In this document: piece after piece, positions 1 through 64,000 of the stretch
Layout of the letters: each line of letters starts with the position of its first letter
Numbering within the stretch: the first letter of the stretch is position 1
Origin: Nitrospirota bacterium
GTDB taxonomy: Bacteria; Nitrospirota; Nitrospiria; Nitrospirales; Nitrospiraceae
DNA: 64,000 nucleotides
Direction: 5' to 3'
Assembly (NCBI GenBank): GCA_030645475.1
Contig: JAUSMA010000069.1
Location: 372,001 to 436,000 of the forward strand
Translations under genes and position numbers: made by a program
The notes under the pieces: generated by a model
Seen by the model: the letters and a program-made list of their open reading frames with translations, nothing else
Told to the model about the DNA's origin: nothing
Databases searched by the model: none

Positions 1-551
1 TGATTGCCGGTGCAGGGGGCCATACAGCGTTTGATTTCGAATTCGATGCAGGCCCGTTCCGCCTTGCCGTTGATGTCGATCGTGCAGGTGGCTAGGGGGA
101 AGGCCTTCTTGATGACTTTCAAGGTTTCCCGCAGAGCGCCTGCGGGTGTATAGGGGCCATAATAGAGCGCTCCGTCTTTGTGCACGCGGCGCACGATGGA
201 GAGGCGCGGGAAGTCCTCTTTAATTGGCAGACGGAGGTAGGGGTATTGTTTGTCGTCCCGTAAGACCACGTTGAATCGTGGCCGATGCTGCTTGATCAGA
301 TTGCTTTCCAGAATCAGTGCTTCGAGCTCTGAACGGGTGACAATCGTTTCGAGGTCTGCGATGTGGCCGACCAGGACGGCGTTTTTCGGGGAATGTTCGG
401 TCCCTTTCTGAAAGTAGGACCGTACGCGGTTGGAGAGGACTGACGCCTTCCCGATATAGAGCAGTTCGCCCTGTGCGTCCCTGAATAGATAGACCCCTGG
501 CTGATCTGGGAGGTGGTCGAGCTTGGATTGAAGTTCTGGAGAAGAGGCCAT
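1..551 (-). CDS. uvrC: Excinuclease ABC subunit C, N-terminal part (cut by window edge)
   Basis: UvrC makes the two incisions around a DNA lesion after UvrA/UvrB recognition in nucleotide excision repair. The minus-strand reading from 551 starts MASSPELQSKLDHLPDQPGV and continues with a GIY-YIG nuclease domain (GVYLF, then LLYIGKAS near residues 20-35) and the conserved stretch ESNLIKQHRPRFNVVL. It is followed by the YGPYTPAGALRETL region and a Cys-containing segment ending in APCTGN, all typical of UvrC N-termini. About 183 codons are visible and the gene runs off the left edge, so the UvrB-binding and C-terminal nuclease domains are not seen. It lies downstream of dapF on the same strand, separated by an intergenic repeat. 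Confidence 0.93.
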   Translation of the reverse strand, partial: MASSPELQSKLDHLPDQPGVYLFRDAQGELLYIGKASVLSNRVRSYFQKGTEHSPKNAVLVGHIADLETIVTRSELEALILESNLIKQHRPRFNVVLRDDKQYPYLRLPIKEDFPRLSIVRRVHKDGALYYGPYTPAGALRETLKVIKKAFPLATCTIDINGKAERACIEFEIKRCMAPCTGN

Positions 552-677
552 CAGCTGTCAGCCATCAGTGGTCAACAAAAATAGAATGCCTTCAGGCAAC
601 ATTCTACGGTCCGAGACCATCTGGGGCAACTTGTCCGATGGATGAAGGATGAAAGCTGATCGCTGACGGCTGATGGC
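549..677. repeat. Intergenic inverted repeat, family B (copy 1)
   Basis: The spacer between uvrC and dapF begins with CATCAGCTGTCAGCCATCAG and ends with AGCTGATCGCTGACGGCTGA. These are inverted relatives of one another built on the unit AGCTGATGGCTGA. Similar elements occur at about 2104-2204 and 12229-12371. No coding function is seen. It is best read as a short dispersed hairpin-forming repeat. Confidence 0.55.
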
Positions 678-681
678 TCAC

Positions 682-1551
682 TCAGCGCAGCCCCCGCACG
701 AACGACGAACTGAGGCTTCCCCGCGCGACCTCTGCGACCGGACCCTTCATGGTGAGACTGAAGTCCGAGGCAACCTCGATATTGAGCTGGCCCCCAGGCA
801 TCTTCACCGTGACGGGGCTCTTCACCAACCCGAGTCGGACCGCCGCACTTGCCGCGGCGCAGGAGGAGGACCCGGAGGCCTGGGTTTCACCGGCCCCCCG
901 TTCCCAGATAAGGATGAAGAGTTCTTTCGGGCCGGTTGGCACGGCCAGTTGTACGTTCGTACGCTTGGGGAACAGGGGATGATTCTCCAGCGCCGGCCCT
1001 AGCGTCACAAGATCCTCTCGCGACCAGGACTGTCCGGCTGGTTTGAAGACGACACAGTGGGGATTTCCCACACTCACGCCGGTGAAGATGAGCGACTGGC
1101 CTGCGGCCTCGATGGGCTGTTCGATTAGTTCGCCGACGGTGAGGGTGCAGGGGAGTGCCGCCGGCTGAAACGTGGCCTGGCCCATTTCAACGGTCACGGC
1201 GCTGGCGTCCCCATGCCGGTCGACATGCAGATCGATTGTTACGAGCCCGCCCTTGGTCTCAACGGTGAAGTGGGTCTTTTTCGTCTTGCCGGTGGCATGA
1301 AGATAGCGGGCGAAGATTCTCAGGCCGTTGCCGGACTTTTCCGCTTCACTGCCATCTGGATTGTAGATGCGCAGGCCGAAGTCCGATTTTTTTGACGGCA
1401 CCAGCGCAAGAATTCCATCGCTGCCCAGCCCCCAATTGCGATCGCAGATGGCTTTGATCCTCGATGGGCTGAGCGAGAACGAGAGCTCTTTGGGATCCAT
1501 CACCACATAGTCATTACCGAGTCCATGTCCGCGAAAGAAACCGTTCTTCAT
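682..1551 (-). CDS. dapF: Diaminopimelate epimerase-like protein with both catalytic Cys replaced by Ser
   Basis: DapF normally interconverts LL- and meso-diaminopimelate for lysine and peptidoglycan synthesis. The 289-residue protein has the family length and layout: GHGLGNDYVV at the N-terminus, NPDGSEAEKSGNG near 64-76, GNPHC near 162-166 and GAGETQASG near 219-227. In characterised DapF the two SGNG/ASG serines are cysteines that act as acid/base pair; here they are Ser73 and Ser226, and the DNA reads TCC at both. I chose the ATG at 1551 because AAAGGAG lies 7 bases upstream; an in-frame ATG at 1581 has less support. The gene lies between a VOC protein and uvrC. It may be a variant epimerase subgroup or a non-epimerase paralogue, so the enzymatic name is provisional. 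Confidence 0.85.
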   Translation of the reverse strand: MKNGFFRGHGLGNDYVVMDPKELSFSLSPSRIKAICDRNWGLGSDGILALVPSKKSDFGLRIYNPDGSEAEKSGNGLRIFARYLHATGKTKKTHFTVETKGGLVTIDLHVDRHGDASAVTVEMGQATFQPAALPCTLTVGELIEQPIEAAGQSLIFTGVSVGNPHCVVFKPAGQSWSREDLVTLGPALENHPLFPKRTNVQLAVPTGPKELFILIWERGAGETQASGSSSCAAASAAVRLGLVKSPVTVKMPGGQLNIEVASDFSLTMKGPVAEVARGSLSSSFVRGLR

Positions 1552-1581
1552 GCTCTGGCTCCTTTGAAGGGAAATCGGCAA

Positions 1582-1690
1582 CCGTCATTCGTCAAACGGG
1601 AGTGAAGGTACTTGGGAGAGTAGGCTGTCGTCAACAGGGAGAGCGCACTTCCGGCTGTTTCCCCACGTATGACGAATGACGATTGACGGG
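1582..1690. repeat. Intergenic inverted repeat, family C (copy 1)
   Basis: CCGTCATTCGTCA at 1582-1594 faces TGACGAATGACG at 1670-1681, which continues into GATTGACGGG. The arms are inverted copies about 75 bases apart in the spacer between the VOC and dapF genes. A shorter relative is at 18955-19009. No gene is seen here. Confidence 0.5.
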
Positions 1691-1700
1691 TGCTTGGGGC

Positions 1701-2099
1701 TCAAACGATCGTTACGCCGGGAGGCCGTTCGATGAGTTCGATCTCATAGCCGTCTGGGGCATCGATGAAGATGAAGCGGCTGCCCGACGATGTCTGGGTA
1801 GGGCCGTCCGTGATCGTGATGCCGCTTGCGGTGAGGGACGCGATGGTGTCGTCCATGTTCTCGACTTGAAAGGCCAGATGGACCAGGTCTTCCTGGACTT
1901 TCACCGGCCCGCTGGGTGGAAAACTCGTCAGCTCAATCAGCTCATCGCTGTTGGGAGCTTTCAGGAACGCGAGATGTGATCCGCGAGGCGAGGTCTTCCG
2001 TTCAATCAGGTCGAGGCCAAGCACGGTCGTATAGAACTGAATCGTCTGATCCAGATCGCTGACCCGCATGCGGGTGTGGAGGAGCTTCGTGACTTTCAT
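1701..2099 (-). CDS. VOC-superfamily (glyoxalase I-like) metalloprotein
   Basis: The 132-residue protein has the two beta-alpha-beta-beta-beta modules of the vicinal oxygen chelate fold. Candidate metal ligands sit in the expected places: His8 in LLHTRMRV, Glu in DELIELTSF, His in EDLVHLAFQV and Glu in GYEIELIE near the C-terminus. This pattern is that of lactoylglutathione lyase (GloA), which isomerises the methylglyoxal-glutathione hemithioacetal. Other VOC enzymes such as methylmalonyl-CoA epimerase share the same ligands, so I do not assign a symbol. The gene is soluble and cytoplasmic by lack of a signal peptide. It is flanked on both sides by short repeat-bearing spacers, which suggests it is transcribed separately from dapF. 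Confidence 0.85.
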   Translation of the reverse strand: MKVTKLLHTRMRVSDLDQTIQFYTTVLGLDLIERKTSPRGSHLAFLKAPNSDELIELTSFPPSGPVKVQEDLVHLAFQVENMDDTIASLTASGITITDGPTQTSSGSRFIFIDAPDGYEIELIERPPGVTIV

Positions 2100-2103
2100 A
2101 TGA

Positions 2104-2204
2104 GGAGCTTATAGCAGATGGTCTATAGCTGATAGCAAGAGGGGCGAAGGGAAAAATAGCGTCTCCCTCTCATGCTATCGGCTAAATGCTATCAGCCATC
2201 AGCT
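2104..2204. repeat. Intergenic inverted repeat, family B (copy 2)
   Basis: The left arm carries TATAGCTGATAGC and the right arm GCTATCAGCCATCAGCTC, which is close to the inverse of the left arm. The element fills the spacer between the GNAT and VOC genes. It belongs to the same AGCTGATGGCTGATAGC family as 549-677 and 12229-12371. Confidence 0.55.
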
Positions 2205-2672
2205 CTTTCTCGCCGGGCCATTGGTCTTGCGGAGCAGGATCTCGGCGCTGCCGGGAATCAGAAAGTTCGGCATGGGGCCGATTTCCTGATAGCCGTTCTT
2301 CTGGTAGAAGGCACGAGCGGTCTCATTGAAATCGGAGACACAGGCAAAGAGGTTCTTCGTTCTGGTGAAGACGGAACGTTCCACCTGAGCCAGGAGGGCG
2401 GCACCGATGCCTATCTTTCTTGTTTCTGGGGCCACACCGAGCAGTTCCAGATAATCACCCAGTAAGAACTTCTCACGAATGAGCGCAACTCCGGCGATCT
2501 TCCCATCGACCAGCGCCACGAAGCTCTCACGCCTCTGTGGCAGCGGGCAGAAGATGCGATTCCAATCCGTACTGGTATAGCCCAACGTTTTCCAAGGCTC
2601 GGAATCCGCTAAGAGCTGCACGACGGCATCACGGTCCTCCGCCTGCATCGGTCTGATGTATGGCATGGTCAT
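2199..2672 (-). CDS. GNAT-family N-acetyltransferase
   Basis: The 157-residue protein has the GNAT fold. It begins with an IRPMQAEDRDAVVQLL segment, has a central beta strand LELLGVAP, then the acetyl-CoA pyrophosphate-binding signature RKIGIGAALL, and ends with FYQKNGYQEIG, the usual motif B. The substrate cannot be read from sequence; small-molecule or protein N-termini are both possible. Its start codon overlaps the stop of the upstream polysaccharide deacetylase by four bases (ATGA), so the two are translationally coupled. Cytoplasmic, with no signal peptide. Confidence 0.87.
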   Translation of the reverse strand: MTMPYIRPMQAEDRDAVVQLLADSEPWKTLGYTSTDWNRIFCPLPQRRESFVALVDGKIAGVALIREKFLLGDYLELLGVAPETRKIGIGAALLAQVERSVFTRTKNLFACVSDFNETARAFYQKNGYQEIGPMPNFLIPGSAEILLRKTNGPARKS

Positions 2673-3385
2673 GGAGCGGCCTGGCCATTACAGATGAGGA
2701 GATCGCTCATGGTCATGGGGGTGAGGCGTCGCTCCGGTAGGAGATGTTCCTGGAGGTCTTGCACGACTTCGTGTGTATGTCTGCCCTTCCCGTTGGCATG
2801 CATCACGATCACGCTGCCCTTTCGGACTGTTCGCTTCAGCCGATCTTCGATCTGGATTGCCGTAATCGTCGGGTCTGGATCGCCGGACACCACATTCCAG
2901 AGAATGAACTGGAGGCCAAGGGATCGCACCATATTGACCGTGTCGTCGTTGAACTCCCCATAGGGAGGGCGAAATAGGGTCGCGTCATGATGGTATTTGG
3001 TTTTGAGAAGACGAACCGGGCCGAGGATTTCTTGTTTCTGTTCGTCCGCCGAATGGAGCGGCAGATGGGCATGAACTTCCCCATGGGTGCCGATTTCAAA
3101 GAAGGAGACTTGGAGGAGGGCTTGCACTTGCTGGTCGTGCTTCGCCATCCATTTTCCCGACATAAAGAAGGTGGCTGGGATCTTCTGCTCAACTAAATAA
3201 TCGATTAAATTCTGATCGTAACCTGCCCCTTTCCGAACCGGGCAGAGGTCGAACGTCAGGGCCACTCCGGGACAGGAGGAGGGCCCCGATTTGATCACCT
3301 GGGCCTGCGCGAAGGGGGGCAGCGCCGGGGCAAGCAGCATTGCGAGGGGCAGGCACAGCATGGCGGGCAAGTAGCGCGGGTGCAT
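2669..3385 (-). CDS. Exported polysaccharide deacetylase (NodB homology domain)
   Basis: A 238-residue carbohydrate esterase 4 type protein with an N-terminal signal peptide ending near AQA-QVI (about residue 29). NodB motifs are visible in order: TFDLCP (44-49), THGEVHAH with the two metal-binding histidines, RPPYGEFN, and IVMHANG near the C-terminus. In the first motif the usual TFDDGP has lost the second Asp, the metal ligand, while the catalytic base Asp46 is kept. Such proteins remove N- or O-acetyl groups from peptidoglycan or exopolysaccharide in the periplasm. It is followed by an overlapping GNAT gene. Substrate is unknown, and the altered motif could mean weaker metal binding. Confidence 0.88.
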   Translation of the reverse strand: MHPRYLPAMLCLPLAMLLAPALPPFAQAQVIKSGPSSCPGVALTFDLCPVRKGAGYDQNLIDYLVEQKIPATFFMSGKWMAKHDQQVQALLQVSFFEIGTHGEVHAHLPLHSADEQKQEILGPVRLLKTKYHHDATLFRPPYGEFNDDTVNMVRSLGLQFILWNVVSGDPDPTITAIQIEDRLKRTVRKGSVIVMHANGKGRHTHEVVQDLQEHLLPERRLTPMTMSDLLICNGQAAP

Positions 3386-3414
3386 GGAGGCAAGTATACC
3401 CGATCTTGCAGGTT

Positions 3415-3526
3415 GCTCAAAATGACCGTCCAGCGAGGCCGCAGCGAGTGAAGGGCCGAGGCGTACCCGCTGGGGTACGTTGAGGGTCTGAACGATGCGA
3501 GAACGACGCTGGTGGACGTTTTCAGC
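3415..3526 (-). repeat. Dispersed intergenic repeat, family A (copy 1), with GTACCC hairpin core
   Basis: Read on the minus strand this element runs from GCTGAAAACG through CGTTCTCG and CTCAACGTACCCC...GGGTACGCCTC to TTTTGAGC. It matches two tandem copies at 63279-63392 and 63406-63517. The core at 3461-3480 is an inverted repeat around GGGTAC/GTACCC. It fills most of the spacer between the deacetylase and the M50 protease gene, which are divergent. Confidence 0.75.
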
Positions 3527-3586
3527 TGCCTGCGTGAGGGCGATGCCGAGTTGACGCTCTAAATCTCCCGCTGTTACGGTGGATGT

Positions 3587-4738
3587 ATGACGTTACCCAA
3601 TTGGAAAATCGGCCGTGCGCTCGGTATCCCGATTCATGTGCATGCCTCCTGGTTTGCCGTGTTCTTCTTTGTCACCTGGTCCTTAGCGACAGGCTATTTG
3701 CCTGAGATGCTGCCAGGCCTGTCGGCTCCACGCTATTGGGGGATGGGTGGCATTGCCGCCCTCTTGTTGTTTCTCTCCGTCCTGTTGCATGAACTGGGAC
3801 ATTCCTATGTGGCGCTGCGTTACCAGATCCCGATCAGGCAGATCACCCTGTTCATTTTCGGCGGGATGGCGCATATGGGGAAAGAGCCGCCTACTCCGCG
3901 GGCGGAATTTTTGATTGCGATGGCGGGACCGCTGGTGAGCTTGATTCTGGGGGCTGGCTGTCTCGGCGTAGCCATGGCGATGGATGCGTTGTTTGCAGGA
4001 TCGGGGTTGCAAGGACTTGTCGCCCTAGGAGGATTGCTCGGCATGGTGAATGTGCAGCTTGGACTCTTCAACCTGATTCCGGGGTTCCCATTAGATGGCG
4101 GACGGGTCTTACGGGCCGGGCTCTGGGCTTGGAGCAAGGACTTTGATCGAGCGACCGGCCAGGCCGCGCTGACGGGAATCGGATTCGGTGTGGCGCTTGG
4201 GTTGACCGGCGCGGTCTTGATGGCGGGAGCCTGGTCCGGTGTCCTGGGACATTCCATCGCGACAGACGGGGGCTGGCTCATCTTCATCGGCGCCTTTCTT
4301 TTCTCGGCGGCTCTGGCCAGCAGAAGGCAAGCGACGATGCGGGCTTCGTTATCGTCGGTGACAGTGCGTCAGGTGATGGTCCACCCGGTTGTACTGGTGC
4401 CACCGGACATGACGGTGCAGGATGCGGTCGATCAGTACTTTGTCGCGCATGGGTTTAGTGGATTCCCCGTCTGTGAGGAGGGGCAGGTGCTCGGGGTGGT
4501 CACCGCGGGAGACGTGCAAGCTATTTCGACGGCATTGTGGCCATGGCGCCGCGTGCGCGACATCATGAGTCCCGTGTCGGAGGTGTTCTGTATCTCTCCG
4601 GACTGGTCTGTCATGCAGGCGATGGAGCGGATGGCTCAGGGCGGGTGGGATCGTCTTGTGGTGATGGAGAATGGAGTAATCGTGGGGCTCATCACCCGGT
4701 CGGCCATCGCACAGTTCCTGCAATTGCACAGGGCGTAA
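3587..4738 (+). CDS. Site-2 protease family (M50) intramembrane metalloprotease with C-terminal CBS pair
   Basis: This 383-residue membrane protein has the zinc motif HELGH at 68-72 inside a transmembrane helix and the third ligand in NLIPGFPLDGGR (Asp170). These are the signatures of S2P-like intramembrane proteases of the SpoIVFB/Rip3 type. About six hydrophobic segments occupy residues 20-245. The C-terminal 130 residues (VRQVMVHPVVLVPPDMTVQD onward) form two CBS repeats, which in this subfamily bind adenosine nucleotides and may gate cleavage. The substrate is unknown; anti-sigma factors and membrane transcription factors are known targets of the family. It is convergent with the next gene and has no operon partner. 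Confidence 0.9.
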   Translation: MTLPNWKIGRALGIPIHVHASWFAVFFFVTWSLATGYLPEMLPGLSAPRYWGMGGIAALLLFLSVLLHELGHSYVALRYQIPIRQITLFIFGGMAHMGKEPPTPRAEFLIAMAGPLVSLILGAGCLGVAMAMDALFAGSGLQGLVALGGLLGMVNVQLGLFNLIPGFPLDGGRVLRAGLWAWSKDFDRATGQAALTGIGFGVALGLTGAVLMAGAWSGVLGHSIATDGGWLIFIGAFLFSAALASRRQATMRASLSSVTVRQVMVHPVVLVPPDMTVQDAVDQYFVAHGFSGFPVCEEGQVLGVVTAGDVQAISTALWPWRRVRDIMSPVSEVFCISPDWSVMQAMERMAQGGWDRLVVMENGVIVGLITRSAIAQFLQLHRA

Positions 4739-4791
4739 AACATGAAAAGTAAGACGTGAATGGTGAGCGCCAACAAGGGGTGAAGAGATGA

Positions 4792-6150
4792 TCAGTCGTT
4801 TGCGCGGGCGATGGAAATGTTCTGCGCGATGGAAATACGTAGGAGGTGGACCACCAGCAGGAATCCATAGACGACGCAGAAGAACTTAAAGGTGGCGCGG
4901 TAAAAGTCTGTTAACAGGATGGGGAGGCAGAGTGCAAAGAGCAGGCTGGCGATGAGCGTCATAAAGGTTAGGCGCTTGCAGAACTCATGGGACGGTTCCC
5001 GTCCAATTGCTTTGAGGGCGCGGGCATAACGCTCGGCTCGTTGAAGCTTGGCGGCCTGCAGCGCCGCCTCCCCCACGCCCCAGTAGCGCAAACGGAAGTA
5101 GCCAGCCAGAATTAAGAGCCACGGTAATGCCCACAGAGGCCAGTAGGCTGTTCCCCCGTATGTTTCGCTGCTGATCAAGGTGGCGAAGGAGGGGGCATAG
5201 AGCAACCCCAGCACCAGCGGCAGGATGCGCTCATCGTTCGGACGTTCGCCATCCGGTCCCCCGTGAATCAGCTCCCGTTCAAAGAGCGGGTAGCCGTACT
5301 TCAGCACGACAAGGGCGATGGCCGCACTCATGGTCTTGTCCGGAACATATCGGATAAAGTTCTGGAACCAATTGACGATCCACCAACTCAGACTTTCACC
5401 CCAGGTAAATCCGAAGAAGGATTCGAGGTAGAGGTGTGCGGTCTGTTCCCATTGGAGCACACGCTGGCTCACGGACTCAGCGACCTCAGGGTTCAAGGCA
5501 AAGGTCGTTTGTTCATGTAACGCGGCTTGGACGAACGTTCCTGGCAGACTCATGACGATTGCGCCACCGACTCCAAAGATGTAGAGGAACCAGGCATGGG
5601 AGAGGGCGGAACTGCGTCCCGTGCGAAGATACTTTTGAAAGCCTACCTGCCTGGCCATCCAGCCCCAATAAAAAGCGCCGACGATGTTCACGAGCGACCA
5701 GGGGAAAATCACCACATCCGCTCCAGTTTCCGGGTAGAGCAGCCAATTCACGACAGAATTCGAGAGGAGCGCAGCGATGGCTCCCCACCAGGGACCTAAG
5801 AGGAACGCCACCAGCGCCGTTCCTGTCATGTCGAGAAAGAGAATACTCTCCAGATGACGGCTTAACGTAAGCCCGACATAATTGAGAAGCAGGCCGGCTG
5901 CGACGATGACGCCGGTTTCGTATAGGAGGAGATAGGAGGTTCCCCGAAAGGGTTTGGACGAAAAGAAATCGATCGGGGAAGGGGCGCTGGCGACGGGACG
6001 TTCTGTTGGTGACGGTGATTTCTGCTCTTTTTTCCCTGTGAACCGGCTGCTGATATCCAGTAGCTTCTCCATCACGGTCAACATGGCCGCGACAAAGCCC
6101 GCGATGGTGCCACCGAGCATGAGCATGTCTTTGCCGAAGTCTTCTGGCAT
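4792..6150 (-). CDS. Polytopic membrane protein with ECF-transporter-S-like region
   Basis: The 452-residue protein starts with a short hydrophobic segment (MLGGTIAGFVAAMLTVME), a charged linker, then a cluster of membrane helices containing DMTGTALVAFLLGPWWGAI and a following SNSVVNWLLYPETGADVV stretch. This resembles substrate-binding S components of ECF transporters or related sensor membrane modules. A second hydrophobic block lies in the C-terminal third. No ECF ATPase or T component is nearby, and no kinase or cyclase domain is attached. Function is unknown. It is transcribed in the same direction as the following YihY-type gene but separated from it by about 150 bases. Confidence 0.65.
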   Translation of the reverse strand: MPEDFGKDMLMLGGTIAGFVAAMLTVMEKLLDISSRFTGKKEQKSPSPTERPVASAPSPIDFFSSKPFRGTSYLLLYETGVIVAAGLLLNYVGLTLSRHLESILFLDMTGTALVAFLLGPWWGAIAALLSNSVVNWLLYPETGADVVIFPWSLVNIVGAFYWGWMARQVGFQKYLRTGRSSALSHAWFLYIFGVGGAIVMSLPGTFVQAALHEQTTFALNPEVAESVSQRVLQWEQTAHLYLESFFGFTWGESLSWWIVNWFQNFIRYVPDKTMSAAIALVVLKYGYPLFERELIHGGPDGERPNDERILPLVLGLLYAPSFATLISSETYGGTAYWPLWALPWLLILAGYFRLRYWGVGEAALQAAKLQRAERYARALKAIGREPSHEFCKRLTFMTLIASLLFALCLPILLTDFYRATFKFFCVVYGFLLVVHLLRISIAQNISIARAND

Positions 6151-6299
6151 GGAGCGACTCCCGTATTGTACCGGTAGTCATTCTAGCCACGAAGGGATAC
6201 CTCTGCCAGCAAAAGTCCAGAAGCTGACAGTCTGATCTGGTCTATCTGGTTTGACCGAATAGACGAGACAGAGGAGCTGGACTCGACAGACCAGTCTTC

Positions 6300-7190
6300 T
6301 TAGACGGGGGGGCCATCCGGCAAGGCTTGCTCTGAGGGGGTTGCTTTGGTGGCTGTCGCGGATAGAGCCTGTACCTGTTGCTGGAGATGGTGGGCCACTT
6401 CTGCGCCGATCAATAAGAGTGCTGCAGAGTAATAGACCCAGAGGAGCAATAGAACGACTTCCAAGAGAGATCCATAGAGGTGCGCGTAGAGGGTGGCATA
6501 GGTGCTATAGGTCACGAACAACAGTTTGGCCGAGACCCAGAGCAGGCTAAACGTGAGCGCCCCGATCATGGCCTCCCGCCATTGTGGCCGTCGCCGCGGC
6601 ACGAGTCGATAGAGGCCTGTGACGGTCAGGAAGGCCAGCCCGAAGGGAAGGGTGTAGGTGAGAAATAGATCGTGGGCTGCGAGGGCCAGAAGGTCCAGCC
6701 CCCAGAGTTTTGGCGCGTATCCCGTTAAGAAGTTGACGGTTTGAGTGGCGACATAGGAAAGAATCAGCACGAGCCCGGTCACACCGAGGGAAGCCACCGC
6801 GATGGCCGTCGAGATGAGGGGATGGCGGCGCCAGGCGCTTTCGAAGACGACGTTCAACGCATAGTCGAGTTCATAGAATACCAATGCGCCGAACCAGGCG
6901 ACGGCCAGAAACACGGCCCATCGAACGGTTTCGAGCCCGCTCACCCGATGTAATTCATCTGCGACATGTTCGCCCAGTGAAGGGAGGAAGCCCTTGAGGA
7001 AACTGAGGAGCACCTGTTCTCCAATCATGTCCTGACTCACCACAAAACTCAGGGCGTAGAGCAAGAGAAAGACGAGGGGGAAGAGCGAGAGCAGGGAAAA
7101 AAAAGCGAGAGACGCAGCCAGACTGGCACAGCCATGGCGTTGAAACGATCGGAGTAGGTCTCGGAGAAAGCGGAAGAGCTGCATATGCAT
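6300..7190 (-). CDS. YihY/BrkB-family inner-membrane protein
   Basis: The protein has the YihY/virulence factor BrkB signature ASLAFFSLLSLFPLVFLLLY near the N-terminus, followed by about five more membrane helices and a short cytoplasmic tail. Members of this family were once called ribonuclease BN, but that assignment was withdrawn for E. coli YihY, and the molecular role is unresolved. I place the start at the ATG at 7190 (MHMQLFRFLRDLLRSFQRHG), since the family normally begins just before this helix; a GTG at 7229 would add 13 residues. No clear ribosome binding site separates the choices. It lies directly downstream of nuoN and could be read through from the nuo operon. Confidence 0.82.
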   Translation of the reverse strand: MHMQLFRFLRDLLRSFQRHGCASLAASLAFFSLLSLFPLVFLLLYALSFVVSQDMIGEQVLLSFLKGFLPSLGEHVADELHRVSGLETVRWAVFLAVAWFGALVFYELDYALNVVFESAWRRHPLISTAIAVASLGVTGLVLILSYVATQTVNFLTGYAPKLWGLDLLALAAHDLFLTYTLPFGLAFLTVTGLYRLVPRRRPQWREAMIGALTFSLLWVSAKLLFVTYSTYATLYAHLYGSLLEVVLLLLWVYYSAALLLIGAEVAHHLQQQVQALSATATKATPSEQALPDGPPV

Positions 7191-7274
7191 AGGACGTACT
7201 GCGTGATGGGCTTGTCGCAAGCGTAGCACGAGTGGCCTGATCCTGCACCTATTTGGAGCCCGCCGGCGAGCGAC

Positions 7275-8759
7275 TTACTTGAGCGTCAGGACAGACTGCA
7301 GCGCAAAGCTGACGAGAGGGTTGGGGAAGAGGCCAAAGAGAATGACGCCGGCAACGGCGCAGGCTAACACGAAGGAGAGGGTCGGGGACGTCACGAGACG
7401 CGGCGCAACCGCAGCGGAATCAGGCTCGCGCATATACATCACCATCACGACCCGCATGTAGTAGTACGCCGATACGGCGGCAAAGAGCAGGGCGATGGCG
7501 GCGAGCCAGGCCAAGCCTGCGTCGACTGCCGCCATGAAGACATAGAACTTTCCGATGAAGCCGGCGGTCGGCGGAATGCCTGCGAGTGAGACCATGAAGA
7601 CCAGCATGAGAAAGGCCGCGAGCGGTTGGCGTTTTGCGAGGCCCGTGAAATCCTCAATCTCTTCTCCCTCGCGCTCACCCTTCCGGAGCATGCCGATCAC
7701 CGCGAAGGCTCCGAGCGTCATGAACGAATAGAGGGCGAGATAGATCATGACGCTGGCAAGGCCCGGCGTGGATCCCGACGGGCCGCCGGCGCGGCCTGCC
7801 GCCACAAAGCCGATCAAGGCGTAGCCGGCATGAGCGATGCTGGAATAGGCCAGCATCCGTTTGATGTTGGTCTGCACGATGGCCACGACATTCCCGAGCA
7901 CCAGGGTGACAAGGGCGATGAGCAGGAACAGGAGCGACCAGTCGGCCTTGAGCCCGCCAAGCCCTTCTACGAAGACACGCATGAAGGCGGCAAAGCTGGC
8001 CGCTTTTGCCGCCACTGCCATAAAGGCCGTCACAGAGGTCGGCGCTCCTTGATAGACATCGGGCGTCCACATATGGAACGGCACGGCGGCGAGCTTAAAG
8101 CTGAAGCCCACGGCTACGAGAATCGTGGCGATCAGCACGAGGGGGTCGTTGGCCCCATGAGTGCCGATGGCGCTGGCGATCGATGCCAGCTTGGTGCTGC
8201 CGGCCATGCCGTAGAGCAACGAGATGCCGTACAAGAGAATCCCCGAGGAGAAGGCGCCGAGGACGAAGTATTTGGCGGCGGCCTCCAGCGAACGAGGTTT
8301 CGATCGATTGAGCCCGGTCATGACGTAGAGCGAGAGCGACATGAGTTCGGTGCCGAGATAAATCGTGAGCAAGTCGGCGCCGGAGACCATGACCATCATA
8401 CCGGACAAGGCGAGGAGAATGAACCCGTAGTATTCGCCCAGATGGATGCGTTCGGCCTTCAGATACGGCAGCGACATCAAGATAGTCAGGCCAGTCACGC
8501 CATAGAGAAGGACTTTCCAGAATCTGGCATAGGCATCGATCACCACCAGGTCGCTAAAGGCAGAGACCCGGACGTTCAACGTGCTGATCTGTCCGCCGGT
8601 GAGCCCAAGGCAGAGGGCGAGGGCGCCTAGGCTCAGCCAGGCCAGGAGGTCTCGCCGCGAGGCCGGAGTGATGGGGTCCAACGCGATGACAAGACAGGCC
8701 GCCGCGACGACAATGAGCTCGGGAAGCAGGGCTAAGAGGTCGGTACCGTAGAGGCTCAT
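7275..8759 (-). CDS. nuoN: NADH-quinone oxidoreductase subunit N
   Basis: NuoN is one of the three antiporter-like proton-pumping subunits of the complex I membrane arm. The 494-residue protein has about 14 hydrophobic helices and the family core PFHMWTPDVYQGAPTSVTAF with a Lys in the next helix (VAAKAASFAAFM). The discontinuous-helix region and the conserved QTNIKRMLAYSSIAHAGY stretch are also visible. Its ATG overlaps the nuoM stop by four bases (8756-8759), which indicates translational coupling. It is the last gene of the nuo order A-B-CD-E-F-G-H-I-J-K-L-M-N. Length matches E. coli NuoN. Confidence 0.97.
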   Translation of the reverse strand: MSLYGTDLLALLPELIVVAAACLVIALDPITPASRRDLLAWLSLGALALCLGLTGGQISTLNVRVSAFSDLVVIDAYARFWKVLLYGVTGLTILMSLPYLKAERIHLGEYYGFILLALSGMMVMVSGADLLTIYLGTELMSLSLYVMTGLNRSKPRSLEAAAKYFVLGAFSSGILLYGISLLYGMAGSTKLASIASAIGTHGANDPLVLIATILVAVGFSFKLAAVPFHMWTPDVYQGAPTSVTAFMAVAAKAASFAAFMRVFVEGLGGLKADWSLLFLLIALVTLVLGNVVAIVQTNIKRMLAYSSIAHAGYALIGFVAAGRAGGPSGSTPGLASVMIYLALYSFMTLGAFAVIGMLRKGEREGEEIEDFTGLAKRQPLAAFLMLVFMVSLAGIPPTAGFIGKFYVFMAAVDAGLAWLAAIALLFAAVSAYYYMRVVMVMYMREPDSAAVAPRLVTSPTLSFVLACAVAGVILFGLFPNPLVSFALQSVLTLK

Positions 8760-10318
8760 CGCGAGATTCCTTCAGTCGTCAGCGGCTGTCCACCGTCTGC
8801 CAACAGCGGCGCGGCTTCTCCGGCAGAGAGTTGGGTCGTTGGTGCAACCTTCGCCCGGGACATGGAGGCGATCATGCTGTTCACACTCTGGTGCATCCGG
8901 CTCACGAGCGGATTCGGAAAGAGTCCGATCCAAAAGACCAACAGAGCCAGCGGTACCAGCGTGGCGAGCTCCCGTCTGTTGAGGTCCTTCAGCTTCGGGA
9001 GCTGGTGGGGGAGCGGGACGCCAAAGACCACTCGTTGAATCATCCAGAGGATATAGGCGGCGGCGAGGATGATGCCTAGCGACGCAAAGGCAGTGGCAAC
9101 TTTGCTCCAGAGGAATGTGCCGACGAGCACGAGGAACTCTCCGACAAAACTATTGGTGCCGGGGAGGCCGAGTGACGATAAAGCAAAAATCACCAACAGG
9201 GTGGCATATTGCGGCATCGGTGACGCCAGGCCGACATTGTCGGCGATCAATCGGCTGTGGGTGCGCTCATAGATCATGCCGACGCAGAGGAACAAGGCGC
9301 CGGTCGTAATGCCATGGTTGACCATTTGCAGGACCGCCCCTTCGATGCCCTGTTGGTTTAAGACAAAGATCCCGAGGGTCACGAACCCCATGTGGCTCAC
9401 ACTCGAATAGGCGATCAGTTTCTTGAGATCCACCTGGGCCAGCGCCATATAGGCGCCATAGATGATCGCGACGATGGAGAGAGCGACCATTATGGGCGTG
9501 AAGGAACGGCTGGCGTCCGGCAGCATCGGCAAACTAAATCGCAGAAATCCATAGGTGCCCATTTTCAGCAGAATGCTGGCGAGGATGACGCTGCCGGCTG
9601 TCGGGGCTTCGACGTGGGCATCCGGGAGCCAGGTGTGAAATGGGAACATGGGGACTTTGACGGCGAAGGCGGCGAAGAAGGCCAGGAAGAGCCACATTTG
9701 CAGCGACGCCGGGTAGGTACCTTGGCTCAACGCGAGGATGTCGAACGTATGCCCTCCGTAAAAGTAGAGGGTAAAGATGGCGACCAATAACAGCACGCTC
9801 CCCGCGAGGGTATAGAGAAAGAACTTGATGGCCGCATAGAGCCGATTCGGTCCTCCCCAGACACCGATGAGGAGGTACATCGGAATCAACATGGCTTCCC
9901 AGAAGATATAGAACAAGACGAAGTCCAAGGCGACGAACACCCCGACCATGGCTGTCTCCATGATCAGTAGCATGGCCATGAAGCCCTGCACTCTTGTCGT
10001 GATCGCAGTCCAGGATGCCAGGACGCACAGGGGCATAATCGCAACGGTCATCAAGACCAGTGGGAGGCTGATTCCATCGAGGCCCAGGCTGTAGTAAATG
10101 GGGGGAGCGGTAATCCAGGCGATATGTTCGGTGAACTGCATCTGGCTCGCCTGGGGATCGAAGAGCCACCAGAGCGGGAGCGCGATACAGAGGTCTGCCA
10201 GGGTCGCGGCCAGCGCAATCCAGCGAGCGGCCGATTCCGTCACGACATACATCGCGGCGGCTCCCACAAGGGGGAGGACGAGGAGTAGTGAGAGCCAGGG
10301 AAATCCGCCGCTATGCAT
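8756..10318 (-). CDS. nuoM: NADH-quinone oxidoreductase subunit M
   Basis: NuoM is the middle antiporter-like subunit of the complex I proton-pumping arm. The 520-residue protein carries PFHTWLPDAHVEAPTAGSVI followed by LLKMGTYGFLRF, which are hallmarks of the subunit, and the AQVDLKKLIAYSSVSHMGFV stretch. Fourteen hydrophobic helices are expected and visible. Only one NuoM is encoded here, so this locus is the canonical type and not the Nitrospira-associated variant with two NuoM subunits. It overlaps nuoN by four bases and follows nuoL by six bases. Confidence 0.97.
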   Translation of the reverse strand: MHSGGFPWLSLLLVLPLVGAAAMYVVTESAARWIALAATLADLCIALPLWWLFDPQASQMQFTEHIAWITAPPIYYSLGLDGISLPLVLMTVAIMPLCVLASWTAITTRVQGFMAMLLIMETAMVGVFVALDFVLFYIFWEAMLIPMYLLIGVWGGPNRLYAAIKFFLYTLAGSVLLLVAIFTLYFYGGHTFDILALSQGTYPASLQMWLFLAFFAAFAVKVPMFPFHTWLPDAHVEAPTAGSVILASILLKMGTYGFLRFSLPMLPDASRSFTPIMVALSIVAIIYGAYMALAQVDLKKLIAYSSVSHMGFVTLGIFVLNQQGIEGAVLQMVNHGITTGALFLCVGMIYERTHSRLIADNVGLASPMPQYATLLVIFALSSLGLPGTNSFVGEFLVLVGTFLWSKVATAFASLGIILAAAYILWMIQRVVFGVPLPHQLPKLKDLNRRELATLVPLALLVFWIGLFPNPLVSRMHQSVNSMIASMSRAKVAPTTQLSAGEAAPLLADGGQPLTTEGISR

Positions 10319-10324
10319 ACAACC

Positions 10325-12223
10325 TCAGAACATCAAAAAGACGGTCAGGATCACCACGACCCCGAGCGCCATACCGAGCGCATAATGTTGCGTCTGTCCG
10401 CTTTGTGTGAGCCTCAAGATCCAGCCGCTCCAGGCGATCGCACGGGCCACACCATTCACGGCGCCATCGATCACGGCGACGTCGACATGCTTCCACAGTT
10501 CGGTGGCGGCGGAAAAGGTGGGGCGGACGATCGTCCGATCGTAGGCCTCATCGACATACCATTTGTTCAGCGATCCGCGATACAGCGATTGCCACCGTCT
10601 GGCGAATTGATCGGGGAACGCCGGGTTGAGGACGTAGACATAATAAGCGGCGGCGATCCCGAGCAAGCCCATACTCGTAGCCAGTACCATGATGGCGATG
10701 GCGGCTCCGCCTTCGTGTCCCGCGCCGCCAGTGCCGGTCTCAAACATCGGTCCAAGAAACTCCGGGATGCCGAGATACCCTGTGACGACGCTCAGTACGG
10801 CGAGGACGATGAGCGGCATGGTCATGGTTTGCGAGGGTTCATGGATATGGCCTGCGTGATGAGGGTCGACGTGCGAAGGGCCCCAAAATGTGACGAAGAC
10901 CAGCCGGAAGCTGTAGAACGCCGTCATCAGGGCTGTTATGAGGCCGAGCACGGTCAGAAATTGACCGAGCGAGCCGCTTGACCAGGCTGAGACGAGCAGG
11001 GCGTCTTTGCTAAAGAAGCCCGATGTCAGGGGGAATCCAGCCAGTGCGAGTGAACCCACCACAAAGGTCCAATAGGTGATCGGCAGCTTGTCTTTCAGCC
11101 CGCCCATGCGCCGCATGTCCTGCTCGTGATGCAGCGCGATAATGACCGACCCACACCCGAGAAAGAGGAGGGCTTTGAAGGCCCCGTGGGTCAGGAGATG
11201 GTACATGCCGGAGGCATAGGCGCCGAGACCGCAGGCCATGATCATGTAGCCGAGTTGACTGACCGTCGAATAGGCCACGACACGTTTGATGTCGGTCTGG
11301 GTCAAGGCGATCGTGGCACCGACCACCATGGTCAACCCGCCGGTGAGCGCCACGACAATCATGGCGGTGGGAGACAAGTTATAGAGTGGGGCCAAGCGCG
11401 CCACCATGAAGACGCCGGCCGTGACCATCGTCGCGGCATGAATGAGGGCCGAGATGGGGGTGGGGCCTTCCATCGCATCCGGCAGCCAGACGTGGAGCGG
11501 CACTTGGGCGGATTTGCCGATTGCGCCGGTGAAGAGGAGGAGACAGATGAGCGTCAATACGGAGATGTCCCAGGTTCCGCCAAACGGCCCGAAGACATTC
11601 ATGACGTCGCCTGCAGACTCGTGGGCGCGGGCAAATATTTCCGAATAGTCGAGCGATCCGAAGCTATACCAGACCAACAGCAGGCCGAGCATGAAGCCGA
11701 AATCGCCGACGCGGTTGACGATGAACGCTTTGGTCGCGGCGGCGCAGGCAGCCGGACGATCGTACCAATGGCCGATGAGCAGATAGGAGCAGAGCCCGAC
11801 CGCTTCCCAGAAGATGAAGAGTTGCAGCAGGTTGTCTGCCATGACCAACATCAACATCGAGAAGGTAAAGAGGGCAATATAGCTGAAGAAGCGGGCATAG
11901 CCGGGATCTCGATCCATGTACCCGATGGTATAGATGTGGACGAGTGAGCTCACGGTGGTGACGAGGAGCAACATGACGGCGGTCAGCCGGTCGATGGAGA
12001 AGCCGATGTGAATGTCGAGCGCGCCAGAGGTCAGCCAGGTATAGAGGGGAAAGCTCGTCTGATGTCCGCCTGCCACATCGAAGAAGACCAGGAGGGAGAG
12101 GAGCCATGACACGACCACCGCCGGGACGGCGACGAGATGGGCCTGGTCCTTGATCCAAGGTCCGAAGAGCCCGAGGATCAGGAACGACGCCAATGGGAGG
12201 AGCGGAATAAGTTCGTACGTCAT
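10325..12223 (-). CDS. nuoL: NADH-quinone oxidoreductase subunit L
   Basis: NuoL is the distal antiporter-like subunit and carries the long lateral helix that runs along the membrane arm. The 632-residue protein has the core PLHVWLPDAMEGPTPISALI followed by HAATMVTAGVFMVARLAPLY and the TQTDIKRVVAYSTVSQLGYM stretch. The C-terminal region extends beyond NuoM/N by about 110 residues, as expected for the lateral helix and final anchor (ALGMALGVVVILTVFLMF). It sits between nuoK and nuoM; the nuoK-nuoL spacer of about 150 bases contains a family B repeat. Confidence 0.97.
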   Translation of the reverse strand: MTYELIPLLPLASFLILGLFGPWIKDQAHLVAVPAVVVSWLLSLLVFFDVAGGHQTSFPLYTWLTSGALDIHIGFSIDRLTAVMLLLVTTVSSLVHIYTIGYMDRDPGYARFFSYIALFTFSMLMLVMADNLLQLFIFWEAVGLCSYLLIGHWYDRPAACAAATKAFIVNRVGDFGFMLGLLLVWYSFGSLDYSEIFARAHESAGDVMNVFGPFGGTWDISVLTLICLLLFTGAIGKSAQVPLHVWLPDAMEGPTPISALIHAATMVTAGVFMVARLAPLYNLSPTAMIVVALTGGLTMVVGATIALTQTDIKRVVAYSTVSQLGYMIMACGLGAYASGMYHLLTHGAFKALLFLGCGSVIIALHHEQDMRRMGGLKDKLPITYWTFVVGSLALAGFPLTSGFFSKDALLVSAWSSGSLGQFLTVLGLITALMTAFYSFRLVFVTFWGPSHVDPHHAGHIHEPSQTMTMPLIVLAVLSVVTGYLGIPEFLGPMFETGTGGAGHEGGAAIAIMVLATSMGLLGIAAAYYVYVLNPAFPDQFARRWQSLYRGSLNKWYVDEAYDRTIVRPTFSAATELWKHVDVAVIDGAVNGVARAIAWSGWILRLTQSGQTQHYALGMALGVVVILTVFLMF

Positions 12224-12228
12224 AAAGA

Positions 12229-12371
12229 GCTAATAGCCGATAGCTGATGGCTGATAGTAAACAGCTGCTGACGGAGGGGAAGGGAGCTATCGCGTGGCGT
12301 CAACCCGCTCCGAAGCGTTCGAACTCGTTCTCCTGCTATTCGCCATACGCGATATGCCATCAGCTCTGTGA
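12229..12371. repeat. Intergenic inverted repeat, family B (copy 3), inside the nuo operon
   Basis: Between nuoL and nuoK, GAGCTAATAGCCGATAGCTG and GATGGCTGATAG on the left face GCCATCAGCTCTG on the right. The arms are imperfect inverses, and the core motif AGCTGATGGC is shared with copies at 549-677 and 2104-2204. The element is transcribed within the operon, so it may form an RNA hairpin that affects message processing between nuoK and nuoL. Confidence 0.5.
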
Positions 12372-12377
12372 TCCGCT

Positions 12378-12683
12378 TTACCATTTCAGTAACTGAAATT
12401 CGTCGATGTTGATCGTGGATTTGGCTCGATATAAGGCGATGATAATCGCCAACCCGACTGCCACTTCTGCCGCCGCGACGGTCAGGGCGAAGAAAACGAA
12501 GACCTGCCCTCCCACATCGTGGAAGTACTGCGAAAAGGCGACGAAGTTGATATTCGTCGCATTTAACATCAATTCGACCGACAGCAAGATAATGATGATG
12601 TTCCGACGAAGGAGCACGCCGATGACTCCGGTCAGAAATACGATACCGCTCAGCACGAGATAGTAGGACAACGGGATCGTCAT
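12378..12683 (-). CDS. nuoK: NADH-quinone oxidoreductase subunit K
   Basis: NuoK is a three-helix membrane subunit (MrpC-like) between NuoJ and NuoN. The 101-residue protein has the conserved first helix [20 protein letters not shown], the second helix [19 protein letters not shown] with its membrane Glu, and a third helix with [16 protein letters not shown] carrying the second conserved Glu. Both Glu residues belong to the proton relay in characterised complexes. It overlaps nuoJ by four bases. Confidence 0.97.
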
Positions 12684-13198
12684 GATGCCGCAGGCTCCTC
12701 CGGGTCTTTTTTGGCCAGGATGATGGCGCCGATCATCGCGACGAGCAAAATTAAGGACGCCACCTCGAAGGGGAAGAGATAGGTGGAGTAGAGCACGTCG
12801 CCAATCGCTTCGGTGTTACCGGCTTCCCCGACTGTCGTTTCCGTGCCGGTTGCCACGGGCGGGGCCGTCCAGCCTTTCATCGCCGTGAGGATGACGGCTT
12901 CGATGAAGAGCGTCAGTCCTACTGCTGCGGCCATGGGCCATTGCCGATGGTAGCGGTCATCCTGTCGCATGTTCAGCAGCATGACGACAAAGAGATAGAG
13001 GACCAATATCGCGCCGGCGTAGACGATAATTTGTACGGCGGCCAGGAATTCCGCGTGCAATGTGACATAGAGTCCCGCCACGTGAAAAAACATGACGAGC
13101 AGCGCCATCGCACTGTAGATCGGGTTGCGGACCGCGATCACGAGCACCGACGCGGCGGCGATCACGAACGCAAAATAGAAAAAGAATGCCTGTTCCAT
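12680..13198 (-). CDS. nuoJ: NADH-quinone oxidoreductase subunit J
   Basis: NuoJ is a five-helix membrane subunit; its third helix carries a pi-bulge that changes during catalysis. The 172-residue protein begins [20 protein letters not shown], then [20 protein letters not shown], and has the conserved [20 protein letters not shown] helix. The loop after helix 4 is slightly extended with an acidic [15 protein letters not shown] stretch. Its stop overlaps nuoK by four bases and it begins 16 bases after nuoI ends. Confidence 0.96.
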
Positions 13199-13214
13199 CT
13201 ATCTCTAGAGCCCC

Positions 13215-13754
13215 TTAGGACGGCTTTTGCGGCAGGTGTTTGAACGCCACGTTGAAGAACGCCACATTCGGATGTTGGAGTTCCAGCTGTTTCTCGCGAA
13301 CGGGAAACGACCGGTCGCCGATGGCGAGCAATTGCTGCTTATTCAGGTGCAGCTGCCGCTTGTCGTACACTGCCCATTCATATTCGCGTGTCATGCCGAG
13401 GGCATCTACCGGACAGGCATCGACGCACAGCCCGCAAAACAGGCAGCGGGTCATGTCCATGTAATATTCTTTCGAGTAACGTTTCGTCGGCTCACCCGGC
13501 ACTTCGGCGCTGACCACGCGAATGACCCGCGACGGGCAGGCCGCTTCACAGAGATCGCACCCGACGCATTTTTCCGTTCCGTCGTCGTACCGTAACAAGG
13601 CCAGCATGCCGCGGTAGTTGTCCGGCAACGTTCGTTTTTCATGCGGGTACTGCAAGGTGATCGGTCGATAATGGATCAAATGCGACATCGTCGCTTTCAT
13701 GCCTACGAGGAGGTCGTAGAAGGTGATGGTTTTGATCCAGGTCTTGAACGTCAT
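13215..13754 (-). CDS. nuoI: NADH-quinone oxidoreductase subunit I
   Basis: NuoI carries the two [4Fe-4S] clusters N6a and N6b that pass electrons from NuoG to NuoB. The 179-residue protein has two ferredoxin motifs, CVGCDLCEAACPSRVI and CLFCGLCVDACPVDAL, each CxxCxxCxxxCP. The N-terminal amphipathic segment (TWIKTITFYDLLVGMKATMS) is the part that docks on NuoH. It is the peripheral-arm subunit nearest to the membrane. It is encoded between nuoH and nuoJ as in most bacteria. Confidence 0.97.
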   Translation of the reverse strand: MTFKTWIKTITFYDLLVGMKATMSHLIHYRPITLQYPHEKRTLPDNYRGMLALLRYDDGTEKCVGCDLCEAACPSRVIRVVSAEVPGEPTKRYSKEYYMDMTRCLFCGLCVDACPVDALGMTREYEWAVYDKRQLHLNKQQLLAIGDRSFPVREKQLELQHPNVAFFNVAFKHLPQKPS

Positions 13755-13825
13755 TCTTGCAAACTCTCAACGATCAGCAGTCAGGGCTATCGAGATTCAA
13801 ATCCAGCGCTGACAGCGCGGTTGCG

Positions 13826-14938
13826 TCACCGCGGAAAGAAATAGGCGGTGATGGCCGTGACGACGATATTGGCCAGCGCGATCGGTAACATGACCTTCCA
13901 GCCGAACCGCATCAATTGATCGTAGCGCAGCCGGGGCAATGTGGCGCGCAACCAGAAAAAGAGGAAGAGGAACAGGTAGACCTTGAACGTGAACCAGGCG
14001 ACGTTTTCCACCCAAGCCAGCTGTTCGAGGCCGATATAGCCCAGAATTGTGCCGGGATAGGGGGCGTTCCAGCCGCCCAAGAATAACGAGGCGGCGACGC
14101 AAGACACGAGGACCATGTTGGCATATTCGGCGATGAAGAAGAACGCGAAGCGCATGCCGCTATATTCCGTAAAAAATCCGGCCACGAGTTCGCTTTCCGC
14201 TTCCGGCAGGTCGAAGGGAACACGATTGGTCTCGGCCACGGCAGAGATGACGAAGACGACGAAGGCGAAGATCTGGGTATGGATCGGAAAAAACCCGTCC
14301 GGGCGCGCGCCCCAGATGAACCAATGCCAGAAGCCGCCGGCTTGGGCTTCCGTGATCGTGACGAGGCTCAACGACCCTGCCAACAGCAGCACCCCGATGA
14401 TCGCGAGTCCGACGTTCAACTCGTAGCTGATGACCTGGGCCGCGGAGCGCAAGCCTCCCAGGAGTGAATACTTGCTGTTGGAAGACCAGCCGCCCAGGAT
14501 AATGCCGTAGGCGCCGATCGAGGTAAAGGCCAGGATGTACAAGATGCCGATGTTGATGTCGCTAATCACGAAGGGTTTGATCGTGAGGCCAAAGACATCG
14601 ACGGTCATGGCCGGGCCGAAGGGAATGACCGCGAATCCGATCATGGCGGGGACCATAGCCAGGATCGGCGCCAGAGTGAACATCGCCTTGTTGGCGCCGG
14701 CCGGCACGATGTCTTCTTTGAAGAACAACTTGAGGCCGTCTGCGATCGGTTGAAGGATGCCATAGGGGCCGACTTCCATCGGGCCCATGCGATCCTGCAT
14801 CCAGCCGAGCACCTTTCGCTCGGCCAGGGTCAGGATCATGACCGTCAACATCACGATGCCCATCACCGCCGCTATCTGGGCAAGCGAAACCGCAAGGCGC
14901 AGGCTTAGTTCAGTCACGACAGCACTCCCGGATGACAA
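13826..14938 (-). CDS. nuoH: NADH-quinone oxidoreductase subunit H
   Basis: NuoH forms most of the quinone-access chamber at the junction of the two arms. The 370-residue protein has eight or so helices and the conserved loops [40 protein letters not shown] and [20 protein letters not shown], the last with the acidic residues linked to quinone and proton coupling. [17 protein letters not shown] is also present. Length and order are ordinary. It lies between nuoG and nuoI. Confidence 0.97.
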
Positions 14939-14966
14939 GTGAAAATAACCATGGGTTCTCGTCTGC

Positions 14967-17633
14967 TCACGTTGTTTTCATGACCGACACGGAGACCGTC
15001 CGATAGGATGGGACCTTCGTCTCCAGATCGATGACACAGTCGAAGAGTCGCAAAGCGTCCTGGGTAAAGTGATCGGGAAGCCAGGCCAATCCCTCTGGCA
15101 CGCGATCGAATACTTTTACCGTGGTGGTGAATTCACCCCGGCTGTTCGAGAGGCGAACGCGATTCCCTGTATCGAGGGAGCATCGGGCCGCATCCACGGG
15201 ATTCATCTGCAAGAACCCGCTCGGTTCGATCTGTAGCAGCCCCTTCGAACGGGTCGACAGCTTCCCTGAATGGAACAGGCTCTGGACCAGCCCAAGCTGG
15301 ACCGTTCCCTCCGGACGCATGGTTCGCGCGGGCAGAGTATACCGAGACACAAGGTCCTGGCGATATCCCCCGCCGACATATCGGTCGACAGCGGCAGCAT
15401 CCACCTTGGGAGAGATCGGCGTTGGGCTGAGCGATCCATATCCGGGAATGACGGTCCGGATCTCTTTGAGGATTTCCTTCGCATCGCCGTATTCCAATGG
15501 CACGCCGAGGAAGACGGAGATGGCCGACAGGATTTCCCAGTCGGGGCGGCTGTCCCCCACCGGATCGATCGCAGGCCGAACGGTCTGAATGTGTCCCTCG
15601 GTATTCGTGAAGGTCCCGGCTTTCTCCATGGCGGAAGCGGCCGGCAGCACCACATGGGCGAGCGCAGCCGTTTCTGTGAGGAACAGTTCCTGGCAGACGA
15701 GGAGATCGAGTTTGCCCAAGGCCTCTTTGACTCTGGTCTGGGGTGGCAGGCTCCCGACGGGATTTTCTCCGATGACGAAGAGGCTCTTGATGATTCCGGC
15801 TTGTGCCCGGTCGATCATCTCGATGAGGGTGGCCCCTGCAGCCAGAGGGAGCTCCTCTTTCCAGGCACGAACCATCTGTGCGCGCGCGTCCTGAGCGGTG
15901 AGGTCGAGTGCGCCGGGCAGCAGTTCCGCAACCGCTCCCATTTCAACCGCTCCTTGATCGTTATTCTCTTCTGCCAGGGGCGCAAATCCGCAACCCGGTT
16001 CGGATAATTTTCCGGTCACGAGCAGGAGATCGAGAAGATTGAGGCAGATACCATACGCACCCTGGCTGCGCAGCAGAGTTTGGCCGGCCAGCGCGACGAC
16101 ACGCCGTCCCTTGGCGAGTGACGAGGCCATGCTCGCGAAGGATTCGCGTGACATCCCTGTGTGCAGGGCCAGGTCGTCCCAGGATAGTTGTTGGACCGCG
16201 TGAGAGACAGACGAGACATAGTCCGATGCCCGTTGACGGAGCGCACCGTCGATATGGTCGCCCTCGACCACCGCTTTCAAGAGGCCTAAGACGGCTGTGC
16301 CGAACTGGGATGGAGCCACACAGAGATGATGCTGCGACAGGTTGGTAATGTTGCTGATCGTGCCTATCGCCGGCTGGAGCGCCTCGATCGTCAACAGGGT
16401 CGCGTCATGTTTCTTGACGGCTTCTTTGACTTGAAGGCCGGTGATCGGGTTGGCTTCCGTGATATTGGTGCCGACCAACAGAAGTACGTCTGCTTGCACG
16501 ATGTCTTCGAAGGTGACGGTCCAGCGATGTGTGCCTTGCACACGCCGGAGGGCCTGGGTTCCATTGATATGGCCGTACCGGGCGCTGCTGTCGAGATTGT
16601 TCGTCCCAATCGTCACGCGCATGAACTTTTGGAACAGATAGAGCTCTTCGTTGGTGCAGCGGCCGGAAATCAGGCCGCCGAAGGCTTGGGCGCCATGCGC
16701 CAGCTTGATCCGCTTGGTCTGTTCGGCCACATATTCCAAGGCCTCTTCCCAGGTGGCTTCGACCAGCGAGCCGTTCCGTCTGATCAAGGGTTGGGTGATC
16801 CGGCTGGGATGGCTCGTGGCGTGGAATCCAAAAAACCCGCGGGCGCAGAGGTCGCCGTTATTCCGGCCGGCACCCTGGGCGCTGTTCACTTCGATCAGTT
16901 CCTGGCCCTTGGTTTGGACCGTGATCTGGCAGCCGTCTCCACAAAATGAACAGACCGTATCGGCGCGTTTCAGCATCCAGGGACGGTATTCGTACATCGA
17001 GAGCCGGCTGGTGATGGCACCGACCGGGCAAATCTGCACGCAGCCGCCGCAGAACTCGCAGTCTAACGGGTGGGCGCCAAACGATTTGATCTCGGTCATC
17101 GTGCCTCGTCCGACCGGAGCGAGGGCTTTGACGTCCATGACCTCGTCGCAGTAGCGGACGCACCGTAAACATTGCACGCAACGGTTCATCTGCGTTTCGA
17201 TGAGGGGGCTGAAGTATTCCTTTTGGAAGATGCGCTTGGTTTCCGCAAACCGGCTGGTGGTCGCGGTGTATTCATGAGAAAAATCTTGCAGGTCGCACTT
17301 GCCGCCCTGGTCGCAGACCGGGCAATCCAGCGGGTGATTGGCCAGGATGAATTCGAGCACCGACTTGTGGGCATCCTGGACGACCGTCGTTGCGGTTCGA
17401 ACGGACATGCCCTCGGTGGCAACCGTACTGCAGGAGGTCTGGAGCTTCGGCATCTTTTCGATTTCAACCAGGCACATGCGACAGTTGGCATCGGGCTTGA
17501 GCTTCGGGTGGTAACAGAAGTGTGGAACCATGACCCCAACACGCCGAGCGGCTTCGATCACCAGGGTGCCCTTTGGCACCGAGATGGGAATGCCATCGAT
17601 CGTTAAGCGAACGGTGTCGGTCGTGGTAGCCAT
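14967..17633 (-). CDS. nuoG: NADH-quinone oxidoreductase subunit G
   Basis: NuoG is the largest hydrophilic subunit, holding several Fe-S clusters and an inactive molybdopterin-oxidoreductase fold. The 888-residue protein starts with a 2Fe-2S ferredoxin domain ([20 protein letters not shown]), then [15 protein letters not shown] with its His ligand, [11 protein letters not shown] and [12 protein letters not shown], and a CSFCGDGCQ motif with a later Cys (DLCARG), which fits cluster N7. The rest is a formate-dehydrogenase-like domain ([33 protein letters not shown]). It begins three bases after nuoF ends. Confidence 0.97.
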
Positions 17634-17635
17634 CG

Positions 17636-18943
17636 TTAGGGTTGAGCCATGATCCGCTTCGGGTGAATCAGATTGGCTGCCTCCGCTTCGTGAATCATTT
17701 TGACGTATTCAGGCCGCCAATGTTTCAGCGTGCTCATAATCGGCGATATTTCCGCATCGCCGAACGCGCAGACCGTCCGGCCCGCGATGTTCTTGCATAG
17801 ATCGACCAAGGTTTCAAGGTCTTCCATCCGCCCTCGTTTCGCGACGATCCGTCGCATGGTTTGGACCAGCCAGGAGCTACCCTCGCGGCAGGGACTGCAC
17901 TTGCCGCAGGACTCATGATAGAAAAATTCCATGAGGCGGAGCGCGGCCCAGACCATGTCCGTGCCTTCTTCCATCACGGTGACTCCGCCGGAGCCGAGCA
18001 TCGAGCCGGCGGCGGCGACGGACTCGAAGTCGAGTTTGACGTCGAGGCTGTCCGGCGTCAGGAACGGCGCAGAGGCTCCACCCGGGATGAAGGCCTTGAG
18101 GGGCTTGTCTGAGCGCATGCCTCCGGCTTCTTCGTAGATCAACTCTCGGAAGGTAACCCCCATAGGCACTTCGTAGTTGCCCGGCCGTTTGACATGGCCG
18201 CTGACGCAGAAGATTCTGGTGCCGGTGCTCTTTGGCGGGGAGCCGATCGACGCGAACCATTCGGGTCCACGGCTGATGATGTGAGGAAGGTTCGCGAGGG
18301 TTTCGACGTTGTTCACCACGGTCGGCTTGTTATAGAGACCATGGGTTGCCGGGAATGGCGGTTTGACGCGCGGGAGCCCGCGCTTGCCCTCAAGCGATTC
18401 CAGCAATGCCGTCTCTTCACCGCAGATATAGGCGCCGGCGCCCCGGTGCACCCAGACATTGGCGGTGATCCCTGTGCCGAGGATGTTTGTGCCGATATAG
18501 CCGGCGGTGCGCGCTTCGACAATCGCTGCTTCCAAGATTTTGGCCCCGAGGACGAATTCGCCGCGGATATAAATGTAGGCGGATTCTGCTCCGATGGCGT
18601 AACACGCGAGCAGGATGCCTTCCAGAATCTGATGGGGGTCTCGTTCAATGAGCTGGCGGTCCTTGAACGTGCCTGGCTCGCTCTCGTCCGCATTGCAACA
18701 GAGATAACGCGGGCCCTGGTAATCTTTGGGCAGGAATCCCCATTTGACGCCGGTCGGAAAGCCTGCGCCGCCTCGTCCCCGAAGCCCCGATTTCATCACG
18801 GTGCCGGTCACGTCGGTTGGTGACACTTTACCCACAACTTTGCGGAGCGCCTGGTAGCCGCCCGTTTTTTCATAGTCCGCCAGCGACCCGGTATAGCCGG
18901 GCTGCAGCATGTTCTTCAATAAGACTGGTTCGTGCTTAGGCAT
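17636..18943 (-). CDS. nuoF: NADH-quinone oxidoreductase subunit F
   Basis: NuoF binds NADH and FMN and carries cluster N3. The 435-residue protein shows the NADH-binding GLRGRGGAGFPTGVKWGFLP, the FMN region NADESEPGTFKDRQL, GAGAYICGEETALLESLEG and the [4Fe-4S] motif ESCGKCSPCREG with a distant fourth Cys (RTVCAFGD). All ligands are present. It follows nuoE with a 68-base spacer that contains a family C inverted repeat. Confidence 0.97.
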   Translation of the reverse strand: MPKHEPVLLKNMLQPGYTGSLADYEKTGGYQALRKVVGKVSPTDVTGTVMKSGLRGRGGAGFPTGVKWGFLPKDYQGPRYLCCNADESEPGTFKDRQLIERDPHQILEGILLACYAIGAESAYIYIRGEFVLGAKILEAAIVEARTAGYIGTNILGTGITANVWVHRGAGAYICGEETALLESLEGKRGLPRVKPPFPATHGLYNKPTVVNNVETLANLPHIISRGPEWFASIGSPPKSTGTRIFCVSGHVKRPGNYEVPMGVTFRELIYEEAGGMRSDKPLKAFIPGGASAPFLTPDSLDVKLDFESVAAAGSMLGSGGVTVMEEGTDMVWAALRLMEFFYHESCGKCSPCREGSSWLVQTMRRIVAKRGRMEDLETLVDLCKNIAGRTVCAFGDAEISPIMSTLKHWRPEYVKMIHEAEAANLIHPKRIMAQP

Positions 18944-18954
18944 TCAAATTCTTT

Positions 18955-19009
18955 CGTCAACCGTCAATCGTAGAATCAGGGTAACTTACCGCCCGCCTTT
19001 CGATTGACG
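18955..19009. repeat. Intergenic inverted repeat, family C (copy 2), between nuoE and nuoF
   Basis: CGTCAATCG at 18962-18970 and CGATTGACG at 19001-19009 are perfect inverse arms of nine bases with a 30-base loop. The motif GATTGACG is shared with 1582-1690. It lies inside the operon transcript. Confidence 0.45.
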
Positions 19010-19011
19010 TC

Positions 19012-19569
19012 TTAGGCCCCGTGTTTTGCCGGGGCCGGTTCCGGCCACATAAATGGGCCGGTCTTGAGGGAACAGGTTCCATCTTTCTTGAGATCGGCCA
19101 GGATGCGGTCGAACTTCTCTTCCGTCAGTCGTTCGTAATAGTCCTCGTTGACCTGCATCATCGGCGCGGTGCCACAGGCGGCAAGGCATTCGACCGTGCT
19201 GAGAGTAAAGAGTCCGTCGGCCGTCGTTTCGCCCGGTCCGATTTCGAGTTTCGTCTTCACCCATCCAATGACCGTATCCGACCCGACCAGCGCACACATC
19301 AGGGACTTGCAGATTTGGAGATGAAATTTTCCCACAGGCTTGAGATTGAGCATCGTGTAAAACGTGGCCGTCTCATAGACCTGGGGCGGAGTCAGGCGCA
19401 AGAGCCCCGCGATTTCCTTCATGGCAACCTCGGACACATAGCCTTCGTCCTGCTGCGCCAGGTACAGCAACGGAATCAATGCCGAGCGTTTCACCGGATA
19501 CCGGCTTAGGATTTCGTCAATTTCTTTCTGATACTTATCTTTCAGCATCTGGTTTTCCTGTCCACCCAC
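19012..19569 (-). CDS. nuoE: NADH-quinone oxidoreductase subunit E
   Basis: NuoE is a thioredoxin-fold subunit with the [2Fe-2S] cluster N1a. The 185-residue protein has the four ligands as CKSLMC (C-x4-C) and CLAAC (C-x3-C), spaced about 35 residues apart, and the N-terminal helical bundle LIPLLYLAQQDEGYVSEVAM. The ATG at about 19545 in MLKDKYQKEIDEILSRYP is a reasonable alternative start, since the first eight residues (MGGQENQ) are not typical. It pairs with NuoF in the NADH-dehydrogenase module. Confidence 0.96.
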   Translation of the reverse strand: MGGQENQMLKDKYQKEIDEILSRYPVKRSALIPLLYLAQQDEGYVSEVAMKEIAGLLRLTPPQVYETATFYTMLNLKPVGKFHLQICKSLMCALVGSDTVIGWVKTKLEIGPGETTADGLFTLSTVECLAACGTAPMMQVNEDYYERLTEEKFDRILADLKKDGTCSLKTGPFMWPEPAPAKHGA

Positions 19570-19576
19570 TCACGGT

Positions 19577-19670
19577 GAGGGAGCGGAGGGTGCCCTTTTA
19601 CTGCGCGCGTCCAACGAGGGCCTTCCGAGGCCGCGCGTTGCGCGAGCACAAGGGCATCCTCCGTTCCCTC
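19577..19670. repeat. Hairpin-forming intergenic repeat, family D (copy 1)
   Basis: The spacer between nuoCD and nuoE is bounded by GAGGGAGCGGAGGGTGCCCT (19577-19596) and its inverse AGGGCATCCTCCGTTCCCTC (19651-19670), 18 of 20 positions pairing. The interior ACTGCGCGCGTCCAACGAGG ... GCGTTGCGCGAGCAC is nearly identical to the copy at 22023-22100. The right arm touches the nuoCD stop codon. It is likely a stable RNA hairpin within the operon message. Confidence 0.7.
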
Positions 19671-21420
19671 ATCTATCGCATTCTCCCATCACGATGTCGT
19701 ATGTCCCGAAGATCGTGATGATGTCTGAAATCAAATAGCCTCTTGCCATGTGGTCGAAGGCGCCCATGTGCACAAAGGATGGCGAGCGAATCTTCATCCG
19801 GTAGGGGCGTGGGCTGCCGTCGCTGACGATGAAAAATCCCAATTCGCCCTTCGGGGCTTCGGTTGCACAGTAGGTCTCGGCCTTCGGCGGCTTGATGCCC
19901 TGGGTGTAAATAATGAAATGATGGATCAAGCTTTCCATGTCCCGCATGACCAGTTCTTTAGGCGGCGGAATATATTGCGGTGCCTCGGCCATGATCGGTC
20001 CGGCCGGTAGTTGATCGAGACATTGGGCGATGATTCTGGCGCTTTGCCGCATTTCTTCCATGCGAATCCAGTATCGATCGTAGGTATCGCCGTGCTTGCC
20101 GACCGGCACGTCCCACTCGACTTTGTCATACACGCCGTAGGGCTCGACCTTGCGGACATCGTAGGCGACGCCGGACCCTCGCAAGACCGGTCCGGTGCAG
20201 CCGAAGTTGATTGCGTCCTCGGCCGAGAGGACGGCCACGTTCTTTGTGCGGCCTAGCCAGATGCGGTTCGACGCGATGAGCGAGTCGTATTCCTTGACCT
20301 TCTCGGGAAAGGTCTGGAGGAACGTCTTCATCCGTTGGACCAGTTCGGGCGTGAAGTCGCTGTCGACGCCACCGATGCGGTAGTAGTTCAATGTCAGTCG
20401 GGCGCCGCACAGCTTTTCGAACATGTCCAAGAGAATCTCGCGCTCCCGGAAGGTCCAGAAGAATACGGTCATGGCGCCGATATCGAGGGCCTGGGTACCG
20501 AGCCAGAAGAGATGCCCGATGATGCGTTGCATCTCGGCCACGATAGTCCTGATGTATTCGGCCCGAACCGGTACCGTAATCTCGAGCAGTTTCTCCACGG
20601 CCCGCACGTAGGCATAGTTGTTGGACATGGCACAGACATAGTCGAGCCGGTCCGTGTGCGGGATGATCTGCATGTAGGTCAATCCCTCTGACAATTTCTC
20701 GACGCCTCGATGCAGGTACCCGAGGTCCGGTGTGGCTTTCACAATCCGTTCGCCGTCCAATTCGAGGACCACACGCAAGACGCCGTGGGTGCTCGGATGT
20801 TGTGGCCCCATGTTCAGCAACAGTTCTTCTTTCCGTCGGGAACTGGGCAAGCCTGGTTCCGCGCGAAAGGCGTTCTTCTGTTCTTCGGGGATCTCAAACG
20901 CACTCATGTCGAGCGGAGAGTCGTCCATTTTTGGGATGAAATCGAACTCGCTACGCCAGCCACGGCCTTCGGTCGGGAAGTCTTTTCTCAGCGGGTATCC
21001 CTCGGCATAATCTTCCGGCATCAAGATGCGCCGGAGATCGGGATGGCCTGAAAAGCGAATGCCCATCATGTCGAACACTTCGCGTTCCAGGAATTCCGCA
21101 CCCTTCCAGATGCCGGTGACCGACGCGATCGTCGGGTCGTCTTCCGTGAGGCGGACTTTGAGGCGAAGGCGTTGGCGAAGCGGGAGCGAATGCAAGTGGT
21201 AGACGACTTCGAACCGCAGCTGATCTTCGGGATAGTCGACCGAGCAGATATCCGTGAGTTGGTCGAAGGCGGCTGTCGGCGCATCGTACAAATAGCGCAC
21301 AATGTCCAGCAGACGCGCGGCGGCCACGGAGACGGCAGTTTCAGCACGTGCCGCATCGACGTAGGTCGCGAGGATCGCGTCAGGGAATTTCGCTTTCAGG
21401 CTATCGAGTAGAGCTTGCAT
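19669..21420 (-). CDS. nuoCD: NADH-quinone oxidoreductase subunit C/D fusion
   Basis: The 583-residue protein joins NuoC (about residues 1-170) and NuoD (about 200-583), as in E. coli. The NuoC part has the FEVVYHLHSLPLRQRLRLKV strand and VFDMMGIRFSGHPDLRRILM. The NuoD part has LLNMGPQHPSTHGVLRVVLE with the quinone-pocket His, PDLGYLHRGVEKLSE and a C-terminal EAPKGELGFFIVSDGSPRPY with FGTYDIVMGECDR. NuoD forms the quinone site with NuoB. A conserved Arg in its GVLRVVLELDGERI N-terminal strand region is close to the segment methylated by NDUFAF7 in mitochondria, but I cannot name the exact residue here. Confidence 0.97.
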   Translation of the reverse strand: MQALLDSLKAKFPDAILATYVDAARAETAVSVAAARLLDIVRYLYDAPTAAFDQLTDICSVDYPEDQLRFEVVYHLHSLPLRQRLRLKVRLTEDDPTIASVTGIWKGAEFLEREVFDMMGIRFSGHPDLRRILMPEDYAEGYPLRKDFPTEGRGWRSEFDFIPKMDDSPLDMSAFEIPEEQKNAFRAEPGLPSSRRKEELLLNMGPQHPSTHGVLRVVLELDGERIVKATPDLGYLHRGVEKLSEGLTYMQIIPHTDRLDYVCAMSNNYAYVRAVEKLLEITVPVRAEYIRTIVAEMQRIIGHLFWLGTQALDIGAMTVFFWTFREREILLDMFEKLCGARLTLNYYRIGGVDSDFTPELVQRMKTFLQTFPEKVKEYDSLIASNRIWLGRTKNVAVLSAEDAINFGCTGPVLRGSGVAYDVRKVEPYGVYDKVEWDVPVGKHGDTYDRYWIRMEEMRQSARIIAQCLDQLPAGPIMAEAPQYIPPPKELVMRDMESLIHHFIIYTQGIKPPKAETYCATEAPKGELGFFIVSDGSPRPYRMKIRSPSFVHMGAFDHMARGYLISDIITIFGTYDIVMGECDR

Positions 21421-21507
21421 AATCCTAATTGCGAGAAGTGTGAGAGTTGGGAGAAACGCGCGATTGGCCAGTCACGCATGTCCCGCCATTCTCGCTCGTC
21501 TCGCGGG

Positions 21508-21987
21508 TTATTTCACGAACACCTTTTCCCGCTGAATCTTTTCTTGGAGCTTCAATAATCCATCGATTAACGCTTCAGGACGGGGTGGACAACCAGGCAC
21601 GTACACATCGACTGGAATAATCTGGTCGACGCCCTGGACCACGGCGTAACTATTGTAATGGTTACCGGACGTGGCGCAGGAGCCCATCGAAATGACGTAC
21701 CGTGGTTCCGGCATCTGGTCGTAGATGCGGCGGATCACCGGCGCCATTTTGCGCGACACCGTGCCGGCGATGATCATGAGGTCGGCTTGTCGCGGCGAGG
21801 CCCGAAAGACCCCGGCACCGAATCGATCCAGATCGTAACGCGACGACACGCTTGCAATCATTTCGATGGCGCAGCAGGCCAGGCCAAAGGTCATCGGCCA
21901 GAGGGCCGACTTCCTGGACCAATTCACGACCGCATCAAGATTGGTCGTCAGAATATTCGCCTCAAACTGTCGTTCCAAGAAACTCAT
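21508..21987 (-). CDS. nuoB: NADH-quinone oxidoreductase subunit B
   Basis: NuoB carries the terminal [4Fe-4S] cluster N2 that reduces quinone. The 159-residue protein has the adjacent-Cys motif [11 protein letters not shown], then [12 protein letters not shown] and [18 protein letters not shown], which provide the four ligands. The N-terminal [12 protein letters not shown] segment is usual. It is separated from nuoA by a 127-base spacer holding a family D repeat and from nuoCD by about 90 bases. Confidence 0.97.
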
Positions 21988-22022
21988 GTCATCTCCTCTA
22001 CTCTCTTCAGTTGGAGGGGATT

Positions 22023-22100
22023 GTCGGGGTGCTCTTCACTGCGCGCGTCGAACGAGGCCTTCTGAGGCGCGCGTTCCGCGAGCACGAAGGGCACCCCGAC
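22023..22100. repeat. Hairpin-forming intergenic repeat, family D (copy 2)
   Basis: Between nuoB and nuoA, GTCGGGGTGCTCTT (22023-22036) pairs with AAGGGCACCCCGAC (22087-22100). The interior CACTGCGCGCGTCGAACGAG ... GCGCGTTCCGCGAGCAC matches the copy at 19577-19670. The outer arms of the two copies differ in sequence but each pairs with its own partner, which argues that structure is retained. Confidence 0.7.
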
Positions 22101-22114
22101 GGTCGCCTCACTCA

Positions 22115-22486
22115 TCAATCCCACTCCAACGCCCCTTTCTTCCAGGCGTACCAGAATCCGACCAGCAGGATGCTCAGAAATACGAGCATTTCGATCAGTC
22201 CAAGCAGGCCGAGCGACTGATACCGGACGGCCCAGGGAATCATGAAAATGATCTCGATATCGAAGATGACGAACAGCATCGCGATGATGTAGTAGCGCAT
22301 CGGAAACTGAATGCGCGCGTCTGAAAACAACGGGCTTCCGCTTTCATAGGGCGTCAGCTTGGCTCGATAGGGACGGCTTGGTCGGACAAGCCAGCCGGCG
22401 CCAAGCTGGACAGCCGCAAAGACAATGGCAATGCCGATAAACAGGAGAATCGGTATGTAATTCTCTGGAATGGCGGTGTTACCCAT
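22115..22486 (-). CDS. nuoA: NADH-quinone oxidoreductase subunit A
   Basis: NuoA is a three-helix membrane subunit beside the quinone chamber. The 123-residue protein has the first helix YIPILLFIGIAIVFAAVQLG, the conserved cytoplasmic loop KLTPYESGSPLFSDARIQFP with the usual Cys replaced by Ser, and RYYIIAMLFVIFDIEIIFMI with the conserved acidic pair. The Cys in YECG is known to report on the active/deactive state in mitochondria, and many bacteria lack it. It starts five bases after the methyltransferase gene ends. Confidence 0.96.
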   Translation of the reverse strand: MGNTAIPENYIPILLFIGIAIVFAAVQLGAGWLVRPSRPYRAKLTPYESGSPLFSDARIQFPMRYYIIAMLFVIFDIEIIFMIPWAVRYQSLGLLGLIEMLVFLSILLVGFWYAWKKGALEWD

Positions 22487-22491
22487 TTTCG

Positions 22492-23742
22492 TTACGCCTG
22501 TAGGCTAGGGGTGAGGGGCGAGCGGCTAGAGGGAAGACTCCGACCCATCGCCTCGTGCTTCTCGCTTCGTGCCTGGTTCGTCGTTAGTGCCGAGCCAAAG
22601 AAGGGTTTGAACTTCAGCCCGTCAAGGTCCGGTCGTTCAACCCCGCAATGCTGCATCAGAATCTTGAAGGTCCGTCCCATTCCGTCCGGCTTAAGGAGAT
22701 GGATAGCTGCGCCGAACTCCGGACTCTCCGGGTCGAGTTGGCCGATCATCTCTTCCACCCCGAGCCCCATGAGAAAACTCATCTGATTTGTAAAGCCTGT
22801 CACCGCCAAGCCGGTGGCGGCTCCGACAGTCGCCAGGCTGGTGAAGTCCACATGAGCGGTCATATCCTGTTGTCCGACACGCACATAGGGTACATCGCCG
22901 GTCAACTGTTGGTGGTAGCAGAGGAATGTGCCGTCCTTCCGCTCCGGTCCGTACAAATCTTCTGCCGTATGACCATAGTCGATCGTCACCACGAATCCGC
23001 GATCGATCCGTTGCGCGACTTGTGCCATCCACTCCAATGCCTGGAGGTTGATCTCGGTTCGGTACCCGTCCGGCCAGCTCAGTTCGAGCTTCTGGATATA
23101 TTGATCGAGCGCAGGATTCGACAGAGGCTTGAGACATTCCTCAAAGCGTCCATCCCGATAGTCGACGAAGAGTTCTTGTGCCTGACCGGCGACCATTTGA
23201 ATGCGGTGAACCGGGAAGGCATCCACGAGTTCATTGCTGAAGAAGAGGCCGGTCACGCCCTGAGGGGCGAGGGCGTCCAGTCCTTCGATCCAGGCGACCT
23301 GTCCTGGCTCGCGTAGCCAAGGGGCCAAGTTCTGTCGTTGGAGTCCCTGCATCGCAGGGCTCCGTTCGATCAGCACGTAGCGAACGCGCGCGGCGAAGTC
23401 GTCCTGCTTGGCATGGATCGCCGCCAGACAGTCCCGGGCGAGCAAGCCTTTCCCTGCGCCCATTTCAACGATCGTAAAGGGAGTGGGGTGACCCAATAAT
23501 TCGTCCATTTGCCGGGCCTGCGCCGCAATGGCGCGGCCAAGAATCGGATGCACATCGGAGCTGGTGTAGAAATCGCCGGACCACCCGATGCGTTCATGGT
23601 CCGCACCGTCCGGTTGGCGCATGTAATAGCCGTAGTGAGGATGATAGAGGGCCAGTTCCATGAAACGGACGAAGGGAATGGGTCCGTTCCCGATGATCTC
23701 GGACGAAATAGCAGCGACGAGTTCAGGATGTCCCAATGACAC
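22492..23742 (-). CDS. MidA/NDUFAF7-type SAM-dependent methyltransferase (complex I assembly)
   Basis: The protein belongs to the COG1565/DUF185 family. It begins with IPFVRFMELALYHPHYGYYM, has a SAM-binding motif IVEMGAGKGLLARDCL and FFSNELVDAFPVHRIQ, and the typical GYRTEINLQALEWMAQVAQR and VVTIDYGHTAEDLYGPERKD segments. The eukaryotic member NDUFAF7/MidA dimethylates an Arg of the NuoD homologue and is needed for complex I assembly. Here it stands at the head of the nuo operon, five bases before nuoA, which fits that role. I chose the GTG at 23742 because AAGGAG lies six bases before it; a TTG at 23781 would add 13 residues. Confidence 0.9.
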   Translation of the reverse strand: MSLGHPELVAAISSEIIGNGPIPFVRFMELALYHPHYGYYMRQPDGADHERIGWSGDFYTSSDVHPILGRAIAAQARQMDELLGHPTPFTIVEMGAGKGLLARDCLAAIHAKQDDFAARVRYVLIERSPAMQGLQRQNLAPWLREPGQVAWIEGLDALAPQGVTGLFFSNELVDAFPVHRIQMVAGQAQELFVDYRDGRFEECLKPLSNPALDQYIQKLELSWPDGYRTEINLQALEWMAQVAQRIDRGFVVTIDYGHTAEDLYGPERKDGTFLCYHQQLTGDVPYVRVGQQDMTAHVDFTSLATVGAATGLAVTGFTNQMSFLMGLGVEEMIGQLDPESPEFGAAIHLLKPDGMGRTFKILMQHCGVERPDLDGLKFKPFFGSALTTNQARSEKHEAMGRSLPSSRSPLTPSLQA

Positions 23743-23836
23743 AGACCACTCCTTCGGCTCTGTGAAGACAGCTCGAACCAACCCGAGAAAACGGGCAGAC
23801 TATGCCTGCATCTCAGGGAGGGGAAAAGAGGCGTAG

Positions 23837-23864
23837 ATTAACTTTCCAGTCGCCGCTAAGTCAA
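23837..23864 (-). promoter_or_regulatory. Candidate sigma-70-type promoter for the methyltransferase-nuo operon
   Basis: On the minus strand TTGACT (23859-23864) and GTTAAT (23837-23842) are separated by 16 bases, about 95 bases before the GTG start at 23742. Match to the -35 element is 5 of 6 and to the -10 element 4 of 6. It is the best promoter-like pair in the spacer between secA and the operon. Confidence 0.35.
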
Positions 23865-23990
23865 GGCAAGATCAGGGGGAATCTCTGGCAGATAGCGCCT
23901 TTCCGGCCATGTCAGGCCGGTCTCTTTGGAGAGATGAAAGATGCGCCGGATAAGTAGTCGGAAGGGGATTAGTATAGGCTTGCTGTCAGC

Positions 23991-26714
23991 TTATATTCCG
24001 TGGCATTTCTTGTATTTTTTCCCGCTGCCGCAGTGGCAGGGGTCGTTACGGCCGACTTTGTCGTCGCTTCGCTGAACCGTCTGAGGCGCGACCGGTTCTT
24101 CTCCGCGATTGAGAGTGAAGGTGGGTTGGGGACGCGAGATGACGGGTGGCGGCGGTGGCGGCGCTGAGGGTTGGCCTTCGTTCCGGACTGCCTGGACGTG
24201 AAAGAGCCGGTCGAGTGCGTCGGATTTGACCCGTTCCATCATGCCCGCAAAGAGATCGTAGCCCTCGCGCTTGTACTCGATGAGCGGATCTTTCTGTCCG
24301 TAGCCGCGCAGGCCGATTCCGTCGCGGAGATGATCCATTCCCAGGAGGTGGTCCTTCCAATGGTGATCGACGACCTGGAGCATGAAGTTTTTTTCCAGGA
24401 AACGCATCAAATCTGAGCCCAGTTCCTGTTCTCTCTTGTCGTAGGCATCGCGCACTTGTGCGCGGAGGTCTTCGATCAAGGCATCGCGTCCCATGTCGCG
24501 GAGCGCTTCGGCGCCGTCGCTCTTGCCATGGGTGATGTCGAGGGCGAACTGGCTATGCATAAGTTCCGCGAGCCCCTTGATGTCCCATTCTTCGGGGTAT
24601 TGTTCAGCCGGGCAATAGATGTTCAGGGCGGAGTCTACCAGGCCGTCCATCATGTCGCGCAGGTCGTCTTTCAGATTCGTTCCGCCCAGGACGGCGCGCC
24701 GGTGTTGGTAGATCACCTCGCGCTGCTTGTTCATGACGTCGTCGTATTCGAGCAACTGTTTCCGGATTTCAAAGTTGTGGGCCTCGACCTTCTTTTGAGC
24801 GTTGGCGATGGCTCTGGTGACCATGCCATGCTCGATCGGGACGCCTTCTTCCATGCCGAGCTTGAGCATCAGTTGGGAGACCCGCTCGGAGGCGAAGATG
24901 CGCATCAGGTCGTCTTCCAACGACAGATAAAATCGTGACGAGCCGGGGTCGCCTTGGCGGCCGGCGCGGCCCCGGAGCTGGTTGTCGATCCGGCGGCTTT
25001 CGTGACGTTCAGTTCCGAGAATATGGAGTCCGCCTGCCGCGATGACCGCCTGCTTGTCCTTCTCGCAGTCGGACCGGATCTCTTCGAAGATTTCCTGCTT
25101 GCGCGCGTCGGGGAGGTTCTCTTCCCGATAGAGGATCTGTTTGAACATGAAGTCGGGGTTGCCGCCGAGGAGAATGTCCGTGCCGCGGCCCGCCATGTTG
25201 GTGGCGATGGTGACGGCGCCCTTGCGGCCGGCCTGGGCGATGATCTCGGCTTCCCGTTCATGCTGCTTGGCGTTGAGGACGTTATGCTTGACGCCGTTCC
25301 GGCCCAAGATGCCGGCGAGCCGCTCCGATTTTTCGATGGAAATGGTGCCGACCAGGACGGGTTGGCCGCGCTCGTGGCATTCCTTGATATCCTCGACGAT
25401 CGCGGCGAACTTCTCTTTCTCGGTCCGGTAGACGACGTCGGCGTAATCCAGCCGGACCATCTTGCGATTGGTCGGAACCACGTTGACGTCGAGATTGTAG
25501 ATCTTGGCAAACTCCGCCGCTTCCGTGTCCGCTGTGCCGGTCATGCCGCCGAGCTTCTTGTACATCCGGAAATAGTTCTGGAAGGTGACCGAGGCCAACG
25601 TTTGATTCTCGTTGGCAATTTTGACGCCTTCTTTGGCTTCGACGGACTGGTGCAGGCCGTCGCTCCAGCGGCGCCCCGGCATAAGCCGGCCGGTGAATTC
25701 GTCCACAATGATGACTTCGCCGTCCTTCACCACATAGTCCACATCCCGTTTGTAGAGGGCATAGGCCTGGAGTGCTTTGACGACGTGATGGACGAGATCC
25801 ATATGGTCGGGATCGTAGAGATTGTCCACGCCGAGCAACTGTTCGACCCGGACGTTGCCTTCTTCGGTCAACGACGCGGTCTTCGTCTTTTCCTCAACCG
25901 TGTAGTCGTGTTCGGGCTTCAGCTGCGGGATGATCGCGTTGATGCGGTAGTAGAGATCGGTCGTTTCATCCGTCGGACCGGAGATAATCAAGGGTGTGCG
26001 GGCTTCGTCGATGAGAATACTGTCGACTTCGTCCACGATGGCGAAGTTCAACTCGCGCTGCACGCACTGAGCGAGATCGGTGACGACCAGGTTGTCGCGA
26101 AGGTAATCGAACCCATACTCGTTATTGGTGCCGTAGGTGATGTCGGCACGATAGGCCTCGGGCCTCGTGCAGGGGCGGAGCGACTGGAGCCGCTTGTCGG
26201 AGGCGTCATAGGCCGGATCGTAGAGAAAGGAGGCATCGTGTTGGATGATGCCCACCGAGAGTCCCAGGGCATGGTAAAGGATGCTCATCCATTGTGCATC
26301 GCGCTTGGCGAGGTAGTCGTTCACCGTGATGAGGTGCACGCCCTTCCCTTCGAGCGCATTCAGATAGACCGGCAGCGTCGCAACCAGGGTCTTCCCTTCG
26401 CCGGTCTTCATTTCGGAGATGCGGCCCCGGTGGAGGATCATGCCGCCGATCAACTGTACGTCGAAATGGCGCATGTTCAGCTTGCGGCGGGACATTTCAC
26501 GGCAGACCGCGAACGCCTCCGGCAGGATATCGTCCAGCGTTTCGCCGGCCGCAATGCGTGCCTTGAACTCCGGGGTTTTGTCCGCGAGCGCCTGATCGGA
26601 GAGCGGCGTCAGGCCGGATTCCAGGCTATTGATCCGCTCCACCGTTGGGCGGAGCGCCTTGATTTCACGATCGTTTTTGCTGCCGAAGATCAGATTGAGT
26701 AATTGCGTAACCAT
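23991..26714 (-). CDS. secA: Preprotein translocase ATPase SecA
   Basis: SecA drives export of unfolded proteins through SecYEG. The 907-residue protein has the Walker A region [20 protein letters not shown], the DEAD-type [20 protein letters not shown], the second nucleotide-binding domain [20 protein letters not shown], the [20 protein letters not shown] block and the SecB/phospholipid-binding zinc motif [14 protein letters not shown] at the very C-terminus. A Pro-rich linker precedes the zinc motif. It is monocistronic by spacing. Many proteins encoded in this window carry signal peptides and would be its substrates. Confidence 0.98.
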
Positions 26715-26889
26715 AGTGCTGTTGATCGGAACGAACGCCGATGCCTCCGAAAGTAATCTGCGCAGTATACAGGATCTTTCCCCTGAATCCTACAATCCAA
26801 TCAGCAGAGGCTCAGGTGTCGAGTTGTCGGCTTGACAGGTCTAGCGAATCTCCATTAGCATTCGGTTGAATCACTCGGTCTCTATTGCG

Positions 26890-27195
26890 ATGAACCACAC
26901 CGTTCTCAAATATGTGTCGATCCTGCTCGTGTGCTGTGTCCTGTCCGTCGGCGGATTGGCCCAGGCGCAGTCGGTCGAACATGCCGGACACCATGCCCAT
27001 CACCAGGCTGCCACCCATGGTACCGTGCTGTGCTCCTGGATGTGTGCCGCCGGGACGGTGCTCGATAGTGCGGTCGTTCCGTTTGAAGCCGAACTCAGTC
27101 CGATTGCCCTCCTCACGCTTCCCCATGCTGCGCAGCCCTCGATTGAGCTGTGCCAGACTTCTCCCAGCCGCGCCCCTCCGTCGTTCTCTCTATAG
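26890..27195 (+). CDS. Small secreted His-rich CxWxC protein, paralogue 1
   Basis: The 101-residue protein has a signal peptide (LKYVSILLVCCVLSVGGLAQ, cleavage near AQAQ), then a His-rich stretch EHAGHHAHHQAATHG and the motif LCSWMC, and it ends SRAPPSFSL. Two paralogues in this window (29017-29331 and 49784-50131) share all three elements. The plan resembles DUF2946-type proteins found near copper and other metal genes, which also have a central Cys pair and an RAPP-like tail, but that link is inference. The His and Cys residues could bind metal in the periplasm. It stands just upstream of an outer-membrane protein gene. I prefer the ATG at 26890 over a TTG at 26866. Confidence 0.75.
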   Translation: MNHTVLKYVSILLVCCVLSVGGLAQAQSVEHAGHHAHHQAATHGTVLCSWMCAAGTVLDSAVVPFEAELSPIALLTLPHAAQPSIELCQTSPSRAPPSFSL

Positions 27196-27243
27196 TTTTC
27201 GTTGCTCATGTGGCCCGCAACCGGGCACATTCCGTCTCTTATG

Positions 27244-27262
27244 CAGCCCACTGAGTGGGCTG
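27244..27262. promoter_or_regulatory. 19-base palindrome upstream of outer-membrane protein gene
   Basis: CAGCCCACT-G-AGTGGGCTG is a perfect inverted repeat with one central base. It may be a hairpin (stem of eight, loop TGA) ending the upstream small gene, or an operator for the gene at 27315. No T-run follows. Confidence 0.4.
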
Positions 27263-27314
27263 TAGGGGAGGCGGATAGGGACGATTCTTCTAGAGAGAAA
27301 GGGCTCGTGTCATC

Positions 27315-28421
27315 ATGGTAGGAACCAGGTTTTTCCTCGGATGTATTCTCAGTCTCGCAGTCATCTTCTCCTTATGGACTGGCCTCCAACCCGCACAGGC
27401 ATCGTGCGGAGCGGTGTCATGTTTCGTCGTCATCGGGTCGCAGCAACAGGTGCCTCAGGAAGGCGTGCTGACTATCAATGGCACGTACAACTATACCCCC
27501 ATGCGATTGCTGAGCGGCACCAACGGCCTGATCCCGGCTGCAAATCAAGCCAATCAACGGTTGATTCTCGATCACCATCAAGAAACCCGAACGATCACCC
27601 AGACCTATACCCTCGACATGAATTACGGCATCACTGATCGATTTGCCATGCAGGTGTCGGTGCCTTATTTGAAGCGTAAGCATCAGCACCTTGATGGGGT
27701 CGGGGAGTCGCTCGACGAGTTTGGTGAGAACACGAATTTCTCAGACAACGGAATCGGAGACGTGCGGCTCACGGCGAAATATAACGTGTTACCGACACTG
27801 CGGAACATGCTGGTCCTGGGATTCGGAATGGATCTGCCGACCGGTGACACGCGAGCACGGGATAGCGGGGGAGGCGTTCTTGAGTCGTCAGGGCAGCTGG
27901 GACGAGGCAATGTCGGCTTAATCGGCTCGATCTATCAGACCTATGAGCTGATTCCCCACCGGCTGAATGAATTTGCCTATGGCAGCTACCGCCATACCTT
28001 CCGCAATCGAGACGGCTATCAATTCGGCGACGAGTTTCTCTTCAATTTCGGATTCAATCTCGTGACCCTACCCTGGCTGGTCGTGACCAATCAATTCAAC
28101 TACCGTTATCTTGTTCATGACAATGTGAGGGCCAACCTGGAGCAATCGGCTCCTCCCTTTGCGGGAGAGGAGCCGTCCGTGATCGACCCGGCCGTCATGA
28201 ATCGCCGGGTACCCAACACCGGTTCGACGTATTTTGCCTATACGCCAGGATTCCAGGTCAGCCTCGGCGATCTTGTAAAGTCTTCCTGGACCGATGCGAC
28301 GTCGGTGTATTTTTACACGCAGATTCCGGTTGCCCGTGACGCGAACAACAATCTCGCGCAGGGCACCAGCTTCGTGTTCGGCATTTCGAAATCGTTCCAG
28401 TTGATCAAGCCGGGCGTCTAA
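27315..28421 (+). CDS. Outer-membrane beta-barrel protein with N-terminal SCGAVSC motif, paralogue A
   Basis: The 368-residue protein has a signal peptide ending near AQA, so the mature chain would begin SCGAVSCFVVIGSQQQVPQE. The rest alternates polar and aromatic residues in beta strands (YTLDMNYGITDRFAMQVSVP, GIGDVRLTAKYNVL, LGFGMDLPTGD) and ends in a strand with GISKSFQLIKPGV. This is the look of an outer-membrane channel or transporter of the phenol-degradation/alpha-amylase-like DUF families. Paralogue B at 29867-30931 shares the N-terminal motif and most strands. The two Cys may form a disulfide or bind metal. Substrate is unknown. It is followed by a TlpA-like protein gene after 34 bases. 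Confidence 0.75.
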   Translation: MVGTRFFLGCILSLAVIFSLWTGLQPAQASCGAVSCFVVIGSQQQVPQEGVLTINGTYNYTPMRLLSGTNGLIPAANQANQRLILDHHQETRTITQTYTLDMNYGITDRFAMQVSVPYLKRKHQHLDGVGESLDEFGENTNFSDNGIGDVRLTAKYNVLPTLRNMLVLGFGMDLPTGDTRARDSGGGVLESSGQLGRGNVGLIGSIYQTYELIPHRLNEFAYGSYRHTFRNRDGYQFGDEFLFNFGFNLVTLPWLVVTNQFNYRYLVHDNVRANLEQSAPPFAGEEPSVIDPAVMNRRVPNTGSTYFAYTPGFQVSLGDLVKSSWTDATSVYFYTQIPVARDANNNLAQGTSFVFGISKSFQLIKPGV

Positions 28422-28455
28422 GGTGTTCAAGCCGGTCGACCGAATGGAGGGGCTG

Positions 28456-29010
28456 ATGAAGAAGATGTTTAATGTCGCAATGATGGGGCTGGTGGCAGCC
28501 GCCTGTCTCTACAGCGCGGTCCTTGTACCGTGGGCGTGGAGCATGGGCTCGCGCGTTCCGGTGGTTGGCATGCCAGCAGAAGATTTTCGCCTGGTCGACC
28601 TGGATGGCCAAGCGCAGAGCCTTAGCCAGTATCGCGGCAAGATTGTGCTGGTGAACTTCTGGGCCACCTGGTGCAAGCCCTGCACGACCGAAATGCCGGC
28701 TATGCAGGCCAGCTTCGACAAGCTCCGTGACAAAGGGTTCGTGGTGCTGGCGATCAATGAATTGGAAGACGATGTGAAAGTGCGCGAACACATTAAGCAG
28801 TACGGCCATACGTTCCCGGTCCTCATGGATCGCAACAACAAAGTCGCCAACCAGTTCGGGGTGTTTGGATTGCCAGTCAGCGTTTTTATTGATGAGAAGG
28901 GTATTGTGCAAGAGTACCTCAAAGGCGGGCTCCTGACTGAAGAGAAAATTTATCAAACGGTCCAACGTATTCAAGGACACAAGCCGATGCAGGCGGCATC
29001 GGCCCGGTAG
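28456..29010 (+). CDS. TlpA/ResA-like membrane-anchored thioredoxin
   Basis: The 184-residue protein has an N-terminal anchor (FNVAMMGLVAAACLYSAVLV) and a redoxin domain with NFWATWCKPCTTEMPAM, so the active site is CKPC. VFGLPVSVFIDEKGIV supplies the cis-Pro loop. TlpA/ResA proteins reduce disulfides in the periplasm, often for cytochrome c or copper-site maturation. The neighbouring proteins carry conserved Cys pairs (SCGAVSC, LCSWFC) and are plausible partners. I chose ATG 28456 because GGAGGGG lies four bases upstream. Confidence 0.88.
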   Translation: MKKMFNVAMMGLVAAACLYSAVLVPWAWSMGSRVPVVGMPAEDFRLVDLDGQAQSLSQYRGKIVLVNFWATWCKPCTTEMPAMQASFDKLRDKGFVVLAINELEDDVKVREHIKQYGHTFPVLMDRNNKVANQFGVFGLPVSVFIDEKGIVQEYLKGGLLTEEKIYQTVQRIQGHKPMQAASAR

Positions 29011-29016
29011 GATGGC

Positions 29017-29331
29017 GTGATTCGACTCAATCGACAGATTTTCGTTCTGCCCCTGGTAGCCTGCCTGCTGCTGGTGCCTGCGCTCGCGTCGCCGGCAACT
29101 GTGGCCCATGAGACGCAGCATGCTCACCATAAGGCGGCGACCCATTCCTCCGCGCTCTGTTCGTGGTTTTGCGGGGTGGGCCAGGGATTCGATCTTGCGG
29201 ATTCTGTCTTCGTTCCGACTATTGTTTTTCTCGTAACCCTCGATATTGAAATGGCCGACCAGGCCGATGCGGCTGTCTCTGTTTTCTCCCTCTCTCGCGG
29301 TCCACCCTCATCTTTTTCTCTCTCGTATTAA
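29017..29331 (+). CDS. Small secreted His-rich CxWxC protein, paralogue 2
   Basis: The 104-residue protein begins at a GTG six bases after the TlpA-like gene, with AGGA upstream. It has a signal peptide (FVLPLVACLLLVPALASPAT), the His-rich ETQHAHHKAATHSSAL, the motif LCSWFC, and the tail SRGPPSSFSLSY. It aligns with paralogue 1 at 26890-27195 almost end to end, most closely over HAHHxAATH and LCSW. Its tight spacing suggests co-transcription with the thioredoxin, which could keep its Cys pair reduced. Metal binding is inferred from residues only. Confidence 0.75.
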   Translation: MIRLNRQIFVLPLVACLLLVPALASPATVAHETQHAHHKAATHSSALCSWFCGVGQGFDLADSVFVPTIVFLVTLDIEMADQADAAVSVFSLSRGPPSSFSLSY

Positions 29332-29449
29332 TTAGGTCGTTCAGTCCGTGACGGGAGCAGGCGTAACCTCTTTATTTTAGGGGGGCGCCTCGAAGTCCTC
29401 GCTGACCGTGCCTAACCGGCAATGTACTGATCTGTCGACCCCTCATACG

Positions 29450-29470
29450 ACCGGACCTTTAAGGTCCGGT
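29450..29470. promoter_or_regulatory. 21-base perfect palindrome upstream of HTH gene
   Basis: ACCGGACCTT-T-AAGGTCCGGT is a perfect inverted repeat with ten-base arms and a single central base, 80 bases upstream of the excisionase-type HTH gene. The short centre makes it a better candidate for a dimeric DNA-binding protein than for a terminator. It may be an autoregulatory site. Confidence 0.45.
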
Positions 29471-29549
29471 GATGAAGGAACGCCGGCGGCGCAGGCGCAT
29501 ATTCCTAACTTTTTCACGAGGCACTCGGGGTGAGTGCAGGGGGTGAATC

Positions 29550-29864
29550 ATGGACGCAATTCTCGCATTGCAACAAAAGCGGCTGCTCCGTGTCGACGAA
29601 GCCGCCAGAATTTTGAACGTCAGCCGGTGGACGGTATATCGGTGGGTGGAAGCGGGACGTCTCGGTGGGACTCGAATCGGAGCGGGCAGTCTCCGGATCT
29701 TCAGTGAGACGGTGGCCGCCTTGATTGATCACCACTGCGTCGGGGTGCCGGTCGCAGCGGTAGTGCCTCAGGGGTCCCAAGCTTTGGAGGGAACGACCGG
29801 ATTGAGGAGGCGTCAACCTCTCGGCGCCGATAGAGTCCGGCCTCGGCAACAGGCTACTCTGTGA
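29550..29864 (+). CDS. Excisionase-type helix-turn-helix protein, paralogue 1
   Basis: The 104-residue protein contains the winged HTH of the excisionase/MerR-like family: RLLRVDEAARILNVSRWTVY then RWVEAGRLGGTRIGAGSLRI near residues 11-50. The second paralogue at 51161-51409 shares this core (RVSKWTIYRWIEEGRLGATK). The tail after residue 60 is basic. Family members bind DNA in phage excision or as small regulators; there is no integrase nearby, so a regulatory role is more likely. GGGGGTGA precedes the ATG. Its stop overlaps or abuts the start of the following outer-membrane protein gene, so the two are likely co-expressed. Confidence 0.82.
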   Translation: MDAILALQQKRLLRVDEAARILNVSRWTVYRWVEAGRLGGTRIGAGSLRIFSETVAALIDHHCVGVPVAAVVPQGSQALEGTTGLRRRQPLGADRVRPRQQATL

Positions 29865-29866
29865 CC

Positions 29867-30931
29867 ATGACGGTGATTCGACGGCCTTTCTTGGCGGCGG
29901 GCGCACTCATCATATTGATGCTGAGTGCGGTAGGGATGGAAGCGCCGGTAGAGGCATCGTGCGGCTCGGTCAGTTGTTTCGTCGTCATCGGGTCGCAACA
30001 ACAGGTTGCGCCGACCGGTGTGTTGACGATGAATCTGAACTACACGTATACGCCCAATGAAATCCCGCCGGATGGTGTCGCGACCATCCCGTTTGCCAAC
30101 CAGCAGACGAAACAATTGATTCTGGCCAACTCTCAGGTCAGCCAGCTGTCCACGTTGGTCAGGACCGCCACGCTGGATATTAACTACGGCCTGACCGAGC
30201 GGATGGGACTTGCGGTGATGGTTCCGTACAAGTCCGTCAACGCGATCGGGCAGATCGGCGCCGGAGCCGTCTCCAATACTAACGATAAGGGAATCGGCGA
30301 TGTGATGGTGAAAGTGAAATACAACATGCTTCCGACCCTCCGCAGCATGCTTGTCTTTGAAATGGGAGTCTATCTCCCGACCGGGGATTATGGGCATCAA
30401 GGGGCTCCCGGCCAGCTTGCCGAATCGACGCTCCAGATCGGCCGCGGCGCCTTCGGCTTCCAGCCCGGATTCTACCAGACCTATGAAGTGTTGCCGCACC
30501 GGCTGAATCAGTTTTTGTCCGGGAACTGGCGCTACAGCCTGCGCAATTCCGACGGCTATCAATTCGGCCAGGAATATTCTCTCAATGCCGGAATGAATAT
30601 GGTCACCGTGCCCTGGCTGACGCTCACGGAGCAGATTAATTTTCGCTATAAGACGAAGGATAGTATTCAGGCTGCTCTATATGAATTCAGGGGCGCGCCG
30701 TTCAACCGCGCGGTGTTGCTGGATGGGAACATCATCGACCGTCCGGTTCCCACCACGAACAGTACATACGTGGCCTTTTCAACGGGCGCCGTCGTCAACG
30801 TGTTCGATTACGGTCAGCTCTATTTCATCGTGCAGCTTCCCCTCTACCGCGATTTTAATGGGAACCTGCAACAAGAGATCAGCTATGTGTTTGGGATGAC
30901 GAAGTCCTTTGCGACACCGCCGCTGTTTTAG
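29867..30931 (+). CDS. Outer-membrane beta-barrel protein with N-terminal SCGSVSC motif, paralogue B
   Basis: The 354-residue protein has a signal peptide and a mature N-terminus SCGSVSCFVVIGSQQQVAPT that matches paralogue A at 27315. Beta-strand-rich segments follow (TLDINYGLTERMGLAVMVPY, KYNMLPTLRSMLVFEMGVYL, GFYQTYEVLPHRLNQF) and the chain ends GMTKSFATPPLF, again as in A. It is probably an outer-membrane channel for an unknown solute. It starts three bases after the HTH gene ends; an overlapping GTG at 29861 is an alternative start. Paralogue A lacks its own HTH gene, so both may answer to this regulator. Confidence 0.75.
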   Translation: MTVIRRPFLAAGALIILMLSAVGMEAPVEASCGSVSCFVVIGSQQQVAPTGVLTMNLNYTYTPNEIPPDGVATIPFANQQTKQLILANSQVSQLSTLVRTATLDINYGLTERMGLAVMVPYKSVNAIGQIGAGAVSNTNDKGIGDVMVKVKYNMLPTLRSMLVFEMGVYLPTGDYGHQGAPGQLAESTLQIGRGAFGFQPGFYQTYEVLPHRLNQFLSGNWRYSLRNSDGYQFGQEYSLNAGMNMVTVPWLTLTEQINFRYKTKDSIQAALYEFRGAPFNRAVLLDGNIIDRPVPTTNSTYVAFSTGAVVNVFDYGQLYFIVQLPLYRDFNGNLQQEISYVFGMTKSFATPPLF

Positions 30932-30966
30932 GCGGGCGCAGAGCAATGTGCCGGACGGAGGTTTCG

Positions 30967-32520
30967 ATGAGGATGTCAACGTGCCCCGCCATTGCGATGA
31001 ACAGGCCTCTCTGGAACCCGCGCTCGTTCGCTCGCCATGGGCTCTGTTCAGTCCTTCTGTTGCTGACAGCCTGTGGGGGCGGTGGCGATAGCGGTCCACA
31101 AGCCAATTCGCCACTCTCGACGCCGATGGCGCTGATCGTCAATCAGGACGACACGACGATGACCACGGTCAGACTCGACGGGAAGCAGTCTCCCGTCATC
31201 GGCACGCTCTCGCTCGGGCCGGCGCAGCCTAACGCGATCGGCGGTGTGACCTTTTCACTCGGCGAGTGGATTTTTGTCACGAACACGGCCACCAACAAGG
31301 TCGCCGCGATCGATCCGATCGGGAGCCTGGCGCCGATTCTCGAGGATTTTTTAGACGTGAATGGCCCGGTCAGACTCGGCCAGCGTCCGGTACGCATCTA
31401 TCGGGATCCGGTCGACAAGGAAGTGCTCTTGACCATGAACGAGGGAGACCCGGTCACCGGCCTCGATACGGTCAAGCCCTGTCCCAACGGAGGTTCGGTC
31501 ACGGCCCTTCACAATTCGCACCTGAGTGCCGGAGGAGAAAAACCACATGTCACGACAACGACGTGTCTCTCCGGCAAAGGGGAGCACTTTGCCGCCTTCT
31601 CCAGGCCGACAGCGGCCGCGCCGAACCGGCTTGAGATCGCGTTCGTGTCGAGTAAGACGACGGGACTGCTCAGCCTGCTGCTCGCCGATCCCGCCTATGG
31701 CGTCGTCCGATGGAACGAGTCGATTGTGAAGATCGATCTGTGCGACAGTGCCGAGGAGCAAGCGCTGGGGTTTTCGGCCTGTGACGGGACTGTGGCGACT
31801 CCGAATCATGCCGCCCCGGGCGGGATGTTCTGGTCGCAAGCGACGGGGAAGATCTACAGTTATCTGTCGGGCTACGGCACGGTGGTGGAAATCGATCCCG
31901 ATACCTTCAGCATTACCAGAAGAGTGGCTATTACCCCTCCCCTGCCGAGTCATACCCTATTTCATTCAGTCGGCATTACGCCGAACGGGCAGTCCCTGTT
32001 CTTAGTCGGGGAGGACATAACCTCCGATCTCACGCAGGTCATCGGGCGATTTGGGTCTATTGATCTGACCGCGCCGGTTCTCTCAGCGACAGAGCTCTCC
32101 TTTCCTCAATTGAGCGGCATCAGACCGGCGCGCTTCCAGTTCACGCCGGACAGGGTGCGGCTCTATATGACGCAATCGAACGATGTCAGCAATTTGAACC
32201 CAGCGCAAGCCGCGAGTCTGAGGAGGGACTTGCTGTTCATCTTCGATCCATCATTCATTTCTCTTGTTACCGAACTGGCCTTGCCGCCCGCGGAGATGCA
32301 TGCCATGGATCTCTGGATCACCGGCCCGCAAGGGGCCGGATCGGCGAAGGGAGTTGTGGTCACGAACGCGACGGCTGGTGTCAACGGCACGGTCTCGCTG
32401 ATTAATGCGGCGACCAATACAATTACGGGGACGATCCAGGTCGGGCGTAATCCGAAACAGGTGACCGTGTATTACGTCGGCTTGGCGGCAAACGATAACC
32501 AGGCGACGCCGATTTGGTAA
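30967..32520 (+). CDS. Lipoprotein with YVTN/beta-propeller-like repeats
   Basis: The 517-residue protein has a signal peptide with a lipobox (SVLLLLTACGGGG), so Cys is lipidated. The body has repeated strands such as GEWIFVTNTATNKVAAIDPI, YGTVVEIDPDTFSITRRVAI and NGTVSLINAATNTITGTIQV, followed by GRNPKQVTV, typical of seven-bladed propellers of the YVTN type. Several Cys pairs occur between residues 160 and 260 (KPCPNGG, TTTCLSG, DLCDSAEE, FSACDG). Propeller lipoproteins can bind or display partners at the cell surface. The start at 30967 is favoured by GGAGG five bases upstream. It is the last gene of the rightward cluster. Confidence 0.75.
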   Translation: MRMSTCPAIAMNRPLWNPRSFARHGLCSVLLLLTACGGGGDSGPQANSPLSTPMALIVNQDDTTMTTVRLDGKQSPVIGTLSLGPAQPNAIGGVTFSLGEWIFVTNTATNKVAAIDPIGSLAPILEDFLDVNGPVRLGQRPVRIYRDPVDKEVLLTMNEGDPVTGLDTVKPCPNGGSVTALHNSHLSAGGEKPHVTTTTCLSGKGEHFAAFSRPTAAAPNRLEIAFVSSKTTGLLSLLLADPAYGVVRWNESIVKIDLCDSAEEQALGFSACDGTVATPNHAAPGGMFWSQATGKIYSYLSGYGTVVEIDPDTFSITRRVAITPPLPSHTLFHSVGITPNGQSLFLVGEDITSDLTQVIGRFGSIDLTAPVLSATELSFPQLSGIRPARFQFTPDRVRLYMTQSNDVSNLNPAQAASLRRDLLFIFDPSFISLVTELALPPAEMHAMDLWITGPQGAGSAKGVVVTNATAGVNGTVSLINAATNTITGTIQVGRNPKQVTVYYVGLAANDNQATPIW

Positions 32521-32555
32521 GGCATCGTTCTGAGGTAACTACTCAGGTAGGTAAT

Positions 32556-32595
32556 CTGAAGGCTGTTAGGGGCAGAAACCAACTTCAGTCTTCAG
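32556..32595. terminator. Candidate bidirectional terminator between convergent genes
   Basis: CTGAAGGCTG (32556-32565) faces CAGTCTTCAG (32586-32595), nine of ten bases pairing with a 20-base loop. It sits between the propeller lipoprotein and the convergent TIGR03790 gene. No T-run is present, so the call is tentative. Confidence 0.3.
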
Positions 32596-32608
32596 CCTGA
32601 ATCCCTGT

Positions 32609-34399
32609 TTATCGGGCAGAAGTTGCATGGCCGGTTTCTGCATCGAGAAGTAGTTCCACGAGTCTGGCCATCTGGCTATCTTGCTCCCGATGCTTCTGCG
32701 CAAGCCTGGCCGGGGGGTCGCCGAGCGATCGGTCCGAGGGGGAGACGGGCAACGACATCGCGGAGCTGCCCGTCGGACGTGACCGTCCCCGCATCGGGTT
32801 GTAGAGCGGATCGCCGAACAAGACCATCCGCCAACTGACATAGCGGCTTGTCAGGTAATAGACTTCTGACAGCGAGTACTTCCCCGTCAGCAGCAGCGTT
32901 GTAAAGCGAGTCGGTTCAGGAAACGCATCGAGGTAGGGCTCTCCCACCGAGCCGAGCGTGGCCGTGATCCCCCGCTCCAACGCATTCTTGCACCACCCGC
33001 GTTCGCCACGATCATGCACCGTGATTGCTTCAGCCGACGCCATGTGATAGCCAATGGCGCCGGGCTTAAAGGTAAAGGCATCTTCATAGGACCGGAGCCT
33101 GTACCAACCGATGTACAGCGCGACATCTGGAGCCGCGCCAGGTTGGCTGAGCGTCGCCTCAACATTATCCAACACAACTCGGTATTCTGAGCGTTGTTTC
33201 ACCACCTCAGCTGCATCCCGCAGGCTTTGATCGTAGATGCCGTAGGTATCAGCTGCGTCTTTGGCTTTCAGTCCGCGCGCGTCGAAGTACACAGTGCCTT
33301 GCAGTCCTGAGCGTTCCGCCTGCAGCGCCCGATCCACGAGCCCTTTCGCCACCTCAGCCGTCGGCCCATCCAGCCGGCTGACCATGAGAATGGGCAGATC
33401 GTCCGGGTTCAGAGCCGAGTTCTGAAACAAGGGGTTCGCCCAGCGCCAGGCAACGGGGTAGAGGTTTCGATCCCACCACAAGAGACTCAGTTCGCTGTCG
33501 AGACTCGCATCGGCATAGGTGTAAGTGAGCAGATCCACCTCGGCACTCGCCAGTTCGAGCGCCCCGCGTAGCCCGAAGAGTTGCTCCGTCCAGCGGTAGA
33601 TGAGCTGCCGTTGAGACCGGATCGGCTCGCGGCCAAATCCTTCCCAGTAGGGACTGGTCTGTTCGAGGAGCCTTCGCCAGGCAGCCATTGTCGGGTTGTC
33701 GGTGGAGATATCGGGCCGGGCAGTTCCCGTCCCTTTCTGGAGGAGAATGCCCCATCCACCGTATTGCTGGGTGAGTTGAAGTAATTCCGGCAGCGCTCGC
33801 TCCGATTCCGATGGAGGAAGTCGTTGCACATGCTCCACGGCAGCTCGCCACGCCTGATTGACGTGTGGCAGGAACGCCACCGTTCGCGCCATTTCAAGGA
33901 TTTCCTGGGCCGGTACATTCGTCGGATGGTCGGATTGCGGTAAGTCTGGTGTCATCTGTTCGAACGCGCTCCGGATGTGCCCCAATCTTGTGCGACTGGC
34001 CTTCACCCAACTCTGAGCCTCTGTCAGCCAGGCCTTTTCATCTTTGGACAGAATGGGCGCGTCAATACGGAGCGGCACGCCATAGGTCGTGACGACGACA
34101 CGAATGGACGAGGCCAGGTCCCGTTCTTTTAGCGCACGGCGAAGCGGGCTCACGACCAGGTCGTCGTACTCCTGTCGAGTGAGGTTGTCGCGAAACGGGA
34201 GATCGAGCCGGACAATATGGTCGGTCGGCACACCGCGTTGTGCCGCATAGTGCGCCGCTACGGCCAGGCTCTCCGGACTCTTGGCATTGGTGAGGATGAC
34301 GACCTGCTTCGGCTGCAGTTCTGCATGCGCAGGATGGGCGAATAGGCCTGCATACAGCAAGAGGGTCAATAGAGTGGTGTGAGGCAAAGGTGGTCTCAT
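32609..34399 (-). CDS. TIGR03790-family exported protein of unknown function
   Basis: The 596-residue protein has a signal peptide (LLTLLLYAGLFAHPAHA) and the features I recognise as TIGR03790: an N-terminal QVVILTNAKSPESLAVAAHY, then VPTDHIVRLDLPFRDNLTRQ and VRVVVTTYGVPLRIDAP. A later GYHMASAEAITVHDRG and ERGITATLGSVGEPYLDAFP complete the pattern. The family has no assigned activity and is mostly seen in bacteria with exosortase/PEP-CTERM systems, which fits the six VPLPA-CTERM genes that follow. It lacks its own CTERM anchor. It lies downstream of the di-haem peroxidase gene on the same strand. Confidence 0.8.
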   Translation of the reverse strand: MRPPLPHTTLLTLLLYAGLFAHPAHAELQPKQVVILTNAKSPESLAVAAHYAAQRGVPTDHIVRLDLPFRDNLTRQEYDDLVVSPLRRALKERDLASSIRVVVTTYGVPLRIDAPILSKDEKAWLTEAQSWVKASRTRLGHIRSAFEQMTPDLPQSDHPTNVPAQEILEMARTVAFLPHVNQAWRAAVEHVQRLPPSESERALPELLQLTQQYGGWGILLQKGTGTARPDISTDNPTMAAWRRLLEQTSPYWEGFGREPIRSQRQLIYRWTEQLFGLRGALELASAEVDLLTYTYADASLDSELSLLWWDRNLYPVAWRWANPLFQNSALNPDDLPILMVSRLDGPTAEVAKGLVDRALQAERSGLQGTVYFDARGLKAKDAADTYGIYDQSLRDAAEVVKQRSEYRVVLDNVEATLSQPGAAPDVALYIGWYRLRSYEDAFTFKPGAIGYHMASAEAITVHDRGERGWCKNALERGITATLGSVGEPYLDAFPEPTRFTTLLLTGKYSLSEVYYLTSRYVSWRMVLFGDPLYNPMRGRSRPTGSSAMSLPVSPSDRSLGDPPARLAQKHREQDSQMARLVELLLDAETGHATSAR

Positions 34400-34588
34400 G
34401 GATTCATCGATTACTGTACCTGAGATGCGTTGAGTGGAGAAAGGGCACTGAGCGACGCAAGCGTGCGGGATGATGCCGAATGGGGCTCAATCAGCAGAAA
34501 AACCTACCCCGCGAACGGTGGGACAGTCGGAGTCCTGGGGGCCGGCGTCTTGTCAGGTGAAGAGGATCCTCGTTCGCTGAGGCCAGAG

Positions 34589-36472
34589 TCAGGGCTCTAG
34601 GAACTTTTTCTGAGGTGGACCTCCCTCTGCTCCGACTGCCTGAATCTCTGTGAGCTGGTCGCCGGGCGCGATGCCGCGCGGTGAACCGGGACCGTTCGGA
34701 ACGAACAGTTGCGGATGATCGAACGGGGCTTTCTGGAAACGCACCCGCTCGTCGGTCAATGACACAAGCCATGCTTCGAGCGCCTGCCGCTCGTCCGTCG
34801 TGAAATCGATGAACGGCATCGGTTCGATGAAGATGCCGTCGAGCGTCTCCAGCTCTTCATGCGAATCCCCGCCGTGGTTGTAGAACTCGATGACCGCCGG
34901 CAGATCGACTTGGCCGCCGTTGTGAAAATAAGGCGCCGTCAGCTCGACGTTCCGCAGGCCCGGTACCTTGAAGGCGCCGTCGACGACGATGGGCTCAGGG
35001 GGCGGCGGGTTCAACCGCTTTACCGTGGAGAGCCAATTGCCCAGTTCATCCTTCGCGCCCAGGCTCAGATCCTGAAGCGTTCCCTGCACGGCGATGTTGT
35101 TGAAGCCCCGGTCCGCGGCTTGTCCGTCTCGGATGCGGGTCGGACTGGCGCGCACCTGGCGGACCGAGGCGCCGGTCATCTCCGCGCCTTCGTGGCAGTT
35201 GATGCAGCGGCCGCGCGTCTGGCTGCGAAAAAGATCCACCCCGAGTTGGGCTTGCGGACTGATGGCGGTGGGATGACCGTCCATGAAACGGTCGTAAGGC
35301 GAATCATCGGCCACCAGAGTGGCTTCGTACATCTGGACGGCCAGGCCGAAGAAGAGGGCGAAGTTGTATTGGATCAGTGTGTACTCGTTCGTCGTCGGGT
35401 CCTCGTCTTCTCGATCCACCACCGTGGTCAGGCCTTGCGCGTCCACCCGGATGAGCTTGGGCGACTGCCACCACTGGCGATGAAAGGCCTGCCGGATCAT
35501 TTCGGTGTAGCTCCCGATCCTCAGCCCCTTCTGGGGCGACTGGCTGAATGGACCGAGCACGCTGTCGTCCGGATGGACGAGTTGCAAGGCCAGCGGGCGC
35601 AGGTTGAACGCGGGCTGCCCGGGACGAATGCCCCAGCGTGCGAGCTTCTTTCCGATGTCGCGCATGGTCCGGCCGCGGGCGGACATTTCGAACTCATTGA
35701 CCGGCGGGCCAACCGCTTGCGAGGCGAGACTGGAGTCTTCCAGTCGCACCTGAACGGGAACGGGATGGCGGGGATCGTCGGCGCGATAGACGCGGGCGTT
35801 CGGATCGCGGTCACCCAGGCCGTTCACGCCGTTGAAGACATTGTCGGCCCGGCCGTCCCAGAATTGGCGATGGTTGAAGACGGCGTTGATCACGGTCGGT
35901 GTATTGCGTGGCTCGACGCGGCGGGTATTGAGCGATCCCGCGCGGAAGCCGTCCGGGTCCGGTTCCGGGCGGGTGAGATCGGCCGGTCCATTGCTGACGC
36001 CGAGGAATACGGAATTTCGCACCCCTTGTGACGACAGGATGTCGTTGCTGAACGGGAAAAATGGAAAGTTCGCGGCCTTAACCTGACCGACAGGGCCAAG
36101 GTTATTGTAGAAGGTGGTGTCGGGATTCGGCGCACCGGCCGGCGTGATGCGTTTCAGACCCGGCGACAGCTGATTCTTCGAGCGAGTGTCGGCCATGCCG
36201 GAGCTGAAGTGGCAGCTGGCGCAGGCCGTCATGCCGTCGCTGCCGACTTGCATATCCCAGAATAACGCTTTGCCGAGCCGAATCGCGGCCTGCCGGTCCT
36301 TCACGAAGTCGCCGAGATTCGCCGGCTCCGGAACCGGCACGGTCTTGAGCGACGGCGGGCGGGGCGGATCGCCGGGCGCGGGCACCTGAGAAGAGGCTGT
36401 GTCTGCGGCCATGGCGATCGTCCCGAGTACCAGGGCGATGCCGACGCGAGCGAGAGTTGTGGTCACGGTCAT
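34589..36472 (-). CDS. Di-haem cytochrome c peroxidase/MauG-like protein, paralogue 1
   Basis: The 627-residue exported protein has two CxxCH haem motifs, ACASCHFS (about 82-87) and RCINCHEG (about 412-416), and MauG/CcpA-type segments such as LGKALFWDMQVGSDGMTAC, RNTPTVINAVFNHRQFWDGR and GLRNVELTAPYFHNGGQVDL. It is nearly twice the length of classical CcpA, with a long insert between the haem domains. Such enzymes reduce peroxide or oxidise protein side chains in the periplasm. Paralogue 2 at 39776-41797 shares the layout and a C-terminal DERVRFQKAPFDHPQLFVPN. It lies in the exosortase-linked region, downstream of two VPLPA-CTERM genes on the same strand. Confidence 0.88.
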   Translation of the reverse strand: MTVTTTLARVGIALVLGTIAMAADTASSQVPAPGDPPRPPSLKTVPVPEPANLGDFVKDRQAAIRLGKALFWDMQVGSDGMTACASCHFSSGMADTRSKNQLSPGLKRITPAGAPNPDTTFYNNLGPVGQVKAANFPFFPFSNDILSSQGVRNSVFLGVSNGPADLTRPEPDPDGFRAGSLNTRRVEPRNTPTVINAVFNHRQFWDGRADNVFNGVNGLGDRDPNARVYRADDPRHPVPVQVRLEDSSLASQAVGPPVNEFEMSARGRTMRDIGKKLARWGIRPGQPAFNLRPLALQLVHPDDSVLGPFSQSPQKGLRIGSYTEMIRQAFHRQWWQSPKLIRVDAQGLTTVVDREDEDPTTNEYTLIQYNFALFFGLAVQMYEATLVADDSPYDRFMDGHPTAISPQAQLGVDLFRSQTRGRCINCHEGAEMTGASVRQVRASPTRIRDGQAADRGFNNIAVQGTLQDLSLGAKDELGNWLSTVKRLNPPPPEPIVVDGAFKVPGLRNVELTAPYFHNGGQVDLPAVIEFYNHGGDSHEELETLDGIFIEPMPFIDFTTDERQALEAWLVSLTDERVRFQKAPFDHPQLFVPNGPGSPRGIAPGDQLTEIQAVGAEGGPPQKKFLEP

Positions 36473-36544
36473 TCTTCCAGAGTTTTAGAGGACCTGTTCC
36501 TGTACCGCCCGACCGCGCCAGGATCACGTACTCCCGGATGATGC

Positions 36545-37267
36545 CTAAACTGACCGATCAAACCGTTTCCTTGCACTAAACAACAAGCTTGCCAATCCGC
36601 TGCCGAACAGCCAAGCGGCGGCGGGGAGAGGGACGGGGGCCACGCTGCCGGGTACCACGGCCATGACGTTGCTGTAGGCAGGGCGTCCGGCCGTAGAATC
36701 GAAGAAGGTCCTGTTCCCGATCGTCCCGCCAAGCATGTTCGCAAAATTGACATTCGTCTCGCTGGTCAGGTCCGAGGTCCAGAAGAAAGGCGGGACGAAT
36801 TCAAACGGCGGCGCGGCACCCACCCGACCGGTGCCGAGTTGATTTAGTTGCGCAATCAGATTTTGAGCTTCCGCAGTAGTCGGTAGTCGCCAATCGGAAA
36901 CAGTTTGGCTTCCATGCTGGGACGTGAAACCGTCGGCCCAGGCAGTCGCTGCCCACCAGCTGCCCACCCACCGACCAAGCCCCGAATCATAATTGAGATC
37001 GTTGGCGGCAATCGTGTAGGGAGCGCCCAGCGAAGGCGTCACGACCGTCCCCAGGAGCGGTCCTGTATAAGGGTTGCCGGTGGGGTTGGAAGTCGAGCCT
37101 GCGACGTTATTGGTAAAGGTCAGTCCGCTGGAGAGCCAGGTCACATTGGATACGTTATCGTAGATTAGCCCATTGCCGGCATCGATCAAGGCTGCCTGAG
37201 ATGTGTCGACTAGAGTCAGAAAAATAAACAACAAGGCGATGGCCAGCGGTGTCTTCCCCTTAGACAT
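36545..37267 (-). CDS. VPLPA-CTERM protein with DUF1566/Lcl-like domain
   Basis: The 240-residue protein has a signal peptide and a C-terminal sorting tail VAPVPLPAAAWLFGSGLASL, then a basic end (FSARKRF). This is the VPLPA variant of PEP-CTERM, which exosortases cleave and transfer to the cell surface. The middle has IDAGNGLIYDNVSNVTWLSS and VSDWRLPTTAEAQNLIAQLN, as in Lcl/DUF1566 domains. I place the start at 37267, where AAAGGAG is upstream. No exosortase gene lies in this window. It sits between another VPLPA gene and the di-haem peroxidase. Confidence 0.85.
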   Translation of the reverse strand: MSKGKTPLAIALLFIFLTLVDTSQAALIDAGNGLIYDNVSNVTWLSSGLTFTNNVAGSTSNPTGNPYTGPLLGTVVTPSLGAPYTIAANDLNYDSGLGRWVGSWWAATAWADGFTSQHGSQTVSDWRLPTTAEAQNLIAQLNQLGTGRVGAAPPFEFVPPFFWTSDLTSETNVNFANMLGGTIGNRTFFDSTAGRPAYSNVMAVVPGSVAPVPLPAAAWLFGSGLASLLFSARKRFDRSV

Positions 37268-37302
37268 GTTCACTCCTTTCGATCGGATCATCAAAGAAAG
37301 TC

Positions 37303-37980
37303 TCACGACTCTGATTCCTTACGCGATTCGTCGGACGTCCGCGGCCGACGGCATCGAATACGTGCGCCGGCTATCAGCCCTGCTACGCTGCTGCCGAACA
37401 GCCAGGCGGCGGCGGGGAGGGGGACGGGGGCGACGCCGCCGCGAAAATTGCCGCCGAGAAATGCCGCGCCTTCGGTTCCGCCGTCGGTCACGCCGGGAAA
37501 TGCGAATACACTGGTGGTCGAGTAGCGCACGTCGATGACGGTGATATGAGGATCGACGAGACCGTTGCCGCCGAATAAGGCCGTCGCGAGTTCTCCCGAT
37601 AAATACGAGCCCACAATGTACTCGGTGCCGGGATTGAGGGTTGTCGGTGTGATTGAGGTAAAGCGAAAATGCCCGTCCAGCTCAGAGGCTGCTCCGGCCG
37701 CTACAGTCGCCTGCGCGAGAGGGGTGCCGCCGGATGCGAGCCAGAGCCCAACTTGGGCGGACCCGGCGAGTCCGTCTTGTCCTGAGTCGTAGACGCCCAG
37801 CGAGGTCACGGCATAGGGAGTGCTCACGGAAAATTTCCAGCCGAGCGTCCAGGGCGACCCGTCGTACTCGAAATCGATCTGCGTCAGGTTGATAGCGGCA
37901 GCCTGGGCCGGTTCGGAATAGTTTGAGACCCCCAGTATCGCTGCGAGGCAGAATGCACTGACAGACCGTGCCACAATCAT
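37303..37980 (-). CDS. VPLPA-CTERM protein with atypical extended basic tail
   Basis: The 225-residue protein has a signal peptide (SVSAFCLAAILGVSNYSEPA) and the sorting segment VAPVPLPAAAWLFGSSVAGL. After the hydrophobic stretch the tail continues for about 20 residues (RCRRPRTSDESRKESES), longer than usual for this class. The body is a beta-rich domain with INLTQIDFEYDGSPWTLGWK and GVYDSGQDGLAGSAQVGLWL. This resembles DUF4082-type or similar adhesion-like folds. CAAGGAG precedes the ATG. Function unknown. Confidence 0.82.
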   Translation of the reverse strand: MIVARSVSAFCLAAILGVSNYSEPAQAAAINLTQIDFEYDGSPWTLGWKFSVSTPYAVTSLGVYDSGQDGLAGSAQVGLWLASGGTPLAQATVAAGAASELDGHFRFTSITPTTLNPGTEYIVGSYLSGELATALFGGNGLVDPHITVIDVRYSTTSVFAFPGVTDGGTEGAAFLGGNFRGGVAPVPLPAAAWLFGSSVAGLIAGARIRCRRPRTSDESRKESES

Positions 37981-38085
37981 GACGGCTCCTTGGCGTAACG
38001 ATGTTCCATCGCCTCAGTGAAAACGAGAATCGGGTCGAGCCGGTGGAACGCTAGTTGGTGACTCGACCAGATTCCTGGTCACACT

Positions 38086-38124
38086 GATGGGGACGGGTTC
38101 CAGCATGACCGGTGCCCGTCCCCG
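38086..38124 (-). terminator. Candidate terminator after VPLPA-CTERM gene
   Basis: GGGGACGGG (38089-38097) pairs with CCCGTCCCC (38115-38123), flanked by GAT/ATC, with a 17-base loop. It lies just beyond the stop of the gene at 38132-38830. Confidence 0.5.
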
Positions 38125-38131
38125 ATCTTAT

Positions 38132-38830
38132 TTAGACCGTCAACCGTCGGCGCGCGAGGCCCACTAATCCGGCGAATCCGCTGCCAAAGAGCCAGAGAGC
38201 CGCAGGCACGGGAACCGGTGCCGTCGTCAATGTGGCCGAGAAAGCGTGGGAACCGGTCTGGCCGAGGGCGAACGAAGGATTCCCTCCGTAGATCAGGGTG
38301 TAGAGGCCGGGGCCGAGGACCCACTGCCTGGAGACCGCTTCCAGCCCCGTTCCGCTGGCCGTGCCGAGCGGTCCACCTCCGTTCGCCACATGATCGATGT
38401 AGGTCAAGTTCGTGGCCCAACTGATGTTCCCCGTGTTGTTAAAGGTATGATTCGTGGCATCGGAATTGACGGTTTCCAATCCTGAATAGAGGCTGAATGC
38501 AGGAAACAATTGACTGGTCCCGCCATGGCCCCGCTCCAGTTCAACGGTCAACAGGGTCGGGCCGCTGATGCCGGTGAGATCCAGCGCGCTCCAGGACGAC
38601 GTGTGGGTCCAGCCTTTGGCCCCGGCTGGATTCCCCGGTTCGGCCCAACTCTTCGCGCCGACGCTCCCATGGTAATGGGCCAGGTCGAGGTCGCTCATGA
38701 CCACCTGGGACTCGTAGGTCGCTCCGGTCTGTGGACCGGGCTCGGTGATCGTCGAGGCGTGAGACGGGGCGGCGCCGGCCAGCCACAGTCCCACAGCGGC
38801 GACGGCAAGTACTACCATGCGTGTTGTCAT
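38132..38830 (-). CDS. VPxPA-CTERM protein of unknown function
   Basis: The 232-residue protein has a signal peptide ending near SHA and a C-terminal sorting tail TAPVPVPAALWLFGSGFAGL followed by VGLARRRLTV. The body includes VVMSDLDLAHYHGSVGAKSW and LLTVELERGHGGTSQLFPAF and looks like a secreted beta-rich domain. TAGGAGG precedes the ATG at 38830. Its upstream region shares a near-identical 38-base element with the gene at 39111-39542. Exosortase substrate by tail; function unknown. Confidence 0.85.
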   Translation of the reverse strand: MTTRMVVLAVAAVGLWLAGAAPSHASTITEPGPQTGATYESQVVMSDLDLAHYHGSVGAKSWAEPGNPAGAKGWTHTSSWSALDLTGISGPTLLTVELERGHGGTSQLFPAFSLYSGLETVNSDATNHTFNNTGNISWATNLTYIDHVANGGGPLGTASGTGLEAVSRQWVLGPGLYTLIYGGNPSFALGQTGSHAFSATLTTAPVPVPAALWLFGSGFAGLVGLARRRLTV

Positions 38831-38837
38831 AAACCCT

Positions 38838-38958
38838 CCTAGATGGAAAATGGTTGCGAGGGCTAGTTCCTCGTGGGTCTACGAATAGCAAGACACTGTG
38901 GGGAGGGCTACAGATCGAAACCGATGCTTGCAACAGATGTGACGGAAAGACTCATGCG
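38838..38958 (-). promoter_or_regulatory. Duplicated upstream region, copy 1
   Basis: The stretch CCGATGCTTGCAACAGATGT with its continuation to 38958 (start 38921) differs by one base from 39635-39672. A second shared block GTTGCGAGGGCTAGTTCCT lies closer to the gene (38853-38871, versus 39569-39585). Both copies are upstream of secreted-protein genes on the same strand. It is probably a promoter or operator region that was duplicated. Confidence 0.5.
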
Positions 38959-39110
38959 TGATGTGCGGGACAGGAAAGAAAGGCGGGAGAGGCGTGAAGG
39001 GGCCGAAAAGAACGGGCTGAACGAAGGGATCAGTGGTGATCCTTCGTTCAGCCTGTTGCATGATTCAGGAATTCCTCCGCGAGTGAGCGTCGACGAAATC
39101 TGCGAGCAGG

Positions 39111-39542
39111 CTAGAGTTTCACTCCGTTGGCCGTGCCAAGTGCGCCGAACGTATTCTCCCAGCGGCCGACGAAGGACTTCTTGTTGCTGTGGAATTGCAG
39201 CTGAAAGGTGGAGACAAACGGACGGCCGAACGGCCTGAAATCCATGGTCAGTTCTGCAGAACAGTCGTCCTTGATCGTCGCGTCACCGATAAATTGGAGA
39301 CCGGTTAATGGATTCCCTTGGTCGTCCGTCAACGAAAAATCGCACTTGCCTTCGACCTTCCCATGCTCGATCTCGAATTTGCAGACGCCGGAATGGGGAT
39401 TCTTCAGCACTTCCGCCTGATAGGAGACCCACTGACCTTTGAGGTCCCGTTTCTGGCAACGGCCGTCCTGTTCGTAGAAGGCCTGTGCCTGGCTGCACAG
39501 AATGATCAAAACGGCGGTAATCGAAAACAGCATGCGTCGCAT
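39111..39542 (-). CDS. Small secreted protein of unknown function
   Basis: The 143-residue protein has a signal peptide (MLFSITAVLIILCSQAQA) and a beta-rich body with four to five Cys (GRCQKRDLKGQWVSYQ, SGVCKFEIEHGKVEGKCDFS, DDCSAELTMDFRPFGRP). It lacks a VPLPA tail. The ending FVGRWENTFGALGTANG looks like an extracytoplasmic lipocalin-like strand pattern, but I cannot name a family. The start at 39542 has GGAGGAC upstream. It shares its upstream region with the VPxPA-CTERM gene at 38132. Confidence 0.65.
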   Translation of the reverse strand: MRRMLFSITAVLIILCSQAQAFYEQDGRCQKRDLKGQWVSYQAEVLKNPHSGVCKFEIEHGKVEGKCDFSLTDDQGNPLTGLQFIGDATIKDDCSAELTMDFRPFGRPFVSTFQLQFHSNKKSFVGRWENTFGALGTANGVKL

Positions 39543-39559
39543 GGACGTCCTCCGTGGTG

Positions 39560-39672
39560 AAAATTGCGTTGCGAGGGTTGTTCCTTCTGTTGGTATGAAT
39601 AGCAAACCTGGTTCGATTCGACTGCCTATCGATACCGATGCTTGCAACAGATGTGGCGGAAAGACTCATGCG
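39560..39672 (-). promoter_or_regulatory. Duplicated upstream region, copy 2
   Basis: Copy of the region at 38838-38958. The 38 bases at 39635-39672 contain GCTTGCAACAGATGT and the ending GGAAAGACTCATGCG. The nearer block GTTGCGAGGGTTGTTCCTTC keeps the same distance to the start codon within a few bases. The intervening sequence has diverged, which marks the shared blocks as the functional parts. Confidence 0.5.
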
Positions 39673-39775
39673 CGACGCGAGATTCATTGACTGTTGTGAC
39701 TTTGCTCTATTACAAGGCGCTCTCGTACCTATTCATGGGGGATACATCATCGACGAGGGGTGAGGACGGGGGATT

Positions 39776-41797
39776 ATGACGAGCATACGCGTATCAATCG
39801 GTCTGGCTGTGTGGTTGGCTCTGTCCACGTTCACCACCCAGGCGCTGCCCGGCGACGGGACGATTCCCCGCGTACTCAATCCGCCGCTGACAAGTGACCT
39901 GACGAACTTGCCGGGGGACCTGCGCGGAGTGGCGGTGCCGGGCCCGGACCCGGCGAATCTTCTCCTGTACGTTAAGGACAAGCAGGCGGCGATCGCGTTG
40001 GGCAAGGCTCTGTTCTGGGACATGCAGGTGGGAAGCGACGGGATGACGGCCTGCGCGAGCTGCCATTTTCGCGCCGGCGCGGACCCGCGCTCCAAGAATC
40101 AGCTCTCGCCCGGACTCAAGCATGCGCCGAACGCCGACCTCACCTTCAAGCGGGGCGGTCCGAACTACCAGCTCACGGGCGAGGAGTTTCCGCTCACCCG
40201 GCTCGCCATTGCCGGGCAGCGAGGCGCTCTCGACCAGGCTACCGACAGCAACGACGTCGTCAGCTCACAAGGCGTCCCGTATCTCGATCAGGGCCCGGAC
40301 CCGCTGGGTTTCCAGGTAGGCCGGCTCAAGACCCGCCGAGTCGAGCCGCGGAACACGCCGTCGGTCATCAATGCGGTGTTCAACCACCGCCAGTTCTGGG
40401 ATGGCCGCGCCGAGAACGTCTTCAACGGGGTGAATCATCTGGGCGACCGGGATCCTGACGCGCGCGTGCTGGCGTCCGTGGGTGGCCGTCTCGTCGAAGA
40501 ACGGGTGGCGCTGACGAATGCGAGCCTCGCCTCACAGGCGTTGGGCCCCATCCTCAGCGAGCTGGAAATGGCGGCTCCGGGCCGTACGGTTCAGGACTTG
40601 GCGCGCGAGTTACGCCGCGGCAAGAAGATCCGTCGGCTGGGCCAGCGCGTGCATGGCACGCGGCCGCTCCAGCGCCAGCTCGTCGATCCGTCCGACAGCG
40701 TGCTGGGCCCCTTGAGCCGGTATCCGGAGAAGGGCCTCCGGGTGAAGTCGTACGATGAAATGGTGCGGGCGGCCTTTCAGGACAGCTACTGGCAGAGCGC
40801 ACAGCTCATTCGGGTGGCGGATGATGGCACGGTCTCGATCGTCGACCGGCCAGACAAGGACCGGACTACGGAGGAGTACAGGCTGCTCGAGTATAATTTC
40901 GGCCTGTTCTTCGGCCTCGCAGTGCAACTTTACGAGTCCACCCTCGTCTCTGACGAGACGCCGTGGGACCGGTTCCGTCGCGAGCACCCGGCCCCGAACG
41001 ATCAGGCCCTCAATCCCTGGACCAACGAGAAACCCGCACATATCAGCCGCTTTGCGCTCTTCGGCGCACACCTGTTCAATGACCGGACCCGCGGCCCGAA
41101 CAACCTGCGTTGCAGCAACTGCCACGAGGGCGCCGAGCTGACCGATGCCTCGGTCCGCCGGATTGCCTTGGCAGCCAACGGCCCGGTGCGCAACCGCGAC
41201 GGGAATATCATCGACAAGGGCTTCAGCAACATCGGCCTGCGGCCCACGGAAGACGACCTGGGCGCCGGAGCAAGCGACGAATTCGGCCCGCTGTCGCACA
41301 GCAAACGCCTCTTCCCGCACGGACTGCCGGCGGTATTCGACGGCGCGGCGGTGAGCAAGGGCTTCGGCGTCGAGGGCGCGTTTAAGATTCCTTCACTGCG
41401 TAACGTCGCGTTGACCGCTCCGTATTTTCACAACGGCGACACCCAGTCGCTGCGCGAGGCGGTGCTGCTCTATAGCCGCGGAGGCAACATAGCGCCGATC
41501 ACGCAAACCGATGGGACACCGATCGAGCCGCTCGGCGTCGCGAAGATGACGTCCGACGAGGCCGATGCGGTGGTGGCCTGGCTCGAATCGCTCACCGACG
41601 AGCGGGTGCGCATCGCCAGCGCCCCGTTCGACCACCCGCAACTGTTCGTGCCCAATGGCCATCGCGTGAACGAGCGCAGGAACGAACGAGGCCGGCACGG
41701 CTTCGCCGAGGACGACATGGTGGAAATCCCGATGACGGGCGCCGCCGGCGGCCCGCCGATTCCCGGCTTCCTGGAGGGGATCTTCGGGCCGAACTGA
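39776..41797 (+). CDS. Di-haem cytochrome c peroxidase/MauG-like protein, paralogue 2
   Basis: The 673-residue exported protein has haem motifs ACASCHFR (about 86-91) and RCSNCHEG (about 450-454). It shares LGKALFWDMQVGSDGMTACA, RNTPSVINAVFNHRQFWDGR and the C-terminal SLTDERVRIASAPFDHPQLF with paralogue 1 at 34589-36472. It is divergent from the small secreted gene upstream. The shared peroxidase core and the long insert suggest a common role, such as peroxide handling or oxidative modification of periplasmic proteins. GGGGG precedes the ATG. Confidence 0.88.
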   Translation: MTSIRVSIGLAVWLALSTFTTQALPGDGTIPRVLNPPLTSDLTNLPGDLRGVAVPGPDPANLLLYVKDKQAAIALGKALFWDMQVGSDGMTACASCHFRAGADPRSKNQLSPGLKHAPNADLTFKRGGPNYQLTGEEFPLTRLAIAGQRGALDQATDSNDVVSSQGVPYLDQGPDPLGFQVGRLKTRRVEPRNTPSVINAVFNHRQFWDGRAENVFNGVNHLGDRDPDARVLASVGGRLVEERVALTNASLASQALGPILSELEMAAPGRTVQDLARELRRGKKIRRLGQRVHGTRPLQRQLVDPSDSVLGPLSRYPEKGLRVKSYDEMVRAAFQDSYWQSAQLIRVADDGTVSIVDRPDKDRTTEEYRLLEYNFGLFFGLAVQLYESTLVSDETPWDRFRREHPAPNDQALNPWTNEKPAHISRFALFGAHLFNDRTRGPNNLRCSNCHEGAELTDASVRRIALAANGPVRNRDGNIIDKGFSNIGLRPTEDDLGAGASDEFGPLSHSKRLFPHGLPAVFDGAAVSKGFGVEGAFKIPSLRNVALTAPYFHNGDTQSLREAVLLYSRGGNIAPITQTDGTPIEPLGVAKMTSDEADAVVAWLESLTDERVRIASAPFDHPQLFVPNGHRVNERRNERGRHGFAEDDMVEIPMTGAAGGPPIPGFLEGIFGPN

Positions 41798-41957
41798 GGG
41801 CGCAATCGGACGGCGAGTGGCGCCTCCACCACTTCGCGCGCACTCGCGCTGCTGTCCGTGATGTGCGGCTGAGGACCCGACTGCGGCGAAGGAGAACGAG
41901 GAGTCGGGAGAGGCAGGGTGAGGGGGAAACAGCAATCCCTCATCAAGCCTGGTGCAC

Positions 41958-42308
41958 CTACTGCCAGCCGTGAACGGCGTAGCCGCGAGCCGTCAGACAA
42001 CGTTCCATTGCCTGGCGATAGGCGCCGCGCGACGGCCAGACCGGATGAGGAATATCGACCGTCCCGAGCACGACCCCGTTTGCCGTGGCTCCGAGAGGGG
42101 GAATCCACCTGGGCTGGATGCTGACGGGCGCGGCCTCGCGCACCTCGGTTCGGCAGGCGCGAAGATCCTCCGAGACGGCCGGATCATTGTCCGTTATGGC
42201 GAGGCCGTTTCGTTCAACCACTGGTTGCGGGATATGGCGAGCGGAGGAGCAGGCGGCGAGCGAACCGAGCAGCACGACTCCTAAGAGACATTGACTCGAC
42301 ATGCGCAT
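41958..42308 (-). CDS. Small lipoprotein of unknown function
   Basis: The 116-residue protein has a signal peptide with lipobox GSLAACSSA, so it would be lipidated at Cys20. The mature part is short and contains two further Cys (LRACRTEVRE and MERCLTARGYAVHG), with a final amphipathic segment PVWPSRGAYRQAMERCLTAR. No family is recognised. GAGGGG precedes the ATG. It is convergent with the peroxidase gene. Confidence 0.75.
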   Translation of the reverse strand: MRMSSQCLLGVVLLGSLAACSSARHIPQPVVERNGLAITDNDPAVSEDLRACRTEVREAAPVSIQPRWIPPLGATANGVVLGTVDIPHPVWPSRGAYRQAMERCLTARGYAVHGWQ

Positions 42309-42395
42309 AGGCCCCTCGCGGTCAACGGACCCATTCTACCTCCTCGTGCTCGAAGGGAACAACCGCGTATGCCTGTTTCCGGGCGGTATGGCCGT

Positions 42396-43958
42396 CTAGC
42401 GCACCAACAGCTCGAATGCAATGCGTTCGAGAAAATGCTTCCGGTAGGTTTCTGCTTTGCGGACTTGCCGGCTTTCAAGCGGGTTGTAGTCGTCGGTGAG
42501 GACGAAGCCGCTCCCCTCGGCAAACCGGTGCTCGTGATTCAGCAACCACTGCAGGCGGCGATCGCCGGTCTGGGGATCGATGGCCACCGGTTCGCGCGAG
42601 GCGAGGAAAATGAAATCGGTGAACTCGCTGGTGTCGGTGACGAAAGTACGAACGTGAGGGAAGAGGTCTTGCAGGGTCCGATGCACCGCCTCGACGGCAT
42701 CCGATCCCTCGCCCTGTGTAAATCCCACGTAGTTGAGGGCCAGGATCCCGCGGTCGTTCAACAGGGTGCGTAACTCGTTCAGCATCTCACGGCTGAGCAG
42801 ATGGGTCGGCTCGGAGCCTCCGGTGAAGCAGTCGTGGACGATGAGGTCGTAGCGAGTGGAGAGCGTCTTGATCTCATACCGGGCGTCCCCGACGAGGAAC
42901 AGCCCTGTCGGTTCGAAGTGAAACCATTTCCTCGCCGCGTCTGCGACGGCGGGATCGATCTCAATCGTGTCGGTCGTGACGCCTTGCGCCTTCAGGTCTC
43001 GCGCGACATGTCCGCCGCCCAATCCAATGAGTAAGGCTCGCGCGGTCTCAGGGCGAATGGCGGGCAGGAGGCTCAGGACCTCCTGGTACCCCAACAGGCT
43101 CCGATTCTGTGCATTGTCCACCGCGCTGAGGACCGAGGCATCGGAGAGGAGCAGACGGAAACCGCGCCGGTCATCGTCCACCACACGCACCCAGCCGTAG
43201 AGGGTTTCGGCTTCCGATTGCACAGTGAAGCCGTTCACCGATTCCCGAGAGCCGGCGACCCCGGACGTGGCCAGGATGCCGATGGCAAGGCCCATTCCCA
43301 CGATCACCACGCTGGATCGAGTGCGCATACGTGCGGATGATTCGTGCCAGGCGACCAGGATGGAAAGGATACCGAGCAGCAGGCTGAGTGAGAAGATGAT
43401 CGCCCTGGTTCCAAACATCGGCAACAGGAAGAATCCCAAGAGTAAGGTTCCCGCTACACTGCCGACCGTGCTGATGGCGTAGACCGTACCGGCTGCGGTG
43501 CCTACGCTGCTCAGGTCGCGCGTCGCGCGTTTGATCACGTAGGGTCCCACCATCGCCAGCGCCGTCAATGGCAGTGCGAATAATAAGAATGCGCTCGTGA
43601 AGGCGCCGGCACGGAGGCCGAGTGAGTCGGTTGCGCGGAGAATCGGCCCAGTGAGAAAGGGAATGGTGAGGGTCGTGAAGGCAGACGAAAGAATGATATG
43701 CGCCAGGCGGACTGCCGGCAATCGGTCGGCGATCAATCCGCCGAGGAAATAGCCTAAGGATAAAGCGATTAATGTGACCGCAATCAGCGACGACCAGACG
43801 TACAGGCTGACGCCGTAAAATGGGCCGATGATCCGCGTGCCGAGCAGTTCCAGGATCATCACGGCTGCGCCGGTGATGGTGACGGTCGCATAGAGGACGA
43901 GGGATGTCTGGTGCCGGGAGCGTGGCATGGCGGCGTGAACGGTCTGACTCATGGTCAT
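42396..43958 (-). CDS. Membrane-fused spermidine synthase-like protein
   Basis: The 520-residue protein has about six to eight membrane helices in the N-terminal half (VTITGAAVMILELLGTRIIG; LIALSLGYFLGGLIADRLPA) and a C-terminal spermidine-synthase-like methyltransferase fold. That fold has ALLIGLGGGHVARDLKAQGV, DTIEIDPAVADAARKWF and YDLIVHDCFTGGSEPTHLLS. Fusions of this type are common in Nitrospirota and related phyla, but their product is unknown; polyamine synthesis is not proven. I start at 43958 (MTMSQTVHAAMPRSRHQ); an ATG at 43982 adds eight residues. It sits between a lipoprotein and a VPxPA-CTERM gene. Confidence 0.82.
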   Translation of the reverse strand: MTMSQTVHAAMPRSRHQTSLVLYATVTITGAAVMILELLGTRIIGPFYGVSLYVWSSLIAVTLIALSLGYFLGGLIADRLPAVRLAHIILSSAFTTLTIPFLTGPILRATDSLGLRAGAFTSAFLLFALPLTALAMVGPYVIKRATRDLSSVGTAAGTVYAISTVGSVAGTLLLGFFLLPMFGTRAIIFSLSLLLGILSILVAWHESSARMRTRSSVVIVGMGLAIGILATSGVAGSRESVNGFTVQSEAETLYGWVRVVDDDRRGFRLLLSDASVLSAVDNAQNRSLLGYQEVLSLLPAIRPETARALLIGLGGGHVARDLKAQGVTTDTIEIDPAVADAARKWFHFEPTGLFLVGDARYEIKTLSTRYDLIVHDCFTGGSEPTHLLSREMLNELRTLLNDRGILALNYVGFTQGEGSDAVEAVHRTLQDLFPHVRTFVTDTSEFTDFIFLASREPVAIDPQTGDRRLQWLLNHEHRFAEGSGFVLTDDYNPLESRQVRKAETYRKHFLERIAFELLVR

Positions 43959-43988
43959 ATTCTCAGTCGCGAAACGAATCAAAATGAA

Positions 43989-44025
43989 GAGGGGAGCTGG
44001 CGGGATGGTCCCGCCAGCTCCCCTC
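43989..44025 (-). terminator. Strong GC-rich hairpin, terminator of the 44051 gene
   Basis: GAGGGGAGCTGGCGGGA (43989-44005) and TCCCGCCAGCTCCCCTC (44009-44025) form a perfect 17-base stem with a TGG loop. On the minus strand it is followed by TCTTCATTTTGATT. It ends transcription of the VPxPA gene at 44051-44992 and lies before the start of the spermidine-synthase-like gene. Confidence 0.75.
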
Positions 44026-44050
44026 GCCTCACCATAAATAACGTGGACGC

Positions 44051-44992
44051 TTAGCTCGCTGAGCGTCTCCGCGCCAATGCCACGATGCCGGCCAGTCCGC
44101 TGCCGAAGAGCCAGACCGCAGCGGGAATCGGCACCGGGTTGACGGAGAATGCAATGTTGAAGGTCCGAGCCAGGCGCGCGTTGTTGTATGCCGTCAACGC
44201 AGCCGAGGGCGTCGTGTAGTCCCCGTTCGTGGCCTGGGCAGCCTCGAGCAGTGCGGCCAGGTCAGCGGAATTGGCGCCGCCGACCACCAGGCTGTAGATG
44301 CCGGGGCCGAGGTCGTAATGGCCGGTAATGGTGTTGCCGGTACCGTTGGCGCCGAAGAGGCCCGTGTAGGCAAGCGTAAACGCAGCCGGCGGCCTCGCCG
44401 CATTATTGGCCGTCGCGGCAGACCCGTCATTCGCCATGGTGAAATCCCCATTAGAGCGGTACTGCCCCCAATGTTGGGTTGTCAGGGTGCCGCCGTTGTT
44501 TGTGATCGCGCTGTTCGCACTTGCGAAAGGCGACCAGCTGGCGAAGCCGGTCTGGGCTCCGATGTAGGAGGCGGGGTTAATCGCGCCGTCATGCACGGAG
44601 TTGATCGCGACGCCTTGGAAAATCGAATAACCGGGATTCAGGACACCGTTGCCGTTTGTGTTTGTGCCGGTAATCGTGAAGTCGATCGTTGAGGCTTGAG
44701 CCAGATTGAAATAGAGAAACCGGTTGTCGTGGCTATTCCCCCAGGTCGTTGCGTCTTGACCTGCCAGCCATCCGGCGTTGCTGGACACTGTCCTGTCGGG
44801 AGTCGCGTTCACAATTCCGGTACCGTATTGTGGCACATCCCCTGCGAGGAGGGGGCGGACGGGATCAATAAGAGACGAGTCCGAAAACAGAGAATTCCCA
44901 TAGCTCACATGGGCAGAGGCCTGCCCTGCTGAGAGAAATACGCCGACAGCGCCCAATAGCGCGGCGGCAGACCGGACCATCCAACGATTCAT
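44051..44992 (-). CDS. VPIPA-CTERM protein
   Basis: The 313-residue protein has a signal peptide (AAALLGAVGVFLSAGQASA) and a C-terminal tail VNPVPIPAAVWLFGSGLAGI followed by VALARRRSAS, an exosortase sorting signal. The body contains repeated small-residue beta strands, such as TIDFTITGTNTNGNGVLNPG and YDLGPGIYSLVVGGANSADL. I start at 44992, where GAGGAGGG is upstream, instead of 45025. Surface protein of unknown function, divergent from the VPxPA gene at 45791. Confidence 0.85.
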   Translation of the reverse strand: MNRWMVRSAAALLGAVGVFLSAGQASAHVSYGNSLFSDSSLIDPVRPLLAGDVPQYGTGIVNATPDRTVSSNAGWLAGQDATTWGNSHDNRFLYFNLAQASTIDFTITGTNTNGNGVLNPGYSIFQGVAINSVHDGAINPASYIGAQTGFASWSPFASANSAITNNGGTLTTQHWGQYRSNGDFTMANDGSAATANNAARPPAAFTLAYTGLFGANGTGNTITGHYDLGPGIYSLVVGGANSADLAALLEAAQATNGDYTTPSAALTAYNNARLARTFNIAFSVNPVPIPAAVWLFGSGLAGIVALARRRSAS

Positions 44993-45790
44993 AGCACCCT
45001 CCTCGGTAAAGCTGTTACGACACAATTGTCAAAAACGATGCGCTGGTATATATCGAGATGAAGAATCTCTCTACTGCTCGCTGCAACTGGTGCACCACCT
45101 GCAATAGGAAATGTTGAGCTGCCTCGAAATTTAATCTCCCCAGGGATCCGGGCCAGAGCTCAGGACCGACATCTCGTCCGTGAGCACTCGAAAAATCAAC
45201 CCGGGCATATGCGTGCAGGGGGAACATTCAATCGTGCGAATCTATACGCGCAATGGATACCATCGTCTACCGATGGTTGCTCATGATGCTACAGATGCAA
45301 CAGTTTCGATCTGGTAAGACTGCCTCACCGATGGGGACAAGGATTGCGGCCGGAAGCGGTCCCATACCGGGGGTAGGAATGTGGCAAGGTCGAGATGATT
45401 TCATAGTCCAGGACGCATTTTTCGTCACATTTGTAGCAACTGGTGCAGCGTGAGGTAGCAAGGCTTAAGGGGGGCCTGGTAAAAGTGTACCCATGATCAG
45501 GGAGCATGAGATGAATTCGAACGCAGCCTGAGAACCGACAGTAATTTTTCAATGCGGTTATTTTCTTCATTCAGAGGGAGAGGCAAGGAGGTGGCTGGTC
45601 AATGCACACAGAGACGATGGAGCAAGCGACCGGGGAATTCGTGCAGACGGATTCAACTCCAGAGGTGTTCCGTTAAATCGCGATTGGTCATAGTTGTCGA
45701 CCGGTTCGGAGCTGCGGATCACCAATGAGGACTCACCAGACCAAAAGGGTAGATCATCATCAATCGGATAGCCAATACGTGGAGCGCACC
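44993..45790. other. Long divergent spacer with repeated GCAACTGGTGCA motif
   Basis: No convincing gene lies here; open frames in the stretch are short and lack start signals. The 12-mer GCAACTGGTGCA occurs exactly at 45083-45094 and 45436-45447, once near each divergent VPxPA-CTERM gene. A related GATGCAACAG lies at 45293-45302. Related GCAACAG cores are also in the duplicated upstream regions at 38921 and 39635. The spacer probably holds regulatory sites for both genes. Confidence 0.5.
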
Positions 45791-46315
45791 ATGAACACGA
45801 AAACGAAGTTCAAGACAGTCCTTGCCTGCTTGGTCGCCGCGGGCGCACTCGCCCTGAGCGCCAACGCACAGGCCATCACCCTCGACGCGGGCATCTTCGG
45901 GCCCAACCTGGGAGATGTTGGGACTGAGACCAACAAGTTGGTCCTCAACGTCAATCCCTCAAGCGGTCTCTTTCTCGACACGATCAATTTCGATCTCGGG
46001 AATTGGACGCACTTCAACATGACGTCGACGGTCAACAACATTTCCTTTTTCGGCGCCCCCATTTTCGAGAACATCGGAGATACGGAGTTCGTGGCAGCGA
46101 GTCCCAATCATTTTTCAGTGTTCCTGCCTAATCTCGGGTTGGATCGCGATTATCACCTGCATCCGCAGGGCCTCAATGCGGGTGCCGGGAGCTACCAGCT
46201 CACGTTGTGGGGATCGAGCGCGCCGGTCCCAGTCCCTGCCGCCCTGTGGCTTTTCGGGAGCGGTCTGGTCGGGTTGGTCGGTCTCGCCCGTCGCAAGATG
46301 AGCGTGGTGGCCTAA
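45791..46315 (+). CDS. VPVPA-CTERM protein
   Basis: The 174-residue protein has a signal peptide (TVLACLVAAGALALSANAQA) and a C-terminal tail SAPVPVPAALWLFGSGLVGL then VGLARRKMSVVA. The body is beta-rich (NKLVLNVNPSSGLFLDTINF, NISFFGAPIFENIGDTEF). GGAG six bases before the ATG at 45791 supports that start over 45725. Exosortase substrate of unknown function. A terminator hairpin follows. Confidence 0.85.
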   Translation: MNTKTKFKTVLACLVAAGALALSANAQAITLDAGIFGPNLGDVGTETNKLVLNVNPSSGLFLDTINFDLGNWTHFNMTSTVNNISFFGAPIFENIGDTEFVAASPNHFSVFLPNLGLDRDYHLHPQGLNAGAGSYQLTLWGSSAPVPVPAALWLFGSGLVGLVGLARRKMSVVA

Positions 46316-46331
46316 CGACATCGGCGTCACG

Positions 46332-46364
46332 CCCAGGAAGAGCGGATCGTCCGTTCTTCCGGGG
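46332..46364 (+). terminator. Hairpin after VPVPA-CTERM gene
   Basis: CCCAGGAAGAGCGG and CCGTTCTTCCGGGG pair over 14 positions with one mismatch and one wobble, around a five-base ATCGT loop. CGTTTG follows. It lies 17 bases beyond the stop at 46315. Confidence 0.5.
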
Positions 46365-46429
46365 CGTTTGCGCGGGGCATGATTGCACACCGACGGTTTT
46401 AGGTATCAAGGAACGACGGAGAGTCTGAG

Positions 46430-47080
46430 ATGATGACTACGCCTGACAGAACAGTGAAGGGGAGCGTGATGATGCTCCTGATGGCGTCGGCGCTGTGGTC
46501 TATACCGGCTGGAGTTGAGGCTGCGAGCGTGACGCAGTTGGACATCGCCGGTGGATCGATCAGTTTGAATTTCGGATTGCTAGGGAGCGTGACTGGTCAT
46601 TTCGACGGGAACGGGCAGCTCCTCATGAACCAGTTTCAGCCGGCGCCGATTATTGTCGATCCGATTACGATTTCCCACCTCACGTTTTCGATCTTTTCGA
46701 GCAACGGGGGAGCCCTCAATCTCCCGGCTCCTACAGGGCAGACGTCCGGGGCCATCTTAACGGCGAATCTTCAATCGCTGTTCGCCGGGATGACCAACAC
46801 CGGCTGGGCGGGGTTGCTGACGGCCCCCCAGGCTTCTCCGGCGACCTCTTTCAACATCGGCGGGATTGCCACGGGATCATTCAATGAGAGTACCAACGCC
46901 TTCGATGTGTCATGGACGCGTTCGTTCACCGGGATTCCGTATCTGACGTCCGGAACGTTCTCGCTTCAAGGAACCGCCCAATTGGCGGCTGTTCCCTTGC
47001 CCGCAGCCGTTTGGTTGTTCGGCAGCGGCATGATCGGGTTGGCGGGCTTGGCCCGCCGCAAGATGAACGCGGTGGTCTAA
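46430..47080 (+). CDS. VPLPA-CTERM protein
   Basis: The 216-residue protein has a signal peptide (MMLLMASALWSIPAGVEA) and a C-terminal tail LAAVPLPAAVWLFGSGMIGL with LARRKMNAVV. The body begins SVTQLDIAGGSISLNFGLLG, which is beta-rich and glycine-rich. The in-frame ATGs at 46430 and 46433 are both possible starts. It is followed 73 bases later by the transmembrane regulator gene on the same strand, which suggests shared expression or control. Confidence 0.85.
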   Translation: MMTTPDRTVKGSVMMLLMASALWSIPAGVEAASVTQLDIAGGSISLNFGLLGSVTGHFDGNGQLLMNQFQPAPIIVDPITISHLTFSIFSSNGGALNLPAPTGQTSGAILTANLQSLFAGMTNTGWAGLLTAPQASPATSFNIGGIATGSFNESTNAFDVSWTRSFTGIPYLTSGTFSLQGTAQLAAVPLPAAVWLFGSGMIGLAGLARRKMNAVV

Positions 47081-47153
47081 TGGCTTCTGAGTGCGATCCT
47101 GGAAGGGCTCATGCGAGTGCTTCCGGGACTCTGGACAGGATGAGGCTGAACAC

Positions 47154-48575
47154 ATGATTGGGTTAAGGACCATAGTGAGTCTACGGATTATCACAGGGCT
47201 GTTCTTGCTCGGCATATTGACGATGGGAATGGCCGGCCTGTCCCATTCCGCGACCATCGGCTTCATGGAGACCGAGGGGGTCAGTGCGCCAGTTGCGCTG
47301 ATTCCTGTCTCTTTTGAAAGCGGTAACGCCCACTTTGCCTTGGCGGATGAGACATCGGCGCTTGTCGTTGGAAACACCTGGGTCTCTCACGTGCAGGCCG
47401 ATGGATTCAGCGCGATTACGCGAGCGATCCTTCACATGAGTTCCTGTGTCTGCTCCGGTCTCCGCCAGATGTGGGCATTATCCAGCCCGGTCTCGACCGA
47501 AAGCACCGCTCCGGTGAGCCCGGTTTCATCTTCGCCCTCTTCCGCGTTTCTTTTTTTTCCTGCGTTGGTCGGCATTCTGGGGGTTGCCCTTCGCGGAGAG
47601 TCATCCGTCAAGACCCTCAAGCGTGGCCATGAATGTCAATCGAACCAACTCCCCTCGACGAACTCGATGCTCATTCTGGTTCTGTCGCCCGATGCGATGT
47701 TTGGCAAGGAGACCGAGGAGCATCTCCGTCGCTTGGGCCATCCCATCCGAGTCGTTCCGTCTGTGGCGGAGGTCTTCTCTCTTGTGACCCATACAAGGGT
47801 GTCGCTGGCCTTGGTGGATCCGAGAGCGAGCGACTGGGATATGCTGCGCACCGACACCAGGCTCAAACACGTTCCCATGATGGGCTTGATTCCTCCCGGC
47901 CTTGCCTATAGCGAGGATGATTGCCAGGCTGATTTGGAGCGAGGACTAGACGGTGTCCATCTTGCGCAAGAGGGACACCGTCTTCTCATCGCAAAAGTAG
48001 GGGCGTATCTGCGGCGAGCCGGATACGACGTATCCCGGCGTGGGGTGTATCAAGTCGGGGCGGTCGAATTAGATGCGGATATTCATGAGGTCAAAGTCGG
48101 CGGGCAACGGATTCCGCTTTCGGCCAAGCCCTTTGCGATTCTCGAGGCCTTTATGCGAACCCCCTCAAAGGCTTTTAGCCGTGGGGAGTTGATCGATCTC
48201 GTGTGGGGGCCTGATTTTGCGATCGGCCATCATACGTTAGACGTGCATGTCCATGCGCTTCGGCAGGTCCTCGATCGAGACCCAAGCCGTCTCTGCCGGC
48301 TCATGACGATTAAGGGTGTCGGGTTCAAGTTGAGGTTAGCCGAACCAGTGATGGGTGCCTCGCCGGTGCCGAACACATTGCCGATGGCGGTCAACGCGTT
48401 TCCCCTTCTCCGCCCAGGAACGGCTCATGGTTCGATTGCTCCCCGCCCACTTGCGCTCGCTCCACCCTCAAGCCGGCGGACGTGCGTAGGCGCGGTCACC
48501 CGGCAACGCCGGGCTCGACCACTTCGGAACATGACGTCGGTCCGGCCTCTCCACAATGCGGTGTCGGTCGGCTAA
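47154..48575 (+). CDS. Transmembrane one-component regulator: exported N-terminus, TM helix, receiver-like and winged-helix domain
   Basis: The 473-residue protein has an N-terminal signal-like helix (IVSLRIITGLFLLGILTMGM), then SHSATIGFMETEGVSAPVAL, the look of VPxPA/PEP-CTERM proteins. After about 130 exported residues a segment SSAFLFFPALVGILGVALRG crosses the membrane. The cytoplasmic part has a receiver-like domain (SMLILVLSPDAMFGKETEEH), with Asp in LALVDPRASDWD kept but the acidic pair and Lys missing. It ends in an OmpR/PhoB winged helix (ELDADIHEVKVGGQRIPLSA, LMTIKGVGFKLRL). This is a membrane-spanning DNA-binding protein with a periplasmic sensor part. ATG 47154 is preferred. Confidence 0.8.
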   Translation: MIGLRTIVSLRIITGLFLLGILTMGMAGLSHSATIGFMETEGVSAPVALIPVSFESGNAHFALADETSALVVGNTWVSHVQADGFSAITRAILHMSSCVCSGLRQMWALSSPVSTESTAPVSPVSSSPSSAFLFFPALVGILGVALRGESSVKTLKRGHECQSNQLPSTNSMLILVLSPDAMFGKETEEHLRRLGHPIRVVPSVAEVFSLVTHTRVSLALVDPRASDWDMLRTDTRLKHVPMMGLIPPGLAYSEDDCQADLERGLDGVHLAQEGHRLLIAKVGAYLRRAGYDVSRRGVYQVGAVELDADIHEVKVGGQRIPLSAKPFAILEAFMRTPSKAFSRGELIDLVWGPDFAIGHHTLDVHVHALRQVLDRDPSRLCRLMTIKGVGFKLRLAEPVMGASPVPNTLPMAVNAFPLLRPGTAHGSIAPRPLALAPPSSRRTCVGAVTRQRRARPLRNMTSVRPLHNAVSVG

Positions 48576-49027
48576 ACCAGCGTTGATCCTTTTCCCTCGC
48601 CCTCCATTCGTGCCCCTTTCCGTGTTCTTCCGTCAGTCGGAGCCTTGCATGCATGGCTGCAGCGGCTACTGGTTTTCATTCCTAGCGTTGTCATGAATAG
48701 CATGCTTTGGCGTAGCGTCAGCGAACTGCTCGCGCAGTCGAGTCCCAGCTTAAAGCGTGAACTGATTCATCCACGCAACTGTGTAGACTGGCCCGCTGTG
48801 TTCTGTAGCTTCCGGCTGCAGGGGAGATAGACAGCCAATTCATTGAAATATAGAGAATCCTTGCGATCGCGATTCCCTTTCAATAGGGTGGCTTTCAGAA
48901 CGGCGGGTTGATTCATCGCCTATAGGGCTCATCCCCCTCGATTGCATCTCTCCCTCAGCGTCTGATGAATCAGGATGCACGGAGTACGTGAGGCGATGAG
49001 CGGGAGGAAAATCCCGTTCGACTTCGC

Positions 49028-49056
49028 TTGACTTCAATATCCCGTGAGAGTATTCG
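49028..49056 (+). promoter_or_regulatory. Candidate promoter of the SmbP-like gene
   Basis: TTGACT (49028-49033) and TATTCG (49051-49056) are 17 bases apart and 53 bases upstream of the ATG at 49109. Confidence 0.35.
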
Positions 49057-49061
49057 AGGTG

Positions 49062-49076
49062 CTCGAACAGTTCGAG
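49062..49076. promoter_or_regulatory. Palindrome overlapping the expected transcription start of the SmbP-like gene
   Basis: CTCGAA-CAG-TTCGAG is a perfect inverted repeat with a three-base centre, just downstream of the candidate -10 element. The position suits a repressor operator. The core CGAACAGTTCG is shorter than a LexA box. Confidence 0.4.
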
Positions 49077-49108
49077 TGGGTTTATTCACAATCAAGGAGG
49101 AGCGTCCA

Positions 49109-49417
49109 ATGAAGCAAGCTTGGATGACGGTTATGGCAGTAGCGGCACTTGGCCTGGGTCTCAGCCTGCAGCCGGCGGTTTCGCTGGCGGGGAAGGGTGA
49201 GGATCATACCCAGGAGGTGATCAAACATGCCAAGGAAGGGGTCACGCATACGAAGGAAGCGATCAAGCATATCGAGGAAGCCGTGAAGGGCACCGGCGAC
49301 GCGCATGCCAAAGAAGCGCTGCAACATGCGAATGAAGCGATTACTCACGCCGAAGAATCGATCGCTCATGCCGAGATGGCAGCCAAGAAGCCTGAAGGAA
49401 AGAAGAAGAGCAAGTAG
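49109..49417 (+). CDS. smbP: Small metal-binding protein, SmbP-like
   Basis: The 102-residue protein has a signal peptide (MTVMAVAALGLGLSLQPAVS) and a mature part made of heptad-like repeats rich in His, Lys and Glu: EVIKHAKEGVTHTKEAIKHI, EEAVKGTGDAHAKEALQHAN, EAITHAEESIAHAEMAAKKP. This matches the four-helix periplasmic small metal-binding protein SmbP described in Nitrosomonas europaea, which binds copper and other divalent metals. AAGGAGG precedes the ATG. A palindrome and a promoter-like pair lie upstream, and a hairpin ends the transcript. Confidence 0.85.
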   Translation: MKQAWMTVMAVAALGLGLSLQPAVSLAGKGEDHTQEVIKHAKEGVTHTKEAIKHIEEAVKGTGDAHAKEALQHANEAITHAEESIAHAEMAAKKPEGKKKSK

Positions 49418-49783
49418 GGTCCAGAGTCTAAGCCTCATACTGCCGGTGGCTTTTCCCGCCGGCAGTATTGGCAAGGTGATGAAGCAGTCTGCCGACGCCA
49501 CAGATTGTGACGAGTGCAGAGTAGATTTCTAACTCGTCTCGCTCATCCCGTCTTTCCCTCCAGTCTCGCGAACTATTGAAATTCCATCGTGCCACATAGT
49601 TCTTCCCATGATTTGCTCGACCATCCATGACCGAGGTTCACACGGGCGGTGCCATCACCTTTCCTGCCGACCTCAGCGATCGTGACCGTCTCGTCTCACA
49701 GTGACATTTGTAGCATCCGTGAGCAGGCGTCGGTAGACAGGCGATCGGTTCACGCGTATAGAAGTGACATCGTGGGGAGCTTG
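49418..49783. other. Spacer after the SmbP-like gene
   Basis: Besides the terminator hairpin at 49437-49468 no gene is seen here. A GTGACATTTGTAGCATCC stretch at 49700-49717 resembles part of the GTCACATTTGTAGCAACT site at 45424-45441. It lies about 65 bases upstream of the next gene. Confidence 0.5.
49437..49468 (+). terminator. Terminator after the SmbP-like gene
   Basis: ATACTGCCGG (49437-49446) pairs with CCGGCAGTAT (49459-49468) around a 12-base loop containing TTTTCCC. It starts 20 bases after the stop. Confidence 0.55.
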
Positions 49784-50131
49784 ATGACGCATACCGGTGT
49801 ATCACGCAGTTCCGTTCTGGTCGCAGGGCTTGTGGCCCTGGTCTATGCCTCGCTTGCGGTCATGGCGGCGACCTGCTCGTTCAATCACGCCGAAGCCTCC
49901 AGCGGCCATGCACACCATGGTTCGCAAGACGCGGCTCCGCACAATGCGCTTTGCGCCTGGGCCTGTCAGGCCACGTCCGATGCCGAGTTGGTCACGGAGC
50001 CGCCGGCCTTGTCGGTCGGTCCGGTCGCCCGGCTCGTCGTCTCCTCCCTGAATCACGTTCCCCCTCTACGTTCTTCTTCTCTGCTCCATTCCCGTGCGCC
50101 TCCGGCGATTTCCTTCATCCTGATCGGATAG
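49784..50131 (+). CDS. Small secreted His-rich CxWxC protein, paralogue 3
   Basis: The 115-residue protein has a signal peptide (SSVLVAGLVALVYASLAVMA), the His-rich NHAEASSGHAHHGSQDAAPH, the motif LCAWAC and the tail HSRAPPAISFILIG. The same plan is seen in paralogues 1 (26890) and 2 (29017). Here it precedes two HMA-like proteins and the second HTH protein. This repeats the pairing of a CxWxC protein with an excisionase-type HTH found at 29 kb. GGGGAG precedes the ATG at 49784. Confidence 0.75.
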   Translation: MTHTGVSRSSVLVAGLVALVYASLAVMAATCSFNHAEASSGHAHHGSQDAAPHNALCAWACQATSDAELVTEPPALSVGPVARLVVSSLNHVPPLRSSSLLHSRAPPAISFILIG

Positions 50132-50229
50132 GGGACCCCGGGCGGCCTGTTTCATGTCGAGGTCTCGCGCGCTCCTCAAACGATCTTCGTCGCTTGTCCA
50201 CCACATTTGACCGTAGTCGACTTTTTGAT

Positions 50230-50302
50230 GTCCGAGTCGGGCGGCCTCCTTGCTCGGACTGATCCGGGGCGCAGGTGCTTCTTCCTGTGGCCTCCGCCCC
50301 GG
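50230..50302 (+). promoter_or_regulatory. Structured leader with two hairpins upstream of HMA-like genes
   Basis: GTCCGAG (50230-50236) pairs with CTCGGAC (50253-50259). Immediately after, CCGGGGCG (50264-50271) pairs with CGCCCCGG (50295-50302), followed by TCCTTT. The second hairpin resembles a terminator and lies 35 bases before the HMA-like gene start at 50338. It could end the upstream transcript or act as an attenuator. Confidence 0.35.
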
Positions 50303-50337
50303 TCCTTTAATCGGTTTGGCTCTGAAAGGACTCTGTC

Positions 50338-50715
50338 ATGAGACGTCTGTTCATGTTTGCATTGGCCTGTTGGGTGATGACCGGTGCTGTATCGTTCGCG
50401 GGCGTGGATCAGGACAACGAATCCGTCGAATCGAAGCCGGCGGCAAGCGAAGCCATCGTCCAGATTTTCGGCCGTATGTGTGAGTACCACCGTGAAGATG
50501 TCGAGGCGGCGCTTCGTGCATTCAAGACGGTGCGTCAGGTCGAGTTCTTGAACAATCATGGCACGGTGCTGGTGCGGTATCAGCCCGGCAGCGAAACGCC
50601 GGAGGCATTAGCCGGCGCGGTGCATCGCGCGCTCGCATCGGGCTGGAATTGCTCGGCACGGGTCGACCGCGGAGCGCAGAGGCTTGAGGCCGGCCAACAG
50701 GAGGGGAAATCGTGA
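50338..50715 (+). CDS. Exported HMA-like protein, atypical metal site (1)
   Basis: The 125-residue protein has a signal peptide (MFALACWVMTGAVSFA) and a ferredoxin-like HMA-type fold: VQIFGRMCEYHREDVEAALR, AFKTVRQVEFLNNHGTVLVR and ETPEALAGAVHRALASGW. The usual MxCxxC metal motif is changed to MCEYH, a CxxH variant, and there is another Cys in WNCSARV. Its stop overlaps the next gene by four bases. Both proteins are probably periplasmic metallochaperones or modified relatives. Confidence 0.7.
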   Translation: MRRLFMFALACWVMTGAVSFAGVDQDNESVESKPAASEAIVQIFGRMCEYHREDVEAALRAFKTVRQVEFLNNHGTVLVRYQPGSETPEALAGAVHRALASGWNCSARVDRGAQRLEAGQQEGKS

Positions 50716-51014
50716 AGACCTTTGCCACGGTTGGTTGTCTGATCGGGTTTGTCTGTGCGATGGCCATCCCGGCCTTTGCGGGCGAGGAAACAATCACACT
50801 CATGCTGGGCGGCAAGTTCTGCGACGGATATGTGGGCGATGTCGAACATGCGCTCCGGCGCATGCCCGGTGTGAAGACGGTCGACTTCAAGAGTATGAAA
50901 GGCCATGCGGTGGTGACTACCGAATCCGGCAAGGTGAAGCCGGAGCAACTCGCCGCGGCCATCAATGGTGTGAAGGGCGAGAGCTGGTATTGCACGGGCG
51001 AGGTCATGAAGTGA
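50712..51014 (+). CDS. Exported HMA-like protein, atypical metal site (2)
   Basis: The 100-residue protein starts at a GTG overlapping the previous stop (GTGA). It has a signal peptide (VGCLIGFVCAMAIPAFA) and an HMA-like fold (ITLMLGGKFCDGYVGDVEHA, LRRMPGVKTVDFKSMKGHAV). One Cys replaces the CxxC motif, and a second Cys is near the end in WYCTGEV. It is a paralogue of the protein at 50338. The shared W-x-C end suggests that the two Cys act together. Confidence 0.7.
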   Translation: MKTFATVGCLIGFVCAMAIPAFAGEETITLMLGGKFCDGYVGDVEHALRRMPGVKTVDFKSMKGHAVVTTESGKVKPEQLAAAINGVKGESWYCTGEVMK

Positions 51015-51098
51015 GGGGACGCTATGAATGTAGCGCGCGGATGTGAATGGACGGCGGACCGGGGTTTGGGGTGGCTTGACCGGCCTTCCTCCAAGCCC

Positions 51099-51132
51099 GG
51101 TGGGGGAGCTGCCTCTCGGCAGCTCCCCCACC
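51099..51132 (+). terminator. Perfect 15-base hairpin between HMA-like and HTH genes
   Basis: GGTGGGGGAGCTGCC (51099-51113) and GGCAGCTCCCCCACC (51118-51132) form a perfect stem with a TCTC loop. No T-run follows. It may end the HMA transcript or partly insulate the HTH gene. Confidence 0.55.
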
Positions 51133-51160
51133 AGCCCACGTACTGATGCGAGGGACCATG

Positions 51161-51409
51161 ATGGAATCATCGCTGATGCGGGTGAACGACGCGGCGCAAT
51201 TGTTACGCGTGAGCAAGTGGACGATCTATCGGTGGATTGAAGAAGGGCGGCTCGGCGCGACCAAGATCGGACATGGCAGCCTGCGCGTCTTTCGCGAATC
51301 GGTCACGGCGTTGGTCGAGGCCAATCGTAAGGAGCAACCATCGGTGACTCGCTCGACTCCCCGTAAGGTGGTGCCAGTTCGTGCAGCAGGCCCGAATAGG
51401 AGAAGCTGA
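51161..51409 (+). CDS. Excisionase-type helix-turn-helix protein, paralogue 2
   Basis: The 82-residue protein has LMRVNDAAQLLRVSKWTIYR then WIEEGRLGATKIGHGSLRVF, the same fold and near-identical recognition helix as paralogue 1 at 29550-29864. Only the first 50 residues are conserved; the tail is basic. I chose ATG 51161 for the AGGGA five bases upstream; in-frame ATGs at 51146 and 51158 are also possible. No integrase is near, so I infer a regulator of the metal-related genes beside it. Confidence 0.8.
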   Translation: MESSLMRVNDAAQLLRVSKWTIYRWIEEGRLGATKIGHGSLRVFRESVTALVEANRKEQPSVTRSTPRKVVPVRAAGPNRRS

Positions 51410-51503
51410 TACCAACGGATGGTCGGTTGCTTCGACTAGACTTCTGGCCGGGTGAAGATATATGGCGTCTGCGGGATGAGGTCTCCATCTCGCGGACCCG
51501 TTA

Positions 51504-51539
51504 CCAGGGTGGGACGGTTGACTGCCTCCCCCACCCTGG
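51504..51539 (+). terminator. Hairpin after HTH paralogue 2
   Basis: CCAGGGTGGG (51504-51513) and CCCACCCTGG (51530-51539) form a perfect ten-base stem with a 16-base loop. It follows the HTH stop by about 95 bases. Confidence 0.5.
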
Positions 51540-51574
51540 CCCTTCGGGGCGCACAAGATTGAGAGGTGTTCAAG

Positions 51575-52201
51575 ATGAATCATGACCAGGAATATCCCGA
51601 TCTCGCGCTCGTGGTGGCTCGACTGATGGCCATCGCACTGAAGGTGACCACCCGGTCTCTTGCCGCACCCAACAGTATGCGGCTGCCGCCGGCGTTCGGC
51701 TATCGGTCTTGGCCGACCTGTCAGATTGTCGGGCAGCGGCAGGGCCACGAGGAAATACTGAAATTCTATGTCTGCCCCAAGGGAGCGGCGACGCTGGATG
51801 ACGAGCCCTTTTCGTTGGGGACGAGATTCGTGATGGAGACCCATCGTGTCGAGGAGGAACGTTCCTGCCAAGGACGCGTCACGCAGCCGGCCCGTCACGA
51901 ACTGGTACAGATATTCAAGATGCAGAAGTTTGCGGGCCTCGAGACGTCCGGTATGCCGCCTTGCGCCGTCGACGGATGGCTCTTTTCCACTTTTGTCCAA
52001 GCTGGCCTGCCAGCGACGGGGCCTGGGCGGGCGCTCAGGCCTGCGCCCGCACGAAGCGCTCGTATCACGATTGGGGCGGGACTCAGGGGTTGGACTGCGC
52101 TGACCACGCAGGGAGTCCCGACGGAGGGAAACGTATGCCCATACGTTTCCCTCTCCCATATTCTTGAACGTCGAGATGTATGGACCGCGCAGGCGTCATG
52201 A
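51575..52201 (+). pseudogene. Cytochrome P460-like ORF without haem motif or clear signal peptide
   Basis: The reading MNHDQEYPDLALVVARLMAI continues into FGYRSWPTCQIVGQRQGHEE, KFYVCPKGAATLDDEPFSLG and TRFVMETHRVEEE. These follow the P460 pattern seen in the intact gene at 53227-53817 (KSWPRF, ELYINPAGA, AFPSGTVMVMELY). After DGWLFSTF homology is lost, and no CxxCH is present in this frame. In the next frame ACARTKRSYHDW sits where the haem motif should be, so mutation and frameshift are likely. It may be a decaying duplicate or a haem-free protein. I call it a probable pseudogene with moderate confidence. Confidence 0.5.
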
Positions 52202-52291
52202 CGCTGTAGCAGGCGTTGGTACGAGTTGGCAGGCGTCTGTAGACGCATGGGTGAGAAGCGGATAAAAAGCTCTCTATCGAAGGAGTCGGCG

Positions 52292-52633
52292 ATGCGATTG
52301 CTCTGCCTATTTGGAACGGTGATGCTCTTGTGCTGCACGGCCCCGGCGTTCGCCGATGAACCTCAGCTCGTGGCACTGTTGCGCGTGCAGGCGTTCAATA
52401 AAGTGTTCGAGGGATTCGATTATTACCATGTGACGATTGAGGCCGACCTGGCGCAAGCCGATGGCTCGCACGAAGTGACGGCCGTGGCCAGCGGAAATTT
52501 TCTCGACAGCACCAGACGCGTGAAAGCGCTGTTTCTGATCGTCGGCGATACACTCATCGGGGGGCAAGTGCTCGAAGAGAAGGGCCTGCCTCCCTGTCTC
52601 CCATCATCCGGCACTCATGCATCGTCGCTTTAA
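52292..52633 (+). CDS. Small exported protein of unknown function
   Basis: The 113-residue protein has a signal peptide (MRLLCLFGTVMLLCCTAPAF) and a beta-rich body (DEPQLVALLRVQAFNKVFEG, FDYYHVTIEADLAQADGSHE, VKALFLIVGDTLIGGQVLEE). AAGGAG precedes the ATG. It overlaps the region before the cupredoxin-like gene, whose start lies 20 bases after its stop. No family is recognised. Confidence 0.65.
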   Translation: MRLLCLFGTVMLLCCTAPAFADEPQLVALLRVQAFNKVFEGFDYYHVTIEADLAQADGSHEVTAVASGNFLDSTRRVKALFLIVGDTLIGGQVLEEKGLPPCLPSSGTHASSL

Positions 52634-52652
52634 CCACAGAGGAGGTCAGGTC

Positions 52653-53132
52653 ATGTTGAGGCATTTTGTTCTGGGCATCCTGGTATCGGTCAGTCTGCTC
52701 GTCATGGGCACATCGGCGTTTGCGTTGCAGGCCGGTGGCGTGGAGATCGGCGATCTGGAAACCGGGTCGGTGGTCGGCCAGGCCTTCAAAGAGCTCGACG
52801 TCGATGCGCAGTTGTTCGCCATCGACCTCGGCACGATCAAGAGCTGGTATCCGCCGACTACGGTGATCGATTTTAAGGTTCGGCCTGGCCGGCCTGTGTT
52901 GTTGAAGGTGACGAACAATTCTACCGTTGAGCGGGGGTTCCAAATGACGGATGCGGCCAACGCCGGCTCGCCGTTTGTCTTGAAGGCTCAGGTTGTCTTG
53001 AAGCCGGGAGAGACGAAATATATCGGCATCCCGACCAGCGATCTATTCTATGCGACGCAGGGCAATACGTTGACCTATCGTGACCATCTCAATCCGAAGG
53101 ATCCTGGCGGCAAGCTGCTCATGATCAAGTAG
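52653..53132 (+). CDS. Exported cupredoxin-like protein without recognisable copper ligands
   Basis: The 159-residue protein has a signal peptide (FVLGILVSVSLLVMGTSAFA). The C-terminal part VIDFKVRPGRPVLLKVTNNS continues with VVLKPGETKYIGIPTSDLFY in the strand order of plastocyanin-like cupredoxins. No His/Cys/Met copper-ligand set is seen. It may be a ligand-less relative that binds a partner protein, or copper may be bound in another way. GAGGAGG precedes the ATG. It is beside the P460 gene. Confidence 0.6.
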   Translation: MLRHFVLGILVSVSLLVMGTSAFALQAGGVEIGDLETGSVVGQAFKELDVDAQLFAIDLGTIKSWYPPTTVIDFKVRPGRPVLLKVTNNSTVERGFQMTDAANAGSPFVLKAQVVLKPGETKYIGIPTSDLFYATQGNTLTYRDHLNPKDPGGKLLMIK

Positions 53133-53163
53133 CGGCGAATCGGTTCAGTATCCCGCAGCCTGC

Positions 53164-53194
53164 ACGCCCCGCTCATCTCCTGGTGACGGGGCGT
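53164..53194 (+). terminator. Terminator after cupredoxin-like gene
   Basis: ACGCCCCG (53164-53171) pairs with CGGGGCGT (53187-53194), leaving a 15-base loop. It lies about 30 bases after the stop at 53132. Confidence 0.5.
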
Positions 53195-53226
53195 TGCTAT
53201 AAGACCAATCACCAAAGGGGAGGATT

Positions 53227-53817
53227 ATGCAGAGACCACGACAGATCGGACAGGTCATCACGTGCGGGATCGGAGCCATTGTCCTGATGGCCCTGGCGGC
53301 ATGCAGTGGGATGGAGGGCAGAGCCGGCTCATCGTCAATGGCCAAGGCCTCGACGCCGAAGCCGAAAGATGGAGAGCTCGCCCTGCCGGGTGAGTATAAG
53401 AGCTGGCCCAGGTTTCTCTCCGAGGTTCAGCGCCCCGATGCCAAGCAGGTTCGTGAACTCTATATCAATCCGGCCGGTGCAAAGACGTCGCGCGGGCAGG
53501 CCTTCCCATCCGGCACGGTGATGGTGATGGAACTCTATAAGGCGCAACTGGAAGGCGAGGTTCCGGCGACCGGTGCAGATGGCAAGCTGGTCAAGGGCAA
53601 TCTCGCGAAGGTGTTCGTCATGGGCAAGGGGGATGGTTGGGGCCAGGATGTGCCGGAGAATTTTCGGAACGGTGCCTGGGTCTTTTCAGCCTTCGGGCCC
53701 GATAGCAAACCTCTAGCCGAGGACTTCACCAAGTGCCGGGCCTGCCATGCCCCGCTGGCGCAGAAGGACTTCGTGCATCGCTACGATGAGTATTTCGATA
53801 CCCGCAAGGGGATGTGA
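53227..53817 (+). CDS. Cytochrome P460-family lipoprotein
   Basis: The 196-residue protein has a signal peptide with lipobox (MALAACSGM). The P460 domain includes LPGEYKSWPRFLSEVQRP, VRELYINPAGA, FPSGTVMVMELYKA and GWGQDVPENFRNGAWVFSAF, and ends with the haem motif CRACHAPLAQKDFVHRY. Cytochrome P460 oxidises hydroxylamine in ammonia oxidisers, while other members have different redox roles. GGGGAGG precedes the ATG. A strong terminator follows. Confidence 0.85.
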   Translation: MQRPRQIGQVITCGIGAIVLMALAACSGMEGRAGSSSMAKASTPKPKDGELALPGEYKSWPRFLSEVQRPDAKQVRELYINPAGAKTSRGQAFPSGTVMVMELYKAQLEGEVPATGADGKLVKGNLAKVFVMGKGDGWGQDVPENFRNGAWVFSAFGPDSKPLAEDFTKCRACHAPLAQKDFVHRYDEYFDTRKGM

Positions 53818-53845
53818 GCTTCGTCGAGATACGGGAGCAGTCGAG

Positions 53846-53884
53846 CGAAGGGTCTACTCTGTGCTGAACAGAGTAGACCCTTCG
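53846..53884 (+). terminator. Strong terminator after cytochrome P460 gene
   Basis: CGAAGGGTCTACTCTG (53846-53861) and CAGAGTAGACCCTTCG (53869-53884) form a perfect 16-base stem with a seven-base loop, about 30 bases after the stop. Confidence 0.75.
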
Positions 53885-54024
53885 TCCGTTTCACTGTTCG
53901 TCCGCGAGACTCTCTGCGGGAGACGCTGTTCACGCCGATTCGGGTATCGATGTCGTTGATTTCACGGTCGCTGCCCGTCTATAGTTTGCCGAACTGTTGC
54001 GGGTGCTGCAAGGAAAGGCGTTGG

Positions 54025-55095
54025 TTGACCGTGAATCGCCTCCTCCATTATCGTGCTGCCGTCCTGTTTGCGCTGTGCCTGGCTCTGGCGGCTCCTATGG
54101 CTCCCGCCTTGGCGGCGGCTGAGCAACCGGATGTCGCGCAACGTCACTATGAACGGGGCGCCGGCCTGCTGCGAAAAGGCGACCTTCCCGCCGCAGCCGA
54201 GGCTGTCAGAAAAGCCATCGAGTTGAATCCCTCATCGGCCGAGGCGTACCGCCTGCTCGGCCAAATCCTCTTCAAAGAGCGAAATCCCTCCGAAGCCGTG
54301 GAGGCGTTCACTCATGCGGTGAAGCTCAAACCCAAGTATGCGGAGGCGCTGAACGATCTGGCCGAAGTCTATCTGGCGCAAGGGAAGTCGGCAGAGGCCG
54401 AGCAGGCGTTGACACGAGCCATCGACGTCAATCCGAAACATGCCGAATCCTATCTCGACTTGGCCAAGGCCTATGAGCAGCGGCATGAGTCGTCCGATGC
54501 GTTGCGGACCTACCAGCGTCTGTTGACCGTGGTGCCGAACCAGCCTGAGGCCTTGTTTGCATTGGCCACCCTCTATGACGGCCAGGGCGAGGCCAAAGCG
54601 GCGAGCGACATGCTGCGCCGGCTGACAAAATCAAATCCCAAACATGCGAACGGCTGGTACTTGAATGGGCGCATCGCCGAGCGGAACAACGACCTCATTG
54701 AGGCGGCCTACTCGTACAAGCAGGCGGTTGCCGCCAAGCCGGATTTGGTCGATGCGCATTACAATCTTGGTTTTATCTATCGGAGCCAGGGGAAGCCGAA
54801 CGAGGCGGAGCGTGAATTTCTCGAGGTGTTACGGTACCGCCCGGAGTATGCCGAAGCACACATGAACCTGGGTGTGATCTACACCGGTCTCAACAGGTTT
54901 GAAGAGGCGGAACAGTCCTACGAGCGAGCGGTCGAGTTGAAGCCGGACTATGCGGAAGCGCACTACAATTTGGGTGTTTTCTATGAGTTGAACCGGAAAG
55001 ATCTGCCGAAGGCACTGGCTCAATATCACCGGTATCTCAAGCTCGGAGGGCGCGACGATCGCGTGGAGCGCATTGTCGGGACTGGGGGGCGGTAA
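54025..55095 (+). CDS. Exported TPR-repeat protein
   Basis: The 356-residue protein has a signal peptide (AAVLFALCLALAAPMAPALA) and about nine to ten tetratricopeptide repeats (GDLPAAAEAVRKAIELNPSS, PSEAVEAFTHAVKLKPKYAE, GRIAERNNDLIEAAYSYKQA, ALAQYHRYLKLGGRD). TPR proteins scaffold assemblies; which partners are bound is not visible. I start at TTG 54025 or GTG 54031; AAGGAAAGG lies upstream of both. It ends just before the convergent Slp-like gene. Confidence 0.82.
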   Translation: MTVNRLLHYRAAVLFALCLALAAPMAPALAAAEQPDVAQRHYERGAGLLRKGDLPAAAEAVRKAIELNPSSAEAYRLLGQILFKERNPSEAVEAFTHAVKLKPKYAEALNDLAEVYLAQGKSAEAEQALTRAIDVNPKHAESYLDLAKAYEQRHESSDALRTYQRLLTVVPNQPEALFALATLYDGQGEAKAASDMLRRLTKSNPKHANGWYLNGRIAERNNDLIEAAYSYKQAVAAKPDLVDAHYNLGFIYRSQGKPNEAEREFLEVLRYRPEYAEAHMNLGVIYTGLNRFEEAEQSYERAVELKPDYAEAHYNLGVFYELNRKDLPKALAQYHRYLKLGGRDDRVERIVGTGGR

Positions 55096-55121
55096 TTGCT
55101 GGCGCTGCTGTCCGCGCGCCG

Positions 55122-55667
55122 CTACCAACGATAGGGCCAGGGGCGGTAGAAGGGACTCCAGTAGGGACCCCAGTAGGCACCAGGGCCCATCTGAGATCTG
55201 ATCCGAGGCGCCGCTTCTTCAGCAGCACTCCATACCTGTAAACGTTTCACCTCAATGATCGGATAGATATATTCGGTCTCATCGAGAGGCAGCGTCACCG
55301 TTCCCGCTACGGTGCCTGTCACGGTAACTCTGGTGCCATGGGGCAATGTGGCGGGGTCGAGGAATTCATGCTGCAGCGCGATGAAGCGGCCCTGGGATTG
55401 AGTTAAGTCGTATCCGGGATGCATCGATCGATCGAGCGGCAACTGTAAGATTTCGATTCTCGTGCCGTCTTTGAGTCGTCGGGCCGTCAAGACCATACCG
55501 CCGAAGATCACCGATTGACCTTTTACGGAGTCCGGTGCGGCCTTGAGCTGAAGGAACGTGAGTGCCTGTGGGTCCGAGCCGTCCCCGGCTTCTTGCGTCG
55601 AGGCGCAGCCGGTGAGCGTGATGAGCAGGGCCAGGGTAGCGCAGAGAGTACGCGATAACATGAGCAT
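55122..55667 (-). CDS. Slp-family outer-membrane lipoprotein
   Basis: The 181-residue protein has a signal peptide with lipobox (LITLTGCAS). LQLKAAPDSVKGQSVIFGGM, TRIEILQLPLDRSMHPGYDL and PATLPHGTRVTVTGTV are as in the Slp/YeaY family of stationary-phase outer-membrane lipoproteins, whose function is uncertain. The C-terminal YWGPYWSPFYRPWPYRW is rich in Trp, Tyr and Pro. The start is M at 55667 (MLMLSRTLCATLALL); M at 55661 is also possible. It is divergent from the DsbA-like gene. Confidence 0.85.
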   Translation of the reverse strand: MLMLSRTLCATLALLITLTGCASTQEAGDGSDPQALTFLQLKAAPDSVKGQSVIFGGMVLTARRLKDGTRIEILQLPLDRSMHPGYDLTQSQGRFIALQHEFLDPATLPHGTRVTVTGTVAGTVTLPLDETEYIYPIIEVKRLQVWSAAEEAAPRIRSQMGPGAYWGPYWSPFYRPWPYRW

Positions 55668-55748
55668 AGTATAACAAAGAGTAAGGAGTAAGTTTTCGGC
55701 ACATTCGATATAATGAGCGACCGGCATTGATCCAAGAAAGGAGACGGT

Positions 55749-56399
55749 ATGGTGAACAGACAGGGTACACGATGGGCCTCGGCGGTATGCGCGATGGTGT
55801 GGTGTGTCGTTGGCTTGGGGGGCTCACCAGCCGCCGCCGCCACTCCCGACTTGAAGGGGAAATTCGAAGTCTTGAAGGACGAAGTCTCCACGCATGTTCC
55901 CGGCAAGGTGAAGTTGATCGAGTTCGCCGACTTCTATTGCCCGCATTGCCACCGGTTCGACGGAGAAGGTTTGGCGCTCCTCCAAAAAGAGTTCGGGAAC
56001 AAGCTTGAGGCGACGATGGTGGGGTTCCCGGTGATCCATGGCAAGCTGCCGACACCCTTCGATATGTACGAGCAGGCGAAGCTGATGGGGAAGGGGAGTG
56101 AAATGAAAGCGGTTCTCTTTCGCACCATCCATAAAGATAAGATGACCGGAGTGCTGGATCGTTCGCTTCGGGAAGGCTTGATCAAGGAAGTCGGTCTCGA
56201 CCCGAAGGCCTTTGAAGAAGGCATGGCCAGCGGGAAGCCCGCTAAGATTTTCGAAGAGGGGCGCAAATGGGGCGAGCGCATCAAGGTACAGCAGACCCCG
56301 ACCGTGCTCATCGACGGGAATATTAAGGCAGAGACGATCGATCCTGAGAATCTGAAGTTGATCATCCAGAGCATTCTGGATGCGGACAAGAAAAAGTGA
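55749..56399 (+). CDS. DsbA-like thiol:disulfide oxidoreductase
   Basis: The 216-residue protein has a signal peptide (AVCAMVWCVVGLGGSPAAAA) and a DsbA-type thioredoxin fold with FADFYCPHCHRFDGEGLALL (CPHC active site) and the cis-Pro loop VQQTPTVLIDGN. It probably introduces or isomerises disulfides in exported proteins, for which there are many candidates in this window. AAAGGAG precedes the ATG. The copper ATPase gene follows by about 70 bases. Confidence 0.88.
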   Translation: MVNRQGTRWASAVCAMVWCVVGLGGSPAAAATPDLKGKFEVLKDEVSTHVPGKVKLIEFADFYCPHCHRFDGEGLALLQKEFGNKLEATMVGFPVIHGKLPTPFDMYEQAKLMGKGSEMKAVLFRTIHKDKMTGVLDRSLREGLIKEVGLDPKAFEEGMASGKPAKIFEEGRKWGERIKVQQTPTVLIDGNIKAETIDPENLKLIIQSILDADKKK

Positions 56400-56467
56400 G
56401 GGAGTGCGGCCACAGGCCGACGATCTCTTTGCTCCCAGAGCGCGCACAATGAAACAGTGCTTGCTCG

Positions 56468-59053
56468 ATGGGCGCAGTCGAGATCATCGGTCTGCGGCCA
56501 CGGTTGGGGGGTAGTGTGGAGATTGATCCGATCTGCGGCATGACGGTGGATCCGGCTACGGCGGCCGGAAGTCACGAGCATAGAGGCCAGCGCTACTACT
56601 TTTGCGGCCTTTCCTGCCTGGAGCGATTCAAGGCCGATCCGGAGCGGGCGTTGCAGCCACGGCCTGCCAGTCCAGTTAAGCCGGTGACGACAAGAAGACC
56701 CCTTCCGATGCTGCAGCCTGCCCCGGTCGTGACGGGGGCCATCGATCCCGTCTGCGGGATGACGGTGCAGCCGGCCACGGCAGCCGGTTCCTACGAATAT
56801 CAAGGGAAGACCTACTACTTCTGTGCGACGAGTTGTCTCGCCAAGTTTCGAGCCGATCCCATTTACTATCTGACTCCTGTTGAGCAGCGGCTTCCCCGCG
56901 TCGCGGTCGTTCCGTCTGGCGGAGCGGTCGAGTACGTTTGTCCGATGGACCCGGAGGTGCTGGAAACTCAACCGGGCGCTTGCCGGATTTGCGGAATGGC
57001 GCTGGAGCCCAAAGTTATCTCGCTTGAGGATGAACGGAATCCCGAGCTTGAGGATATGAGCCGGCGGTTCCGGATCTGTCTAGGACCTTCCCTCTTGGTC
57101 ATGTTGTTGGCCATGGCCGATATGATTCACGGCTTGTCACTTCCGCAGATCTTCACTGGCTCGATGAGGAACTGGGTGCAATGGTTGCTGGCGACGCCGG
57201 TGGTGCTCTGGGGCGGCTGGCCGTTTTTCCAGCGGGGGTGGATTTCGGTGGTGAACCGGGCCCCCAACATGTTCACGCTCATTGCCATTGGAACGGGAGC
57301 GGCCTATGGCTACAGTACGATGGCCACCGTCGCGCCGGCGCTGCTCCCCAGTTCGTTTCAAGCGCATGACGGTTCCATCGCCGTCTACTTTGAAGCCGCG
57401 GCTATGATTACGGTGCTTGTGCTGCTCGGCCAGGTTCTTGAGTTGAAGGCTCGGAGCCAGACGAGTTCCGCGATTCGTTCCCTGCTCAGACTCGCGCCAA
57501 AGACCGCCAGACTGATCAAGTCGGACGGACAGGAAGAAGATGTGCCGCTTGAGCAGATTCAGGTGGGCCAGCGATTACGCGTCAGGCCGGGAGAGCGAGT
57601 GCCGGTCGATGGGATGGTCCAAGAAGGTGCAACATCTGTCGATGAATCCATGATCACCGGGGAATCGATCCCGGTTGAAAAAACAGTCGGGACTCGTGTG
57701 ACCGGAGGGACCATCAACGGCACGGGCGGGATCGTGATGGTCGCTGAGCGGGTCGGGCGAGATACGATGCTTGCCAGGATTGTGCAGATGGTGAGTGAGG
57801 CGCAACGGAGCCGGGCGCCGATCCAGCGTCTCGCCGATGTGGCGGCCGCCTACTTTGTTCCGTTGGTGGTGGCGGCCGCATTGCTGACGGCCATAGTCTG
57901 GGCGATCTGGGGCCCGGAGCCGAAGTTGGCTTACGCGCTGGTCAACGCCGTAGCGGTCCTGATCATTGCCTGTCCCTGTGCGTTAGGATTGGCGACACCG
58001 ATGTCGATCATGGTGGGGACCGGTCGCGGGGCGACGGCCGGTGTGCTGGTGAAGAAGGCTGAAGCCCTGGAGATATTCGGGAAGGTGGATACGCTCGTAA
58101 TCGATAAGACCGGAACCCTGACGGAGGGCAAGCCGACATTGCTCTCGATACGACCTGTGCCACCCTGGACCGATGCCGACTTGTTACGCTTCGCTGCAAG
58201 TCTTGAGCGGAGTAGCGAACATCCTCTGGCTGCCGCAGTGGTGGCCGGAGCGGAAGGGCGAGGCATCTCGTGTGTCCCGGTCGAGCAGTTCCATTCGGTG
58301 ACGGGGAAGGGTGTGACCGGGACAGTGGCTGGCCGTCGCGTCGCCATCGGGACGGCTGCGTTCTTGCGGCTGGAGATCGGGGTGTCAAACCAGAGCCTGA
58401 CACCGTTGGACGACAACGCGGCCTCGCTTCGTCGTGACGGGCAGACGATCCTGTTCGTGGCCATCGATGAACAGGCGGCCGGCGTCCTAGGCGTGGCAGA
58501 CCCGATCAAAGCCTCGACTCGTGAGGCGGTGCAAGAACTCAAGGCCGATGGCCTTCGGATCGTCATGGTCACGGGCGATCATCGCGATACGGCGGAGGCC
58601 GTGGCCCGGCAGCTCGGCATTGAAGAGGTCCTGGCTGGAGTTTTGCCGGAGCACAAGGGACAGATCGTGGCCCGTCTCAAGTCCCAAGGCTGCGTTGTGG
58701 CGATGGCCGGCGACGGGATCAATGATGCCCCTGCGCTGGCATTGGCCGATGTCGGGATTGCGATGGGGACCGGAGCAGACACAGCCATTGAAAGTGCGGG
58801 GATCACGTTGGTGAAAGGGGATCTGCGCGGGCTGCTTCGCGCACGGAGACTGAGCCTGGCCACCATGCGAAATATTCGGCAGAATCTCTTATTCGCGTTT
58901 CTCTACAATGTCATCGGTGTGCCGATTGCGGCCGGCGTCCTCTACCCGGCTTGGGGAATCCTCTTGAGTCCCATGATCGCCAGTGCCGCCATGACGTTCA
59001 GTTCTGTGTCCGTCATCTCCAATGCCCTCCGCCTGCGTCATATGGAATTGTAA
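56468..59053 (+). CDS. Cu(I)-type P1B ATPase with two YHS domains and heavy-metal-binding domain
   Basis: The 861-residue protein begins with two YHS-type domains ([40 protein letters not shown]) and a Cys/Met region [20 protein letters not shown] with GMALEP. The ATPase core has the metal-site helix [14 protein letters not shown], the phosphorylation site [22 protein letters not shown] and [20 protein letters not shown]. The helices [13 protein letters not shown] and [16 protein letters not shown] carry YN and MxxSS, the P1B-1 (Cu+/Ag+ export) signature. It likely pumps Cu(I) out of the cytoplasm. A GTG at 56516 is an alternative start. Confidence 0.9.
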
Positions 59054-60538
59054 GTGCGCCTCCGGCCTATGCGTGCTAGGCTACAGTCGTTTATCGTCAA
59101 TCGGGTAAGAGGGGACTGCGGCTTGTTGCGATTCAACCTCATTGTACGAATCATGATCGGGCTCTGCGTGGCTGGTTCCATCGCCGGGGGAACGGCTCTG
59201 GCCGGAACTCGTGCGATCCCTGTGGCGAGCGGAGGTGAACTCCAGGCGCAGATTAAGACGGCTGCGACCAAGGTCATTCCCTCTGTCGTCAGCATCGCCT
59301 CCACGGTCATGGTCCGCGATCAAGCATTCAGCGACGAGGCGCTTCCGTTCGGTCTGTTCAAGGACGCGCCTACGACCAGGCGGCAATATGGCCAAGGCTC
59401 CGGGGTCATCGTGTCGGCGGATGGCTACATTATGACGAATAACCATGTCATTGCCGATGCGGTCGATGTGGAAGTGATTCTTGCGGACCGGCGGCAATAC
59501 AAAGGGCGAGTGGTGGCCACCGATCCGAAGACCGACGTGGCGCTCGTGAAAATTCAAGCGACCAATTTGCCGGCGGTCACGTGGGGGGATTCGAGCACAC
59601 TCGCCGTCGGTGAATTTGTGCTCGCGATCGGAAATCCGCTTGGCTTGAGCCGCAGCGTCACGTTCGGCATTGTCAGTGCCGTCGGACGCGCCGATGTCGG
59701 CGTTGCCGATTTCGAAGACTTCATTCAGACCGATGCCCCCATCAATCCCGGCAACTCCGGCGGCGCGCTGGTGACCCTCAATGGAGAACTGATCGGGATC
59801 AATACCGCCATCGCGAGCCCGACCAGTGGAAGCGTCGGAGTCGGCTTTGCCATTCCCAGCAATATGGCCAGGTCTGCCATGCAGAGCCTGCTCAAGACCG
59901 GGCGTGTGGTCCGTGGATTCCTCGGCGCCTCGACGCAAGATGTCTCTCCCTTGTTGGGCAAAGTCTTTCGTCTCCCGGATGTGAAGGGCGCGATCGTGAC
60001 CGATGTGCAGGCGAAGGGCTCTGCCGAAAAAGCCGGGCTGAAGCGCGGTGATGTGGTCGTGCGATTCGACGGGCGAGACATCATGGACAGCGGACATCTG
60101 CGGAACCTCGTGGCAGCCGCCACGATCGGGAGTAAGCACAAACTGGATCTCGTGCGCGAGAGTAAGCCCTATCAGGCAGAGCTGGTCATCCAGGAGGCGC
60201 CGCGTGAACGGACCAAGAAGAGCCAGGCCCCATCGGCCTCAGCTGCCAAGGCTCATCCTCTTGCCGGCGTCGTCTTCGACGATGTGACCGCGCCGTTGGC
60301 TCGGCAGATGGATCTGGCTGTCACGAGTGGAGTGGTGGTGACCGACATTGAAGAAGGGAGTTTAGCCGAATCCTCAGGCCTCCAGCCTGGCGACGTGGTG
60401 TTGGAGCTCAACCGTCAGCATATTCCCACCTTTGCCGTATTTCAGCGTCTGGCCGATCCGATGAAGCCTTCCGATCTCGCCCTGCTACTAGTCAATCGGC
60501 AGGGAAACGTCATGTACATTCCCATCCAAGGCGAATAA
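59054..60538 (+). CDS. HtrA/DegP-type periplasmic serine protease
   Basis: The 494-residue protein has an N-terminal signal anchor (LIVRIMIGLCVAGSIAGGTA) and a trypsin-like domain with catalytic triad in NNHVIADAVDVEVILADRRQ (His), DPKTDVALVKIQ (Asp) and APINPGNSGGALVTLNGELI (Ser). Two PDZ domains follow, FRLPDVKGAIVTDVQAKGSA and VTSGVVVTDIEEGSLAESSG. It degrades or refolds damaged exported proteins. The GTG start abuts the stop of the copper ATPase, so the two may be co-expressed. It ends about 270 bases before nikR. Confidence 0.93.
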   Translation: MRLRPMRARLQSFIVNRVRGDCGLLRFNLIVRIMIGLCVAGSIAGGTALAGTRAIPVASGGELQAQIKTAATKVIPSVVSIASTVMVRDQAFSDEALPFGLFKDAPTTRRQYGQGSGVIVSADGYIMTNNHVIADAVDVEVILADRRQYKGRVVATDPKTDVALVKIQATNLPAVTWGDSSTLAVGEFVLAIGNPLGLSRSVTFGIVSAVGRADVGVADFEDFIQTDAPINPGNSGGALVTLNGELIGINTAIASPTSGSVGVGFAIPSNMARSAMQSLLKTGRVVRGFLGASTQDVSPLLGKVFRLPDVKGAIVTDVQAKGSAEKAGLKRGDVVVRFDGRDIMDSGHLRNLVAAATIGSKHKLDLVRESKPYQAELVIQEAPRERTKKSQAPSASAAKAHPLAGVVFDDVTAPLARQMDLAVTSGVVVTDIEEGSLAESSGLQPGDVVLELNRQHIPTFAVFQRLADPMKPSDLALLLVNRQGNVMYIPIQGE

Positions 60539-60565
60539 GCGCGCGGGGCGGCTAGACCACCATAC

Positions 60566-60587
60566 GTGCTCGCGCAACGCGCACAGT
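60566..60587 (-). repeat. Partial family D repeat
   Basis: ACTGTGCGCGTTGCGCGAGC and two further bases on the minus strand match the interior of the family D elements at 19577 and 22023 but lack the outer arms. It is in the spacer between htrA and nikR. Confidence 0.4.
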
Positions 60588-60727
60588 CCGCCCTATCCAG
60601 TGCCTGCTCTAAGGGGCGCGAAGGGGGCAGGCACAAAACAGCCGTGCTCGTCTCATGCCAGCAGTTCGAGTAAATCCACGCCCAAGTTCACTCAAACGAT
60701 AGATTTCAATCGAGTGTATCCCCGTTT

Positions 60728-60740
60728 AATTGTGACAATT
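60728..60740. promoter_or_regulatory. Palindrome upstream of nikR
   Basis: AATTGT-G-ACAATT is a perfect inverted repeat with one central base, 65 bases before the nikR start. It may be an operator for NikR or for the promoter of nikR and the receptor gene. It does not match the classic GTATGA-N16-TCATAC NikR site. Confidence 0.35.
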
Positions 60741-60804
60741 CTGTATTGATTTGCGCGTTGCGTGATGCTACGTTTCTAAAAAACGTGCTACTGGTGAGGC
60801 TGTC

Positions 60805-61221
60805 ATGAAGAAGTTGATTCGATTCGGTGTGTCGTTGGACCATCATTTGCTCGACGCGTTCGATCTGCACATTAAGAAGCGCAAGTACACGAACCGCTCG
60901 GAGGCGCTGCGGGATCTCATCCGGGATAACCTGGTCGGGCAGGAGTGGGACGACGGCAAGGAAACGGTCGGGACGATCACGTTTGTCTACGACCATCATG
61001 TGCGCGATCTGAGCAGAAAGCTCACAGACATCCAGCACCGCTACCAGCCTCTCATCTTGTCCGGGATGCACGTGCATCTCGATCATGACCATTGTTTAGA
61101 AGTGCTGGCAGTGAAGGGTAAAGGCTCGGTCATCAAGAAGCTTGCCGACATCCTCATCGGGACCAAGGGCGTCAAGCATGGGAAGTTGACCGCGACCACC
61201 ACGGGAAAAGGGTTGAGCTGA
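60805..61221 (+). CDS. nikR: Nickel-responsive regulator NikR
   Basis: The 138-residue protein has an N-terminal ribbon-helix-helix domain (KKLIRFGVSLDHHLLDAFDL, KYTNRSEALRDLIRDNL) and a C-terminal ACT-like nickel-binding domain with FVYDHHVRDL and MHVHLDHDHCLEVLAV, which supply the His and Cys ligands. NikR represses or activates nickel uptake genes when nickel is bound. It is followed by a TonB-dependent receptor gene after eight bases, so that gene is a likely target. Confidence 0.93.
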   Translation: MKKLIRFGVSLDHHLLDAFDLHIKKRKYTNRSEALRDLIRDNLVGQEWDDGKETVGTITFVYDHHVRDLSRKLTDIQHRYQPLILSGMHVHLDHDHCLEVLAVKGKGSVIKKLADILIGTKGVKHGKLTATTTGKGLS

Positions 61222-61229
61222 GCGTCTTC

Positions 61230-63272
61230 GTGAATATCCTCAGTCTCTTCCTCCATCTCACCGCGCTGCTATTCGTTGTCTCCATTGCTCTCGCCCATGA
61301 CCCCGACGCTGAGACAGTCGACGTTCCGGAAGTCACCGTCATCGGTGATAGGCCGGTCGCAGCCTCCTCCCAGCAGTTCATTCCCGACAAAGAATTTCTC
61401 TTACAACCGCAGGGCCGTCCGGCCCAGGTGTTGCGGTTGATTCCCGGCTTCATCGCGGTGGAACATTCCGGTGGGGCGGGAAAGGCCGATCAATATTTTC
61501 TGCGTGGCTTCGATGCGGATCACGGAACCGATGTGGCCTTTTTCTCCGATGGCATGCCGATCAACTTGCGCACCCACGCGCACGGGCAAGGCTATACCGA
61601 TCTGAATTTCATTATTCCCGAGACGATCGAGGGACTCGACGTGAACAAGGGGGCCTACCTCCCGGAATATGGCGACTTTGCCACGGCAGGAGCGGTGAAC
61701 TTCAGGACGCGGCAGGTGGTGCAAGAGGGCGTCGTCCAGGCAGCCGGGGGGCAGTTCGATACGCAGCGGTACATGCTCATGTTCTCTCCCACCAAGGATC
61801 GGGTGCGTACTCTGTTCGCCGCCGAAGGCTATTACACGAACGGCCCGTTTCAAAACGATAACCGCTATTTCCGGGGCAACCTCTTGGGGAAAATGACCAC
61901 CAATCTGACCGGGCGGGACGAACTGAGCCTGACCGGGACCTTTCATCAGGCACAGTGGAACGCCTCGGGCGAGATCCCCTTGCGAGCGGTACAGGATGGC
62001 TCGCTCGACCGGTTCGGCGCCGTCGATCCTTCGGAGGGGGGCAAGACGCTTCGCAGCACCGCCAAGTTGAACTACCATTACGACACGACGTCGAACGGGC
62101 AGTTCTTCGCCAATGCCTATGGCCAATACTATCGACTGGATCTCTTCACGAATTTCACGTTCTTCGCCAACGATCCCGTCAACGGGGACGGCATTCAACA
62201 ATCCGATCGGCGGGTGATGTACGGCGGCGACATCGGATACAAACAGCGCGGTGACGTATGGGGCCTGCCGAGCATTGGGACCATTGGATTTCAAACCAGG
62301 GTCGATAACATCCACGCAAGACTCGGGACTCAGACGGCAAGAACCCCGACCGGAGCGACCACTGACAGCGATATCCTGGAGGCGTCCTATGCCCCGTTCG
62401 TGAAAGCAGAGGTCCAGCCGACGTCGTGGGTGAGGCTGGCGGGCGGACTCCGCGCTGAAACGTTTACCTTCGATGTGAGGAATCGCTGCGCGATCTGTGC
62501 AGAACAGCCTGCCGGCAGGACGAGTTCCGGCATCGTCCTCCCGAAAGTGAACCTCATCCTGGGCCCCTGGGCCAGCACGGAATTCTTTGCCAACTATGGC
62601 GAGGGTTATCACAGCAACGATGCACGATCGGCAGTCGCACCGGGGTCTTCACCCCTTGCGAGAGCCAAGAGCTACGAAGTCGGTGTCCGGTCGAAACCCT
62701 GGGGAGCTGGGGGCGTCGAATTGACCGCAACCATCTGGCGATTAGATCTCAAGTCTGAATTGGTGTTTGTCGGAGACGAAGGGACGACAGATATTCGCGG
62801 CGCGAGCAGACGCGAAGGCGTGGAATTCGCCGCGCGGGGGCAAGTCTGGGGTCCGCTGTATTTCAACGGCAGCGTGACCTATACGAAGGCGGAGTTTCGC
62901 AACGGGGATGCCATTCCATTGGCACCGGAGGTCACGGCCTATGGAGCTCTGTTGCTGCGTTGGCCCGAAGGCCTGACCTCGCAATTGCAAGCGACCTATC
63001 TCGGCGTGCGGCCGCTCACAGAGGACCGGAGCATCAAGGCTCCTTCCTGGATTGACTTCGACCTCTCGGAGCGTTATCAACTGCCGATCAAGATGTCCCA
63101 TGGCCGCATGGAGGCATTTTTCTTTATTCAGAACCTCTTCAATACCAAGTGGGAGCAGGCCACCTTCGCCTTTGCTTCTCAGCTGCGGAACGAATCGGCA
63201 CCGGTTAATGGGATTCACTTTGTGCCGGGGAATCCGCGGACAGTTATGGGCGGCGTGGCCTGGTACTTCTAG
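61230..63272 (+). CDS. TonB-dependent receptor, probable nickel or metal-complex uptake
   Basis: The 680-residue protein has a signal peptide (SLFLHLTALLFVVSIALA), a plug domain (VPEVTVIGDRPVAASSQQFI, VLRLIPGFIAVEHSGG, LRGFDADHGTDVAFFSDGMP) and a beta-barrel ending in GNPRTVMGGVAWYF. A TonB-box-like TVDVPEVTV is near the N-terminus. The plug has THAHGQGYTDLNF. The gene is eight bases after nikR, so nickel uptake is the best guess for its substrate. The start is a GTG; a frame-shifted choice is not supported. Confidence 0.88.
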   Translation: MNILSLFLHLTALLFVVSIALAHDPDAETVDVPEVTVIGDRPVAASSQQFIPDKEFLLQPQGRPAQVLRLIPGFIAVEHSGGAGKADQYFLRGFDADHGTDVAFFSDGMPINLRTHAHGQGYTDLNFIIPETIEGLDVNKGAYLPEYGDFATAGAVNFRTRQVVQEGVVQAAGGQFDTQRYMLMFSPTKDRVRTLFAAEGYYTNGPFQNDNRYFRGNLLGKMTTNLTGRDELSLTGTFHQAQWNASGEIPLRAVQDGSLDRFGAVDPSEGGKTLRSTAKLNYHYDTTSNGQFFANAYGQYYRLDLFTNFTFFANDPVNGDGIQQSDRRVMYGGDIGYKQRGDVWGLPSIGTIGFQTRVDNIHARLGTQTARTPTGATTDSDILEASYAPFVKAEVQPTSWVRLAGGLRAETFTFDVRNRCAICAEQPAGRTSSGIVLPKVNLILGPWASTEFFANYGEGYHSNDARSAVAPGSSPLARAKSYEVGVRSKPWGAGGVELTATIWRLDLKSELVFVGDEGTTDIRGASRREGVEFAARGQVWGPLYFNGSVTYTKAEFRNGDAIPLAPEVTAYGALLLRWPEGLTSQLQATYLGVRPLTEDRSIKAPSWIDFDLSERYQLPIKMSHGRMEAFFFIQNLFNTKWEQATFAFASQLRNESAPVNGIHFVPGNPRTVMGGVAWYF

Positions 63273-63278
63273 TCGACC

Positions 63279-63392
63279 GCTGAAAACGACTTCCAACTGC
63301 GTTCTCGTCTCGAACGCATCCTCAACGTACCCAATAGGGTACGCCTCCGGTGCATTCTTCGCCTGCGGCCTTGTTGGAAGCTCGTTTTGAGC
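63279..63392 (+). repeat. Dispersed intergenic repeat, family A (copy 2)
   Basis: The element runs from GCTGAAAACG through CTCAACGTACCCAATAGGGT and ACGCCTC to TTTTGAGC. It matches the copy at 3415-3526 (opposite strand) and the tandem copy at 63406-63517. GTACCC...GGGTAC forms a hairpin core. Confidence 0.75.
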
Positions 63393-63405
63393 GGCTGCTC
63401 TTTCG

Positions 63406-63517
63406 ACTGAAATAATCTCCAACTGCGTTCTCGACTTGAACCCATCCTCAATGTACCCTGAGGGCAGATTGAGGATATTGGCGTCGCCTGCGGCCTCGCT
63501 GGATAACCATTTTGAGC
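63406..63517 (+). repeat. Dispersed intergenic repeat, family A (copy 3)
   Basis: Tandem to copy 2 at a 127-base period. It keeps CTGCGTTCTCGA, CATCCTCAATGTACCC and the GCCTGCGGCCTCGCTGGA end, but the right half of the GTACCC palindrome has changed (TGAGGGCAG), so the hairpin core is weakened. Confidence 0.7.
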
Positions 63518-63535
63518 AGCCTATAGTTGGCTCAT

Positions 63536-64000
63536 ATGAAGACAAAGAGCAGAATTCTTCCACGTTTTTATTTCAACCGCCCGACGGTTACGGTTGCGCG
63601 CTCGCTCATCGGCAAGTATCTCGTGCGGGTGATCGAGGGACGTATCCTTGCCGGGAAGATCGTCGAAGTGGAGGCCTATGTGGGGCCGGAGGACAAGGCC
63701 TGCCATGCGTCGAAAGGGAGAACGCAGCGAACGGATGTCCTGTTTGGTCCGGCAGGGGTCGCGTATGTGTACCTTATTTACGGAATGTACCATTGTCTGA
63801 ATGTGGTAACGGAACGGGAGGAGTTTCCCTCAGCGGTCTTGATCAGGGCGATTGAGATCGACGGAGAATTGATCGATGGGCCAGGGCGGCTCTGCCGTGC
63901 GCTAGAGATCGATCGCGGCCTCAACCGCGCAGACCTTACGGAAGGCGAATCACTCTGGTTCGAGGATCGCGGGGTAGTGCTGAAACGAGGGGAGTTGGGG
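63536..64000 (+). CDS. DNA-3-methyladenine glycosylase (AAG/MPG family), cut by window edge
   Basis: The reading from ATG 63536 gives 155 codons, beginning MKTKSRILPRFYFNRPTVTV. It shows the AAG-family core VARSLIGKYLVRVIEGRILA, IVEVEAYVGPEDKACHASKG, RTQRTDVLFGPAGVAYVYLI and YGMYHCLNVVTE, then RAIEIDGELIDGPGRLCRAL. The enzyme excises alkylated purines such as 3-methyladenine in base excision repair. The C-terminus lies beyond the window. It follows the two tandem family A repeats. Confidence 0.92.
   Translation, partial: MKTKSRILPRFYFNRPTVTVARSLIGKYLVRVIEGRILAGKIVEVEAYVGPEDKACHASKGRTQRTDVLFGPAGVAYVYLIYGMYHCLNVVTEREEFPSAVLIRAIEIDGELIDGPGRLCRALEIDRGLNRADLTEGESLWFEDRGVVLKRGELG

Follow-up and report, generated by a model that had tools for sequence, protein, structure and literature searches.

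To our knowledge, the regulation of exosortase-sorted surface proteins has been worked out only for Proteobacteria, where it involves sigma-54 and PrsK/PrsR. The PEP-CTERM genes of Proteobacteria have sigma-54 sites together with PrsK/PrsR (PMC1569441; PMC9850573), and the elements described there upstream of CTERM genes were reported for Proteobacteria only (Haft et al. 2006; PMC1569441). The PrsK/PrsR/PrsT system resembles the one described here in that a conserved element upstream of CTERM genes matches the distribution of a regulator (Haft et al. 2006; PMC1569441), but PrsR is a sigma-54 activator with a histidine kinase, whereas we found an OmpR-type membrane regulator, no recognised kinase and a different element. 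PrsR (TIGR02915) has no match above cut-off in the genome studied here, and the regulator itself has a different domain architecture from PrsR and no sigma-54 interaction domain.

In regulators of the ToxR/CadC type, an N-terminal winged-helix DNA-binding domain (wHTH) is followed by a transmembrane (TM) segment and then by a periplasmic C-terminal part. Our window, the whole stretch of 64,000 nucleotides that was analysed, encodes at 47154..48575 (+ strand, 473 aa, ATG start) a regulator that likewise appears to be a one-component, single-pass inner-membrane protein with a cytoplasmic OmpR-type winged helix (Trans_reg_C) and an exported part, all three elements being predicted within one protein. 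Its order, however, is signal peptide, exported part, TM segment, pseudo-receiver and wHTH, so that the DNA-binding domain is C-terminal in the predicted architecture, the reverse of ToxR/CadC, as an earlier note on this DNA had proposed. Also unlike ToxR/CadC, a pseudo-receiver lies between the TM segment and the wHTH, and the TM segment seems to derive from an exosortase sorting signal. Atypical orphan OmpR/PhoB regulators of the HP1043, RitR and GlnR kind also combine an incomplete phosphorylation site with a C-terminal DNA-binding domain, and atypical-regulator structures (2hqr, 5u8k and 8hih) are among the structural matches of the regulator, but proteins of that kind are soluble, whereas here the receiver is tethered to a membrane-anchored exported part. 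VPLPA-CTERM/PEP-CTERM proteins (TIGR03370, TIGR02595) share with the regulator a signal peptide and a CTERM-type helix, but a CTERM is normally the end of its protein, whereas in the regulator about 320 cytoplasmic residues come after it.

The frame begins with a signal peptide (residues 1-33, 47154..47252, +; cleavage site SHSA/T) whose hydrophobic stretch has a KD value of 2.0; homologues are predicted to be cleaved at similar positions (e.g. PSHAA and PAQAA), and an in-frame GTG upstream at 47091 is a less likely start. It continues with a fast-evolving exported part of about 95 residues that is predicted to be disordered (residues 34-124, 47253..47525, +), a degenerate CTERM-derived TM segment (residues 125-149, with the TM helix at 131-149; 47526..47600, +), a pseudo-receiver (residues 171-288, 47664..48017, +), an OmpR/PhoB winged-helix DNA-binding domain supported by both profile and fold (residues 298-396, 48045..48341, +) and a disordered Arg-rich C-terminal tail that is conserved among close orthologues (48342..48572, +). 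The sole Pfam match is PF00486 Trans_reg_C at residues 317-393 (9e-18), with a score of 64.5 bits against a gathering cut-off of 26.2 that places the domain in the OmpR/PhoB type, and two-domain OmpR/PhoB response regulators match residues ~172-395 in NCBIfam and PDB sequence searches. An NCBIfam profile search of the N-terminal part of the window protein gave no match at E<=10. An AlphaFold2 model built on a 35-sequence alignment places an N-terminal signal helix at residues 3-27 and the TM helix at 131-149, and its receiver and winged-helix domains are modelled with confidence across residues 172-396 (mostly pLDDT >90), but residues 28-122 and 406-473 are disordered and the structure of the exported part is not interpretable. 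Foldseek matches to the model are two-domain OmpR/PhoB regulators, some of them phosphorylation-independent, and the winged helix matches the PhoB effector domain 1gxp by fold. The regulator is thus predicted to be a single-pass membrane protein with an exported N-terminal part and a cytoplasmic DNA-binding end; the intact 473-aa frame and the fold support bear out the earlier proposal of a membrane-spanning regulator with all of its parts in a single reading frame.

The pseudo-receiver keeps D222 but has lost the acid pair, Thr and Lys. The same is true of all 23 fused receivers that we compared, in which only the Asp is retained, whereas the canonical paralogues of the comparison set retain the acid pair, Thr and Lys. 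The full set expected of a phosphorylation-dependent response regulator (acid pair, Asp, Thr/Ser and Lys) is therefore not present. No histidine kinase gene was recognised beside either the fused or the soluble class among the listed ORFs.

A fused CTERM-protein regulator is conserved in Nitrospiraceae beside CTERM genes, and a tandem DNA element follows its distribution. At least 23 non-redundant Nitrospiraceae proteins have an exported part and a TM helix in frame before the receiver; a search of 61 related genomes yielded five full-length orthologues in the genus, and the remaining relatives came from alignment searches of the genus, a phylum sample, the family and GTDB contigs. A signal peptide is present in 22 of the 23, the exception being L095, in which the upstream frame is interrupted. 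In the phylogenetic tree, four soluble members are nested among the fused proteins and two more stand beside them, so that the fused architecture is retained in 23 of 27 clade members; the neighbour of the clade is a group of 18 soluble regulators. The four soluble members indicate that some lineages can do without the membrane part. Searches of open-access papers turned up no account of a fusion of a CTERM surface protein to a regulator.

The origin of the fusion is clearest in L004 and L005, whose first 214 residues make up an entire VPxPA-CTERM protein with 66-68% identity to the product of the window gene directly upstream of the regulator (46430-47080). In L004, this exported part closes with VPVPAAVMLFGSGLFGIVGVVIRR and continues directly into the receiver. 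L098, from another clade, carries the same exported domain with 51% identity to the 46430-47080 product, and in all three loci the whole exported part is homologous to a VPLPA-CTERM protein. Four other members (L102, L105, L120 and L121) have different exported parts together with canonical VPxPx segments. The exported part evolves fast and is not alignable between subclades, and from its sequence it has apparently been exchanged ahead of the TM helix, or has diverged past alignment.

The earlier note held that the exported part begins like a VPxPA-CTERM protein. Our comparison sharpens this claim: judged by sequence, it is the TM helix itself that is a CTERM segment by descent, in degenerate form in the window protein (SSSPSSAFLFFPALVGILGVALRG, against the canonical VPVPAAVMLFGSGLFGIVGVVIRR of L004). 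The canonical VPxPA form occurs in two separate clades of fused members and is absent from soluble relatives. With a profile made from 20 C-terminal CTERM tails of these genomes, 10 of the 23 internal helices score 7.5-32.6 bits, whereas 446 control TM segments reach at most 6.3 bits once three of them are set aside as CTERM sequences or oddly placed copies (the two highest, from CTERM proteins, and one from a piece of the regulator itself). The window helix scores 3.3 bits, between the 95th and 99th control percentiles (99th = 3.7), and TIGR03370 gives no match in the N-terminal part of the window protein, in which the segment is internal and not C-terminal; for the window segment by itself this leaves CTERM descent, not membership of the class. 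Overall, the motif is weak or degenerate in 13 of the 23 members, including that of the window, with PSS in place of PAA and the Arg missing. Variants resembling P-S-S-x-x-LF-x4-L-x-G-x-L-G are found in the window protein, L002, L066, L067 and L095-L097, as well as in L099-L101, L104, L106, L107 and L109.

The surroundings of the regulator are rich in CTERM genes. A VPLPA-CTERM surface protein gene, identified by homology, ends 74 bp upstream (46430..47080, +), and in L004, L005 and L098 a homologue of its product makes up the exported part of the regulator. A YHLHP-type CTERM gene (45725..46315, +) is the first gene of the presumed operon and a divergent VPLPA-CTERM gene lies beyond it (44051..45025, -), followed by a further VPLPA-CTERM gene (38132..38830, -) and two VPLPA-CTERM-like genes below the curated cut-off (37303..37980, - and 36545..37306, -, the latter with a weak Lcl_C match). 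The count of six such genes in the earlier note is thus correct, two of them falling below the curated cut-off. The only two CTERM matches (E<=0.1) in the genome beyond these six are both in the exosortase region of another contig. The question of whether the architecture recurs beside CTERM genes in other genomes, which the same note had raised, is answered by an association: 17 of the 23 fused loci have a CTERM gene that ends immediately upstream on the same strand, as against none of 29 controls (18 soluble exosortase-locus regulators and 11 canonical regulators; Fisher p 5e-9). An Rfam search of 36000-51000 found no known RNA element.

Motif discovery in the 400-bp regions preceding ten YHLHP-type CTERM genes, each located before the regulator, yielded GTCACATCTGTAGCATCcG in 10 of 10 regions, with a score of 226 against 102-110 for shuffles. 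The new element consists of GTCACATYTGTWGCA with GTAG 22-23 bp further on. A second GTA(G) half-site at +22/23 is present in 37 of 56 sites, versus about one at other offsets, and 23 sites have a third GTA at +45 to +47, again versus about one elsewhere. Tandem sites about two helical turns apart would fit a binder of the OmpR/PhoB type, as we infer by analogy. The 3.75-Mb window genome has four sites with no more than one mismatch, all within 11 kb of the cluster: TCACATCTGTTGCAAGCA, which precedes the CTERM gene 38132-38830 by 95 bp (38925..38942, -); a site with one mismatch, ~100 bp before the probable ATG (39542) of a gene for a small secreted protein of unknown family (39639..39656, -); TCACATTTGTAGCAACTG, with GTAGCA again 22 bp on, between the divergent CTERM genes and upstream of the operon of the regulator (45425..45442, +); and a site with one mismatch upstream of a DUF2946-like gene with a likely start at 49784 (49702..49719, +). 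Of three targets suggested earlier, those at 38921 and 39635 coincide with sites, while the region at 45083 has no match to the element, which lies instead at 45425; the site at 49702 comes in addition to them.

Across 175 Nitrospiraceae genomes, sites with at most one mismatch were found in 25 of 27 genomes with a fused regulator but in only 24 of 148 without (p 1e-14), and perfect sites in 17 of 27 versus 3 of 148. The element had been derived from upstream regions of ten fused-regulator genomes, and when these are left out the counts are 15 of 17 (at most one mismatch, p 3e-9) and 8 of 17 (perfect, p 3e-7). In these co-occurrence statistics kinship is treated by a within-genus split only, and the association is significant within each of the two larger genera. 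Fused-regulator genomes are also richer in CTERM genes; among CTERM-bearing genomes only, the element is present in 25 of 27 with the fused regulator and in 9 of 49 without it. Within 23 loci, selected in part because they carry sites, 37 of the 48 sites fall no more than 600 bp upstream of a CTERM ORF start, compared with 10.4 expected by area. Two genomes (G171 and G361) have a fused regulator and no site, and one (G028, assembly 82% complete) has sites with the fused gene undetected. Both co-occurrence and location indicate that the regulator likely binds the element.

We consider it fairly probable that the window gene encodes a membrane-tethered, phosphorylation-independent regulator of a CTERM regulon, which arose when a soluble PhoB-like regulator became fused behind a surface protein. 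A soluble, phosphorylation-independent regulator of the kind found at exosortase/exopolysaccharide loci would have been joined behind a complete VPxPA-CTERM protein, the signal peptide would export the N-terminal part, and the former CTERM helix would serve as inner-membrane anchor, leaving the pseudo-receiver together with the winged helix on the cytoplasmic side. There the regulator would most likely bind the tandem element, GTCACATYTGTWGCA plus the GTAG half-site 22-23 bp on, at predicted sites preceding both CTERM genes and the operon to which it belongs, and the cell might thereby match its surface-protein output to the state of the envelope. These observations suggest that a cell's surface-coat genes are controlled by a single protein spanning its membrane; surface sensing, which the earlier note had suggested, and the exosortase as trigger are hypotheses beyond this model.

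Several other explanations bear on the fusion and on the element. If two genes had been joined by a sequencing frameshift, or if the upstream frame were never translated with the regulator, the protein discussed here would not exist as such; the earlier note had named a frameshift as the finding that would undo its proposal. An ATG at the start of the receiver (47668) favours a separate gene in the window, but this Met is missing from the orthologues, so that no internal start from which a soluble form could be made is conserved, and an identical architecture recurs in more than 20 assemblies. In addition, Nei-Gojobori dN/dS values are below 1 in the exported part, TM segment, receiver and wHTH alike (TM segment 0.07-0.45, exported part 0.08-0.72, one saturated comparison omitted), indicating that the exported part and TM segment are both translated and constrained. 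Such in-frame purifying selection, together with 23 distinct relatives that do carry the exported part fused to the winged helix, leads us to reject a chance or sequencing join, which we regard as exceedingly improbable. It is also quite improbable that the element serves sigma-54 as a promoter or PrsR as a site, in the proteobacterial manner, and is unrelated to the regulator. The spacing of GTCAC-N5-TTGCA is that of a -24/-12 promoter, and proteobacterial PEP-CTERM genes do have sigma-54 sites and PrsK/PrsR (PMC1569441; PMC9850573), but almost all element sites have GT or AT instead of the essential -24 GG, PrsK is absent from the window genome and from 13 of 20 perfect-site genomes, and the 22-23 bp repeat is alien to sigma-54 promoters. 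A plain sigma-54 pattern is, moreover, no commoner in the window than in shuffles. The change at -24, the absence of PrsK and the repeat thus disfavour sigma-54/PrsR as the owner of the element.

The role of the CTERM part admits two further readings. It may be a mere relic that serves as signal peptide and anchor, with the regulator acting at the membrane or being clipped by general proteases and no sensing by the exported part, which we regard as rather unlikely: the exported part evolves fast, cannot be aligned between subclades and is predicted to be disordered, the sorting motif has decayed in many members and soluble clade members exist, but purifying selection still acts on the exported part, few segments are more constrained than the TM segment in several pairs (dN/dS), and the architecture is kept in 23 of 27 clade members. 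Alternatively, the exosortase might cut at the internal CTERM on the outer side and release the exported part to the surface, and the shortened membrane or cytoplasmic part might then change in activity and report sorting capacity to the CTERM promoters. Such a switch is unlikely in our judgement. Some fused proteins keep the canonical VPxPA and the Arg-containing end under purifying selection, the window genome and most fused-regulator genomes have an exosortase gene, and L004 has a full-length homologue of a sorted protein as its exported part. Nevertheless, the motif is weak or degenerate in 13 of the 23 members, which makes exosortase cleavage in the window protein doubtful, and G026, although 94% complete, has a canonical fused member and no exosortase match. 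It has also been suggested that the small number of CTERMs followed by long tails might not function (Haft et al. 2006; PMC1569441). For canonical members, cleavage by the exosortase or its occupancy of the internal CTERM is a possible switch, and for that of the window a weak one, and the broader idea that the exosortase uses the CTERM in the regulator as substrate or sensor, with sorting capacity setting transcription of the CTERM regulon through a dedicated operator, seems doubtful to us. G026 has six CTERM matches without an exosortase match, which may reflect an assembly gap or a real loss.

We know of no description of exosortase sorting-status signalling of this kind. Nitrospiraceae are the family of the nitrite-oxidising and comammox Nitrospira, and our results point to a different regulator and operator for this family. 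The fusion is a natural one that places a sorting signal between surface-protein and transcription-factor parts, which makes a coupling of exosortase activity to gene expression directly testable.

The window genome also has a soluble sister of the regulator (C60:319651-320436), 14 kb from the exosortase gene and separated from it by genes for an XrtA-type ATPase and CpsD-like and Wzz-like proteins. A CTERM gene adjoins this sister, its CBS and PstS neighbours are conserved, and in G000, G012 and G030 it lies inside the exosortase/EPS cluster; the fused members L066, L067 and L130 in turn adjoin the XrtA-type ATPase and CpsD. The sister (L080, G000:C60:319651-321610) is divergently paired with a PstS-like phosphate-binding gene in many genomes, with the CBS-domain gene on its other side. 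Three clade members (L069, L070 and L123) have no TM segment or signal peptide and carry an N-terminal extension of 65-90 residues, L069 lying directly behind an apparent TonB-receptor gene.

Elsewhere in their genomes, large CTERM clusters at L175 (G102:C2:690000-709500) and L176-L178 have several copies of the element each, and by sequence these are presumed to be a set of regulon members. A perfect element at L184 (G086:C12:434450) has no CTERM gene nearby, in a genome with no fused regulator detected. In the window, two paralogous genes for MauG-type di-haem cytochrome c peroxidases, one on each strand (34589-36472, - and 39776-41797, +), flank the left CTERM group and share a 144-nt stretch that is 77% complementary, and a gene inside the CTERM cluster (42396-43982, -) encodes a multi-pass membrane protein with a weak spermidine-synthase-like domain. 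On the downstream side of the regulator, 49028-51409 encodes an SMBP-like small metal-binding protein, a DUF2946-like membrane protein, two HMA-type heavy-metal proteins and a small HTH_17 protein, and similar genes after the regulator in several relatives (L002 and L004) hint at a link to metals.
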